Below the pieces are notes generated by a model that was given only the letters and a program-made list of their open reading frames with translations, searched no databases and was not told where the DNA came from. From Candidatus Aenigmatarchaeota archaeon (lineage in GTDB: Archaea > Aenigmatarchaeota > Aenigmatarchaeia > QMZS01), in contig JAFGCN010000001.1 of NCBI GenBank assembly GCA_016932615.1, positions 1 to 49,613 of the forward strand: a stretch of DNA of 49,613 nucleotides, read 5' to 3'. Both the position numbers and the translations under genes were made by a program. Shown piece by piece: positions 1 to 49,613 of the stretch (the stretch's first letter is position 1; each line of letters begins with the position of its first letter).

Positions 1-1
1 C

Positions 2-3000
2 ACAAACGGAAGTTATGCTTTAAACCTCTCGGTCCAAACAGACGGCGTATATAATATTACCGCCATCTCTTATGACCTTGCAGGAAACACTAACTTGAGC
101 ACAATCAACCTAACCATAGACACCATAAGCCCGCTTGCAGTCATAGAATTCCCCGAATCCAACAGCACCCTTAACTCCCGAACCCTGATAATAAACTTCA
201 CCCTTGTCGAGCCAAATGTTAACGGGACAAACCTTTCCATTAGGAACTCGACTGGAGATGTTGTAAATTCCACAACCTCATCTCAAAACGGCTCTGTGCA
301 GATAAACCTTTCCGTCCCGGAAGACGGAAACTACAACCTGACCTTTCGGGCATATGACCGGGCAGGAAACAACGCCTCAGCTGTTGCATCGAATATAACT
401 GTTCTTACCGCGCCGACTTTGAAGATAAGGCCTTCATGGACAGAAACCTATTATCTGGGAAATGCCACGATTTCGGCGGGGGAATTGGAAAATACAAGCA
501 CCACAAGGTCTCTTTACCTTAACTTAAACCAGACAAAGATTCTGCAATTCTTTGTCAACAACTCCGGCGTAAGCGCGCTTGAAAACCTTACTGCAGAGCT
601 TTACGGGTTTTCAAACATCGAGGCAAACCTTTCCTGGGCAGACGGCTGCAACATCAGCGAGCCAAGAAATGTCTCGGCAGGAGAAGCTGTGGCGCTTAAC
701 CTTACAATTCACTCGAACGCTTCAGGTTTGTCCACCGGGGGAATATATATAAGCACCCTGAACGGCGAGCCATACCCCGACCTGAACATGTCTCTTGCCG
801 TAAACTCCACAAACTTAACTATTGTCCGGCTTAACTCAAGCAGTGGAATATATTATTCGAACTCGACAGAGGAGGTGGAGGTTGAGTTTTGGGTTTACCT
901 TTATGACAACTCCACTCTGGACACTTCCTGGCTTGGAGCTTACAATGCAACCCTTTTGAATTCCTCAGGGGAGGGAGCGCAAAACCTCACGCTTAGTGTT
1001 TTGGATGGGCTTTTCAGTGTGACTCTTAACACTGCGGGCTTATTGGATGGAAACTACACCTTGTTTGGAAACTGGACAGACCTGAACAATAACTCGGTTA
1101 GTTTAAACCAGTCGCTACAGCTTTTAACGCCGGTGGACATTTATGCAACAGTTCTTCCAAATGAGAATATGGTTGTCAAAGGAGACAATTTCACCTTCAG
1201 GGTTAACGTAACAAAGTCGGGCACTCAGGCCGTTGGAAACGGAACGGTTTGCATAGCCCTGCCAGGAGACATCACGAACCTTTCGGGAGGGCTTTGCCAG
1301 CATTTTACGGATTCTGATGGAAATTTTTCCATGCTCCTGAACTGGACGCTTGGCACCTCCGCAAGAGGGACTTATCCCATAAACATTTCCGCTAACTTTA
1401 CGGACTTCCGGTTCGACAAAGACACGCAAAAGAATGTATCTGTAAAATACGGAGACCTTGACCTTGACTGGAAATACAGCTCTAGTGACCCTCCAAGCGG
1501 GGTTGACACTTCAGACAGCTTTTATGTGAGGGTGCAGGTGACAAATGAAGGTGACCTAAACGCGACCAGTGTAGGCCTTGAGATGACGTACAGCTCTTCT
1601 TACTTTACCCGGATTAGCGGCACCAACCCGTGTTCCCTTGGAACTCTCGTGCCGAACGAAACTGAGTACTGCACCTGGGTTCTTCAGGCGGGAAGCAGCA
1701 CCGTGTCAAACAGTGTCATTCAGGTTTCCGTCTCCTCTGCCCAGAATGCTACGCTTCCCTCAGCCATCTCCCGCCAGGTGGATGTAAGCGTGCCATCCAC
1801 TCAGCAGACAGAAACAACGACCACCACGACAAACACCGTTGCGCCAACCACAACAACCACAAGCATTGCCTCGGCAACTTTTATAAAGCCCACATTTTCT
1901 GACCTTACCCTTTTCCAGGGAGACGATTACTCATTTATTGTAAACGTCAAGAATAACGGCACGAAGAAGCTTAACAACCTGCACCTGCAGGTTTCGGGAA
2001 TAGACTCCGCATATTATAAGCTTGGCTCGAACACAAAGACAATTCTTAACACTGGCCTTTCAAGGGACTTAAATTTCACGTTCACGATTCCGGAAGGCGC
2101 TTCGGCAGGCACTTCTGCGGTTGTCCTGAAGGCGGTTTCGGATGAAGGGACCTGGACAAAAAGCATAAACCTTAATGTGCGCGGCTTTGACCTGGCTGTT
2201 TCAGGACTTGAAAACCTTTCTGTCACGCAGGGGGAAAACAAATCAGTAAGCTTTTCGATAAAGAACACGGGGGGAAAGAAGCTTGACAACCTTTCCCTGT
2301 CTTTGCAGGGCATGGATACAGAAAAGTACACGATAAGCCCGCAGGTCGTTTCAGCCCTTGCAGTCGATGCATCCCAGAATTGTGCCCTATCATTTTCCCT
2401 GCCTGAAGATTTTGAGGTGGGCCTTGCAAACATAACGCTTTTGGTGGAGTCCACAGAGAAAAATTTCACTCGCGGCCTTGTTCTGGCGGTCCTGCCCTGC
2501 GAGGAAGGAAAGTCAGAAATATTGAACGAATACAAAAAGCTCACAGAAAGCTTTGAGCGGCTGCTTGAGGACTATGAAAGGGTCGATTACGAAAAGGCAA
2601 ATTCCACTAACCTGACGAGTAAGGTCGAAATTGCAAACCAGACAATGGAGCTTATAAACCAGAGCATAGAGAGAGGAGATTACCTTGAGGCAAGCCGCCT
2701 AATAAATGAAGCCCAAACCTCTCTCAACGCTCTTGAGTCTTCAATCGCTGAGGTAAAGTCTCCGGCGGGGCCTGGCTCCACATTCCTGATTCTTGTTTTC
2801 GTCTTCGGCGCGATGCTTGTGGCAGCCGCGCTCTTTTACACATACTCGCCAAAACCAAAGCAAAAGGCGGGCAAGGGCTACTATGTCCCTATGCCCGGAG
2901 AAAAGGAAAAAGAAAAGCAGGAATCCACACCAAATAAAGGAATCAAAAAATACCTGGCAAAGTTTTCCAAAAAAGCAGAGCAGGACAAGGAGCGAAAGAA

Positions 3001-3043
3001 GATTATAGAAGAATGGCGAAAGAAATACGGGCCTTCAAAGTAG
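2..3043 (+). CDS. Large membrane-anchored surface protein, 5'-truncated by the window
   Basis: The reading frame is open from the window edge (codons begin at base 2), so only the last 1013 residues are seen and the true start lies upstream. It is very rich in N-x-S/T sequons. Residues about 30-135 are an Ig-like beta-sandwich repeat ending in a 'YDRAGN' motif. This is the same module that is tandemly repeated in the 1809-residue protein at 24592. A Thr-rich linker lies near 600-623. Two tandem copies of a NEW3/CARDB-like domain follow (about 626-728 and 729-832; both contain a 'KKL(N/D)NL' motif). Next comes a predicted coiled coil (about 833-920), one transmembrane helix (about 925-948) and a Lys/Glu-rich cytoplasmic tail. 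It is probably an extracellular adhesin or S-layer-associated protein anchored by its C-terminus; the function is inferred from architecture only. The next gene begins 3 nt after the stop. Confidence 0.85.
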   Translation, partial: TNGSYALNLSVQTDGVYNITAISYDLAGNTNLSTINLTIDTISPLAVIEFPESNSTLNSRTLIINFTLVEPNVNGTNLSIRNSTGDVVNSTTSSQNGSVQINLSVPEDGNYNLTFRAYDRAGNNASAVASNITVLTAPTLKIRPSWTETYYLGNATISAGELENTSTTRSLYLNLNQTKILQFFVNNSGVSALENLTAELYGFSNIEANLSWADGCNISEPRNVSAGEAVALNLTIHSNASGLSTGGIYISTLNGEPYPDLNMSLAVNSTNLTIVRLNSSSGIYYSNSTEEVEVEFWVYLYDNSTLDTSWLGAYNATLLNSSGEGAQNLTLSVLDGLFSVTLNTAGLLDGNYTLFGNWTDLNNNSVSLNQSLQLLTPVDIYATVLPNENMVVKGDNFTFRVNVTKSGTQAVGNGTVCIALPGDITNLSGGLCQHFTDSDGNFSMLLNWTLGTSARGTYPINISANFTDFRFDKDTQKNVSVKYGDLDLDWKYSSSDPPSGVDTSDSFYVRVQVTNEGDLNATSVGLEMTYSSSYFTRISGTNPCSLGTLVPNETEYCTWVLQAGSSTVSNSVIQVSVSSAQNATLPSAISRQVDVSVPSTQQTETTTTTTNTVAPTTTTTSIASATFIKPTFSDLTLFQGDDYSFIVNVKNNGTKKLNNLHLQVSGIDSAYYKLGSNTKTILNTGLSRDLNFTFTIPEGASAGTSAVVLKAVSDEGTWTKSINLNVRGFDLAVSGLENLSVTQGENKSVSFSIKNTGGKKLDNLSLSLQGMDTEKYTISPQVVSALAVDASQNCALSFSLPEDFEVGLANITLLVESTEKNFTRGLVLAVLPCEEGKSEILNEYKKLTESFERLLEDYERVDYEKANSTNLTSKVEIANQTMELINQSIERGDYLEASRLINEAQTSLNALESSIAEVKSPAGPGSTFLILVFVFGAMLVAAALFYTYSPKPKQKAGKGYYVPMPGEKEKEKQESTPNKGIKKYLAKFSKKAEQDKERKKIIEEWRKKYGPSK

Positions 3044-3046
3044 CAT

Positions 3047-4063
3047 ATGGAATTAGACGATAAAAGCCGGGAAATCTGCATACTTCTTTTTTTGTCGCTT
3101 ATGATTTTCCTGGGGTTCTACCTTTTTTACGCTGCAGGCATGTCTCTGGATTATCTTATACGGATGAATGCAGAGCTTCCGGAGAAGATGGTGATGTCGG
3201 CGCAGGGGGAAAACGCTTCCTTTGTGGTTGATTTACTAATGCCTGTTTTTATGTCGATTACTTCGCTTCTTTGCTTTTGCGCCGTTTTTGCAGCGCTTTC
3301 AGTGAGAACAATTGGTAAAATCCACTATGCCACTGCAATTCCGATAATAGTATCTGGTGTGCTTTTTGGTTTTTCGATAATGTATCTTTTCTTTGCAGCA
3401 GGCCTTTTTGCAGCATCCATTTATTCTGTTCCGCTTGGGGAAACATATCGCCAGGAGCTCAAAAAATGGCGGGAGTTTCGGGTTGGAAGCAATACTGCGT
3501 CAAAAGCGCTTTTTGTGCTATTTCTTTTTGTTTTTGCAGGGTCTTACATTGCGCTCTCCCATGACGGCGGGTACAAGGACCATTTTTATTCTGAAGTAAA
3601 GTTGGGTGTGGCTGGGCTCGTGCAAAGAGAGGTGGACAATTCCCTGGCTCTCCAGGGTGCCTCAAATGAGGAATACCTTTCGGCATCGATGGCTGCACTT
3701 AAAAGCGACAACCCTGCTTTGACTGATGCAGAGATTCGGGCAGCAGAAACGGCAATGAGAGAGGGGCTTTCTGACCAGGAGGAGGATTACGCTGCTTCAA
3801 GGGCGCAGGTTGACGGGCTTGTCGAGTCAAGTTTAGAGAATTCACCTCTTATGGGCGCGATTTTGTTCTGGTTTCCGCTGGTTTTCAGCTTTACGATATG
3901 GGCCTTCCTGGAGCTTTTGCGCGGGACGATTCTTTCCCCGGCCGCCGGGGTTTTCTCATATGTTTTCTTCAGAATAGGCGCATCTCAGGACGGCTCTCGG
4001 GGACAAACACAAACACTAAAGCAAAAACCAAAGCAGATTGGCTATAAGATATTCCAGGAGTAG
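3047..4063 (+). CDS. Multi-pass membrane protein, unknown function
   Basis: 338 residues, not recognised. The ATG follows the upstream stop by 3 nt, so it is probably co-transcribed and translationally coupled with the surface protein. Hydrophobic segments are seen at about 11-31, 60-85, 95-125, 152-172, 268-290 and 298-312, suggesting six membrane spans. A long hydrophilic, Ala/Glu-rich helical stretch (about 175-265) lies between spans 4 and 5. The C-terminal tail is basic and Gln/Lys-rich. There are no obvious catalytic motifs. Its position suggests a membrane partner of the upstream anchored protein, for example in export or assembly, but nothing in the sequence proves this. Confidence 0.8.
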   Translation: MELDDKSREICILLFLSLMIFLGFYLFYAAGMSLDYLIRMNAELPEKMVMSAQGENASFVVDLLMPVFMSITSLLCFCAVFAALSVRTIGKIHYATAIPIIVSGVLFGFSIMYLFFAAGLFAASIYSVPLGETYRQELKKWREFRVGSNTASKALFVLFLFVFAGSYIALSHDGGYKDHFYSEVKLGVAGLVQREVDNSLALQGASNEEYLSASMAALKSDNPALTDAEIRAAETAMREGLSDQEEDYAASRAQVDGLVESSLENSPLMGAILFWFPLVFSFTIWAFLELLRGTILSPAAGVFSYVFFRIGASQDGSRGQTQTLKQKPKQIGYKIFQE

Positions 4064-4109
4064 GTCTTGGATTATTTAAAGGAAACCTGAGGATAATATT
4101 ATACTTAAA

Positions 4110-5048
4110 ATGGCAGCAAACCCTTTGAAGGATTTACCCGGAGTCGGTGAAAAAACAGCTGAAAAGCTTGTCGAGGCAGGGTACGATGACTTGATGGCAA
4201 TTGCAGCGGCTTCAATAGGAGAGATTTGCGATGCAATCGATTGCGGGGAGGGCACTGCCGAGAAGATTATTGAGGGTGCGCGCCATGCAGTCAAGATGGA
4301 CTTTGAGACCGCAGAATCTGTTTTCGAAAAAAGAAAGCAGGTGAGAAGGATCACTACAGGTTCCTCCAAGCTTGATGGGCTTTTGGGTGGCGGAGTCGAA
4401 ACTGCGGCAATCACTGAGGCGCATGGTGCTTTTGGCTCTTCAAAAACTCAGCTTGCGTTCCAGCTTTCAGTAAACGTGCAGCTTCCTGAAGAGCGGGGGG
4501 GCTTGAACGGAAGCGCAGTATTCATTGATACGGAAAATACCTTTCGGCCCGAGAGAATAGAGATGCTGGCTAAAGCTCTTGACCTGGACCCCTCCGAAGT
4601 TCTGAAAAATATTTATGTGGCCCGGGCTTACAATTCCGACCATCAGATACTTCTTATTGAAAAGGCAAAGGAGCTTTTAAAAGACAAAAATGTCCGGCTT
4701 CTTGTAATTGACTCTCTCACCTCACTTTTCAGAAGCGACTACAGCGGAAGGGGCGAACTGGCTCCAAGGCAGCAGAAGCTTAACCGCCACCTGCACAACA
4801 TCCAGAAATTGTCCGAAGTGAATAATGTCGCGGTTTACATTACAAATCAGGTTATGGCAAACCCCGGGCAGCTTTTCGGAGACCCGACAACCCCGGCAGG
4901 AGGTCACGTTCTTGCGCATGCCGCAACCTATAGGATGTACATGAGAAGAAGCCGGGAAGACAAGAGGGTTGCTAAGCTCATAGATTCCCCATCAATGCCT
5001 GACGCAGAGGTAATCTTCCGCGTGACGAACGAAGGCATAAGGGATTAA
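4110..5048 (+). CDS. radA: DNA repair and recombination protein RadA
   Basis: Archaeal RecA/Rad51-family recombinase, 312 residues, which forms filaments on ssDNA and catalyses strand exchange. The N-terminal helix-hairpin-helix domain is clear ('LPGVGEKTAEKLVEAG', residues about 7-22). The ATPase core follows, with Walker B 'LLVIDSLTSLFRSDY' and the C-terminal block 'GDPTTPAGGHVLAH' that is diagnostic of RadA/Rad51. Oddity: the Walker A reads GAFGSSKTQ where the family normally has GEFGSGKTQ, so the usually invariant Gly before the Lys is Ser. The length is slightly below the usual 320-350. A TATA-like TTATTTAAA lies at about 4072-4080, and no Shine-Dalgarno sequence is evident. Identity is secure from the flanking motifs; activity with the altered P-loop is untested. 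Confidence 0.96.
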   Translation: MAANPLKDLPGVGEKTAEKLVEAGYDDLMAIAAASIGEICDAIDCGEGTAEKIIEGARHAVKMDFETAESVFEKRKQVRRITTGSSKLDGLLGGGVETAAITEAHGAFGSSKTQLAFQLSVNVQLPEERGGLNGSAVFIDTENTFRPERIEMLAKALDLDPSEVLKNIYVARAYNSDHQILLIEKAKELLKDKNVRLLVIDSLTSLFRSDYSGRGELAPRQQKLNRHLHNIQKLSEVNNVAVYITNQVMANPGQLFGDPTTPAGGHVLAHAATYRMYMRRSREDKRVAKLIDSPSMPDAEVIFRVTNEGIRD

Positions 5049-5070
5049 ATACATACTAAGAACAATATTT

Positions 5071-5523
5071 ATGGATTATAAGAAGTCCAGCCCGTTTTTT
5101 ATAGCTCTTTTGCTGTTGGCTGTTGTGCTGTTTTCGGGATGCATCTGGACGGAAAACCCTGACGAGTCTCTAAATAGCGAAGGCACGCTCCAGCCGCCCA
5201 TGGAGGAATATCCCCCGCAGGAAACTCCTGAAGAGGAAATAGATCAGATCCCTGTGGAAGAATCGCTTCTTGAAGATGGAATTTCCCTTGTGCTTGGGGT
5301 CGGCGAAACTTTCTCGCTTCAGGGCGAGACGAAGCTTTTTGAGTTTGAAGTCGTCAGCATCGGTCAAAATGCCATAACCCTGAGGTATGGCGCAGACACC
5401 AGATTGATTTCTCAGGGCGAATTTTTCGACTTTGGTGACGTTCAGGTGAAGGTTATATCAATCCAGTATGCAGATTCTGCAGATGATAGGAGTGTTGAGC
5501 TGAGCATTGCAGGCATTCAATAG
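5071..5523 (+). CDS. Small secreted lipoprotein
   Basis: 150 residues. The N-terminus is a lipoprotein signal peptide: basic start, hydrophobic stretch, then lipobox 'LFSGC' with Cys24 as the probable lipidated residue. Residues about 27-65 form an acidic, Pro/Glu-rich spacer. The remainder (about 68-150) is predicted as a compact all-beta domain. No family is recognised. It lies 22 nt after radA in the same direction and may be read through from it, although there is no functional link. It is probably exposed on the outer face of the cytoplasmic membrane. Confidence 0.75.
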   Translation: MDYKKSSPFFIALLLLAVVLFSGCIWTENPDESLNSEGTLQPPMEEYPPQETPEEEIDQIPVEESLLEDGISLVLGVGETFSLQGETKLFEFEVVSIGQNAITLRYGADTRLISQGEFFDFGDVQVKVISIQYADSADDRSVELSIAGIQ

Positions 5524-5525
5524 CA

Positions 5526-5999
5526 ATGCGCAGTTTTAGAGTTTTATCTGTTTTTGATTGTTTCTTTTGCAAAAAGCCCTTAGAAATTATGCCAAGGCAG
5601 TATGAGAGGAAAGATTGCAATAGTGTTGCAAAGGTTGGTCAGGTTTTGGAGATAGAGGAGGGTTACCTATCCAGAGTTCAGGAGGTATGTAAACCAAACT
5701 TCACTTGTTGCGCGGATATTGAACTGGAAACCGCAGTGTTTTTTGCCGAGCCAGAAAATTTGGATGTCGCTGTTTGGGTTCCTTATAATTCCAGGATTTT
5801 GCTTGAGGGAAATAGGTACAGGGTTCTTAGGGGGAAGCCCTTCATAGACTGCCGGGGCGTTTGCTTTGGCACAGAATGTATTCAGGATGATTTTGGCAAT
5901 CGGTTACCTATGGAGAATTTTGATGGAAAATCCGCCCGCGTGGAATATCTTGGCAGGACAATATTGCCCGATAAGGTTTATAAACCGTTGGTGTATTAG
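5526..5999 (+). CDS. Cys-rich hypothetical protein
   Basis: 157 residues, not recognised. The ATG lies 2 nt after the lipoprotein stop, so the two genes are probably co-expressed. The protein contains Cys pairs (CFFC at residues 12-15, 'CKPNFTCC' and 'CRGVCFGTEC') that could bind metal or form disulfides. There is no signal peptide or transmembrane helix, and the centre looks beta-rich. The base composition is somewhat more AT-rich than its neighbours. An internal Met at residue 22 is an alternative start that would remove the first CxxC. The coding call rests on length, spacing and an uninterrupted frame. Confidence 0.6.
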   Translation: MRSFRVLSVFDCFFCKKPLEIMPRQYERKDCNSVAKVGQVLEIEEGYLSRVQEVCKPNFTCCADIELETAVFFAEPENLDVAVWVPYNSRILLEGNRYRVLRGKPFIDCRGVCFGTECIQDDFGNRLPMENFDGKSARVEYLGRTILPDKVYKPLVY

Positions 6000-6018
6000 T
6001 CTTCTAAGCTGCCATTTT

Positions 6019-6026
6019 AAAAAATA
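6019..6026 (-). terminator. T-run after tRNA-Ile
   Basis: On the minus strand the tRNA 3' end is followed within 2 nt by a run of six T residues (A6019-A6024 on the plus strand). This fits an archaeal oligo-T terminator. Confidence 0.5.
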
Positions 6027-6046
6027 TGGGCCCGGGGAGATTTGAA

Positions 6047-6082
6047 TTCAGTAAGCCCTTTTCTTCTTAAGAAAAGGGATTT
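6047..6082 (-). other. tRNA intron 3 (T arm, position 53/54)
   Basis: 36-nt intron between G53 and T54. Exon CAGG faces intron ACTG (three pairs plus one G-A mismatch). The bulges are AGA (cut AG|A) and AAT (cut AA|T). The inner stem is AA/TT, a T-C mismatch, then CCCTTTTC/GAAAAGGG. It is a slightly relaxed bulge-helix-bulge, but the cut sites give the expected TTCAAAT T loop. Confidence 0.75.
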
Positions 6083-6097
6083 CTCCTGACCTCCGGC

Positions 6098-6164
6098 TTT
6101 TACGCCTCATAAGGGGCAAAACTGCCCTTTAGTATGCTTCTCGGCACGAGCCGAAAAACAGGCC
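6098..6164 (-). other. tRNA intron 2 (anticodon loop, position 38/39)
   Basis: 67-nt intron. Bulge-helix-bulge: TTAT pairs with GTAA (one U-G), flanked by AAG bulges on both strands (cut AA|G), then GCCT/AGGC as the inner helix. Inside lie two further hairpins, CGGC-TCGT-GCCG and GGGCA-GTTT-TGCCC. Cutting one nucleotide earlier (37/38) gives the same mature sequence. Confidence 0.8.
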
Positions 6165-6184
6165 TTATAAGACCGGCGCTCTAA

Positions 6185-6215
6185 TTGCCTAGCCAAACTA
6201 TGGAAGTTTTGGCTT
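6185..6215 (-). other. tRNA intron 1 (D-loop, position 19/20)
   Basis: 31-nt intron between G19 and the TTA of the D loop. Strict bulge-helix-bulge geometry is visible: exon GCTT pairs with intron AGGC (4 bp). The 3-nt bulges are GGA (cut GG|A) and AAT (cut AA|T). The inner hairpin is AGCCAAA/TTTGGCT (7 bp). Splicing restores a standard D arm. Confidence 0.85.
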
Positions 6216-6254
6216 CCAAGCTGAGCTACGAGCCCATAAAAATAGAGCAAAAGT

Positions 6255-6264
6255 GATAAATTTA
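6255..6264 (-). promoter_or_regulatory. TATA box of tRNA-Ile
   Basis: Minus-strand TAAATTTATC is centred about 25 nt upstream of the tRNA 5' end at 6235, the normal spacing for archaeal TBP/TFB promoters. Confidence 0.6.
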
Positions 6265-6308
6265 GGAACTCTTACCGTTTATGGATATATTATTTGTGTA
6301 GTTTCCTT

Positions 6309-7211
6309 ATGGTAGTTAAATATCTTCCTAAAGCAATAGCCAATCATCAGAATATGGTCAGAAAAATTGCCCAGATGGACCTCCCGGAGAGTGAAACTTC
6401 TTTTTTAAGAAGCAGCCTTGGGAGGACAAACTCTTACGAAAAAGGGATACTTGGGCCTATGTTTTATCATCTTGGCGGTGGGAGTGAACACGATTTGGAG
6501 GCTCTTAAGGATGTGGGAGACTGCCTTTGGTTAATACGGGTGGTGGACAATGTCGTGGACGGACATATTACGGGTCAATCCATGGAACCTGACGCAAGAA
6601 AACTGTTTTTATATGGCGTGGCAGATTATATATCCGGCATTTCAGATGAAAAAGAGTTCAGGAAGGTCGTTCCGAAGGAAAGTGGTGTTTTGGGGGCAGT
6701 TGAGGTGGCAAAATTTTTTAAAGAAAGTCTTCACGATCCACCCACGCTCTACTTTAGAGAGAATTTGTCCCTTCTGGCGAGAGACACAATGGGACTGCCA
6801 TCCACAACCATTCAGGACTATGAAAATAACCTGGTGGCTGGAGGGGGTGGTACGGGAACGCTACTCTTGGAATTGGTGTCTGGATATCCCGACTTTTCAC
6901 ACAAGGACCATGAAACCACACGGAGCTTTGCTTCGGATTTTGGTACTCTAATTCAGATTGCCGATGGTTTGAAAGATGGAGATTATTGCCTCTCTAAGTA
7001 TGATAATTTAAGACTTGCTAAAAGCTATTGGAATCGCCTAAAAACCTACCATGATAAAGAAGAGAGATTTAGAACTTTCGAAAGAGAAGCTTATCTAAGC
7101 ATAATGGCCTTAGGACTCTTGGGAGTAAGGCCCTATAAAATACTCAGGAATTACTCCACCCACAACATTTGGTCATTGACGGGAGAGGCACTAGGCCTAC
7201 CCTCTAAGTAA
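6309..7211 (+). CDS. Class I isoprenoid synthase-like protein (squalene/phytoene synthase-like)
   Basis: 300 residues from the ATG at 6309; an in-frame TTG at 6294 would add five residues. It appears largely alpha-helical. Two Asp motifs with the spacing of the trans-isoprenyl/squalene-phytoene synthase fold are visible: D80-x3-D84 within 'RVVDNVVDGH', and D219-x3-D223 within 'FGTLIQIADGLKDGDY'. The latter resembles the second Asp-rich motif 'LQxxNIxRDxxED' of squalene synthases. If the assignment is right, it would condense or bind isoprenyl diphosphates through Mg2+. Overall similarity to any named enzyme is weak, so the substrate is unknown. It is divergent from the tRNA, and an AT-rich GATATATTA at 6284-6292 probably serves as its TATA element. 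Confidence 0.55.
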   Translation: MVVKYLPKAIANHQNMVRKIAQMDLPESETSFLRSSLGRTNSYEKGILGPMFYHLGGGSEHDLEALKDVGDCLWLIRVVDNVVDGHITGQSMEPDARKLFLYGVADYISGISDEKEFRKVVPKESGVLGAVEVAKFFKESLHDPPTLYFRENLSLLARDTMGLPSTTIQDYENNLVAGGGGTGTLLLELVSGYPDFSHKDHETTRSFASDFGTLIQIADGLKDGDYCLSKYDNLRLAKSYWNRLKTYHDKEERFRTFEREAYLSIMALGLLGVRPYKILRNYSTHNIWSLTGEALGLPSK

Positions 7212-7241
7212 CCTATTCAAATAGATTTTCCCTTGCTAATT

Positions 7242-7811
7242 ATGGATAATCTGATAAAACTTGCTGAAAAAATAAAGGACAAGGATTTACGAGAAAAGAC
7301 CATTTCCCTGTTAAAAGACCCCAAGCTTTCAAACCCCGCCCTGGCTTGCAAGCCGCTGAAAATAGAGGATACTCCTGGCGGCTTTCCCGGCTTTGAGCAC
7401 CATATGGAAAAAGGTGGGCTGATAAAGCACACGGAGGGAGTCACGCTTCTTGCAATGCAGATGGCGGATTTTGTTGAGGAAAGGTACGGCACTGTAAACA
7501 AGGACTTTGTAATCACCGCCGCCCTTCTTCACGACATTATGCGCCTCTACGACTTTGATAAGATTGGTGACGAATACTCCCTTCAGGACAATCTTCTGGA
7601 GCATGAGGAGCTGGGTGCGTGCGAGCTTTATGCCCGGGGCTTTCCTGAGGAGATAGTCCACATGGTCCTAAAGCACCTTAAGCCAGAAGGGCAGGGGCTC
7701 GAGGGGACAATTCTCCATTATGCAGACTCAGTGGACTCTTTCTCTGACTTTTATTTCCGGGAGCTTTCGGGGCATGAATGCGGCTGCGAATGTTGCCATG
7801 ACGAGGACTAG
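7242..7811 (+). CDS. HD-domain phosphohydrolase
   Basis: 189 residues starting at ATG 7242 (the in-frame TTG at 7233 adds three residues). HD superfamily metal ligands are visible: H63 in 'LIKHTEG', H97-D98 in 'ALLHDI', H121 and H140 in following helices, and D162 in 'HYADSVDS'. Members hydrolyse phosphomono- or phosphodiesters, often nucleotides or cyclic phosphates; the substrate here cannot be read from the sequence. The extreme C-terminus carries four Cys within six residues (C180, C182, C184, C185) next to acidic and His residues, possibly an extra metal site. The DHH phosphoesterase gene follows after 6 nt, suggesting a two-gene operon of nucleotide or nucleic-acid phosphoesterases. Confidence 0.85.
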   Translation: MDNLIKLAEKIKDKDLREKTISLLKDPKLSNPALACKPLKIEDTPGGFPGFEHHMEKGGLIKHTEGVTLLAMQMADFVEERYGTVNKDFVITAALLHDIMRLYDFDKIGDEYSLQDNLLEHEELGACELYARGFPEEIVHMVLKHLKPEGQGLEGTILHYADSVDSFSDFYFRELSGHECGCECCHDED

Positions 7812-7817
7812 CTTAGG

Positions 7818-8813
7818 ATGAGACAAGACGCTCTGGAATTCCTGAAAAACCTGAAGCCCGAGGACAACGTAAAGGTTTTTTCCCACGTGGATGCTGATGG
7901 CATCTGCTCCCTTGCGCTACTTATAAGGTTCATGCGGGCAAGGGAAGTAGTCCCTCCAGACAAGCTTCCGGTTTATCAGCTTACTGATGTACCGCCTCTT
8001 TTTATAGACCCTGCAAAGAACATGATTTTCATGGACCTCAACTCTGACACCATTTTTGATTATCTCACTGAAACCACGCTCCTTGTTGATCACCACATTT
8101 TTGAAAAAAAGCCCACCTGCGTTTTCTACAATCCGCGTGAGACAGAGCCGGAAGCGTACCTTCCGGCAGCTTACCTTATGTATGACCTCTGCTCTGAGCT
8201 TGAGTTTATGGAAAACTCGAAATGGATTGCGGCAGTTGGCATAATCGGCGACAAGGGTGAGCTAAACTCTCAGGTCTGCAGGGATTTTTTGAAGAGTTTT
8301 GACGACCACGAGAAGCTCCAGAGGGTTGCTGACTTCATCTATTCTGTTTTCCTTGTTGACGGAAATGTGGGAAACGAAAAAATGGTCGAGGCGCTTCTCT
8401 CGGCAAGGTCGCCGGAAGACATTCTCGATAACCCCTATTTTAGATACTGCTATGATGAAGTTCAGGGTGAGGTTTCAGGATCAGTCAAAAAAATGGAAAA
8501 GGATGGAATTTTCCGCTTTATTGAAACAAAATCAAAATACAACATAAAGTCAATTGTCGCCGCGCAGGCGCTTGACAGGGAAAAAGGGATTATTGTCATC
8601 GCCTATTCATATAATGACGAGCACGCAAAGATGTCCCTTCGAACCGACACAATAGTTAACCTTGGAAAAATCACAAAACTGGCCGCGGAGAAAGTCGGGG
8701 GCAGCGGCGGAGGGCACGAAAAGGCAGCGGGCGCAAGGGTTCCAAGAAGCAGGTTTAGCGCTTTTAAGGAGGAATTGATTCTTGGCGTTGAAAATGAAAC
8801 TCAAAGTTCCTAG
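7818..8813 (+). CDS. DHH-family phosphoesterase (RecJ/GAN-like)
   Basis: 331 residues. The DHH-family motifs appear in order: 'SHVDADGIC' (D25, D27), 'IFMDLN' (D73), 'LLVDHHIF' (D91-H92-H93), and 'GIIGDKG' (D145). The C-terminal DHHA1 domain has the glycine-rich signature 'GGSGGGHEKAAG' (about 295-306). This is the two-Mn2+ phosphoesterase architecture of archaeal RecJ-like nucleases and cyclic-dinucleotide/nanoRNA phosphodiesterases. Related archaeal proteins include the GINS-associated nuclease, which is usually longer; the short form here leaves both nuclease and nanoRNase roles open. It sits 6 nt behind the HD gene and is probably co-transcribed with it. Confidence 0.88.
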   Translation: MRQDALEFLKNLKPEDNVKVFSHVDADGICSLALLIRFMRAREVVPPDKLPVYQLTDVPPLFIDPAKNMIFMDLNSDTIFDYLTETTLLVDHHIFEKKPTCVFYNPRETEPEAYLPAAYLMYDLCSELEFMENSKWIAAVGIIGDKGELNSQVCRDFLKSFDDHEKLQRVADFIYSVFLVDGNVGNEKMVEALLSARSPEDILDNPYFRYCYDEVQGEVSGSVKKMEKDGIFRFIETKSKYNIKSIVAAQALDREKGIIVIAYSYNDEHAKMSLRTDTIVNLGKITKLAAEKVGGSGGGHEKAAGARVPRSRFSAFKEELILGVENETQSS

Positions 8814-8850
8814 CGGCAGAAATTGAAATCAATAAACTCATAAAAATGTG

Positions 8851-9519
8851 CTATTGATTTTTCAATAGTATTTTGCTTTCTTCAAGAGCTGCTTTTACTG
8901 CCCTGAAAATTATTTCGTGGCCCTTTGAGTTTGGATGAAGTCCATCCTTCAGTATTTTTTTGTATTTTGTGGTTTGAATCTTACTAAAAAGATCCACCTA
9001 GGGAATTTTCTCTTTCAGGCAGACCTCTTTGAGAATTGCATTATATTCTTGAAGATATTCATTTTTATAGCTTGCGTCACGGTCCCATGGAATTGGACTT
9101 GTTTTTGAATCATTTATTGGAGTAGTGCCTATAAAAATTATCTCTGGAGAGAACTCCTTGGCGTTTTTTATTAGCTTCACGATATTTTTTCTGAAATCTT
9201 CCTTAGGCACTGCAAAATTATTTTTGCTTTTTAGAAATCGCGAATCGTTCTTTCCTATTGCGAAGACAAAAATAGTTCTTTCATCTTTTTCGAACCGTGC
9301 ATTTGCTTCATGTTTAAATCGCTTGAGTAGAGTCTGTGAATTTTCCCCGATTGTGGAAGCTACACCAAGATTATATACCTGATAGAATTCTTCCTTCCAA
9401 AATTCTGGAGTGGATAATAGCTTTTTTTCGAGATAGGTTCTGAGTTTCTGAATCCATCCTCCATTTAAATCCCACGCGCCCCACGCGATGCTGTCACCAA
9501 ACACGAGTATGCGAGTCAT
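8851..9519 (-). pseudogene. SGNH/GDSL hydrolase interrupted by an in-frame TAG
   Basis: The N-terminal 173 residues have SGNH block I ('VFGDSIAWGAWD', catalytic Ser), block II Gly ('YNLGVASTIGENS') and block III 'AIGKNDS' (Asn). This frame stops with TAG at 8998-9000 after 'LKEKIP'. Without any frame change, the codons after the TAG encode 'VDLFSKIQ' and then 'DGLHPNSKGHEIIFRAV', which is block V with the catalytic Asp and His, ending at TAG 8851-8853. So a single nonsense codon separates the active-site His from the rest of a 222-codon gene. The family acts as esterase/lipase or sugar deacetylase. The product is probably inactive unless the stop is read through or is a sequencing error. Confidence 0.85.
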
Positions 9520-9545
9520 AATAGTTCCTTGCGGGTAAATTAGAT

Positions 9546-10208
9546 ATGAATCTCAGGTTTGTAATCGACCAGGAATACGATGAATCATTAGTGGGGGATG
9601 AGTGCATGAGGAAAGCGTTTGGTTACAAAAAAGGCGCTCTGCAGAAAATGAGGGATATTTACAAGACTTCAATGCCTTACCTTAAGCTGACCCGCAAGCT
9701 CTACCAGGCCTCCTGGAACAAGATCAACAATAGCTTCTCAACGTATGTGGAACAGACCACCAGCTACAATTGGTTTTACACGAAGTATTCCTGTGTGCTC
9801 TCGGTTCTTCATGAAGGGGTCTCCAGCTGGGCGGAAGGCCCCAGGATTGTCAGATGGTGGAGAGAAAACCCTTACACTATGAGGAGAATTACTGCCCATG
9901 AATTGGTACTCTCCCATTATTTTGAGATTTACAAAAGGCACTATTCAGAACATGGCTTAACTGACAATCAGGTCTGGGCACTTGCTGAAATTGCTGCCTT
10001 TGCCCTGACCTCCCTGACACCAGAGGTAAAGAAATTCTGGCCCTGGGGAGATTCTTACTACACTGACCACAATTATCCACACATCGTTCCGCTTCAGAAT
10101 AAGCTCAAGCGCGCATTTCTTAGCCGAAAAAGTTTTGACGAATACATCCTGAAAGGAATTCGCTTAGTCAAGAAATATCCTCGTATGAGCCCATTTGGGA
10201 TTCAGTAA
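9546..10208 (+). CDS. Hypothetical protein with a degenerate zinc-peptidase-like motif
   Basis: 220 residues, no confident family. It is Tyr/Trp-rich and helical, with no signal peptide or transmembrane helix. The segment 'ITAHELVLSHYFEIY' (about 116-130) followed by 'ALAEIAAFALTSL' (about 147-159) resembles the HExxH...E layout of gluzincin-type metallopeptidases, but the spacing is HExxxSH rather than HExxH, so catalysis is doubtful. It starts 27 nt from the divergent SGNH gene. Its stop codon abuts the stop of the convergent prolyl-tRNA synthetase gene (10208/10209) with no spacer. Confidence 0.65.
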   Translation: MNLRFVIDQEYDESLVGDECMRKAFGYKKGALQKMRDIYKTSMPYLKLTRKLYQASWNKINNSFSTYVEQTTSYNWFYTKYSCVLSVLHEGVSSWAEGPRIVRWWRENPYTMRRITAHELVLSHYFEIYKRHYSEHGLTDNQVWALAEIAAFALTSLTPEVKKFWPWGDSYYTDHNYPHIVPLQNKLKRAFLSRKSFDEYILKGIRLVKKYPRMSPFGIQ

Positions 10209-11669
10209 TCAGTAGCTCCTGCAGCAATAAACATATTCTTTTGCCTCCCTTCCGCAGGCGATGCACTTTTTGCCCTGCGGCCTTGCACCCGAAGGGGTGT
10301 TTTCTTCATCAGGATAAACTGTTCCTGCAATCTCGGCAATTTCTTTTAGCGTTTCAGCGCAGGCCTTTCCATCAATTTCCCTCGAGCAGAATGGGACCTT
10401 GACAAAGCCCTTCTCGATTTTTTCCTTCAGGCCATCAATAGTTTCAGCTTCGAATATGCGCTCCTTAAAGTATTCCTTTGCCCTAACGCAAAGATTTTCC
10501 TCTATTGATTTTTCAATAGCTTTGATGGCTTGCTCCATGTCCTCAATCTTTGCCTGTGACTTTTCCCTTTTGTCTCTCCTGAATATGCTGACTGTCTTTT
10601 CTTCGGTTTCACGAAGGCCGACTTCAAGCCGTACAGGGACTCCCCGGATTTCCCACTTGTAGAATTTTGAGCCTGGGCTTTCGTCCCGGTCGTCGATTTT
10701 TACGAAGTACTCCTTAAGCCGCTCGCTTATCTCTTTTGCGTAGCAGAGGACTGCTTCCTCGCTTCCCTTTTTGAGAATGGGCACAATTACAATCTGGATT
10801 GGCGCGACTGAGAAGGGCAGGCTCAGGCCAAAATCATCCGAATGAAGTGAGATTATTGTTGCAGCCGTTCTTGAAATTGGAGGTCCGTAGCAGGTTTGGT
10901 GGACAAACTTCTCCTGCTCGTCCTTGTCTGTAAACTTGATGCCAAATGCTTTAGAGAAGTTTTGCCCCAGGTAATGGGTGGAGGGGAGTTGAAGCCGCTT
11001 TCCGTCAGGAAGCATTGTGTCTGCAGCAAATGTGGAAACTGCCCCGTTGAATTTATCCCAGTCTGGGCGCCTGAAAAATAGAACCGGCACATTGAAATGG
11101 TTTAGCACTGTTGCGGTGGTGTCCATGTCAGACTTTACCTGTGCTAGTGCTTCTTCTTCGGTTGCAAATGCGTCGTGCGCTTCAATCCACAAAAATTCCC
11201 TAAGCCGGATAAGCGGCTTTGTCGCCTTTGTCTCGTACCTGAAAACCGAGCAGCTCTGGAAGCATTTAAGGGGGAGGTCTTCATGCGACCTCACCCAATA
11301 AGGGTAGACCGAGTACATTGCAGTTTCGCTTGTTGGCCTTAGGGCAAGCTTTCTTTCAAATTTCGTCCCGCCTGCTTCAGTAATCCAGAAGACTTCCGGA
11401 GTAAATCCCTCGACGTGCTCTTTTTCCTTCTCAAAATTTTCCTCTGGAATTACGGTTGGGAAGAGAACTTTTCCGTGCCCCTTTTCTTTCAGCTCTTTTT
11501 CCCAGACCGAGTAAATCCTATCTACAATCTCCATAAGCCAGGGCCTCATTATGTAGAAGCCCTTTACATTGTACCTGTCTTCGACAAGCTCTGCCGCCGA
11601 AAGAATTTGTAGGTACCACTCTGAAAAGTTTTCTGACTTTGGAGTTAAATTTCTTGGCTTTTCTACCAT
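10209..11669 (-). CDS. proS: Prolyl-tRNA synthetase (archaeal/eukaryal type)
   Basis: Class II synthetase that charges tRNA-Pro, 486 residues. The start 'KSENFSEWYLQILSAAEL' and block 'YNVKGFYIMRPW' are typical of archaeal ProRS. Also visible are the 'LRPTSETAMY' proline-binding loop (about 123-132), motif 2 'FRYETKATKPLIRLREF' (about 160-176), the anticodon-binding domain, and a zinc-binding-like C-terminal domain with paired Cys ending in 'CCRSY' (the family's terminal Tyr). The motif 3 area reads 'HSDDFGLSLPFSVAP' where many homologues have HGDD(R/K)GLVLPPxxAP, so the block is divergent. The gene begins 10 nt behind rpl14e and is probably expressed with it. Confidence 0.96.
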   Translation of the reverse strand: MVEKPRNLTPKSENFSEWYLQILSAAELVEDRYNVKGFYIMRPWLMEIVDRIYSVWEKELKEKGHGKVLFPTVIPEENFEKEKEHVEGFTPEVFWITEAGGTKFERKLALRPTSETAMYSVYPYWVRSHEDLPLKCFQSCSVFRYETKATKPLIRLREFLWIEAHDAFATEEEALAQVKSDMDTTATVLNHFNVPVLFFRRPDWDKFNGAVSTFAADTMLPDGKRLQLPSTHYLGQNFSKAFGIKFTDKDEQEKFVHQTCYGPPISRTAATIISLHSDDFGLSLPFSVAPIQIVIVPILKKGSEEAVLCYAKEISERLKEYFVKIDDRDESPGSKFYKWEIRGVPVRLEVGLRETEEKTVSIFRRDKREKSQAKIEDMEQAIKAIEKSIEENLCVRAKEYFKERIFEAETIDGLKEKIEKGFVKVPFCSREIDGKACAETLKEIAEIAGTVYPDEENTPSGARPQGKKCIACGREAKEYVYCCRSY

Positions 11670-11679
11670 AATTATCTAA

Positions 11680-12123
11680 TTATTTCTTCTCTGGAGATGC
11701 CTTTTCCTTTTTTGGCTTTGCCTCCTTCTTTGATTTGGTTGGTCTTTCTTCTGCCTTCTTCTCCAGCTTTGACTCCTTTTCCTTTTTTGCAGGCGCCCTT
11801 TTGGCAGGTTTTTCCACCTTTTTCTTTCCGTTTATAATCTGGGTGTATTTTTTCCTCTTGTCTTTTTTTAGGCTCATTCTGGAGATAATTCCGCTTTCGT
11901 AAATTGCCTTTTCTGCGTCAGCAACCTTGTCAGACTTAAGCGCGATTTTAAGCTTTGTAGGAACCAGGTGCTTTAGGTTGCACCTTTTCGCCTTGCACAT
12001 GCCGTATTTCCTGACTCCTGCGATATTTGCGAAGTGGCCTTCCACGCTTAGTACGATGCAATACCTTCCGGCCTCTCGCCCATATATCTTTTTGCATACC
12101 GTTCCAGCTTCAATAATCACCAT
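11680..12123 (-). CDS. rpl14e: Large-subunit ribosomal protein eL14
   Basis: 147 residues. An N-terminal KOW/SH3-like domain ('IEAGTVCKKIYGREAGRYCIVL') and the 'KRCNLKHLVPT' block identify archaeal L14e. Family members usually end near residue 90-100; here an extra tail of about 50 residues made almost entirely of Lys, Glu, Ala and Pro (about 95-147) follows, probably a disordered rRNA-contacting extension. It is the first gene of an apparent eL14-ProS unit. The TATA-like AATATTTAAAA on the minus strand lies about 25 nt upstream of the ATG, suggesting a leaderless transcript. Confidence 0.95.
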   Translation of the reverse strand: MVIIEAGTVCKKIYGREAGRYCIVLSVEGHFANIAGVRKYGMCKAKRCNLKHLVPTKLKIALKSDKVADAEKAIYESGIISRMSLKKDKRKKYTQIINGKKKVEKPAKRAPAKKEKESKLEKKAEERPTKSKKEAKPKKEKASPEKK

Positions 12124-12139
12124 TACTTACTTTCACCAA

Positions 12140-12151
12140 ATTTTAAATATT
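12140..12151 (-). promoter_or_regulatory. TATA box of rpl14e
   Basis: An AT-rich minus-strand ATATTTAAAATT is centred about 23 nt before the eL14 ATG at 12123. Next to it (12150-12167) is an inverted repeat, TTGCCC-CTTTGA-GGGCAA, that could be a regulator site. Confidence 0.5.
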
Positions 12152-12201
12152 GCCCCTTTGAGGGCAAAGAGGTGCATTTTGCGCCGGAAGGCAGGTTTCT
12201 G

Positions 12202-12213
12202 GGCATATATGCC
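12202..12213 (+). promoter_or_regulatory. Palindromic TATA element upstream of egsA
   Basis: GGCATATATGCC is a perfect 12-bp palindrome with a TATA core. If used as a promoter, it would place transcription start near 12232, about 36 nt before the preferred ATG of the dehydrogenase gene. Confidence 0.35.
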
Positions 12214-12267
12214 AGAAAGCCATACAAAAACGCAGGCAGCATTGCCTTAAGTTTGGCCACTAAAGTT

Positions 12268-13284
12268 ATGGAGCTTGGAGATATTCTTGCCGCACGCCGG
12301 ATAGAGCTTAAGTATATAGAGGGGCCTTGCTACAAAAGTGAGAACCTGCCTCCAAAGCTGGTAATTACGAATGACGATGAGTTTACCAAAAATCTTCTCC
12401 GGTCTGCGGGTTTTGACAGGTTTCACCTGGTTTCATCGGCTTCAGTCGAGGTGGCGGACGCAATTTCGCATAGCGCTGGAGAAGGTGAAATACTGGGCGT
12501 TGGGGGCGGAAAGGCAATAGATGTGGCAAAAAGGGTGGCGCATATCCTGGGACGCCCCCTTATTGCGTTTCCAACAGCCCCCTCCCATGACGGGCTCCTG
12601 TCAAGAAACTGCTCCCTTGTAAACGGCTCCGGGAGAAAGTCTATCCCTGCAAAGTATCCCCGAAAGCTTGTCATTCCCCTTCACCTTTGGAAAAACTCCG
12701 GCCGGCTTCGCATGGCGGGAATATGCGACATTTTGTCCAATATTGTGGCGCTTGAGGATGTCTCCCTTGCCGCTGATAGAGGCGTTTCCTTTGACCCCTT
12801 TTACAGGGACCTGAGCTTGTCCTCAATAGAGCGAGTTGCCGGAATGAAATGCGACCGGGACCTGGCAGAAGCGCTTGTTATGTCAGGAATAGCCATGGAA
12901 AACGGCTCAGAGTATTGCTCAGGAAGCGACCATGAGGTGGAGCGGCTTCTTGAGGGGCACTTTGGCGGAAAATACCTTCACGGCCAGCTTGCAGGCACAG
13001 GGACGCTAATATCCGCAAAGGTCTACTCGATGAATGCAGGCCGCCTGCCGCGAACTCTTACATTTGACCCAAATGGGCTTTACGGCAAGGTTTTGGAGCG
13101 CATGAGGGAGAAGGGGGTTCTGGATTTTGCCATTATGCCCCTGAAAGATCCTTCCTTTAAGCCCAATCTTCTAAAAGGCCTTAGCGGAGTAAGGCCTGAA
13201 AGGTACACGCTCTGGAATAGCATCTCTTCCGAAAAAGTCGGCTGGGAAAAGGTGGTATGGGAAATTGAGTCTGACGGGCAGTAG
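12268..13284 (+). CDS. egsA: sn-Glycerol-1-phosphate dehydrogenase
   Basis: Makes sn-glycerol-1-phosphate from dihydroxyacetone phosphate with NAD(P)H, the stereo-defining step of archaeal membrane lipids. 338 residues from ATG 12268, a normal family length. The nucleotide-binding 'LGVGGGKAIDVAKRVA' block, the 'FPTAPSHDGLLS' block and the metal-ligand His of 'GSDHEVERLL' and 'YLHGQLAGTGT' are present, as in the iron-alcohol-dehydrogenase-like EgsA/AraM fold. A GTG at 12172 would add 32 residues and has a TATA-like element 25 nt upstream, but the extra residues do not look like the family's N-terminus. Divergent from rpl14e. Confidence 0.95.
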   Translation: MELGDILAARRIELKYIEGPCYKSENLPPKLVITNDDEFTKNLLRSAGFDRFHLVSSASVEVADAISHSAGEGEILGVGGGKAIDVAKRVAHILGRPLIAFPTAPSHDGLLSRNCSLVNGSGRKSIPAKYPRKLVIPLHLWKNSGRLRMAGICDILSNIVALEDVSLAADRGVSFDPFYRDLSLSSIERVAGMKCDRDLAEALVMSGIAMENGSEYCSGSDHEVERLLEGHFGGKYLHGQLAGTGTLISAKVYSMNAGRLPRTLTFDPNGLYGKVLERMREKGVLDFAIMPLKDPSFKPNLLKGLSGVRPERYTLWNSISSEKVGWEKVVWEIESDGQ

Positions 13285-13325
13285 GGACTCTGAATAAAGG
13301 AGCCATATAAACCCCAAAAACAAAA

Positions 13326-14798
13326 TCACATTAAAGATAGTTCTGCAACCCTGGAATTGACTATTCTTGCCATCGTAGTCTGGTTTTGGGCCCTCCTGAT
13401 TTTGTTTGCCAAAACAGCATCGCCCACAACGTGCTCGAGCCAGTTTGCAAAGTCGTTTTTAGTGGTATCTACATGGGCCTTGTAAGTGGTTGTGTCGAGC
13501 TTTCTGATGGCTTTGGCAAGCTCTTCCACCTTCCTGAAAACTTTTCCATCTTTGCAGTAGAATTCTTTGCCGGCAGGTACCTCGTTTAAAAGGTGTTTGC
13601 TCATAAAATTAGTCTTTTCTTTTTTAATATAATTTAGCTGGTGGCGCAGGTCAGCCAGGGCATTCATAAATACCACAAAGGCCTCATAGGGGTTATCGTA
13701 TGGATTGAAGTACTTGTGGACGTCTCCGTCTGAAAACCACTTTGTGCACATATAGTAAAAGTGGTCTGACACCTGGAGCATCCTCCACTTTTCCAGCATT
13801 TCAGGCGTCCCATGCCGCTTTATTTCCTGCTCTATGGCGTATATTTCCTTTAGGGCCGCATCCTGCATCCCATTGCCTATCCAGGCGCTAAGGTCCCTTT
13901 CCGTGTCCGCCCAGGAAACCATGTGTGGAAAATCGATTTCGGAAACCACAGGGTACCTCTTTATGGCTTCGGTTGGAAGGACAAAATCGTCCCCTCTTTT
14001 CAGGATTTCATGCGGAAGGTGGCTAAGGAAGTCGAATATGCCGGTTTCTTTCCACTGGTGCTCGCCAAAGGTCTCGTAGTCCATGAAAAGGTTGATGAGG
14101 TTTCCATTGCCGTTGTGATGGCCCACCCAGTTGGCGAACTTGTCTGCAGTAAGTGGCCAGCCCTTCCAGCCCCGGTTTGAAAACCTAAATGCAATATCAT
14201 CGCTAAGCCGGTAATTCTTCAAGAGAAGCTTTATGCCGCTCCCTTTTCCCTGGTAAACAAAGCAGGGACTTCTCCACTCGAGAACCTTGTCCCATCCCTC
14301 AGCGAGAACCGCCTTGTAGCCCATCTCCTCTGCGATTTTTCCCACGTCGTTCTGGTAGACCAGCTCGGTGTTTCTAAATATCTTGGGCCTAACACCAAAA
14401 ACCTCCTTTAGGGTCTTTTCCTGCATCCTGACCTGCTCTTTGAATTCTTCTCTTGAGAATACATAAGCAAGCGAGTGGAAATATGTTTCCCCGACAATGT
14501 TGCAGCAGCCGGTGTCGACAAGCTTTTTGAAGCTTTCAATTATATGGGGGTATTCCTCAAGCTGCTTTAGGAGAATGCCGGTAATGGAGAAGCTTACCTT
14601 GAACTTTCCGTCAGTCCTGTGTATAAGGTCAAGGAGGTGCTGGTTTGTGGGCGCATAGCTCTTCTGTATGACTCTTTCGAGAATCTCCTTATTCTTCTCT
14701 TTGTCGAAGTAGTCCGAATGCCTCCCTACATCAAAGACCCTGTATTTTCCAAGCCGCATCGGCTGGTGCACGTGAAGGTACATGCAGACAGAAACCAT
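13326..14798 (-). CDS. Glycoside hydrolase family 57 (alpha-amylase / glucanotransferase type)
   Basis: 490 residues from ATG 14798 (a TTG at 14813 adds five). Acts on alpha-1,4-glucans. The five GH57 regions are visible: 'YLHVHQPMRL' (region 1), 'GETYFHSLAYV' (region 2), 'FRNTELVYQND' (region 3, nucleophile Glu), 'MDYETFGEH' (region 4, acid/base Asp) and 'VSWADTERDLSAWIGN' (region 5). The layout matches the intracellular archaeal GH57 'alpha-amylase' group; there is no signal peptide. It lies directly downstream of the glycogen-synthase-like gene on the same strand (50 nt apart), so the two probably handle a storage glucan. Whether it hydrolyses or transfers glucan chains cannot be told from sequence. 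Confidence 0.93.
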   Translation of the reverse strand: MVSVCMYLHVHQPMRLGKYRVFDVGRHSDYFDKEKNKEILERVIQKSYAPTNQHLLDLIHRTDGKFKVSFSITGILLKQLEEYPHIIESFKKLVDTGCCNIVGETYFHSLAYVFSREEFKEQVRMQEKTLKEVFGVRPKIFRNTELVYQNDVGKIAEEMGYKAVLAEGWDKVLEWRSPCFVYQGKGSGIKLLLKNYRLSDDIAFRFSNRGWKGWPLTADKFANWVGHHNGNGNLINLFMDYETFGEHQWKETGIFDFLSHLPHEILKRGDDFVLPTEAIKRYPVVSEIDFPHMVSWADTERDLSAWIGNGMQDAALKEIYAIEQEIKRHGTPEMLEKWRMLQVSDHFYYMCTKWFSDGDVHKYFNPYDNPYEAFVVFMNALADLRHQLNYIKKEKTNFMSKHLLNEVPAGKEFYCKDGKVFRKVEELAKAIRKLDTTTYKAHVDTTKNDFANWLEHVVGDAVLANKIRRAQNQTTMARIVNSRVAELSLM

Positions 14799-14848
14799 AA
14801 CAATATAATACAATTATAATACTCCAGGTCTCCTGCCTTGATTTAGTT

Positions 14849-16102
14849 TTACTCTTTGCCGGCAAGCTTGCCATATATTTTAAGGACTTCCTCGGCCTGG
14901 TTTCTCCAGGATATCCTGTCAAGCTCTTTGTAAGCGTTGGACGTCATTTCGTGCCTTAACTGAGGATACTTCAGTACGGAAATGATTTTGTTTGCCATCT
15001 CTTCAGTGTCCCAGAAATCCACTTCAAGGCAGTGCCTGAGCGTTTCTCTTGCCCCGGAGTTCTTTGAGATGATAACAGGAGTTCCGTGAGAAGCTGCTTC
15101 AAGGGCGGTAATGCCAAATGGCTCTGAGATGGAAGGCATGACGTACACGTCTGCAGCCCTGTAGATTTTTTCGACTTCCTCATCCGTCAGTTTCCCTGTG
15201 AAAAGTATGTTGCTTCCAAGCCCAAGGCAACAGGCAAGGCTTACAAGCTCTGGGAGCATCTCGCCCCCGCCAGCCACGACGAAAAGGGTGTCTGGCTCGT
15301 ACTCCAGGACGGTTTTTGCGGCCCTTATGAAGTAATCCGGGCCCTTGTGCAGGCTGAGCCGCCCGAAGTAAAGGACAATCTTTTTTTTCTTAATGTCCTT
15401 TTCCTGGCGCTTTCCGTTAAAGTTTATGGCGTTGTGGACAACCTCGATTTTTTGGGGGTCTATGCCGTATCCTTCGGCGATTTTTCTTTTAGTGTAATTT
15501 GAAACCGCGATAATTTTGTCAGCGCTCTCAAAGCACTCCTTTTCTATGTCGTACGCCCTTTGGTTTCGCCCGCCGCAGCTTCTGTCAAGCTCGGTAGTGT
15601 GCACATGCAGGACCAGGGGCTTTCCGGTCAGTTTCTTTGCAAGAAGCCCAGCTTTGAAGGTAAGCCAGTCATGGCAGTGTATGACGTCAAAGTCCTCTTT
15701 TTCGATAAGCGGCACGCACTTTTGGGCGAAAAGGTCAAGCTCCTCGAACAGGTTGCCCCCATAGAGCTGCGTCCTGCCCTCTTTTAAGGGCATCTGGTTT
15801 ATCACAAACGGCTTTTTTCCGGGATTACTTTCGCCGTAAATCTGGGCGTATTCGCTCTTAAGCTCCTGAAGGTAGGTCTTTTCGTTCATATAGGGCTTAA
15901 GGACCGTTTCTATGCAGTTTACGGAAACGCTGGCCGTTACAATCTTCATTTTCTCGGGGTTTTCACATTTGCCCTTTACGGGGAGAAACAGGGTAATCTT
16001 GGTTCCAAGCTCTACAAGGGAATTTGTAAGGTTATAAGTCACATTTCCAAGTCCGCCTACAGTGTGGGGAGGGAACTCCCAACCGAACATTAAAATGCGC
16101 AT
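14849..16102 (-). CDS. Glycogen-synthase-like glycosyltransferase (GT-B, GT4/GT5)
   Basis: 417 residues. The N-terminal start 'FGWEFPPHTVGGLGNV' carries the donor-loop Gly cluster found in glycogen/starch synthases. 'IHCHDWLT' and 'LVLHVHTTELD' follow. The C-terminal GT-B half has 'LYFGRLSLHKG' and the E-x7-E motif 'EPFGITALE' that contacts the nucleotide sugar. It would extend alpha-1,4-glucan from ADP- or UDP-glucose, and the pairing with the GH57 gene supports this. GT4 enzymes of other specificity share these motifs, so the substrate is inferred from context. An AT-rich TATA-like region lies just upstream (about 16120-16140, minus strand). Confidence 0.88.
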   Translation of the reverse strand: MRILMFGWEFPPHTVGGLGNVTYNLTNSLVELGTKITLFLPVKGKCENPEKMKIVTASVSVNCIETVLKPYMNEKTYLQELKSEYAQIYGESNPGKKPFVINQMPLKEGRTQLYGGNLFEELDLFAQKCVPLIEKEDFDVIHCHDWLTFKAGLLAKKLTGKPLVLHVHTTELDRSCGGRNQRAYDIEKECFESADKIIAVSNYTKRKIAEGYGIDPQKIEVVHNAINFNGKRQEKDIKKKKIVLYFGRLSLHKGPDYFIRAAKTVLEYEPDTLFVVAGGGEMLPELVSLACCLGLGSNILFTGKLTDEEVEKIYRAADVYVMPSISEPFGITALEAASHGTPVIISKNSGARETLRHCLEVDFWDTEEMANKIISVLKYPQLRHEMTSNAYKELDRISWRNQAEEVLKIYGKLAGKE

Positions 16103-16402
16103 AATATCTATATTAGGATTTTGTATATCTTAAATAAAATATTCTGCACACCCCAGATTTTATCTTTTCAAGATAGTCAAGAGTCTGAAAAATAGGAAAC
16201 TATTGAGAGAATAGCCCCCTAGCCACCGCATTTTTGGTTTTCTGGCCTTCAGGCAGAATCATTGGGAAATGAAGAATAAGGAACGGGGCATTTATGACTT
16301 CAAGGTTATCTTTTGCGCTCTAATAAAACCATAAATATATCTGCGAAGCAATATTATGTATTCGCTGGAGTTGTAACTTTCAGTGAAGGACAACCCACTA
16401 GT
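16103..16402. other. 300-bp divergent intergenic region
   Basis: Separates the minus-strand glycosyltransferase from the plus-strand MinD-type locus. I see TATA-like elements for both sides (about 16120-16140 minus; 16331-16340 plus) and no RNA gene, repeat array or credible short ORF. An in-frame TTG at 16313 could extend the MinD protein, but the added 30 residues look non-native. Confidence 0.6.
16331..16340 (+). promoter_or_regulatory. TATA box upstream of first MinD-type gene
   Basis: ATAAATATAT is preceded by AAACC, as in a TFB-recognition element. It predicts transcription start near 16362, about 40 nt before the ATG. Confidence 0.5.
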
Positions 16403-17161
16403 ATGAAAAAACTTGCGATTGTTTCGGGAAAGGGAGGCATAGGAAAGACCACTTTAGCAATGAACTTGGCATACCTTTTGCACAACAAGTACAACGTTGA
16501 CTCGGCAGTTGTCGATTGCAATCTCACCACCCCGCATTTGAGTGTTTCCCTTGGCTACTACGACAACAACCGGACACTGAACAGGGTTCTTACAGGGCAC
16601 ACTCCGCTTGAGGAGGCAATTGTCGAGCACCCGGTTGGGCTCAAAGTCCTGCCGGCGTCAAACGACATAAAGGACCTTGAGGGGGTTGATATAAACCTTC
16701 TTCGCTCTGCGATACAAAATGCCAGCACTAACCTGATTCTGGACTCAGCACCCGGAATAGGGCGGGAGGGTCTTGCCTCTATTCAGGCAGCAGACGAGAT
16801 ACTTTTCGTCACCCACCCTCACAGGTCGGCCGTTGAAGACATACGAAGGTGCAGCAAGGTGGCAGAGATGCTGGACAAGAAAGTGCTGGGTGTTGTCGTA
16901 AACTGCAGGAAGGGCTTAAAGCATGAAATGACCCGGGAAGAAATCGAGGCAATTACGGAAACGCCCGTTCTTACGGAAATCCCCTATGACCTTGACATAG
17001 AAAAAAGCGTTTCTGCCCGGCTTCCTCTGGACGTTTACAAGCACACTTCAAAGGCAAACGAGTCATTCTACAAGATCTGCTCCGAGCTTACAGGCATACC
17101 TTACAGGAAGCCAAGGACTGTTTTTGGCCGGCTTTTCTGGAAGATTGGGCTTAGGAAGTAA
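16403..17161 (+). CDS. MinD/ParA-type ATPase (copy 1)
   Basis: 252 residues from ATG 16403. Deviant Walker A 'SGKGGIGKTT' (about 8-17), Walker A' 'VDCNLTTPHL', Walker B 'LILDSAPG' and the 'VVNCRKG' specificity region place it in the MinD subgroup of P-loop ATPases that cycle on membranes. The last residues 'TVFGRLFWKIGLRK' can form an amphipathic helix with basic and bulky hydrophobic faces, like the MinD membrane-targeting sequence. It is a close paralogue of the gene at 22768 and more distant from the one at 19530. Three secreted or anchored proteins follow in the same direction. No cell-division partner (MinC/MinE) is seen, so a role in positioning surface structures is a reasonable inference. 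Confidence 0.9.
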   Translation: MKKLAIVSGKGGIGKTTLAMNLAYLLHNKYNVDSAVVDCNLTTPHLSVSLGYYDNNRTLNRVLTGHTPLEEAIVEHPVGLKVLPASNDIKDLEGVDINLLRSAIQNASTNLILDSAPGIGREGLASIQAADEILFVTHPHRSAVEDIRRCSKVAEMLDKKVLGVVVNCRKGLKHEMTREEIEAITETPVLTEIPYDLDIEKSVSARLPLDVYKHTSKANESFYKICSELTGIPYRKPRTVFGRLFWKIGLRK

Positions 17162-17218
17162 TCCTGCCTTGATTTTTGGCTGCATTTTGGCTATCTTATT
17201 ATTTTTGCCTCGAAATTT

Positions 17219-18157
17219 ATGAGGTATTTAGCTACCCTTTCCCTCCTGGCGTTACTGGTTCTGTGTCCGGTAAGCGCTTTTTCGATAGGGACCGCGCCAG
17301 GAGTGCAGTATGTGGGAGAGTTTAGCCCCGGGGAAAATACTTACGTCAAGTTTTATCTTCTCACAAATGCCCAGGGTGATATTCTTACTACACTTTCTTA
17401 TATGAGGCCGCACCTGGAGCTTTATTACCCCGGGAAGTTGAGGTATATTTCAGCTTACGAGGCCTCCCAGCAGGACATTACGGGCTGGATTGCCTTCCAG
17501 CAAAACCCGGTTCTTGTTTCGCCCCGCAAAAGCATCATAGCAACTCTTCAGGGAGGCGAAGTCGTAAAGGCAAATGCGGAAGTCGTATTCAAGCTAAGCA
17601 TTCCCAAGAACGCGGAGCCGGGTTATCATGTGGGCTCTGTTTCTCTTGCCCCTAAGGTCGTGACAACCGGAGGGGGAACGGGAGTTTCGACGCTTGGCAT
17701 AACCCGCTATGTTTTCATTTTCAAGGTGCGAGGCCCTGCCGAGAGAAGCGGTGAGGTAAAGACAATGTACGGCGACAGGGTTGATGAAAGCCGGGCAAGG
17801 GTCGACGTTTTGTTCAAGAATACCGGAAAAGATACTCTTTCAGTCTGGGTCGAGTCGCTTAACATATATGATGATTACGGAAACACTGTTGCAAATCTTG
17901 AGTCCGGGCTTGTTTATGTGCCGCCTGGGGAAACAAAGATTCTGCCTGTATATTGGAGCAACAGGAACGCAAGCGGTGTTTACCAGGCAGAGGTCAAGAC
18001 GAACTACATTACTGGCTTTGCGACAAAAACCGTTTCAATTGAAATACCTATCCAGCCATCAATGCCTGTTCCAGAGAGCCCCAAGTTCCAGATTCCGTGG
18101 TGGCTGATACTGCTGGTAATACTTCTGATAATATTAATAATTTATTGGAAGTACTAA
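17219..18157 (+). CDS. Secreted, C-terminally anchored beta-sandwich protein
   Basis: 312 residues. It has a signal peptide (about 1-20, ending 'PVSAFS'). Two beta-rich domains follow: the first about 25-165, the second, Ig-like, about 185-275 with 'VLFKNTGKDTLSVWV'. A Pro-rich stretch and one very hydrophobic C-terminal helix 'WWLILLVILLIILIIYW' end almost at the terminus. The architecture resembles chaperone-like or WxL-interacting (DUF916-like) surface proteins; that similarity is suggestive only. It is followed after 1 nt by the pilin-like gene, so translation is probably coupled. Confidence 0.8.
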   Translation: MRYLATLSLLALLVLCPVSAFSIGTAPGVQYVGEFSPGENTYVKFYLLTNAQGDILTTLSYMRPHLELYYPGKLRYISAYEASQQDITGWIAFQQNPVLVSPRKSIIATLQGGEVVKANAEVVFKLSIPKNAEPGYHVGSVSLAPKVVTTGGGTGVSTLGITRYVFIFKVRGPAERSGEVKTMYGDRVDESRARVDVLFKNTGKDTLSVWVESLNIYDDYGNTVANLESGLVYVPPGETKILPVYWSNRNASGVYQAEVKTNYITGFATKTVSIEIPIQPSMPVPESPKFQIPWWLILLVILLIILIIYWKY

Positions 18158-18158
18158 T

Positions 18159-18638
18159 ATGAAAAGCACTAAAAGCAAGAGTAAGCTAGGCATAAACCCG
18201 GTTATTGGCGCGGCGGCCGTCGTTCTTTTGATAGCAGTCCTGGTTTTGGGCGCAAGCGCCAAAGTCCAGGAGACAACATATCCGCTCAAGGCAAACGTGA
18301 CTGAGCTTCGGCTTAACGACAGCAAAATCCTGATTGGCGTTTCGAATGACGCTGACCAGCTTGATTTTGGGGTTGTTTCGGTGAATATGAGCGTACAAAA
18401 GGAGCTTGACATAAGGAACTTCGAAAAGGTGCCTGCCAAGGTCATAATATCCAGGTCTGGAAATATTGCACCCATGGTTTCCGTTTCGGAAAGTTCGATT
18501 GTTCTTTCAGGAGGCGAGACGAGAAAAGTCTTCATCGAGTTCAACGCTACCGAGAAAGGAGAATATAGCGGAGTTTTGACTATGGTTGTCAGGACGCCCA
18601 AGTATGCGATTCTAGCCCCACTTTCACTATGGAAATAA
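18159..18638 (+). CDS. Type IV pilin-like secreted protein with beta domain
   Basis: 159 residues. The N-terminus is a short basic segment (KSTKSKSK), then 'LGINPVIGAAAVVLLIAVLVLG'-type sequence (residues about 10-31): Gly at the expected prepilin-peptidase site, followed by the 'xxPVIG' start and about 20 hydrophobic residues, as in archaeal type IV pilins. The rest (about 40-159) is a beta-sandwich with 'LDFGVVSVNMSVQKELDIRN' and 'SGGETRKVFIEF' strands, like bacterial/archaeal Ig-like surface modules. An ordinary signal anchor is the alternative. The 3' end overlaps the next gene by 10 nt, so the two are translationally coupled. Confidence 0.7.
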   Translation: MKSTKSKSKLGINPVIGAAAVVLLIAVLVLGASAKVQETTYPLKANVTELRLNDSKILIGVSNDADQLDFGVVSVNMSVQKELDIRNFEKVPAKVIISRSGNIAPMVSVSESSIVLSGGETRKVFIEFNATEKGEYSGVLTMVVRTPKYAILAPLSLWK

Positions 18639-19459
18639 AGCCCCTTGTTTTGTTTGTTTTTCTTGCATTTGCTTTTTCTGTTCCAGCCAGCGCAATGTCG
18701 GTGGATATCGAAATAATGGATGCCCTGAATGGAAGGAGCTCTTTTCTTGAATTTAACAACACGACTGCAGCATATTTCAGCTTTGACTGGGAAAACATTG
18801 GCTCTCTCGATTGCAATGCCCGGCTTAGGGTGGACATAACCGACCCGGAAGGCAGGGTGAATTCAGTGTGGAGCAGGGAAATTCCACTTGCTCCCGGTGA
18901 CAGCGGTCTTTTTGAGGCATATTACTTTCCGAAGGAGAGAGGAAGGTACCGGGCCGAAATCTACATGCAGTACTGTAACGAGTTTCTCAGGGTCTCAAGG
19001 TTTAATTTCACTTACTCGCCTGCAAACCAACTTCTTTCTTCAGGCGACCTGAAAATTTCCGCAAGTTCAGATGAGGATGAGGTCTTCTTTTCACTTGACC
19101 CGAAAATAGACCTGACGGGCGTGCGGATAATCCCCCTAAGCCATCCCAAGACCTGGATATTCGAGCCCGCAAAGGTAGGTGAGATTTCAGCGGGAACACA
19201 CAAGGAAGCGGTATTGGGCTATAAGCCAGCGGTATGGATGCCGCGAAATGTCACCTTTGCGGTGGTTTCCGATGAGGGCTACCGGGAGGTGAACGTCCAG
19301 CTTGAAAGGGGTAAAAACCACACATCAACCCTGATATTTTTGCTTGCTCTCGCTCTCATAATCTCCATTGCCTTTAACCTCTCCTTTTTTAAGCTTCCAA
19401 AAAGGCCCGACGGCAAGGAGAAGGAAAAAGAGGAAACCCCCAGGAAGGGCAAAAAATAA
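18629..19459 (+). CDS. Secreted, C-terminally anchored beta-rich protein
   Basis: 276 residues. It has a signal peptide (about 1-23, 'FVFLAFAFSVPASA'), then two predicted beta-sandwich domains (about 24-130 and 135-230). A single transmembrane helix (about 233-252) and a short Lys/Glu-rich cytoplasmic tail (about 253-276) follow. No family is recognised. Its start lies inside the end of the pilin-like gene. The topology (outside beta domains, one anchor, charged inner tail) matches the other surface proteins of the locus. The tail could be what a membrane-bound MinD-type ATPase contacts (inference). Confidence 0.78.
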   Translation: MEIKPLVLFVFLAFAFSVPASAMSVDIEIMDALNGRSSFLEFNNTTAAYFSFDWENIGSLDCNARLRVDITDPEGRVNSVWSREIPLAPGDSGLFEAYYFPKERGRYRAEIYMQYCNEFLRVSRFNFTYSPANQLLSSGDLKISASSDEDEVFFSLDPKIDLTGVRIIPLSHPKTWIFEPAKVGEISAGTHKEAVLGYKPAVWMPRNVTFAVVSDEGYREVNVQLERGKNHTSTLIFLLALALIISIAFNLSFFKLPKRPDGKEKEKEETPRKGKK

Positions 19460-19500
19460 CTGAAAATCTCAAAAACGCCAGGAAAACCAAAAATATTCAA

Positions 19501-19510
19501 TAAATATTAT
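19501..19510 (+). promoter_or_regulatory. TATA box of second MinD-type gene
   Basis: TAAATATTAT is centred about 25 nt before the ATG at 19530. This suggests a leaderless transcript and an internal promoter for the second half of the locus. Confidence 0.5.
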
Positions 19511-19529
19511 AATACCTCGGTATATAGTT

Positions 19530-20288
19530 ATGGTCTATGGTACGGGGACTAAGATTATAGGCGTTTCTTCTGGCAAGGGTGGGGTAGGAAAAACCACTTT
19601 TTCCATAAACCTCAGCGCAGCCCTGTACGAGATGGGATACCAGAATATTCTTGTCGATGGGGACATTTCAAACGCAAACCTGTCCGTTCAGCTTGGCCTG
19701 CAGCATAATACCATAACTGTCCAGGACTTGGTTACCGAAAAGCTAAACCCAATGCACGCGATAAGGATTCACCATTCCGGGCTTAGAATACTCCCTGCAG
19801 CCCTTTCCATTCAAAAGGCAAATGTCGAGATGCATGACCTTCGCACACGCCTGTCCCCACTCAACGAGACCTTTATCATGGATTTTCCGCCTGGTATTGC
19901 AAGAAATGTCGAGCAGCTTATGGAGCTTTGCGATGAGATAATTGTCCTCACCACACCGGAAGTCACATCCATAACAGACGCGGTAAAGACAGTAGAGCTT
20001 GCAAAGCAGCTTAGAAAGCCATTTTTAGGGATGGTGGTCAACAGGGTTTCCGGGGAGTGGTTTGAGCTTACTCCCGCCGAAATACAGTCGATGTCCGAGA
20101 GCCACATTCTTGGAACTATCGCTGAGGACAAGAAGGTGAAAAGGTCTAACTTTGAGTCCCTCCCATATGTATTCAGGTATCCTTATTCGAAAGCGGCAAT
20201 AGACACGCGGCTTATCGCCTGCCGGCTTTTAGGCAAGCCCTACTCCGGGCCCAAGTATAACTTCTTGAGGAACTTGCTTGAAAGATGA
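19530..20288 (+). CDS. MinD/ParA-type ATPase (copy 2)
   Basis: 252 residues. Deviant Walker A 'SGKGGVGKTT' (about 14-23), A' 'VDGDISNANLSVQLGL', Walker B 'FIMDFPPG' and 'MVVNRVSG' are all intact, closer to classical MinD/FlhG than copies 1 and 3. The C-terminal 'YNFLRNLLER' is a plausible short amphipathic membrane-targeting helix. The stop overlaps the start of the 828-residue surface protein by 4 nt (ATGA), so translation is coupled one-to-one with an anchored extracellular protein, an arrangement not expected for a cell-division MinD. The gene has its own TATA box. Confidence 0.9.
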   Translation: MVYGTGTKIIGVSSGKGGVGKTTFSINLSAALYEMGYQNILVDGDISNANLSVQLGLQHNTITVQDLVTEKLNPMHAIRIHHSGLRILPAALSIQKANVEMHDLRTRLSPLNETFIMDFPPGIARNVEQLMELCDEIIVLTTPEVTSITDAVKTVELAKQLRKPFLGMVVNRVSGEWFELTPAEIQSMSESHILGTIAEDKKVKRSNFESLPYVFRYPYSKAAIDTRLIACRLLGKPYSGPKYNFLRNLLER

Positions 20289-22771
20289 ATCGCAGATTGG
20301 TTTTGGCAGGGGCGTTTCTTTTGGTGATGGCGGCAGTGATTGTGCCAGCATTCGCTGCCGAGGATATAATTTCAGACCTCACAATTACAATTGACGGGCA
20401 GGTGGTTACAGACAGCGGGGTTTGGATAAGGGAATATTCCGGGCAAAGCACGTACGAAAAAAACAGCGGGCCTGTGCTGCATGCAGTTTCCACCTGTAGG
20501 AGTGCTAATGGCACTTCCGGGGACCTGGCGCTTACACTTTACCCGATTGGAAGCGCTTACCTTCGAAGGACATTTACGGGTGACGCAACAACAGACTTTA
20601 CCCTGAAAAACCTTTGGGGTTATGGTAGATATACGATTGAAGCCAGCTGCTCGGTTGGAAACCAGACTTCCGCAATCTCCAAGAGTTTCTCTGTACACAA
20701 GATGGAATTTTTCTTCCAGAACTCTGACACTATTGAGGCCGAAATCGGTTTTGAGGCAAAAGTGCCCCTTATTTATCGGCTCGATGGGAATATAATTGCC
20801 GATAAAAACAACATCACCATCCGTCTCAGAGACGCTTCACACACATACCTTAGCTCAGTGCCAGACTACCTTGAAAGCATTGGAGGGGACTACGTGGAAA
20901 TTTCTGTAGCCGTGCCTTATGACGTTCCTGAGGGGAAAAGGACGCTTGATGTGATAACTAATTACGAGGGCTATTCAGTAAACATAAGCAGAAGCATCGA
21001 GATACTTTCTCCGATAGATGTCGAGATTGAAACCGAGTCGGTTTCCTGCAGGGCGAACGAGTATTGCCCTTTTGAGATTTCTGTTCTTGTGACAACAAAC
21101 GGCCCTAAGTCGGTTTCGGAATACGCCACTGGAAATTTCCTGGTTGGAATTTACCGGGCAAGTGACGGGGCGCTTTCGGATTACCCGTCGATAACCAGGG
21201 TTGACTGCAACGAGAACACGAAGCGGTGCATTCTCAAGCTCATGACCGACGAAAAAGTCACTCCCGGAGACTACACACTCAAGGTTTCTGTAGTGGATAA
21301 CCAGCTTGGAAGCGCGCCAAAATTCCTGCCTCTATCATGCTCCTACTTTTTGCAGGGCACCATAAGAAATGCGGAAAACAGCGCGGTGAGGGCGAAGATG
21401 ACCTTCATAAACAAGGACACAAAACGGGTCGTTACAAAGGAGTTTTCCGGAGATTATGTAATTGAAATACTGAGGGGAACCTATGACATTTCGATGGACC
21501 TTCAGGGCGGAGCCCTTATCGCGGAGGTGACGAATGCAAGCTTTGAAAATGCGCTTCTTGAATCAACAAAGAACATAAATTTCGATTCCTTCGAGCAGGC
21601 AGACCTTCTTGCAGGAGTGCATACCGTAAGAGTGGTTGTCCTTGAGCTTGGATTTGACTTCGAGACAATGAACCTTAAGATTCCTTATAACAATGTCAAT
21701 GTTTACAATGAGGAGAACCTTGAGGTTTACCGTTGCCTGAACTGGAACTTCGGGACAAGAAAATGCAATGGAAACTGGACTGTGGTTGAGGGAACCGTCC
21801 TGAATTCAGTTGCTGATATTGTTGAGCTTGACACTGAACGGGCTTCAGCGCTTTTACTGGGCGAGAAAAAATTCCTTCACTTCAATACTGTGGGCTCTGC
21901 CACAAAGGAAACCGGGCTTGGCGGAGTGGTTCCCATTGAAGGCCAGATTCTGGACTCTGACGGAAAAGAGATTTCCGGCGTAAATATTACTCTGAAGGCA
22001 GATGGGTACCAGACAACTGTTGGGACTGTCAACGATGGCTCGTTTCTTGGCTATGTGACACTTCCCTACAAAGAAGGGCTTTTTGATGTCCAGGTTATTG
22101 CAGAAAAAAGCCCTTATGTTGGCTGCAGCGACAAGGTCGTGCTAAAGACTGTAAAAAAGGAAGGTCTTGCAATGGTTTTGCCTGAAGACCAGATTTCACT
22201 TGCCCTTGATGAGCCGAGAACTGTAGAGATATCGGTTGTAAATGACGGGCAGGTTGAGATTACAAACATTTACCTCCGGCTTGACGGAATTTCAACTAAA
22301 ACTTACGCGCTTGTGCCGGACAATATCAATCGGCTTTCCCCAGGCGAAACCAAGGTGCTTAAGCTTAACCTAAATATGAGTTCTGAGGAGTGTGGGGAAA
22401 AATGCCTCCAGTACACCTCGGTTGGCGTTGAGGCAAGAGGCCAGTCGGAAAGCGGGCAGGAGGTGAGCGTTTCAGGAACTTTCATAATAGAGCTTCAAAA
22501 GTCGCTTGGCATCGCCTCTCAGGAAAATTCCGGGCTTTCTGGCCTGTCGGGAATGTTCTCATTTCCGGCGGTTTCCAATACAATGCTCCTGAATGGTGTG
22601 ATAGTTTTGTGCATAGTGATTGTGGCGATACTTATAATAAAGAAGAAGAGGGGTTCGCCTTCCGGGGGAATAAGGGGTCCTTACCAGCAGCCGCTCGGTG
22701 GGGGCGCTCCAAGAACCAGCGTCGTATCCTCGATAAAAACAATAAGAAATGAAATCAAGAACAAAAAATGA
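20285..22771 (+). CDS. Large secreted protein with carboxypeptidase-regulatory-like and CARDB/NEW3-like domains, C-terminal anchor
   Basis: 828 residues. It has a signal peptide (about 1-25), then several predicted beta-sandwich domains (about 30-545). A carboxypeptidase-regulatory-like domain (about 549-609, 'GQILDSDGKEISGVNITLKA') and a NEW3/CARDB-type domain (about 630-740, 'VEISVVNDGQVEITNIYLRL') follow. One transmembrane helix (about 763-787) and a 40-residue Gly/Pro-rich, basic cytoplasmic tail end the protein. Both ends overlap MinD-type genes by 4 nt (ATGA), so three genes form a tightly coupled unit: ATPase, anchored surface protein, ATPase. It has fewer sequons than the giant proteins downstream. 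The likely role is the extracellular part of the assembly the ATPases organise (inference). Confidence 0.85.
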   Translation: MNRRLVLAGAFLLVMAAVIVPAFAAEDIISDLTITIDGQVVTDSGVWIREYSGQSTYEKNSGPVLHAVSTCRSANGTSGDLALTLYPIGSAYLRRTFTGDATTDFTLKNLWGYGRYTIEASCSVGNQTSAISKSFSVHKMEFFFQNSDTIEAEIGFEAKVPLIYRLDGNIIADKNNITIRLRDASHTYLSSVPDYLESIGGDYVEISVAVPYDVPEGKRTLDVITNYEGYSVNISRSIEILSPIDVEIETESVSCRANEYCPFEISVLVTTNGPKSVSEYATGNFLVGIYRASDGALSDYPSITRVDCNENTKRCILKLMTDEKVTPGDYTLKVSVVDNQLGSAPKFLPLSCSYFLQGTIRNAENSAVRAKMTFINKDTKRVVTKEFSGDYVIEILRGTYDISMDLQGGALIAEVTNASFENALLESTKNINFDSFEQADLLAGVHTVRVVVLELGFDFETMNLKIPYNNVNVYNEENLEVYRCLNWNFGTRKCNGNWTVVEGTVLNSVADIVELDTERASALLLGEKKFLHFNTVGSATKETGLGGVVPIEGQILDSDGKEISGVNITLKADGYQTTVGTVNDGSFLGYVTLPYKEGLFDVQVIAEKSPYVGCSDKVVLKTVKKEGLAMVLPEDQISLALDEPRTVEISVVNDGQVEITNIYLRLDGISTKTYALVPDNINRLSPGETKVLKLNLNMSSEECGEKCLQYTSVGVEARGQSESGQEVSVSGTFIIELQKSLGIASQENSGLSGLSGMFSFPAVSNTMLLNGVIVLCIVIVAILIIKKKRGSPSGGIRGPYQQPLGGGAPRTSVVSSIKTIRNEIKNKK

Positions 22772-23520
22772 GCAAGCTTGCAATTGTTTCCGGAAAAGGC
22801 GGCGTTGGAAAGACAACTCTTGCGCTTAATCTCGGCTACCTGCTTCACAACAAATTCAATCGCGATACCACCATAGTTGACTGTAATCTCACTACCCCTC
22901 ACCTTACAATTAATCTCGGCTCTTATTCGGGACCGGTCACTCTCAACCATGTCCTCAGGGGACAAGCAAAGTTAGGCGAGGCCATTGTTGAGCATCCTGT
23001 AGGAATAAAGCTCGTTCCAGCTTCACTAGACCTCAAAGAGCTTGATGGAGTGGACATCTCCGCCCTTGAAAGAGTCCTTAAGAGCTATGAGTCTAACCTG
23101 ATTCTGGATTCTGCGCCGGGTCTTGGGAGGGAAGGCGTTGCCTCGATTGCCGCTTCAGATGAAATTTTGTTTCTTACCCAGCCATACACGAGCGCTGTTG
23201 TTGACATATTCAGGACGCGAAAGGTCGCAGAAGTCCTGAACAAAAAAGTCCTTGGTGTGGTCGTAAACTCACGCCGCGGGATGAGGCATGAACTTACAAA
23301 CAACGAAATAGAAAAAATCTGTGAGGTTCCTGTCGTTGGAGAAATCCCGTTTGATATTGAAATCGAAAAAAGCCAGGCATCAAAGTTGCCTCTTGCCCTA
23401 TATAATCCTGCTGCCAGGGCAAACCATGCGTTCTATGAAGTCTCGTCCAACATTGCTGGCTACCCGATACAGCCGCCAAAAACCTTTTTGGAGCGGCTGT
23501 TTGAAAGAATAGGACTTTAG
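22768..23520 (+). CDS. MinD/ParA-type ATPase (copy 3)
   Basis: 250 residues. It is nearly co-linear with copy 1: 'SGKGGVGKTTLALNLGYLLH' against 'SGKGGIGKTTLAMNLAYLLH', the same A' motif 'VDCNLTTPHL', 'LILDSAPG' and 'GVVVNSRRGM'. Copies 1 and 3 thus form a recent pair within the locus. The C-terminal 'KTFLERLFERIGL' is a strong candidate for an amphipathic membrane-targeting helix, resembling the end of bacterial MinD. Translation is coupled to the 828-residue anchored protein by ATGA overlap. A GC-rich hairpin lies 28 nt after the stop. Confidence 0.9.
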   Translation: MSKLAIVSGKGGVGKTTLALNLGYLLHNKFNRDTTIVDCNLTTPHLTINLGSYSGPVTLNHVLRGQAKLGEAIVEHPVGIKLVPASLDLKELDGVDISALERVLKSYESNLILDSAPGLGREGVASIAASDEILFLTQPYTSAVVDIFRTRKVAEVLNKKVLGVVVNSRRGMRHELTNNEIEKICEVPVVGEIPFDIEIEKSQASKLPLALYNPAARANHAFYEVSSNIAGYPIQPPKTFLERLFERIGL

Positions 23521-23547
23521 GTCTTTTTGCATTTTAGGATTTATTTG

Positions 23548-23570
23548 GGGCTTGGCTTTCTGCCAGGCCC
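23548..23570 (+). other. GC-rich hairpin after the MinD operon
   Basis: GGGCTTGGC-TTTCT-GCCAGGCCC forms a 9-bp stem (one T-G pair) 28 nt after the stop of the third MinD-type gene. It could affect mRNA ends, but no T-run follows directly. Confidence 0.4.
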
Positions 23571-23661
23571 AATTATCTTACTCTGAAGCCTGCAGACGGT
23601 TATATACTCAGGCACTCTTAATTATGGGGCGTTCTTCCTCCGGAAGTCCGTCTTGAAAAAT

Positions 23662-23961
23662 ATGGAAGGGCTTCTCCTGATGGGACTCGAAATCGCATTT
23701 TTCTTTGGAGTGATTTTTTTTCTGGAGTACCGCAGGCATATTTCTGCTGCTGCCGGAGGAGGGGTTTTTGTTTCCGCCCAGCCCAGGGTGTACCTTACGA
23801 ACAGAAATATCGACAAGGCCTCGGTCCTTTTTGCAGAGGAGTTCCGGAAGATTCTTGACGCCTCTGAGAAGGGGTATGTTTCTTTCGGAACGCAGGACCT
23901 TTACACCACGATAAAAAAGCTGGAATCTAATTTCGAAGATGCAAGACGAACCGGGAATTAG
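23662..23961 (+). CDS. Small membrane protein, unknown function
   Basis: 99 residues from ATG 23662 (a TTG at 23653 adds three). One N-terminal transmembrane helix (about 3-22, 'LMGLEIAFFFGVIFFLEY') precedes a soluble, mostly helical domain with 'VYLTNRNIDKASVLFAEEF' and 'TTIKKLESNF'. No family is recognised. It overlaps the next gene, a HExxH membrane protein, by 23 nt, so the two are probably made together. A TATA-like TTATATA near 23600 lies upstream. Confidence 0.65.
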   Translation: MEGLLLMGLEIAFFFGVIFFLEYRRHISAAAGGGVFVSAQPRVYLTNRNIDKASVLFAEEFRKILDASEKGYVSFGTQDLYTTIKKLESNFEDARRTGN

Positions 23962-24451
23962 CTCTCCTGTCTTTTTTGCGCTTCTTCTGTTTCTTGCAGT
24001 CTTTTTAATAATTTCTCCTTTCGTTCATGAAATGGGTCATATTGCGGCAATAAGGCATTCCGGATGCGACTATACAATTCACCGCTACCAGCTTTCCCTT
24101 CTGGGCGGGCTTGAGGCATCAACAGAGATAAAGTGCCCTCTTCCGCTGGAAGTTTACCCCCTTATACTTGTTTCCGGGTCTCTTTCCACGTTTATATTGG
24201 GGAACTTTCTCCTTCTTTGCTTTTTTCTTTTTTTGAGAGTCCGCGGAAAAATGTGCCTTAAGATTTTTTTCCTGGCTCAGGGCTTTATTCTGCACAGCAT
24301 GGTCTACTTTTTTGAGAGGGGAGAATTCGACCTTTTTCTTCTTCTGGAAGGGCAGGGTTATTCGACAGGCACCCTTCCGGTCGTTGGAACTGTGCTGATA
24401 GCCATGTACCTTTCCCTTGCGTACTTTTCCATAAAGAAGTATGTTGCCTGA
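23939..24451 (+). CDS. M50-like (site-2 protease-like) HExxH membrane protein, copy 1
   Basis: 170 residues with about four hydrophobic spans. The first (about 11-29) leads directly into 'ISPFVHEMGHIAAIRHSG', an HExxH zinc site (H30, E31, H34) in the position it has in site-2-protease/M50 enzymes. The usual third ligand motif (NPDG-like) is not evident, so activity is uncertain. A related protein with 'ISPVIHESAHILALEFSG' is encoded on the opposite strand at 45767-46231, at the far end of the giant surface-protein cluster. Intramembrane processing of surface proteins or their anchors is a plausible role (inference). Confidence 0.78.
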   Translation: MQDEPGISSPVFFALLLFLAVFLIISPFVHEMGHIAAIRHSGCDYTIHRYQLSLLGGLEASTEIKCPLPLEVYPLILVSGSLSTFILGNFLLLCFFLFLRVRGKMCLKIFFLAQGFILHSMVYFFERGEFDLFLLLEGQGYSTGTLPVVGTVLIAMYLSLAYFSIKKYVA

Positions 24452-24473
24452 CGTGCAGGAAGCTTGCATTAGG

Positions 24474-24492
24474 CATTGTCGGGGGGACAATG
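24474..24492 (+). other. Hairpin upstream of giant gene 1
   Basis: CATTGTC-GGGGG-GACAATG is a perfect 7-bp stem in the 140-bp gap between the HExxH gene and the first giant gene. It could be a transcript end or a regulatory site. Confidence 0.35.
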
Positions 24493-24564
24493 GGATTCAT
24501 TTGCTTCGGGTAAAGGGGCTTTTCTTAAATGCCTCTTTTAATTCAGAATTGGGGCATATTTCGG

Positions 24565-24572
24565 CTATATAG
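24565..24572 (+). promoter_or_regulatory. TATA box of giant surface gene 1
   Basis: CTATATAG is centred 24 nt before the ATG at 24592, so the mRNA is probably leaderless. The second giant gene has a TATA box at the same distance. Confidence 0.6.
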
Positions 24573-24589
24573 CGTTTCCCTTAAATAAG

Positions 24590-24630
24590 TTATGCGTGCA
24601 GAGTTGAGAGTATCCGCCGTATTGCTTTTG
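24590..24630 (+). repeat. 41-nt exact direct repeat, copy A
   Basis: From two bases before the ATG through codon 13, the sequence is identical to 30126-30166. It encodes the first 13 residues of the signal peptide (MRAELRVSAVLLL). Identity ends abruptly on both sides. Confidence 0.95.
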
Positions 24631-27600
24631 ATTGGCTTATCGGCACTGTTATTTCAGATGGGATTTGGAATTTCACATGGCGAACTTCCTGAAACTGCTC
24701 AGAATCTGGTTGTAATGACGACAATAGGGCATGATGAAAATTTTGTTGTCGGCTCAAGCATAGATGTTCTTTGCTTTGGGGAAAGGATTGGGATAGATGA
24801 CTCCGAGGGCCTGGCGGTTGCCACAGGGCCAAGCAAAATACAGTTTACTCCAACAGAATCAGGAAGCTATACCGTCTTTTGCGGTAAGGAAAGCCGGACT
24901 TTTTTTGTATTAGGGCTGGAGGGTTCGGAAGAGAAGGCAGAATCGGTTTCTGTCATTTCAAAAGACTCTAGTGTGGAGCCGAAAAGTGCGCCTGAAGTTT
25001 TGTCTCAGGAAACTTCCGAAACAAGTATGGGCTTAGAAAACTCTAAAAAGGTATTTTCCCAGGAAATCCTTTCAGCTCAGGACTTGCCTGCAGGCGCCTC
25101 TGAAGTGGCTAGCCGCACACCTTTTGCGCAAGACAATGGAAGCATAGTGCGCTTTAGCAGCAAACTTAAGGATATAGGCATAAATGTCACTTTGAAGTAT
25201 TCCGGGCAGGCTCCTGAGATTGAGGTCAGCAAATGGCAGGGTGAGGGTAGGGCAGTCCTAAGGGTTGGCTCAGAGCTTAGCGCCAAGGTGCACAAAAACC
25301 TTTCCGGCACAAGTATGTTTGAGTTCAATTCTTCTGGCCTTGTAAACCAGTTCTATGCAGTGGACGAGGGAGAGGGTACATTCAAGTGGAATATGGTGCT
25401 GGACAAGAAGCCTGCGCAGGACAACTGGTCTTATGAAGTCATCCTCGAAGGCATTGAGTGCTACTACCAGCAGCCTTTGGTTCAGGAAATAAACTGCACT
25501 CTGGCTGGCTGCGCTGCCTGCAATGAAACTGACTGCTGGGGAGAATCTGGAGAAATTCTAATCCACCGCCCTGAAGATGTTGTGGGGACTTATGCCTGCT
25601 ACGGAAGCCAGAAAGGAGACTATAGCGCCATTGGCGGAAAGAATTATGCAACTGGAAAAGCCTTTGACATAAAAAGACCGCTATTCATAGATGCAAATAA
25701 CAAGACTTATCTTGGCACAGTAAGCTTCTTGGAAAGCACTCTCACTGTAACTGGTGACCGTGACTGGCTTGAAAGCGCAGCTTACCCTGTAGTAGTTGAC
25801 CCTACTTTTGGATACACTACTGCCGGCGGCTCTTACACAACAGTTGGCACGAATGCTTTCTATGGGCTTATCGCAACACCGCCTGCAAACCTTGCCGTGG
25901 ATTACCTGAGGTTTTATGGGCGTAACGCGGCCAGCATTAAGGGAGTGATAACTGCAGACTTGGGCACTTACGCAATAGTGCCTAATGGGGTAAGCAGCAC
26001 AAACACCAGCACCAACACAATAATCTGGTATAACCTGTACTATTCCTCGAAGCCCCTTCTTTCAAGCGGAAACCATTATCTAATTGGGATCATTCCAAGC
26101 GCAAATGAAAGGTTTTATTATGATACCGGTATCCAGACAAACTCCTCATATGACACTGCAAACAGCTATGCCACTCCACAGGACCTTGGTGCAGTCACGA
26201 CTTCGACAAACCTCTATTCCATTTACGCAACATATACTTTGTATATCTCATCACTCAGGATAAACACGCCTGCAAATGACAGTTTCACGAATCAGACTAA
26301 TCCTTCGGTTAACTTCACAGTCCAGGGCGGCTCGCTGAATTACAACTGCACCTGGCAGCTGAATGGAACAAGGAAAGGCTACAATGGCTCGGTATCCAAC
26401 AATACTGCAACGCTGATGCTGAACTCAACCGCGCTGTCTGAAGGCCCTTATGCAGGAAACGTGACCTGCCAGAATAGCACAGTTGTGATGTCCGGGCTTT
26501 ACAACTTTACCTTGGACAGCATAATCCCTCAGGTTTCCATATCTTCGCCGCAAAACAGCACATACACAAACCTGACAGAACTGGACTTCATTTACGAGGT
26601 TTCTGAAAGCAACATTAACCTTACAAACGTCTCAATATACAACTCGACGGGCTCGATTGTGAATTCCACCACAAACTCCTCGACAGGGACTGTCCACTCA
26701 TACCTCGCAGTTTACAAGGATGGAGTCTACACTTTTAACGTGACTGGCTATGACAAGGCGGGCAACATTAACCAGTCAAGGGGAAACTTCACAAGGGACA
26801 CTTCTACCCCCCAGGTTTCAATAATATCCCCCATTAACAGCACCTGGACCAACCAAACCCTGCTTGATTTCTCTTATTTGGTTTCAGACGAGAATCTGAA
26901 CCTCACAAACCTTTCAGTCTATAACTCAACAGGCCACATTGTAAACTCCACGGCAAACTCAAGCACCGGGACGGCGCACTCCTGTCTGTCTGTCTACGCC
27001 GACGGCTACTATGTCTGGAATGCGACGACCTGCGACAAGGCAGGAAACTGCAACCAGTCAAGGGGAAACTTCACGAGGGACGCATTGGCTCCAGGCATAG
27101 CCCCCGCATATCCGGCAGACAATACCTACACAAATGACACTCAGATATGGGTGGTGGCAGCAATAACTGAAGGGAACCTGAACACGACAAACCTGTCAAT
27201 TTATAACTCGACAGGGGCACTTGTAAATTCGACGGCAAATATGAGCACTGGCGAAGTAAACTTCTATGCTTCATTCTACGCTGATGACTGGTATAATCTA
27301 ACTCTTATTTCCTACGACTATGCTTACAATGTTTATTCAAAGTCAATACAAAATGTCACTCTTGACCGGGAAATCCCTCAGGTTTCAATAATCTCCCCCG
27401 AAACAAACTCAAGTGTTACCAGCAGGCAGGTGGACATAACCCTGAGCGTCACGGAAACCAACATAAACCTCACAAACTGCACGATAGTCAGCGCGGCCGG
27501 AGAGGCCCTGAACAGCACGCTAAACACAAGCACCGGAACAGTGCACTGCTACCTGACTCTTTACCAGGATGCCAATGTAAACATAACCGTGACAACTTAC

Positions 27601-30021
27601 GACAAGGCAGGAAACATAAACTCGACACTCAAATCAAACATTACTGTAGATGAGGCAAAGCCGCAATACTCAAATGTGCAGCAGTCCCCAACAGGGAACC
27701 CGGATTATGGCCTTGAAGTCCAGTGCAACGCGACCTGGACGGATAATGTTGGGCTTTCTTTAGTTTATTTACGCTCAAACTTCTCTGGCTCCTGGCAGGA
27801 CTATGAGCCTTTATCCAACGGGGATGAATATTACTACACAATCCCCATAAGCGAGCTTACCGGCCTTGAGGAAGTTGGCTGGTACTTCTGGGCCAACGAC
27901 ACTTCAAACAACATCAACAATACTATGCCAATCCAGGCATTCACAGTCCAGAAGGCAACACCCGAATTGTCACTTTACCTTAACGGAACTGAGGGGGACA
28001 GAAACTACAGTAGAAACGAGTATGCAAACCTGACTGCGGCGCTTAGCGTTTCTGGAGAAATTGTTGAATTATGGGCAAATTTCACTGGAGGAGCAGCTTC
28101 TCTTTTGGACCTAGGCCCAAGCCCGCTTCAGAACATAACGTATTTGGATTATACGCCGGGCTATTATCAAGTAAAAGCAAACTTCTCGGGGAACGAGAAT
28201 TACACCGCTAGCGATAGTGAACACCTTTTGGGAATTTTCCCGGAGCCCCCCACAATAAACCTGCAGCAGCCAATCAACCGTTCCGGAGACACAGACGGAA
28301 CTGTTGTCTTCTATTACAATGTCTCAAGCCCGGTGGCGGTTTCAAGCTGCAAGCTCATCATAAATGGTTCGGTAAATCAGACAAATAGTTCCATAAATGT
28401 TGGAGAGACGCAAAACTTTACTGTTAATGGGCTGGAGGTCGGAAAGTACAATTGGAGCATAAACTGCACCAATTCCTGGGGGATGAAGAATAACTCAGAA
28501 ACGAGGGAGTTTAGCATTATAGTTATGAGCTCTTTTGGTGGGCTTACAACAGACATTTCAGGACAGGATGTCTCTGACCTAGCATTGTTTACTCTTGAAA
28601 GGGAGGGTTATGGAAAGATTGTTTTCAACGAGACAGTTGACCTGAGCGGAGGGTCAGACCTGGAGAGCAATGTCTCCATCGGATTGGGATATATTTTTGT
28701 AAATTCCTCGGGCGAACCAAGGATTAACAAGTCTGCAACCCTCTCGTTATATGGCTTGTCTTACCTCTTTCCACCAGTTGTACTGTCTGGGGGAGAGCTT
28801 TGCAGCGGCTGCGTCCCTGAGTCCTACACTTCAAACACCTTTGTTTTCAATGTCTCACACTTCACGAATTATTCTGCCGGCGCCAACTCCAACCTGACAA
28901 TATTCGACTCTACAGACCCTGAAGGCGGAGAGCATACAGTTTTTGCCGGGGATCAGGCGATTTTTTATGCCGGATATACAAATGCCACTACGGGCGAGCC
29001 GATAGTGGGCGGTGAGGCCTACTGCGAAATCAGGTTTTCGGACTTGGTAAAGAACATGACCTACAACTCTACATCAATGCTTTACGAGTATAACCGAAGC
29101 TTTGAAGTTTCGGGAAACTACCCTTGGAATATCACCTGCAACGGAAGTTCGCTTGGCTTTGAAGCGCTAAACTCTACGGACGCTGTTTCAATTGGATCGC
29201 CTTATCTGGAGGTTTACCTGATGATTCCCCCATCAGTGGAAGGTCAAGGAGATGCGACTGAGGATGGGGGGTACCTTGTCGGTCAAAACCGCACTTTTGT
29301 CATAAAGGCAAATGTCACCTGCCGGGCGGGGGACTGTGGGATTGTTACGGGATTTGTGCGCTATAACCACTCCAGCGAAAGCCCGGACGCAAACCTCTCA
29401 ACCTTCCCGGACACGCCATTCTATGTGGTAAACTCAACTTCCGGCAGCGCACAGAACCCAGTGTCCTGCGGAATGCTTAATGAAGGTGATTCCTGCACAC
29501 TGAACTGGACAATAAATGCTACCGGAAACCTCAACTCGCTCTGGAAGATTGATTCTGGCTTCAACTCGACAAATTCAATAAACCATACCAGCTCAGCGAC
29601 CATAAGAATAGTAAAGGTCATACTGCTTTCCCTTTCCTTTACGGAAGTTGACTTTGGCGTCGTAAACCCTGCAACCTCTGGCGACCAGAACCCAAGCCCC
29701 AACAACGGAAACCAGAAAGTAATGGTCCACGTGAACTCAAATGATGTCGAAAATCTCTGGATAAAGGGGACAAACCTTACTCCGGAAAAGATTTCGGGTT
29801 ATGGAAATGTTACTTACTCCATTGGAGTTGGAAATATCACCTGGAATACTGAAGCAGAATACTCCAGTTCCAAAAAACTCTCCTCTGAGTACCAGAATAT
29901 TATGTCAAACCTTAAGTCTGGCGAAAACCAGAGCATGTACTTTTGGATAACTGCCCCTCGGGGGCTTGAGGCGCAAAAGTATTCCGGAAAGCTCTACATT
30001 CTTGCAAACGCTACAAGTTAG
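24592..30021 (+). CDS. Giant secreted surface protein 1 (1809 residues)
   Basis: It has a signal peptide (about 1-28), then an N-terminal domain shared with giant protein 2 (about 36-105, containing 'FVVGSSIDVLC' and 'GPSKIQF'). A Ser/Glu-rich linker follows (about 108-180). A segment 'YPVVVDPTFGYT' (about 398-409) introduces a beta domain. Residues about 643-1019 hold four to five tandem Ig-like repeats of about 95 residues with 'YNSTG' and 'YDKAGN' motifs. Further Ig-like modules follow that are also found in giant protein 2 ('CNATWTDNV', 'KATPELSLYLNGT'). The last 270 residues are a conserved C-terminal domain ending 'ANATS'. There is no C-terminal transmembrane helix or basic tail. Sequons are extremely dense, so heavy N-glycosylation is likely. 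Probably an adhesin, stalk or filament protein (inference). Confidence 0.88.
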   Translation: MRAELRVSAVLLLIGLSALLFQMGFGISHGELPETAQNLVVMTTIGHDENFVVGSSIDVLCFGERIGIDDSEGLAVATGPSKIQFTPTESGSYTVFCGKESRTFFVLGLEGSEEKAESVSVISKDSSVEPKSAPEVLSQETSETSMGLENSKKVFSQEILSAQDLPAGASEVASRTPFAQDNGSIVRFSSKLKDIGINVTLKYSGQAPEIEVSKWQGEGRAVLRVGSELSAKVHKNLSGTSMFEFNSSGLVNQFYAVDEGEGTFKWNMVLDKKPAQDNWSYEVILEGIECYYQQPLVQEINCTLAGCAACNETDCWGESGEILIHRPEDVVGTYACYGSQKGDYSAIGGKNYATGKAFDIKRPLFIDANNKTYLGTVSFLESTLTVTGDRDWLESAAYPVVVDPTFGYTTAGGSYTTVGTNAFYGLIATPPANLAVDYLRFYGRNAASIKGVITADLGTYAIVPNGVSSTNTSTNTIIWYNLYYSSKPLLSSGNHYLIGIIPSANERFYYDTGIQTNSSYDTANSYATPQDLGAVTTSTNLYSIYATYTLYISSLRINTPANDSFTNQTNPSVNFTVQGGSLNYNCTWQLNGTRKGYNGSVSNNTATLMLNSTALSEGPYAGNVTCQNSTVVMSGLYNFTLDSIIPQVSISSPQNSTYTNLTELDFIYEVSESNINLTNVSIYNSTGSIVNSTTNSSTGTVHSYLAVYKDGVYTFNVTGYDKAGNINQSRGNFTRDTSTPQVSIISPINSTWTNQTLLDFSYLVSDENLNLTNLSVYNSTGHIVNSTANSSTGTAHSCLSVYADGYYVWNATTCDKAGNCNQSRGNFTRDALAPGIAPAYPADNTYTNDTQIWVVAAITEGNLNTTNLSIYNSTGALVNSTANMSTGEVNFYASFYADDWYNLTLISYDYAYNVYSKSIQNVTLDREIPQVSIISPETNSSVTSRQVDITLSVTETNINLTNCTIVSAAGEALNSTLNTSTGTVHCYLTLYQDANVNITVTTYDKAGNINSTLKSNITVDEAKPQYSNVQQSPTGNPDYGLEVQCNATWTDNVGLSLVYLRSNFSGSWQDYEPLSNGDEYYYTIPISELTGLEEVGWYFWANDTSNNINNTMPIQAFTVQKATPELSLYLNGTEGDRNYSRNEYANLTAALSVSGEIVELWANFTGGAASLLDLGPSPLQNITYLDYTPGYYQVKANFSGNENYTASDSEHLLGIFPEPPTINLQQPINRSGDTDGTVVFYYNVSSPVAVSSCKLIINGSVNQTNSSINVGETQNFTVNGLEVGKYNWSINCTNSWGMKNNSETREFSIIVMSSFGGLTTDISGQDVSDLALFTLEREGYGKIVFNETVDLSGGSDLESNVSIGLGYIFVNSSGEPRINKSATLSLYGLSYLFPPVVLSGGELCSGCVPESYTSNTFVFNVSHFTNYSAGANSNLTIFDSTDPEGGEHTVFAGDQAIFYAGYTNATTGEPIVGGEAYCEIRFSDLVKNMTYNSTSMLYEYNRSFEVSGNYPWNITCNGSSLGFEALNSTDAVSIGSPYLEVYLMIPPSVEGQGDATEDGGYLVGQNRTFVIKANVTCRAGDCGIVTGFVRYNHSSESPDANLSTFPDTPFYVVNSTSGSAQNPVSCGMLNEGDSCTLNWTINATGNLNSLWKIDSGFNSTNSINHTSSATIRIVKVILLSLSFTEVDFGVVNPATSGDQNPSPNNGNQKVMVHVNSNDVENLWIKGTNLTPEKISGYGNVTYSIGVGNITWNTEAEYSSSKKLSSEYQNIMSNLKSGENQSMYFWITAPRGLEAQKYSGKLYILANATS

Positions 30022-30100
30022 GCCTCTTTTGGCATCCAACTCCGCAATCTCTAAATTGGCTAAAGGTGCTGGAATTTTGGGCTCTAGAGGGCATTTGAAG

Positions 30101-30108
30101 TATAAAAC
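30101..30108 (+). promoter_or_regulatory. TATA box of giant surface gene 2
   Basis: TATAAAAC is centred 24 nt before ATG 30128. It lies inside a short inverted repeat, GAAGT (30097-30101) and ACTTC (30109-30113), which could be an operator overlapping the TBP site. Confidence 0.55.
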
Positions 30109-30125
30109 ACTTCTGGCGAGATTAA

Positions 30126-30166
30126 TTATGCGTGCAGAGTTGAGAGTATCCGCCGTATTGCTTTTG
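30126..30166 (+). repeat. 41-nt exact direct repeat, copy B
   Basis: Identical to 24590-24630, starting two bases before the ATG of giant gene 2 and covering its first 13 codons. Confidence 0.95.
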
Positions 30167-33100
30167 GCTGTTTTATCCATATCCATTCTTCAGTTTAGCT
30201 CACTAGTAGTGCATAGCGAAACCAGCCCAGGTGGCAAGGCGCTTGTTATAATGACGACCCTGGGGCATGATGCTAATTTTGTTGTTGGTTCAAGCATAGA
30301 CATACTATGCATGGGGCAGCTCATAGGGCTGAACGATTCGGAGGGGGTGGGTGTCGATGCAGGCCCAAGTAAGATACAATTTGTTCCGCAGGAACCTGGA
30401 ACCTATACAGCCGTGTGCGGAAGCGAAAGCCAGACCTTTTATGTAAGGGGGCTTGGGGAAGGAGTGGAAACTTCCCGGCTAGAGGAAAGCCCCTTGTCAG
30501 TAGTTGACACAGCTATGGTGGATGCCCCCTCAGATGTGGAGCAGCAGGTTTCTGAGAGCCAAACGTCTTTGGTAAATACCTCTGCGGATGATTCCCTTAA
30601 GCTCAGTTCCTTTTCCATACTGGAGGCCCCTTCAACGCTCTCTCCTACAAACGTTCAAAAAAATACTCTCTCTCTTCGCTCTTCCTCAGGTCAGGTCCTG
30701 GACGCAAACGGGACTCCAAGGAATTTTACCGAGGTATTTTCCCTGAAGTGGGCTGACGGCGCATACAACCTGTCCTGGCTTAACCGGTCAGTTGCAATAG
30801 AGGTTTTCTTCTTCTATAAGGGCCAAAGGCACAATTATTCTCAGGCCAGAGCTATGTTTCCCGGGCTTAGCGTAGCAGGCGTAATAATCAATAATACCGA
30901 GGGCTATAAGTACTCCCTAAACATAACGGGCATTTCACCCAATCTTTCTGAGGGGCTTGAGTATGTGGGACTTGAAGTAATCGGTGCCGATAGATTAGCC
31001 CTTCCGATGAAGCTTGGCGAAGACAAGGCGTCAATCATAATTGGTGAAAATCTGCAGTTTGGCTTTTTGGACCTTGCTCAAAACCACACACTCGTTTTTT
31101 CAGGAAACTCGACTCTTCTCATAGGAAATGTATCAAACCAGTCGGGGCTGTGGCTTGACCCCACAATCCAGCTCCAGGCGGCAGACACGCAAAACCTGAG
31201 AGATACTTATGTTTACTCTTATTCTCCAAGTTCGAACTATGGCAGCAGCACAGGGCTTATGCTAAGGGACAGGTCTACGCGTAGGGGTAGGATTTACCTG
31301 ATGTTCAATATCGATTCGGTCCCGGTGAATGTTTCCCTGACCGATGCAAGATTTTGCATGTATCTTTACAACAATGGCAATACAGCAACTGGCTCCATAT
31401 ACCATGTGACTGATCATTCCTGGGATGGCTTGACAGAGTCGAACATGAACTGGACAAACCAGGTATGCGGCGTTAACTTTGATGATTCCGCTGATTGCAA
31501 CCTTACTGCTGAGGATTCTGAGGCTACAACCTCTACAGGCTGGAAGTGCTGGAATGTTACAAAAATGGCTGGCGCTGAATACGCAAATGGAGGCCAGAAC
31601 TTGTCGATGGTTATCGTTTCTCCCGAAACATCTGGCTCAAACACTGAAGATATGTTCTGCTCTAAAGAATCCTCCTCTGGAAACCCCACCGGATGCAGCG
31701 CAGCAAACCGGCCTTACCTGAATATAACTTATGCTGATTCAGTGCCTCCGGAATATTCTGGCCTTCTCCAGTTCCCTTCCGAAAACTCCACCTATGGCCA
31801 GCCGGTAGAATGCAACGCCACCTGGACAGATAATGTTGCTATGGGGACAGTTTACTTTGAGTCGAATTACACAGGTTCCTGGCATAATTACACGCCTTCT
31901 GTTTCGGGGGCAATATACAACTACACGATTCCGGTGTCTGAGCTTCCCGCCGGAAGGACGGTTTACTGGAGATACTGGGCAAATGATACTTTTGGCAACA
32001 CGAATGATACAATGCCTTACCAGAATTTTACTGTTCAGAAGGCAACCTCAACAATAACGCTTTACCTGAATGGAACTGATGGAGATAGAAGCTACTCCGA
32101 GAATTCGAACGCCAACTTTACGGCAGAACTCAGCGTTTCGGGAAAAGTGGTTGAAATCTGGGCGAACTTCACTGGCTCTCTTACGCCATGGCAGTCAGGC
32201 ACAAGCCCGCTTCAGAACATCACGAACCTCACCTACAGCATGGGAAGTTACCTTGTGAAGGCAAACTTCAGCGGGGATGAGAATTACACCTCAACAGAAA
32301 CTTCACATGTAGTCACAATCACGCTTGACCCGACGCCTCCGGTTATTTCAGAGGTTTCTCCGGCCAACCTTACCTTTGGGCTTGGAAGTTATATTACTGT
32401 AAGGGCGAACGTCACTGACAATGGAGTAGTGGACAAGGTAATAATTAACCTGACGCCACCCAGTGGTCCTTCAGAGATTTATGAGATGGTTAACAGTACT
32501 CCCGACATTTATGAGTATTCCTTCTGGGCGTGGGAAAATGGGGATTACTATTACACAATCACCGCGAATGACACTTACGGGAACATTCGCCTCTATGACC
32601 CTTACATATACATATATTCGAATGCGACGCTTGGGATTTCATCTGGAATGGCAGCATATACTCCTGGCGAAGACGTGATTCTTGCCAGCCCTTCAGTCTG
32701 GCCTTCAGCAAACCTGGAGATGGGAACGGTTCAAAAGAAAGGCATCCTGAATGACCCGGTATGGGTGCAGCTCACATATGATAATTTCGAGTCCGGGTTT
32801 GGCTCATACACTGACGGAGGGGCTGACTGTGAGCTTTACACCGGAGGGACTTACTCTCACCAGGGGAGTAATTCGGTAGATATCCAGGACAACACGGGGG
32901 ACGCTGCATCATTCTACCACACAAACAACTACGGTCTGGATGCTTCCGGGTACACGGCGGCAAAGGTATCTTTCTGGTATTATGCCACGGGCTTTTCTGC
33001 AGGAGAGGACTTCTGGCTTAGGTACTCTAATGACAGCGGCTCGACCTGGACCACTGTCGCCAGCTATGTGGCAGGAACGAACTTTTCAACCGGCGCGTTT

Positions 33101-36100
33101 TACAATTCCACCGTTTACATAAATGACAGCGCATATCCATTCACAGACCTGTCAAAAATAAGGTTCCAGTGCGATGCTTCCAATGACAATCAGGATGCGT
33201 ATATAGATGAAGTAAACTTTTCTGCCACAACCGGGGAATACCCGGATATCGAGGTAAACTCGACCTACTCTACCTATTCTGAGGTTGTCCTGGAAGAAAT
33301 CTCAGACATATACCTGCTTAAGCTCACGGCCTACATATCGTCTTATAATTCTTCGGGCTCGGATGAGCGGGGAAATACTCTACCCTATCTAGAGGCAGAA
33401 TTTTACAATGGAACTTCCTGGGTCACAATAGGAAACCTGTCTCTAAACTCTACCGGAAACGTAAGCATTTACACAAATGATTCTTCAATTGTTTCCGGCT
33501 GGTCAAATTCATCAAACAGGGACATCCGGATTAGAGCCATGATGCTTGACTACTACAACTCCACGCATTATGATGAAATAAACTGGACCGGTATCTGGGT
33601 TGAAATCTATAATGGCTCTGCACTGGCAAACACTGGCTGCACAAACCTGTCCGGCTACCTCTGGGCGTATGTCGAGTCAAATCTTTCCGGCTCCTGGGAG
33701 ATTGTTGGAGAGGTGATAAACGACATTTCCACAGCAACACTTAGAAATATCGGCCAAAACGGAACCCTGGATATTGCGTCTCTATGGAATGCCGTGCCCT
33801 GGAACGCAGGACAGAACCCTTCCGGGACATATAGGGCTCGCGCAAGGTTTGTTGACTCCAGCGGCAACCTGCTTGTTGACGCAAACGGAAATGCAATGGA
33901 AGCGTCGGGCCTCTTCATACTGACCTCTTTTGGAACGATAAACGCAACCCCGGAACTGATTGGGTACGGAAACACCGTAAAGATTTCAGCGGAAGTCCTT
34001 GACACAGAAAGGGACAAGGTTTATGCCTATATTAAGCGTCCGGGAGAAGCATATACAGCTTACGAGATGACAAATGTTTCTTCATCTGTCTTTGAGTACG
34101 ATTTCAATAACACCTGGAAACGGGGGGATTACCAGTATTATGTCTGGTCAAATAACACCGACGGATACAACTCTACGAGCAGCCCCCAGTATTTTTACCT
34201 CAGGTCAGACCTGTCTCTCACAGTGATGACTGAAAACCTGACTTATGGTCCTAACGAGGACGTAAACCTCTACGCAAATGAAACCTCCTGGTGGAACGAT
34301 ACTTACCGGTACCGGAAGAAGCTCAACATTACAAACCTCAATTCCACTCTCTTGATGGAGGATGGCTACTCCGTAAATGTTGTTGTTGACACGGCTTCTC
34401 TTGTCAGGGCAGGAAAGCTTCATTCAAGCGGAGATGACCTAAGGATTGCCTGGTACAATTCGACAGACCAGTCATGGCTCGAGCTTGACAGAATAAATGA
34501 AACTCCGTTCAACTCAACCTCAACTGAGATCTGGTTTGAGACAGTTGAAGACCTATCCGCTTCCGCTTCAGACTCGAATTACTATCTCTATTACTCAAGC
34601 CCGGATGCGGAAAACCCTCCCGCAAACAGAAGCAAAATCTACTTGTGGTGGGATGATTTTTCGTCCAATACTCTTTCGCTCTACAGCCAGGCAAAGTGGG
34701 TAGACATACACGGAAATGCTGTTCAATATATTGCTCCAAACTATAATGCCACCACTCAAAAAATGGACTTTGACACAGGCGACAATTACCAGTCCGACAT
34801 GTACCCGACAGGCGTCAGCGCAAAAGACCTGTTGATGGAAGTCAACTATTATATTACGGGCGCTTACCCGACAAACGCGACGATTGCGCTTATCGGCAGA
34901 ATCGAAAACCCCGGAGCCACGTCAACCCATTATTACCTTGATTATTCCGCACAGTCTGAGTACCCTTCACCTGGAATTACCGTTGACTCGTGGACCGTAG
35001 GCGAGAGAAGCAACACGATTTACCAGGCAGACCCCTATTATTTTTTCCAGTGGAATGCGGTGCAGAACATGAAGTACGCAATCTACGGGGATGTGCACAG
35101 CGTCTGGATAAACTCGAACCTTAGTGAGCTTCCTGACATTTATGCCAGAGACAGCAACCACACCTCTGCCGGATATTTTGGGCTTTCCCCCGCCCAGGCA
35201 ATCGGTTGGCTGGATAATTATAAGGTCCGGCGGTTTGTCGGAACCGACCCTTCAGTAACATTTGGCGCGGAAACTGACCGGCTTAAGTCCCGCATTTACA
35301 ATAACGGTTCCACAAACTCTTCAGGTTACCTTGAGATGAGGGTGCAGAGGTACAGCTCGGGATCCTGGGTGAATTTCGAGGCGCCGTTTGTCAATGACAG
35401 GATTCCGCCACAGAAGTTAAGAAACCTGACTTCTGGCCAGACACTGATGCTTGATGAGATATGGAACCCTGCCGGGTGGAACACGCTTGTCAAGACTCCA
35501 GGTCTTTACCGGGCATATGTCCGGCTTACTGATGCAAGCGGCGGAACGCTTCTAAACGACGACTCTGCGGAAGTCGCGGGATGGTACCAATTCACCATTC
35601 TTTCCTCTTACCTGGAGCTTACGGCGCTCAAGCACGAAAACAATTTCACGTACGCGATTAACGAGTACGAAACCGGAGACAACCTGTCCTGGATAAATGT
35701 CACTGTCATCAACAGGAACACAACTTCGATAAATGCGACAATTACCCTGAATGTCCTTGACGCGGCCAGCAAGGGCGTTTCCTGGGGACCTCTAAGCGAG
35801 AACAGCTCTTGCGGAGACCTGGCTGTAGACGAGTCCTGCGAAAGGCAGTTTGACAATAGCACCATGGGATATGTAATTCCGCTTAACGCGACTTCCGGAA
35901 GCTATAACTTTTACTGGAATGTCACGATGTCATCGGCATCCGGCTCGACAACACAGAACAAGACACTTTATTTCACGCTTCACAAGGTTTACGAGAACAC
36001 AACTTCAAAGATGGAGCGGACAAAAATTTTCCAGAACCAGTCGACAATCTATAACTTCACCATAACCAACCCGTGGTCAAAGAACCTGACGCTCGTGAAT

Positions 36101-39100
36101 GTTTCCGTGAATTTACCTGAGCTCGAAGGGCTTAACGCAACCTGCCTTTCCACGGGCCTTCCATACTGCGAACTTGGAAACCTCACCGGGTGGACGGCTT
36201 ACACTTTTTCATTCAATGTTACCACCAATAACACTCCCCCCGGAGACTACGTCCTTAACGCAACCCTTAATTACACCAACCCCGGAAATGAAACTCACTC
36301 CTGGACAGAGATTCGCCCGCAGCCTTTTCTCATCAGGATTCCCGGGCAGTTTGTGATAATAGACCATTCTCCATCAAACCTAACCCGCGGCGAATATGAA
36401 GAGCTTCGGGGTTACTCGAACAACACGCTCGACGACTCAATGCACAATGTTTATCTCAACTGGACCGTGCCTGCGGGCTGGACAAACTCGACAGGTAATT
36501 TTAGCGTAAACGTCACCGAGCAGGTTCCTGAGGAAATTATCTGGAATAATGTGACCGTTTATGTCGGGATTGGCTCGGCTATTGGACCCCAGACGGTTCA
36601 GCTGAGGTCAGACTCCGAGGAAGGGTATGAGGACTGGGATACGGCAACTGTGACAGTTTACGCAAAAACAACAATCAGCCCTCTTAGCACGAACAACTCG
36701 AACCCTGTAAAGGGCGAGATGGTAAGGTTTTCTGGAAAGCTCATAATGGATAACGGAACCGGTATACCGGGAGCTACGGTAAGCGTTGATGACGAAACTG
36801 ATGATGTGTTCATCGGGGCTAACACGACAGACGCAACAGGACAATTTTATATCTATTATACGGTTCCGGAAACTGCCTCTCTTGGAGACCACGCAATCAA
36901 TGCTTCTTTTGCAGGGCTTTTGGATTCTTATTATTATTCCTCGTACAACACGACAAACATTACTATTTATGACAAGCCAGACATAAAGAATGTCTCTGCA
37001 ACTCCAGAAACCCAGGGGTACGGATATAACGTCACAATACGGGCAAACATAACTGACCCTTCAGAGGTGTCTGCCGCGCTTGTCTGCATAACTCCACCTT
37101 CCCTGTCAGAGGCCTGCTACCCTATGGAAAATTACACTCTGGAAATGTACGAGTACAACCACTCAGACACCTGGGTCTATGGAAACTATACTTACTATAT
37201 CTGGGCGAACAATACTGCCGGGAAAATTTCCACAAGCCCCACTTACCAGTTTCATGTAGGCGCGGGAATAGAACTCTATGTCAAGACCCTGAATAGCTCA
37301 TACGGCCCAAATGAGATGGTAAATCTGACGCCGCTTTCAAATTGGTGGAACTATTCATGGTCTTATAGGAGGCCTATAAACATCACTGAGCAAAACAACA
37401 CACCACTTACGGATTACGTAATCAACGTCACTCTTGACACCCAGTCGCTGATATCCGCAGGGAAGATGAAGTCCGATTGCAGTGACGTTAGGGTTTTGCA
37501 GAATGAAACTCCCATTATTTACAACGTCAGGAACTCAACCTGCAACACCCCTTTGACTGTTGTTGAGTTTGAGGTAAACCTCTCGGCTAGCGAAAGCAAA
37601 AATGAATTTTATATCTATTACGGAAATCCTCTGGCTTCCTCAAACGAGTCGCTTGTAGGATATCATAATGATTCAGATACAGTATTCCTTTACCACTTTA
37701 CTGAAGGGTCAGGCCTTTCGGTATATGATTATTCAGGAAACGGGAACAATGCAACTCTTGAAAGGGGGCCTCAGTGGTCGTCTTCGGGAATCCGGTTTGG
37801 CGAGTATGCGATTTATCTCCCTGGTTCTGACGAATATATAAAAGAGGGCACTTCCATGGACGTTGACGACGGGACACTTGAAGCGTGGTTTAAGCTGGAT
37901 GAATCATTCAATTCCTCAAGTCAGTATTCTCAAGGCCTTTTTGGAGTCTGGCAGGACACTTCGAACAGCCTTGAAGTGAGCTTATGCGGCCAGGACAGGG
38001 CCGACTGCGTAAACGGCGGCCTGATGTTCAGAACAGAATCTGCCGGTACGGGGGTTGACAGCTGCACAGCAACAAAAAACAACTGGACTGCGGGCCAGTG
38101 GTACCATATTGCGGTTACCTGGGACGGAAGCGTGAGAAATATCTACCTTGATGGAACTCTTAATGCAACCTGCGCTGACAACGGTATTTCCAATTTCCCC
38201 ACGTCCAGTCTGATGATTGGCGCAGCAAGGATTGATGATATTGCCGATGACCCCACAAAATACTTCAAGGGAACTGTTGACGAGGTTAGGGGCTCAAACA
38301 TTGCAAGGGCGCCTTTAGACCTCCTGTCAAGGGGAATCGAGCCGCTTTCATACTTTTCAGGCATCGAGCAGAACTTCACCGGACAGTCGATTGCCTACAA
38401 TGATTACGCCGCGGGATTTAAGGGGTACCTTTTGATGAAGGTCCAGATGCTAAATGGCACTGCTTGGCAGGATATTCCTTCAGGAAATCCGGTTATCAAT
38501 GACACCCTTCCAAGGGAAATTTCAAGCTACGGCAACCTGTCCCTTGCGCCCATATGGAATGGCCCCGGGGAAGGGAGCGGCTGGAATACCTCAAAGGAGA
38601 CTCCTGGAATCTACAGGGTTTATGTGCAGATTTCAAGCCCTGATGGGACAATCCTGGAGAATGATGATGGTAATTACCTAAATGCCACTTATGAGTTTAA
38701 TATCACAAAGCCACCGTCAATAATACAGCTCAATACTATCCGGGTCTACGATGTTACGGATGCCTCTGACAAGAAGGTGGATGCAACAAACCTCACAAGT
38801 TCCGGGCTTAACACGACATTCAACCTGCTTACCGGAAAGACCTACCGGGTCGAGATTGACTTGTGGAATAATGACACCAGCCAGTCTTCCTGGCAGATAG
38901 ATTCTACAGACCTGTTTTACCATGAGGGCTTGAACTCGACCTGGAACCTGAGCCCTTCGGATAACATCTGGTATTCAAACGGCTCAAGCAATTTTACCGG
39001 AGGAAACTGGACCGGCGGAAAAGTTGTATGGAATACGACGCTTGGCGGAATTCTGTATGTCAACCGGAACCTGACTCTGTATTATGTCTTTGAGATAAAC

Positions 39101-42100
39101 TCGTCAGAATCCGCGGATTACGGCGTGCACCTGCAGATTAATGACACTCAGTTCAACCTGTTAGATTATTCAGTTGTCAAGGTAGTTTTCTCGGAAAGCA
39201 TGCCTCCGCAGCTTTATAATAATGTTTACGATGTCACAAGGGACGTTGTTCATAGAGGAGAGTCATTTACCGTATATGGGCGCTGGGTGGAGGAAATCGC
39301 CCAGGCAATAGCGGAGTATAACACCACAGCATATGCATTCCAGAACTCCACATTGGCTCTTCCTTCGCCGAATTCCGAAAACTGGACAAACTATACCCTT
39401 AGCACAAACTCGACCTGGAAGATTGGGCCCCACCTCGTGAAGCTTTATGTCTCGGACATGAGCGGAAACTGGAACAACACCTTAGACTACCTGCCTTTTG
39501 AAGTCTGGGGCTGGGCGTCTGTCAATCAGTGGAACCTCAGCAACAGCACGATAACAAATGGGAGTGTGTCCGTGATTAACTGCAGGGTTACTTCAGATAA
39601 TGCAACGGCAATCCCTGGATATACGGTTTCATTTTACAACTCGACAGGACTTATTGGGACAAACACCACCAACTCTACTGGATGGGCTTCCGGGTATTAT
39701 ATCGATTATTCCCTTGGCTACGAGAACCTGACGTGCAACATAACCCATGACGAGGATTTATATTACAATGCAACCTCAAACAGTTCAAGGTCTTCTGCCC
39801 TCAGGACAGTTGAACTTACCCCCCCATGGCACGAAGACCCTGATTCAAATGCGACAAAAGTTTACCGTGGTGAAAATATAACTTTCTCAGTTGACTGGCA
39901 CGACAATTACCTGCTGGACTATGCCTGGCTCGAGTCAAATGAGTCTGGAGTACTCAAAAACAGCTCAATAGCTCCGTCAGTGTTTTTGGGCGCTTCAAGC
40001 GCAACTGCATCCTTTGATTCGCTTATCCCGAATAATTCCCGCCTTGGTCCGATGGCCTGGAGAGTTTACGCAAATGACTCGAGCAGCAACCTGAATCTCA
40101 CAAGCCCGTTCAATTATACTGAAGTGTGGGGCTATGCGATAATAAATGAAACCTCGCTTCTTCCAAACCCAATATATGAGGAGGAGAACACTATCATGGG
40201 TTGTAGGGTGGTTGATTACCATAACGGCACAGGCATTTCCGGCTACCAGGTTTCCTTCTACAGCAATGAGACTGGCTACCTTGGAAGCAACGATACAAAC
40301 TCCACCGGGTGGGCGTCCTGGACATACAACGACACGACCCTTGGCTGGGAGATTATAAGCTGCAATATCACAAGCTTGGCCTCGGCTTATTATGACGCCC
40401 ACTCTCCATATAATGCATCGATTGCTCTCTATGCAGCAAGTGTTGGCGAAGACACGACGCCTCCAAGCGCACCCACATACGGGGCCAATGATACGTCTGT
40501 CTGGAAGGGAGAATCCCTGAAAGTTTACGCCGAGTGGACAGAGGATGTGGGCGGCGCAAACGTTACCTACAACACAACAACAAGCGCCCTTCAGGTGTTT
40601 ACTCCGGATACAATCTCTGGAAAATGGACAAACCATACGATAGCCACTAATTCCGGATGGAGCGTTGGGCTTCATGCTGTGAAGATAAATGCCTCAGATA
40701 CCTGGGGCAACTGGAACAATACGCTCTCCTACCTGAACTTTGAGGTCTGGGGAAGGAGCAAGGTTGAGTGGTATTCCCCAACAACAGATGCCCCGAGGGG
40801 GATAATTTCTTTGAGATGCAGGGTTTATGACAAGGACAACTCAAGCGGAATATCGGGCTACCCGGTTTACTTTTATAACTCTACCTGGGAATATATGGGA
40901 ACCGCTGCGACAAATGCTTCCGGGGTCGCTACGCACAACTGGAACTCGGGAAATGAGTCTCCTGGAGAAATAACCTTTAACTGCATTATTTCGAGCAGCG
41001 GCTATTATAATGTAAGCGCTGGGGATGACGAAACTTCAGGAATATTCAATCTCACCGGAAAGCTTAATGTTACAATAGACTCTCCTGCCGCACTTTCGGC
41101 TTTTCATATTGGAGACACGGTAACGCTGAATTCGACGACGCGCGACGAGTATTTCCAGGCCGTCACCCCGGTTTCTGCTACCTGGAACAATTCCACCTCG
41201 GTTATTGCCTCCGGTGAGGATACTTCCTGGGCTATTCCGATAGGGCATGCGCTGGGGCCGCAGCAGATTAGGGTCAATGTGTCTAAAGAGCACTACTTGG
41301 ACAACTCTTCAAATACTTCGATAATTTTTTGGGGATGGTCGAACGCTACCTGGACTTCTCCCGACGGAGGAAATGCAAACCTTGGCTCGGTTGTGCCCCT
41401 TGTCTGCAGGGCGATTGACGCAAATTCGTCCTCCCCAATAGCGAGCTACCCGGCGTCATTTTACTACAAAAATGACACTGAAGGCACATATCACTTTATT
41501 GGGATTAATCTGACAAACACTTCCGGGCACTCTGCATACTACTGGGCGACCACAGGCCTTTCAAGCACAAACTATTCCGTTAAGTGCAATATTACCCACA
41601 ATGCGACACTCTACTGTAACTCAAGCCCTTCAAATTACGCAAATACAACTATTGAGCTTGTGGAGAGCGGCGGCTCGCTTGAAGTCTATCTTATGCTTCC
41701 CCCCACTATTCCTGGCGGGGGCGATGCAGAGCTTGAAAGCGGCTACAAGGTAGGGAGAAACAGAACCTTTGTGCTTAAGGCAAATGTTACCTGCAGTGGC
41801 GGCTCCTGCGGGGCAGTGCAGGGCACCGTCCGCTATAACGGCTCTTCGGAGAATCCGGACACAGCACTAAGCACTGGGAGCGCCGTGCCGTTTTATGTAG
41901 TGAATTCTTCCTCTGGAAGCGCGCAAAACCCGCTTTCCTGTGGAAATCTTGATGAGGGTGAGTCCTGCACATTAAATTGGACAATTAATGCAACCGGTGG
42001 CCTGAATGGCTTGTGGTCGCTTGATGCCCTGTTCGACGGGGCGTCTACAACAAGCAATAATACCGATGATGCAACAATCGATATTTCCATAGTCCTGATT

Positions 42101-42469
42101 ATGGCACTTTCATCGCACCAGCTTAATGCAACCGTCCTTCCAGACACAGTAGTTTCCAAGATACCTCTTGAAACCTGCCCTATTTATGTCTCCCTTAACA
42201 CCAACTCGAACGACGCAGAAGGGCTTTATATAAGAGGGACTAACCTCAGCGGGCCTGCGGGCTACAATATATCTGTGGGCAACTTAAGCTACCATACTGC
42301 AAACCTGCCGGGCTTTTCCACGCCTTTGGCCGAATCCTACAAGACCTTGCTTTCAACAGCGCCTTCAGGAACCAACCAGTCAACTTACTACTGGGTGAAC
42401 ACCCCTCAAGGAGTTACCGTAGGGAATTATTATGGCTACATCTATATTATGGCAAATGCCACGAGCTAG
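30128..42469 (+). CDS. Giant secreted surface protein 2 (4113 residues)
   Basis: One uninterrupted 12.3-kb frame. The start is set at ATG 30128 because it begins with the same signal peptide as giant protein 1 and follows a TATA box by 24 nt; the frame is open upstream to 29966, inside the previous gene. Modules: shared N-terminal domain (about 38-110), DNRLRE-like domain (about 356-536), Ig modules shared with protein 1 (about 540-735), jelly-roll-like domain (about 886-1036), two DUF2341-like domains (about 1388-1508 and 2406-2504), LamG/concanavalin-like domain (about 2521-2734), and many Ig-like repeats. The C-terminal domain shared with protein 1 is at about 3848-4113, ending 'ANATS'. 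There is no transmembrane anchor. DUF2341-LamG and DNRLRE modules are typical of carbohydrate- or cell-binding surface proteins. The function is probably adhesion or a cell-surface fibre (inference). Confidence 0.9.
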   Translation: MRAELRVSAVLLLAVLSISILQFSSLVVHSETSPGGKALVIMTTLGHDANFVVGSSIDILCMGQLIGLNDSEGVGVDAGPSKIQFVPQEPGTYTAVCGSESQTFYVRGLGEGVETSRLEESPLSVVDTAMVDAPSDVEQQVSESQTSLVNTSADDSLKLSSFSILEAPSTLSPTNVQKNTLSLRSSSGQVLDANGTPRNFTEVFSLKWADGAYNLSWLNRSVAIEVFFFYKGQRHNYSQARAMFPGLSVAGVIINNTEGYKYSLNITGISPNLSEGLEYVGLEVIGADRLALPMKLGEDKASIIIGENLQFGFLDLAQNHTLVFSGNSTLLIGNVSNQSGLWLDPTIQLQAADTQNLRDTYVYSYSPSSNYGSSTGLMLRDRSTRRGRIYLMFNIDSVPVNVSLTDARFCMYLYNNGNTATGSIYHVTDHSWDGLTESNMNWTNQVCGVNFDDSADCNLTAEDSEATTSTGWKCWNVTKMAGAEYANGGQNLSMVIVSPETSGSNTEDMFCSKESSSGNPTGCSAANRPYLNITYADSVPPEYSGLLQFPSENSTYGQPVECNATWTDNVAMGTVYFESNYTGSWHNYTPSVSGAIYNYTIPVSELPAGRTVYWRYWANDTFGNTNDTMPYQNFTVQKATSTITLYLNGTDGDRSYSENSNANFTAELSVSGKVVEIWANFTGSLTPWQSGTSPLQNITNLTYSMGSYLVKANFSGDENYTSTETSHVVTITLDPTPPVISEVSPANLTFGLGSYITVRANVTDNGVVDKVIINLTPPSGPSEIYEMVNSTPDIYEYSFWAWENGDYYYTITANDTYGNIRLYDPYIYIYSNATLGISSGMAAYTPGEDVILASPSVWPSANLEMGTVQKKGILNDPVWVQLTYDNFESGFGSYTDGGADCELYTGGTYSHQGSNSVDIQDNTGDAASFYHTNNYGLDASGYTAAKVSFWYYATGFSAGEDFWLRYSNDSGSTWTTVASYVAGTNFSTGAFYNSTVYINDSAYPFTDLSKIRFQCDASNDNQDAYIDEVNFSATTGEYPDIEVNSTYSTYSEVVLEEISDIYLLKLTAYISSYNSSGSDERGNTLPYLEAEFYNGTSWVTIGNLSLNSTGNVSIYTNDSSIVSGWSNSSNRDIRIRAMMLDYYNSTHYDEINWTGIWVEIYNGSALANTGCTNLSGYLWAYVESNLSGSWEIVGEVINDISTATLRNIGQNGTLDIASLWNAVPWNAGQNPSGTYRARARFVDSSGNLLVDANGNAMEASGLFILTSFGTINATPELIGYGNTVKISAEVLDTERDKVYAYIKRPGEAYTAYEMTNVSSSVFEYDFNNTWKRGDYQYYVWSNNTDGYNSTSSPQYFYLRSDLSLTVMTENLTYGPNEDVNLYANETSWWNDTYRYRKKLNITNLNSTLLMEDGYSVNVVVDTASLVRAGKLHSSGDDLRIAWYNSTDQSWLELDRINETPFNSTSTEIWFETVEDLSASASDSNYYLYYSSPDAENPPANRSKIYLWWDDFSSNTLSLYSQAKWVDIHGNAVQYIAPNYNATTQKMDFDTGDNYQSDMYPTGVSAKDLLMEVNYYITGAYPTNATIALIGRIENPGATSTHYYLDYSAQSEYPSPGITVDSWTVGERSNTIYQADPYYFFQWNAVQNMKYAIYGDVHSVWINSNLSELPDIYARDSNHTSAGYFGLSPAQAIGWLDNYKVRRFVGTDPSVTFGAETDRLKSRIYNNGSTNSSGYLEMRVQRYSSGSWVNFEAPFVNDRIPPQKLRNLTSGQTLMLDEIWNPAGWNTLVKTPGLYRAYVRLTDASGGTLLNDDSAEVAGWYQFTILSSYLELTALKHENNFTYAINEYETGDNLSWINVTVINRNTTSINATITLNVLDAASKGVSWGPLSENSSCGDLAVDESCERQFDNSTMGYVIPLNATSGSYNFYWNVTMSSASGSTTQNKTLYFTLHKVYENTTSKMERTKIFQNQSTIYNFTITNPWSKNLTLVNVSVNLPELEGLNATCLSTGLPYCELGNLTGWTAYTFSFNVTTNNTPPGDYVLNATLNYTNPGNETHSWTEIRPQPFLIRIPGQFVIIDHSPSNLTRGEYEELRGYSNNTLDDSMHNVYLNWTVPAGWTNSTGNFSVNVTEQVPEEIIWNNVTVYVGIGSAIGPQTVQLRSDSEEGYEDWDTATVTVYAKTTISPLSTNNSNPVKGEMVRFSGKLIMDNGTGIPGATVSVDDETDDVFIGANTTDATGQFYIYYTVPETASLGDHAINASFAGLLDSYYYSSYNTTNITIYDKPDIKNVSATPETQGYGYNVTIRANITDPSEVSAALVCITPPSLSEACYPMENYTLEMYEYNHSDTWVYGNYTYYIWANNTAGKISTSPTYQFHVGAGIELYVKTLNSSYGPNEMVNLTPLSNWWNYSWSYRRPINITEQNNTPLTDYVINVTLDTQSLISAGKMKSDCSDVRVLQNETPIIYNVRNSTCNTPLTVVEFEVNLSASESKNEFYIYYGNPLASSNESLVGYHNDSDTVFLYHFTEGSGLSVYDYSGNGNNATLERGPQWSSSGIRFGEYAIYLPGSDEYIKEGTSMDVDDGTLEAWFKLDESFNSSSQYSQGLFGVWQDTSNSLEVSLCGQDRADCVNGGLMFRTESAGTGVDSCTATKNNWTAGQWYHIAVTWDGSVRNIYLDGTLNATCADNGISNFPTSSLMIGAARIDDIADDPTKYFKGTVDEVRGSNIARAPLDLLSRGIEPLSYFSGIEQNFTGQSIAYNDYAAGFKGYLLMKVQMLNGTAWQDIPSGNPVINDTLPREISSYGNLSLAPIWNGPGEGSGWNTSKETPGIYRVYVQISSPDGTILENDDGNYLNATYEFNITKPPSIIQLNTIRVYDVTDASDKKVDATNLTSSGLNTTFNLLTGKTYRVEIDLWNNDTSQSSWQIDSTDLFYHEGLNSTWNLSPSDNIWYSNGSSNFTGGNWTGGKVVWNTTLGGILYVNRNLTLYYVFEINSSESADYGVHLQINDTQFNLLDYSVVKVVFSESMPPQLYNNVYDVTRDVVHRGESFTVYGRWVEEIAQAIAEYNTTAYAFQNSTLALPSPNSENWTNYTLSTNSTWKIGPHLVKLYVSDMSGNWNNTLDYLPFEVWGWASVNQWNLSNSTITNGSVSVINCRVTSDNATAIPGYTVSFYNSTGLIGTNTTNSTGWASGYYIDYSLGYENLTCNITHDEDLYYNATSNSSRSSALRTVELTPPWHEDPDSNATKVYRGENITFSVDWHDNYLLDYAWLESNESGVLKNSSIAPSVFLGASSATASFDSLIPNNSRLGPMAWRVYANDSSSNLNLTSPFNYTEVWGYAIINETSLLPNPIYEEENTIMGCRVVDYHNGTGISGYQVSFYSNETGYLGSNDTNSTGWASWTYNDTTLGWEIISCNITSLASAYYDAHSPYNASIALYAASVGEDTTPPSAPTYGANDTSVWKGESLKVYAEWTEDVGGANVTYNTTTSALQVFTPDTISGKWTNHTIATNSGWSVGLHAVKINASDTWGNWNNTLSYLNFEVWGRSKVEWYSPTTDAPRGIISLRCRVYDKDNSSGISGYPVYFYNSTWEYMGTAATNASGVATHNWNSGNESPGEITFNCIISSSGYYNVSAGDDETSGIFNLTGKLNVTIDSPAALSAFHIGDTVTLNSTTRDEYFQAVTPVSATWNNSTSVIASGEDTSWAIPIGHALGPQQIRVNVSKEHYLDNSSNTSIIFWGWSNATWTSPDGGNANLGSVVPLVCRAIDANSSSPIASYPASFYYKNDTEGTYHFIGINLTNTSGHSAYYWATTGLSSTNYSVKCNITHNATLYCNSSPSNYANTTIELVESGGSLEVYLMLPPTIPGGGDAELESGYKVGRNRTFVLKANVTCSGGSCGAVQGTVRYNGSSENPDTALSTGSAVPFYVVNSSSGSAQNPLSCGNLDEGESCTLNWTINATGGLNGLWSLDALFDGASTTSNNTDDATIDISIVLIMALSSHQLNATVLPDTVVSKIPLETCPIYVSLNTNSNDAEGLYIRGTNLSGPAGYNISVGNLSYHTANLPGFSTPLAESYKTLLSTAPSGTNQSTYYWVNTPQGVTVGNYYGYIYIMANATS

Positions 42470-42470
42470 C

Positions 42471-43286
42471 ATGGTACCAAAAGATAGCCCTTTGGTTTTT
42501 ATTGCAGTCATGTTTTGCCTATTTTTAAGCCCTGCCCTCTCAGACAGCACTCTTGGAGGCACGATGGATATTTCAAGCATTCAGGTTTCCCCCGGAGGGG
42601 TTGGAAAGTTCGAAATCTATCTTTTTTCGCTGGATGATTCAGAGCTTGACCTCAGTGTGTCTGCTGGCTCTGTGAGTGACCTTCAGGTAGAAGTTGCTCC
42701 AAAAACCCTGCAGATTTCAGGTGGAGAGACATATTCTCCTGACCCTGCCTACCGGTGGGTTATTTTGGGAGACAAATACGTACGTATTTATCCGGTTTAC
42801 GTTTACGTAAGGGTTCCGCAGAAGATAACAAAGAACCATTATGTCATTCCTGTGACCGTTTCCGGAAGCACTTCCCTGGAAACCTCCTCAGAGGGAGGAG
42901 TGGTGCAAAAGGTTGTCCAGGTACTGCAATATAACCTGGCCGTAACTGTCCCGGGGGAAACCTACCCTACAGATGAGCCAACTATTGAGGAAGAATTTGG
43001 CTTTGGGGAAATAGATATTCCCGCTTATACTCTCCCAAGTCTTAGCTCTATTGGCAGCGCAGTTTCCCAGATACTGTCAGGCGGCTCTCCTTCAAGTTCC
43101 TATGAAGAAAATGAAGATGGAGATGAAGGTCAACCCTCTTCTTCTGAGGACACAGCTAACCCAAAAAGCGTGCCTTCTGGGTATATCGTGATGGAGGAGC
43201 AGGATAATGACTCTTTAGTGACTTTTGGGCTTGCAGCACTCATACTGGTGCTCCTGGCGACAATATTCTTTTTGTTAAAGAAATGA
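42471..43286 (+). CDS. Secreted, C-terminally anchored surface protein
   Basis: 271 residues from ATG 42471, one base after the stop of giant gene 2, so probably translated from the same mRNA. It has a signal peptide (about 1-25, 'FLSPALSDS') and a beta domain (about 30-165). A Ser/Glu/Asp-rich flexible linker lies at about 205-240, and one transmembrane helix (about 246-268, 'LAALILVLLATIFFLL') ends in KK at the extreme C-terminus. Because the giant proteins lack an anchor, this small anchored protein made directly after one is a good candidate for a membrane tether or assembly partner (inference). Confidence 0.82.
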   Translation: MVPKDSPLVFIAVMFCLFLSPALSDSTLGGTMDISSIQVSPGGVGKFEIYLFSLDDSELDLSVSAGSVSDLQVEVAPKTLQISGGETYSPDPAYRWVILGDKYVRIYPVYVYVRVPQKITKNHYVIPVTVSGSTSLETSSEGGVVQKVVQVLQYNLAVTVPGETYPTDEPTIEEEFGFGEIDIPAYTLPSLSSIGSAVSQILSGGSPSSSYEENEDGDEGQPSSSEDTANPKSVPSGYIVMEEQDNDSLVTFGLAALILVLLATIFFLLKK

Positions 43287-43299
43287 GTGGTAAATAGTT

Positions 43300-45795
43300 A
43301 TGGTCGACGCCCGGATTATGCTTTTTATGCTGGTTTTGGCATTGCCTCTTGCAATTGGCGCAGATATCCAGTCATGGGTCGACCCTCCGTACGGCACGCC
43401 GGGGAATTATGTCTATATTTATGCAAACCTGAGCGGCGTAAATATCACGGCGGTAGAGCTTAACATCACCAGCCCGTTAAATGCAAGCGAGTCCGGGCTG
43501 ATGGACACTTCAGATAACTTCACCTACCGATATCTCAAAAGCTTTCCGGACAACCAGTCTCTTGTTGGGAGGTATGGCTATTTTTTGAGCTTTATTGAGG
43601 ACGGAAACTCGACCCTTTCGGAAAATTACACCTTTTTTGTCCTGCGGCCTAATGTTACGGTCTGGGCAGACCCATTTTTTGCTGAGCTTGGGGGAAACCT
43701 ACCCATATATGCAAACCTATCAGGGCTTAACATTTCAGGAGTCTACCTGAACATAACTTTGCCTTTTAACGAAAGCGAAATTTATCCAATGGCCAGTCTT
43801 TCTAACGGCACCTATTTTTACAATTATTCTGTTCCCGATAATGAATCTTACCTTGGGACCTGCCCTTATGTGGTTTGGTTTTTGGAGCAAAACTACCCCT
43901 TTTTTTCGGATACGGCTTATGTATACGCACTTAAGCCGCAGGAGCACGTAATCATCGTCAACATAAATGTGGTTCCAAGCTGCATGGTTAACATTGTCCG
44001 TTACGTGCCTTTTGATGTGCAAAAAGAATACTCCCAGAACATGACGCTTCCAGTTCTGGTTTATTTTGAAAACACTGGAAATGTTCCGGTCAGCGAGAAG
44101 TGGTTTACTCTGAAAATAGAGGATTCCCTTGGCTCGTACATATGGAATGTTTCGGGCGGGGGCTTTCCCGACAGGAATATCACCAGTGGCGACAATGCGT
44201 TTTACTGGAATATTTGGAGTATTGGAAAGACCCCTTTGGGGAATTATACCGCCATAGCCCTGGTGACCTACTTTAGCAAACTAAGCGGCCAGGAACTAAA
44301 TTTAAGTGTAGCCATACTCAATTCAACCACCAACTGCACCGTAAATGGCACGGACATGGACTGTGCGACTGGAAGAAGCATATCTGGAGTTTCTTATACT
44401 GATGCCGAGTATTATATAAACACAAGCACTCTCTCAAACTCTACTGTTCCCGCGATGAAGAATGGCACCATCGGGTATGAGGGCATTGGGCAGATAAATG
44501 GCACAAACTACCGGGCTTTTTCCTATATACTTGAAACCTGTGACAATTATTGCTACTCCTGCCTTTCAACTGACCTTTCTTCTGAAGTTGTTTCCCTTAC
44601 TGATGCGGACTGCACTTTTGAGGACTACAGCCCCCCAAACTACGATTTTTTTGCCGAAGATATTTCCGAAAACGGAACATGTGTGGTTTTTGGAACGAGA
44701 ATCCAGGTAGGGAGGTACATAAATATCACCTATAACTGCACTATTCTCGATGATAACCTTACTGCTTTCTGCCTGGAAACAGTAGAGTGCAGCGGAACAG
44801 TTGAGCGGCGTGAGAATTTTAGCATTGTAAATATTACCATGGATAAGCCCGCGCCTCAGCCAGAGCCTATTCCATCCCCTGAACCCGAGCCCGAACCAGA
44901 GCCGGAACCAGAGCCGGAACCAGAGCCCGAGCCGGAGATGGCAAAGCTTGCAATTGACATAAAGCCGCTTAACAGCTCCATAACCGGAGAGCAGGGCGCC
45001 TGGATTCCTGCAATATTTAATGTTACTAACATCGGAAATGTCAATGCTACAAATATAACCCTTATCCCAATAATCCCCGAAGACTGGGAGTCGAAGGATG
45101 CGCTGGTTTCCTTTCTTGAAGTAGGCGCGACTGTCAACAGGACAGTTTTTGTCAGGCCCCCATATACTGCTCTGGGACAGTATGTAGTTCCTGTAAAGGC
45201 AGTGGGCGAGAATGTGACGCTGGATATTGATTATTTTTGGGTCACAGTAATAGAAGGCCCAAACCGGACGCGGCTTGAGATCATAGAAATCCCTCGTGAG
45301 ATAGGGCTGTATGTGGATTCGGAAAATGTTCTTCCGATATTGGTTGAAAACACGGGTCGGCTTTCTCTAACCGACATAAAAGTGCGAATCGAGAATGCAG
45401 AAGCGTGCATCGAAAGCTATAATTATACGGCTATAGATGTCCTTAACTCTTCGGATACTGGCTCGATAGCGATTATGCTTAAGACGAAGAAAACTCCTGC
45501 AGAGTGCAATACGACGGTTATTGTCTGGAGTAGGGAAGGGGCCTATGCATTTGCGCCTCTAAATATATTCACCAGCCCGCGGCTGATGGCGCCACCAGTA
45601 CCCTGGCTTGCTCTCATAGCATTTTTGCTGATTTTCCTTGAAATGGCGCTTGTCCACCACAAAAAGAGAAAGATGGAGCGTGGCGAAGACGCGAGATTTA
45701 CGGACGTGCTGATTATTCTGGTCTTTTTTGCATTAGTGCTCAATTTTATCCTCATAACTATTGAATTTACGGGGCTTCCGATAGTAAGGATGTAG
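43300..45795 (+). CDS. Large anchored surface protein with Pro-Glu repeat linker
   Basis: 831 residues. It has a signal peptide (about 1-18). Two similar Ig-like repeats follow (about 20-110 and 112-205; both contain 'ANLSG.NI' and 'N(I/L)T.P' patterns). Further beta-rich domains carry many paired Cys, for example 'ETCDNYCYSC'. A linker contains ten consecutive Pro-Glu pairs (about 527-546). After it come NEW3/COG1470-like domains ('AIFNVTNIGNVNATNITLIP') and two hydrophobic helices near the C-terminus (about 766-785 and 803-824) with a basic loop between them. The rigid Pro-Glu rod probably spans the S-layer or pseudoperiplasm. The last 29 nt overlap the convergent HExxH gene. Confidence 0.85.
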   Translation: MVDARIMLFMLVLALPLAIGADIQSWVDPPYGTPGNYVYIYANLSGVNITAVELNITSPLNASESGLMDTSDNFTYRYLKSFPDNQSLVGRYGYFLSFIEDGNSTLSENYTFFVLRPNVTVWADPFFAELGGNLPIYANLSGLNISGVYLNITLPFNESEIYPMASLSNGTYFYNYSVPDNESYLGTCPYVVWFLEQNYPFFSDTAYVYALKPQEHVIIVNINVVPSCMVNIVRYVPFDVQKEYSQNMTLPVLVYFENTGNVPVSEKWFTLKIEDSLGSYIWNVSGGGFPDRNITSGDNAFYWNIWSIGKTPLGNYTAIALVTYFSKLSGQELNLSVAILNSTTNCTVNGTDMDCATGRSISGVSYTDAEYYINTSTLSNSTVPAMKNGTIGYEGIGQINGTNYRAFSYILETCDNYCYSCLSTDLSSEVVSLTDADCTFEDYSPPNYDFFAEDISENGTCVVFGTRIQVGRYINITYNCTILDDNLTAFCLETVECSGTVERRENFSIVNITMDKPAPQPEPIPSPEPEPEPEPEPEPEPEPEPEMAKLAIDIKPLNSSITGEQGAWIPAIFNVTNIGNVNATNITLIPIIPEDWESKDALVSFLEVGATVNRTVFVRPPYTALGQYVVPVKAVGENVTLDIDYFWVTVIEGPNRTRLEIIEIPREIGLYVDSENVLPILVENTGRLSLTDIKVRIENAEACIESYNYTAIDVLNSSDTGSIAIMLKTKKTPAECNTTVIVWSREGAYAFAPLNIFTSPRLMAPPVPWLALIAFLLIFLEMALVHHKKRKMERGEDARFTDVLIILVFFALVLNFILITIEFTGLPIVRM
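44878..44937 (+). repeat. Pro-Glu codon repeat (10 units)
   Basis: Sixty bases encode ten Pro-Glu dipeptides with mixed synonymous codons (CCN GAR). It is therefore maintained at protein level rather than as a perfect DNA microsatellite. It forms a stiff linker within the 831-residue surface protein. Confidence 0.9.
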
Positions 45796-46231
45796 CTACT
45801 CTGTTTAGCTCTAAAAGGCAAAATCCTCCAAGAAAGAGCCCGAGTATTATGGATAGGGATTCAAGCCCGAAAAAGGACAAAATTGTCGAGAGGTCGCTTC
45901 CAGAAAACATTGCCAGAGTCGGGTTGAGGAGTAATCCCACTCCGGAAATCCTCGACACGGGCGATTCTTTTTTCCTCCCTACCAGGAGCAGAAAAATCCC
46001 TGCTAAAATGCTCGTAAATATGCCAATGCCTACAAAAATTATCGTTTCTGCCATTCCCGCTGATGAAAGCATCCTTATTGTGCCGTAGGTATTTGGGTAT
46101 ATCTCAAGGTCCGTAATATAGGGCGTGCCTGAAAATTCAAGCGCCAGAATGTGGGCCGATTCATGAATCACAGGGGATATAACCAGGCATGTCGCCAGGA
46201 GGCATACCATAAGCAAAGGCAATCTTCTCAT
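45767..46231 (-). CDS. M50-like (site-2 protease-like) HExxH membrane protein, copy 2
   Basis: 154 residues with about four hydrophobic spans. The first span leads into 'VISPVIHESAHILALEFSG' (H23, E24, H27), the same layout as in the 23939 gene. 'LLLNPTLAMFSGSD' (about 100-113) is a possible counterpart of the NPDG-type third metal-ligand region. It is convergent with the surface-protein cluster, and its 3' end overlaps the last surface gene by 29 nt. A TATA-like TTAAATAGT lies about 25 nt upstream of its ATG. It is probably a zinc metalloprotease-like protein of the membrane; the substrate is unknown. Confidence 0.78.
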   Translation of the reverse strand: MRRLPLLMVCLLATCLVISPVIHESAHILALEFSGTPYITDLEIYPNTYGTIRMLSSAGMAETIIFVGIGIFTSILAGIFLLLVGRKKESPVSRISGVGLLLNPTLAMFSGSDLSTILSFFGLESLSIILGLFLGGFCLLELNRVATSLLSEAP

Positions 46232-46251
46232 AACACTATTTATAAGAAGTA

Positions 46252-46261
46252 ACTATTTAAA
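46252..46261 (-). promoter_or_regulatory. TATA box of HExxH gene 2
   Basis: Minus-strand TTTAAATAGT is centred 25 nt before the ATG at 46231, suggesting a leaderless transcript. Confidence 0.55.
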
Positions 46262-46294
46262 GGTAGCATCTATATCTCAAAGCCGGTTTTGGGC

Positions 46295-47653
46295 TTATTT
46301 TCCAATGAGGTTTATTGGAGGGGTTCTGGAAAAGCGAGTGGGTATTTTATCCTTGTCTCCAAGCTTTTTCACCATCTTGTCTGCCAGGTCGAGCGAAAAG
46401 TCAGATGTTATTGTCAACTGCTCGCCGCGGTAAACGTCCTGAAGGATTTGGCCGAAGAAGTCTATCAACAAGGTCTTTATCTGTGGGTCAAAATCCCTGG
46501 ACTTGATTTCAGCAATCATCTCGGAATAGGTCAGGGTTCTGGATATCTGGAATTTTATCTCAAGGAACTGCCGGATAATGTAGCTGATGCCAATTACTTT
46601 TTTGCGCTCATCGCCAAGTTTTGACACTTTTTTGAGGTTGTCTGAGGTAAGATTTTTGAGCCGGGTTTTCTCGTCGGGGGTTCTTGATAAAAATGATAGC
46701 CAGCCGCCCCCCATCTTTGGCTTTGCATCACCTGCGGAAGCTTTTTCTGGTGTGTTTTCTGTTAGCTTGAACGCATCTTTTATCCTAAGGGAGGGCAGGT
46801 CCAGCATAATCTCCTGTTCTGCTGATTTAAGGCCGTTTTCATTTACATTTTGTCCTGGAGCCGGAGAAACCACTTCTTGGACCGGAGCAAGAGTGGCCTG
46901 AGTGGGAGTTTGCGCATCCGCACCTGCCGGATTGTGGCGGTGTGCTGCCCAGAGCTCTTTGAGGTATCTTTGCTGCTCCACCTGTACTTCGATAATCTTT
47001 CTCAGGAGCTGGTTTGTGCTGTATTTTTTAAGGTCGTCTGGAGAAAGCTCTTTGATGTTTTCAGGTGATTTTGTCTGAAATGGGTCCGACGCCTGAGTGG
47101 CTGTGTTCTGCACTGAACTTGCCGTTTCCTTTTTTTCGGGGTTTTCTGTACCCCGCTGGCTTTCGGTAGGCACTTCCGAAGACTCGCCAATTTTGCGGAA
47201 GATTTCGGAGTACTTGTCAAGCTGCCCTGCACTTGCGTCGAGGTTTTTCATATAAGTGTCCATTATCTCGTCAGAGTGCTCGTTTTCGATATTGTTGAGA
47301 TGGGTTATGGTTTCCGAAATTTCCTTTTTCATTTCCTGCAGGAGCTTGACGGTGCACGCTTCTTCAATAAGCTCCTTTTTACCTTCTATATGGCTCTCCC
47401 TGAAATCTATGAACTCTCCGCTCTTTCCGATTTCAGCAGCCCTCTTAAGCTCCTTGTCGAGAGCTTCGTCAAGCTCTTTTTGTATCCTTTCCAGAAGGGC
47501 AATAAGCCGCGCCTCGACTTCGGTGGCGAACTTGCGGTTTCTGCCTATCGTCCTTTTTGGCGCACTGGAGTGATGAATGGTTTTTTTAGTAGGTCTTTTA
47601 GAAATTTTTCTTGAGGTATGATTTGGTTTTCTGGCTCTGGAAGTCTTCGCCAT
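46295..47653 (-). CDS. Coiled-coil protein of the MoxR/VWA operon, unknown function
   Basis: 452 residues, cytoplasmic (no signal peptide or transmembrane helix). The N-terminal 35 residues are strongly basic (RKPNHTSRKISKRPTKK). Residues about 40-165 are charged helices, probably a coiled coil. A low-complexity Gln/Pro/Ser/Glu linker follows (about 165-335). A helical C-terminal domain (about 345-450, with 'IIRQFLEIKFQISRTLTYSEM') is faintly like the C-terminal domain of DUF4129 proteins that often accompany MoxR-DUF58 genes. It follows the VWA gene by 39 nt on the same strand and is probably the last member of that operon. The function is not recognised. Confidence 0.75.
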   Translation of the reverse strand: MAKTSRARKPNHTSRKISKRPTKKTIHHSSAPKRTIGRNRKFATEVEARLIALLERIQKELDEALDKELKRAAEIGKSGEFIDFRESHIEGKKELIEEACTVKLLQEMKKEISETITHLNNIENEHSDEIMDTYMKNLDASAGQLDKYSEIFRKIGESSEVPTESQRGTENPEKKETASSVQNTATQASDPFQTKSPENIKELSPDDLKKYSTNQLLRKIIEVQVEQQRYLKELWAAHRHNPAGADAQTPTQATLAPVQEVVSPAPGQNVNENGLKSAEQEIMLDLPSLRIKDAFKLTENTPEKASAGDAKPKMGGGWLSFLSRTPDEKTRLKNLTSDNLKKVSKLGDERKKVIGISYIIRQFLEIKFQISRTLTYSEMIAEIKSRDFDPQIKTLLIDFFGQILQDVYRGEQLTITSDFSLDLADKMVKKLGDKDKIPTRFSRTPPINLIGK

Positions 47654-47692
47654 AATATATCATTTTAATATAGAAACTAGGGAAACTATTTT

Positions 47693-48646
47693 TCAGGGTA
47701 TTACGCGGTACTTTGTTATTTCAAGCCCCCAGCCGATGAGGAGAATTATGCATGCCAAAAAAAGAAGGTAGAACTGCACGGAAATCACCTGGTTTTCCTG
47801 GTGGACCGCTTTGTCGATGGCTTCCTTTAACTCACTTGTTTGGGAAACCCGAAAGTAGCTTCCTCCGCTGATGTTTGCAACTTCCCTAAGCTCGTGCTCG
47901 TCGATAGAGGGGAATTTGGCTGCTGTGGCATTAAGGTCTTTTAGCTCTTCTGGAACCTCTGCGGTTTCATTTATATCCTTTCCAATGCCAATAGATACCA
48001 CCCTTATCTGCTTTTCAAGGAGAGTATCATAAGTTTTGTTTACTTCAAGCCCCCGGTTGTTTCTTCCGTCGGTTATAAGCAGGATTGTCTTGTTGTTGGT
48101 ACTGTTTGCAAGGAGAACCGAAGAGACTATCAGGGCTTCACCTATAGAGGTTCCTGCAGAGTCATCTGCCTGGAGGGAAAGGATTACCTCGTTAAGCTTT
48201 TCTGAGTCCTTTGTAAGCCCCGTTTGTATATGGGTTTCACCTGAAAATGTGACTACCCCAAAGCTTCCCATGCCGTTTTCCTTTACGAATTCCAGCACTG
48301 CAAAGCGCGTGGCCTCGAGCCGGTTTGGCTTAATGTCCGGCGTAAGCATGCTTGAGGAAGTGTCTATTGTGATAATGTAGTCTGTGTCAGAAGAAGGCAG
48401 GGAAACTATCATTTTCGGGGCAGACAGGGCAAGGATTATGAGCAGGATCGCAAGAATGCGAAGGAATAGGGGTATTATGGAGTAAGATAGGAAGTTTTTT
48501 CCTGCTACTTTTCTTAGAGTTTCGAAATTTCCGAACTTTATCGCCCTTCTTTTGGAAAGCTTTCTCGAAAGGAAGTATAGGGCAATCACAATTGAAACGA
48601 GCGCTATCAGAAGGTCGGAGTGCTCGAGAGTAAACGAAATCTCCAT
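47693..48646 (-). CDS. BatA-like VWA-domain membrane protein
   Basis: 317 residues from ATG 48646 (the longer frame from 48709 overlaps the upstream gene by 56 nt and is less likely). Topology: two N-terminal transmembrane helices (about 10-27 and 55-75), a von Willebrand A domain (about 85-270) and one C-terminal helix (about 290-310), as in BatA/BatB proteins. MIDAS metal-site residues are intact: DxSxS in 'ITIDTSSSML', Thr in 'DDSAGTSIGEA' and Asp in 'LLITDGRNNRG'. In known systems the VWA protein works with MoxR-type AAA+ ATPases in protein-complex maturation or stress tolerance. The start lies 7 nt after the DUF58 stop. Confidence 0.9.
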   Translation of the reverse strand: MEISFTLEHSDLLIALVSIVIALYFLSRKLSKRRAIKFGNFETLRKVAGKNFLSYSIIPLFLRILAILLIILALSAPKMIVSLPSSDTDYIITIDTSSSMLTPDIKPNRLEATRFAVLEFVKENGMGSFGVVTFSGETHIQTGLTKDSEKLNEVILSLQADDSAGTSIGEALIVSSVLLANSTNNKTILLITDGRNNRGLEVNKTYDTLLEKQIRVVSIGIGKDINETAEVPEELKDLNATAAKFPSIDEHELREVANISGGSYFRVSQTSELKEAIDKAVHQENQVISVQFYLLFLACIILLIGWGLEITKYRVIP

Positions 48647-48653
48647 AATATTC

Positions 48654-49529
48654 CTAGTATCCTTCAATAAACTTGAGATATTTGATTGTTGGGTCGGCAA
48701 AACACTCATTTGTAAATATCTTTATAAATCCAGATCCCGAACCTACAAAGGTTTCTTCAACTTTTTTTGACTGCTCTTTTGCCTCTGCCTCGAACCTGGA
48801 CCTTATCTTGTCTGCATTGACTGTCATGGTGGTGTTTGAGTATGGGTCAAGAAGGGATATGTATCCAATTCCTGGAGGGATCTTTTCATCCCGGGGGTCG
48901 CGCAGCATGAATCCAAACACCCGGTTGAATTTTGCCGCGCACATATTGACCTGGTCGTCAAAGTCTCCGCACCCCAAAAAGTCGGATATTATGAAGAGGG
49001 CGGTCCTTTCGGGGACATTGTTTATCATGGTGGTCAGGGCATCAGCAAGGTTGCACTTTCCGCCATAATTTTTTTCGTCAGTTAGGGACCTTATTATCTG
49101 GAAGTACTGGTCTTGGCCCTGAGAGGGCTCATGGAAGGTTACGACTCCGTCATTGAACATGGCAAGCCCCACCTTGTCGCCGACTTCTATCCCGGCAAAG
49201 GCAATGGTTGCGGCGAGGATTGAGGCGTACTCGCTTTTGAGCTTTTCCTGCGTCCCAAAAAGCATGCTTGAGGAGGTGTCCACAAGGAGAAAAATGTTCA
49301 GGTCTTTTTCCTCCTCGTATTGCTTTATGTAAATCTTCTGCCCCTTTAGGCTTGCCTTCCATTCGATTCTTGAGGCGTCATCCTCTCCCGGGACGTATTC
49401 CCGAAGGCCTGCAAACTCAAGCCCTGAGCCCCTGAAGAGTATCCGGTATTTCAAGAGGTATGTGAATAGCTCGACAAATCCCCTTGCATTCTTGTTAACC
49501 TCGTCAACAAGATCGTAAACCTCAATCAC
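48654..49529 (-). CDS. DUF58 family protein (VWA-like fold)
   Basis: 291 residues with a GTG start. The hallmark 'GSGLEFAGLREYVPGEDD' followed by 'RIEWKASLKGQKIYIKQYEEE' (about 34-76) is diagnostic of DUF58. A VWA-like segment 'LVDTSSSMLF' with DxSxS follows, then 'FIISDFLG' as the second acidic position. It is the usual partner of MoxR ATPases and VWA proteins. The GTG starts directly after the MoxR stop (TGA-GTG), with a good Shine-Dalgarno sequence (GGAGGTG) six bases upstream. The genes are therefore co-transcribed and coupled. Confidence 0.93.
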   Translation of the reverse strand: MIEVYDLVDEVNKNARGFVELFTYLLKYRILFRGSGLEFAGLREYVPGEDDASRIEWKASLKGQKIYIKQYEEEKDLNIFLLVDTSSSMLFGTQEKLKSEYASILAATIAFAGIEVGDKVGLAMFNDGVVTFHEPSQGQDQYFQIIRSLTDEKNYGGKCNLADALTTMINNVPERTALFIISDFLGCGDFDDQVNMCAAKFNRVFGFMLRDPRDEKIPPGIGYISLLDPYSNTTMTVNADKIRSRFEAEAKEQSKKVEETFVGSGSGFIKIFTNECFADPTIKYLKFIEGY

Positions 49530-49613
49530 TCAAATCACCTCCACCTTTCCCAGTATCTCGTCAACGATATCGTCCGTTGCAATATTTCTTGACTTTCCCT
49601 CGTAATTAAGCAC
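49530..49613 (-). CDS. MoxR-family AAA+ ATPase, C-terminal end only
   Basis: The last 27 codons of a gene entering from the right edge. The translated end contains 'LNYEGKSRNIATDDIVDEIL', which matches the usual C-terminus of MoxR ATPases (LxYEGxxxxxxxDDIVxEIL). The neighbouring DUF58 and VWA genes support the assignment. Nothing of the ATPase core is in the window. Confidence 0.75.
   Translation of the reverse strand: MLNYEGKSRNIATDDIVDEILGKVEVI
49536..49542 (-). promoter_or_regulatory. Shine-Dalgarno site of the DUF58 gene
   Basis: Minus-strand GGAGGTG lies six bases before the GTG start at 49529, inside the last codons of the MoxR gene. It decides the GTG start and shows that internal operon genes use SD-led initiation while first genes appear leaderless. 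Confidence 0.75.

Follow-up and report, generated by a model that had tools for sequence, protein, structure and literature searches.

A conserved cassette of secreted Ig-like proteins and MinD-type ATPases in Aenigmatarchaeota and a second DPANN phylum

The gene cluster and its surroundings

The stretch of DNA analyzed here, called the window below, spans 49,613 nucleotides and belongs to a Candidatus Aenigmatarchaeota genome of 1.26 Mb (97% complete, 29 contigs). Seven genes on its forward strand follow the order MinD-A-B-C-MinD-E-MinD, and both the genes and this order agree with the initial annotation of the window. The cluster is headed by MinD1 (16403-17161), a MinD-type ATPase with the Walker A sequence SGKGGIGKT, a DCN switch I in which Asp40 is replaced by Asn, and a C-terminal amphipathic helix. 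It is followed by protein A (17219-18157; 312 aa), which has a signal peptide, two Ig-like domains, a C-terminal transmembrane (TM) helix, and a predicted fold like that of WxLIP (DUF916-DUF3324), by protein B (18159-18638; 159 aa), which has an N-terminal membrane anchor and one extracellular ASH/HYDIN-type Ig domain, and by protein C (18629-19459; 276 aa), with a signal peptide, an Ig-like ectodomain and, in the window copy, a C-terminal TM helix. MinD2 (19530-20288), the MinD coupled to E, has a DGD switch I that retains the catalytic Asp, and ends in an amphipathic helix, FLRNLLER. Protein E (20285-22771; 828 aa) comprises a signal peptide, an ectodomain with Ig, carboxypeptidase-regulatory and NEW3-like domains, one TM helix, and a cytosolic tail. 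MinD3 (22768-23520) is again an Asp40-to-Asn type, overlaps E by 4 nt and ends in the amphipathic helix FLERLFERIGL.

Both 4-nt ATGA junctions are real. At the first (20285-20288), the start ATG of E overlaps the stop codon of MinD2, and the second (22768-22771) joins E to MinD3; B and C overlap by 10 nt. Lone 4-nt gene overlaps are common in prokaryotes, and the feature above chance is the recurrence of the 4-nt MinD/E overlap across families, not any single overlap. The core of the window cluster, A-B-C-MinD-E (17219-22771), is a conserved cassette. The view that three MinDs are woven into one operon held for MinD2 and, more loosely, for MinD3, and failed for MinD1, since MinD1 ends 57 nt before the start of A and its type is found elsewhere in a glycogen-synthase/GH57 locus.

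As had been noted from the window itself, no partner for division or for an archaellum lies nearby: the two FtsZ genes and the type IV pilus ATPases of this genome are on other contigs. No PilB/TadA ATPase or PilC platform was recognized in the window, and the T2SSE matches of the same genome likewise lie on other contigs, so a type IV or Tad pilus platform was ruled out for the cluster, which has neither ATPase nor platform. No ParB-like partner was found among the annotated window genes. Two small multi-TM, M50-like membrane metalloproteases with the HExxH motifs VHEMGH and IHESAH are encoded at 23939-24451 (forward strand) and 45767-46231 (reverse strand), respectively, and a protein similar to them (L081_3) occurs near another cassette.

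Conservation of the cassette and its MinD ATPases

The family was searched with E only, and the neighbourhoods obtained were scored for MinD. With the E profile, about 37 strong matches were obtained in 156 Aenigmatarchaeota genomes. Relatives of E were also present in the public genomes Candidatus Aenigmarchaeota/Aenigmatarchaeota LH_S4, LH_S7, and CSMAG_2581, and a weaker match was found in Nanohalarchaeota B49_G9, whose phylum, shared with genome G156, is referred to here as the second phylum. A same-strand MinD directly adjoined E at 32 of the 38 loci found via E alone (counting E genes whose upstream neighbour falls on the same contig), and these loci represent 14 GTDB families. The MinD was upstream of E at 28 loci, with a 4-nt overlap in 15 of them, and downstream only at 4; MinDs flanked E on both sides at three. 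Because each relative genome has only about 2-6 such MinD matches, chance adjacency of MinD and E is estimated at about 1%.

The neighbourhoods of E showed a recurring order of A (300-330 aa, with a signal peptide and a TM helix at the C-terminus), B (150-210 aa, with a TM helix at the N-terminus), C (220-290 aa), MinD, and E, and A-B-C stood in that order at 52 of 59 A-containing loci from Aenigmatarchaeota and the second DPANN phylum. One locus (L066) is an exact repeat of the window, with A-B-C, MinD, E, and MinD with the 4-nt overlap, and the MinD-E-MinD arrangement occurs there as well as in L073 and L129. The genome of the window also contains a second, diverged cassette (L009; contig C24, G000:C24:8000-23423) with the order giant-A'-B'-C'-MinD-E. 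Cassettes of this type are found in L013, L014, and L015, where MinD lies upstream of E with a 4-nt overlap. Single-sequence comparison of A', B', and C' from these four loci with A, B, and C of the window detected no homology; by profile, A' matched the A family with a probability of 98.8. In the L013-L015 cassettes, MinD is additionally preceded by a membrane-anchored protein resembling transglutaminases, of which the L013 copy matches Pfam Transglut_core.

In the second phylum, a strong match to the A profile (E < 1e-40) was present in 22 of 34 genomes. There, A-B-C-E occurs with one to four tandem genes of a further family, F, mostly divergent from A, and MinD is located between C and E in L104-L106 and L116. 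In one lineage of this phylum (L112, L114, L115, L117, and L119-L121), A-B-C-E lacks a MinD at the locus; elsewhere in these genomes, the best MinDs found belong to the Asp-to-Asn types instead of the E-coupled one. A universal presence of MinD beside E is thus ruled out. In L124-L128, from near-complete genomes of about 1 Mb with acidic proteomes, F and A-B-C-E are accompanied by an opposite-strand MinD, directly beside E in four of the five and two genes before E in the other. Outside Aenigmatarchaeota, strong A matches were restricted to a limited set of families among 392 archaeal relatives sampled. A genome that is 73% complete (G005) keeps three MinDs, and A, B, C, and E were not found in it. 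Its MinDs, one MinD2-type and two Asp-to-Asn, are adjacent to each other beside glycogen synthase/GH57 (L016; G005:C15:6278-8719), so a MinD triplet can stand as a unit by itself.

The linkage of MinD with anchored beta-sandwich proteins, which the initial annotation had predicted for relatives of this genome, is therefore conserved across two phyla. Loss of the gene order in relatives and scattering of the MinDs on the tree had been set in advance as outcomes that would speak against it; the order is kept, and the E-linked MinDs form one tree group. Our results indicate that A-B-C-(MinD)-E is inherited as one unit in two DPANN phyla.

The best family of all three window ATPases is the archaeal MinD family TIGR01969 (E 3e-49 to 3e-53), and it remains the best by far even though the scores of 167, 177, and 181 bits are below the curated cut-off of 201.75. 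All three, and nearly all homologues, contain the deviant Walker A motif KGGxGKT. MinD1 and MinD3 are 60% identical and mutual nearest relatives, and MinD2 is about 30% identical to either. In a tree of 74 MinDs, those located before E cluster together across both phyla, and the 38 E-coupled MinDs required 2 label changes compared with a shuffled mean of 26 when uncertain long branches were removed; the E-coupled clade has modest support (SH-aLRT 85). Relatives from the MinD1/MinD3 clade (L016, L021, and L026) adjoin glycogen synthase and a GH57 gene, which are also the neighbours of window MinD1. The three window MinDs are thus not equivalent: MinD2 belongs to the E-coupled clade and MinD1/MinD3 are a paralogue pair of the other clade, so that the window combines one conserved E-partner with a lineage-specific pair.

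The two groups also differ in switch I at the position equivalent to E. coli MinD Asp40. The Asp is retained in 30 of 33 MinDs located before E, whereas Asn is found in 6 of 8 located after E and in most others. Replacement of this residue by Ala in MinD (D40A), and likewise in Soj, gives hydrolysis-deficient, ATP-trapped dimers. The conserved Asp/Asn difference between MinDs on either side of E poses a pointed biochemical question on MinD partners with and without catalytic activity. Nearly all E-coupled MinDs end in an amphipathic helix, for example PPKFLSIKRFLGRFKK, with a hydrophobic moment of 0.45-0.87 for most, and this helix is predicted from sequence to target the protein to the membrane.

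In most genomes, E is alone among the cassette proteins in having a long cytosolic tail (median 54 aa), while A extends about 4 residues past its TM helix and C about 20. Charged inner tails had been suggested to mark the anchored proteins as MinD cargo, and a long, conserved tail of this kind is present in E, and not in A and C with their short ends. In the window, the tail of 41 aa (22646-22768) contains the conserved helix motif SSIKTIRNEIKNKK, a candidate MinD-binding site. A pattern of about hxxI[KR]xE[IV] was present in 48% of E tails; the figure was 3% for shuffled tails and 5% for other C-termini. Since this pattern was picked after inspecting the tails, a matrix was trained on tails from Aenigmatarchaeota and then tested on the second phylum, where E tails had a mean best score of 7.9 bits against 0.14 +/- 0.74 bits for shuffles. 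The motif appears to be the best candidate for a site at which MinD may bind. The E tails of L124-L128 have no such motif, though MinD is close to E; these tails are acidic, with a C2H2-like finger at their end. This zinc finger-like C-terminus (e.g., CDVCGESFDTESGMKLHKQAFH) was also observed in L048 and L084, and is possibly an alternative or extra cytosolic contact. Residues ~482-498 of E (window 21728-21778) form a conserved Y-x-C-x-x-W-N-F-x-x-R-x-C motif, and the region around it also matches giant proteins phylum-wide.

Proteins predicted on the outside of the membrane

In the AlphaFold model of A (AF2; pLDDT 86.7), two beta-sandwich domains are followed by a C-terminal helix. Foldseek matched the model best to Enterococcus faecium WxLIP bound to WxL (9i25; E 3e-10, TM 0.57 to target). 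WxLIP structures took ranks 1, 4, and 7 (9i1y at 4 and 7) with TMq of 0.43-0.47, the highest among the 50 matches listed, in which non-WxLIP proteins reached at most about 0.3; Ig folds, however, resemble many proteins. The modelled arrangement of two Ig-like domains and a C-terminal TM helix is that of WxLIP. At the profile level, Pfam DUF3324 (WxLIP_HBD) matched weakly in 2 of 21 A members (best E 0.0013), DUF916 matched in none of the 21, and the signature NQIDKxxxYFDLK is missing from the A alignment. Similarly, the Pfam WxL domain had no match in F or in the C-termini of the giant proteins described below. Membership of the WxL system by sequence was thus unsupported by Pfam profiles, and the comparison is kept solely in the sense that the cassette may work in a similar way. 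Profiles of A, C, E, and F compared with the sequences of solved structures gave nothing useful. For B, called pilin-like in the initial annotation, a pilin-like N-terminus (G-x-x-P-[VIL]) occurs in 1 of 57 homologues, the window copy alone; B was rejected as a type IV pilin, as its family lacks this N-terminus and its domain is ASH/HYDIN Ig-like.

In Gram-positive bacteria, WxL clusters encode small WxL, large WxL, and anchored WxLIP (DUF916-DUF3324-TM) proteins together, the prediction being that a disordered hairpin of WxLIP completes the WxL sandwich (PMC10599100). The cassette resembles these clusters in having an anchored two-Ig protein of equal predicted fold and size near secreted proteins of two kinds, small beta-sandwich proteins and long ones with a common C-terminal domain. 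It differs from them in that WxL and DUF916 profile matches and the NQIDK signature are missing, in the addition of B, C, E, and MinD, and in its occurrence in archaea, which have no peptidoglycan.

F is a multi-copy family neighbouring the cassette; in the genome of the window, two tandem F genes are located on contig C29, not on the contig of the cassette. The model of F (pLDDT 88.9) has a signal peptide followed by a conserved but unpaired N-terminal strand: residues ~25-52 are unpaired, of low confidence and conserved, and most of the remainder has a pLDDT of about 90 or more. The best match among solved structures was the TasA fibre (E 1e-3, prob 0.94), a likeness that is treated as a lead because the TM-scores of 0.24/0.30 are weak. 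FimG, CfaB, and Pyrodictium cannulae, all of which we take to be strand-exchange assemblies, were also among the top 50. By sequence, F matched none of the solved filaments. Judging from the model, F looks like a TasA-like donor-strand filament subunit. Like the subunits of TasA fibres, archaeal threads, and archaeal bundling pili, F is a predicted signal-peptide beta-sandwich with a free, conserved N-terminal strand. Unlike them, it sits with a dedicated A-B-C-E-MinD cassette, which is undescribed for those systems, and its filament is a prediction. The assembly pathway and machinery of the archaeal threads (Saci_0406) are stated to be unknown (PMC9715654).

Downstream of the cluster, two giant secreted proteins are encoded on the forward strand. 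Giant 1 (24592-30021; 1809 aa) has 105 N-x-S/T sequons, and giant 2 (30128-42469) has about 4110 aa when read from the ATG after the listed TTG start; it has the start MRAELRVSAVLLL in common with giant 1. Their C-terminal domains (29569-30018 and 42017-42466, respectively), of about 130 residues, belong to one family, which was found in 13 other proteins, many of them adjoining E or MinD, in L064, L067, L076, L077, L081, and the second phylum. This common domain ties the giant adhesin-like proteins to the cassette context, as had been suspected from their position. Profile comparison of the domain with F was not significant, and homology between them is not claimed. At the left edge of the window (2-3043, forward strand), there is a fragment of another sequon-rich secreted protein (6.1 sequons/100 aa) with an E-like domain and a C-terminal TM helix. 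Giant secreted adhesin-like proteins are also known as SPEAREs in nanohaloarchaea, which are host-dependent DPANN archaea (PMC6642349). Most SPEARE proteins have a TM anchor and nuclease domains in the cytosol (PMC6642349), whereas the giants of the window have a C-terminal domain without a TM helix and form part of a cassette on the scale of an operon.

A probable surface apparatus and the proposed role of its MinD

The cassette is almost certainly a conserved surface apparatus, and MinD2 probably acts as a physical partner of E. We propose that the function of this apparatus is to capture secreted beta-sandwich proteins at the external side of the membrane, keep hold of them, and assemble them there, with MinD as its cytosolic organizer. 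A, together with the Ig proteins B and C, would serve as a WxLIP- or chaperone-like holder that completes a beta-sandwich left open in the C-terminal domain of the giants, in F, or in both; for such holding of secreted beta-domains, the case is evenly balanced. F might then polymerize by donor-strand exchange, or the giants might remain tethered as adhesins. On the cytosolic side, ATP-bound MinD2 dimers could be held on the membrane by their C-terminal amphipathic helix and bind the tail of E, whereby the apparatus would be clustered or placed, and the tail might act on the ATPase in the manner of MinE/ParB-type peptides. MinD3 and MinD1, with Asn in place of Asp40, could be slow or non-hydrolysing partners that stabilize the patch. 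There are even chances that the role of MinD is spatial placement, a role suggested by its family. The reading as a whole, in which a dedicated MinD acts on E to cluster or position a WxL-like apparatus for surface-protein or fibre assembly, is about as likely as not. The MinD-less cassettes, the motif-less tails near MinD, and the cassette-free MinDs of G005 are its main weaknesses.

MinD-type ATPases dedicated to a surface structure have precedents in TadZ/CpaE (Tad pili), FlhG/FleN (flagella), and haloarchaeal MinD2/MinD4. Archaeal MinDs are described as affecting motility and cell shape (PMC11588486). Unlike the appendages positioned by MinD/ParA proteins, the cassette has no pilus or archaellum ATPase or platform genes, and the MinD partner, E, crosses the membrane once and has a large ectodomain of Ig-like type.

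The main rival to positioning is that MinD is an energizing or regulatory ATPase, which switches assembly or export via the E tail with no spatial positioning. The MinD-E linkage and the tail motif fit this equally well, ParA/MinD relatives do act as regulators or biosynthesis partners, and BcsQ, FleN, and BY-kinases are among the family matches. However, the amphipathic C-termini and the clear match to MinD, rather than to FleN, BcsQ, or BY-kinase, favour membrane patterning. An energizing or regulatory role without positioning seems rather unlikely, and the two modes are not exclusive. Within the window, MinD1 and MinD3 could also be redundant paralogues kept by chance, with MinD2 alone mattering for the apparatus. 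This is quite possible, if short of an even chance, given that the two are each other's nearest relatives and that other members of their clade have a different gene context; on the other hand, the Asn is conserved, and Asn-type MinDs came to lie directly after E more than once, in L064, L066, L067, L076, L077, and the window, which fall into different groups of the tree.

A function of the MinDs in cell division or chromosome partition, with no tie to the surface genes beyond a common operon, is improbable. They do belong to the archaeal MinD family, and MinD1-type genes are also found by the glycogen-synthase/GH57 locus, away from A-B-C-E, but the adjacency to E in 14 families and the second phylum, the co-inheritance on the tree, the location of both FtsZ genes on other contigs, and a cassette free of ParB-like genes argue against it. 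Even less credible is a function as Get3/ArsA- or Mrp-like targeting or iron-sulphur proteins for membrane-protein insertion: the P-loop fold is related and there are weak family matches to ArsA/Get3 and Mrp/NUBPL, but MinD is the best family by many bits, the C-termini are MinD-like amphipathic helices, and A, C, and E, each with a signal peptide at the N-terminus, are not tail-anchored substrates.

The proposed apparatus, clustered or positioned by MinD, can be extended to DPANN fibre assembly, in which WxLIP-like Ig proteins would act as donor-strand chaperones for TasA-like and giant subunits, and a pair of Asp and Asn MinDs would pattern the sites via the E tail. This extension is speculative and on balance doubtful. 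If it were true, archaeal donor-strand filaments would gain an assembly machine, and one member of a MinD pair would be non-hydrolysing by nature.

Host-associated DPANN archaea rely on surface contact, and how their surfaces are built is largely unknown. The tiny archaea that bear the cassette are probably host-associated. In Aenigmatarchaeota and the second phylum, the cassette offers a testable machine: A-B-C-E as its envelope core, F as candidate fibre subunits, the adhesin-like giants as clients, and a MinD dedicated to it. If the reading is correct, WxLIP-like surface architecture reaches archaea, by fold, beyond Gram-positive bacteria, and archaeal MinDs, little understood in function except in haloarchaea, gain a membrane partner with a candidate binding motif. 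In the literature consulted, mostly open-access papers, we found no description of the cassette or of MinD in Aenigmarchaeota, and the cassette looks like an undescribed way of building a cell surface.

Genes at the right end of the window may be part of the surface programme of the cassette. On the reverse strand, 46295-49529 codes for a DUF58 protein (48654-49529), a vWA/BatA-like protein (47693-48709), and a 452-aa protein without assigned function. A Pfam-confirmed MoxR-DUF58-vWA set adjoins the cassette in L127, and look-alike genes are present in L124 and L126.
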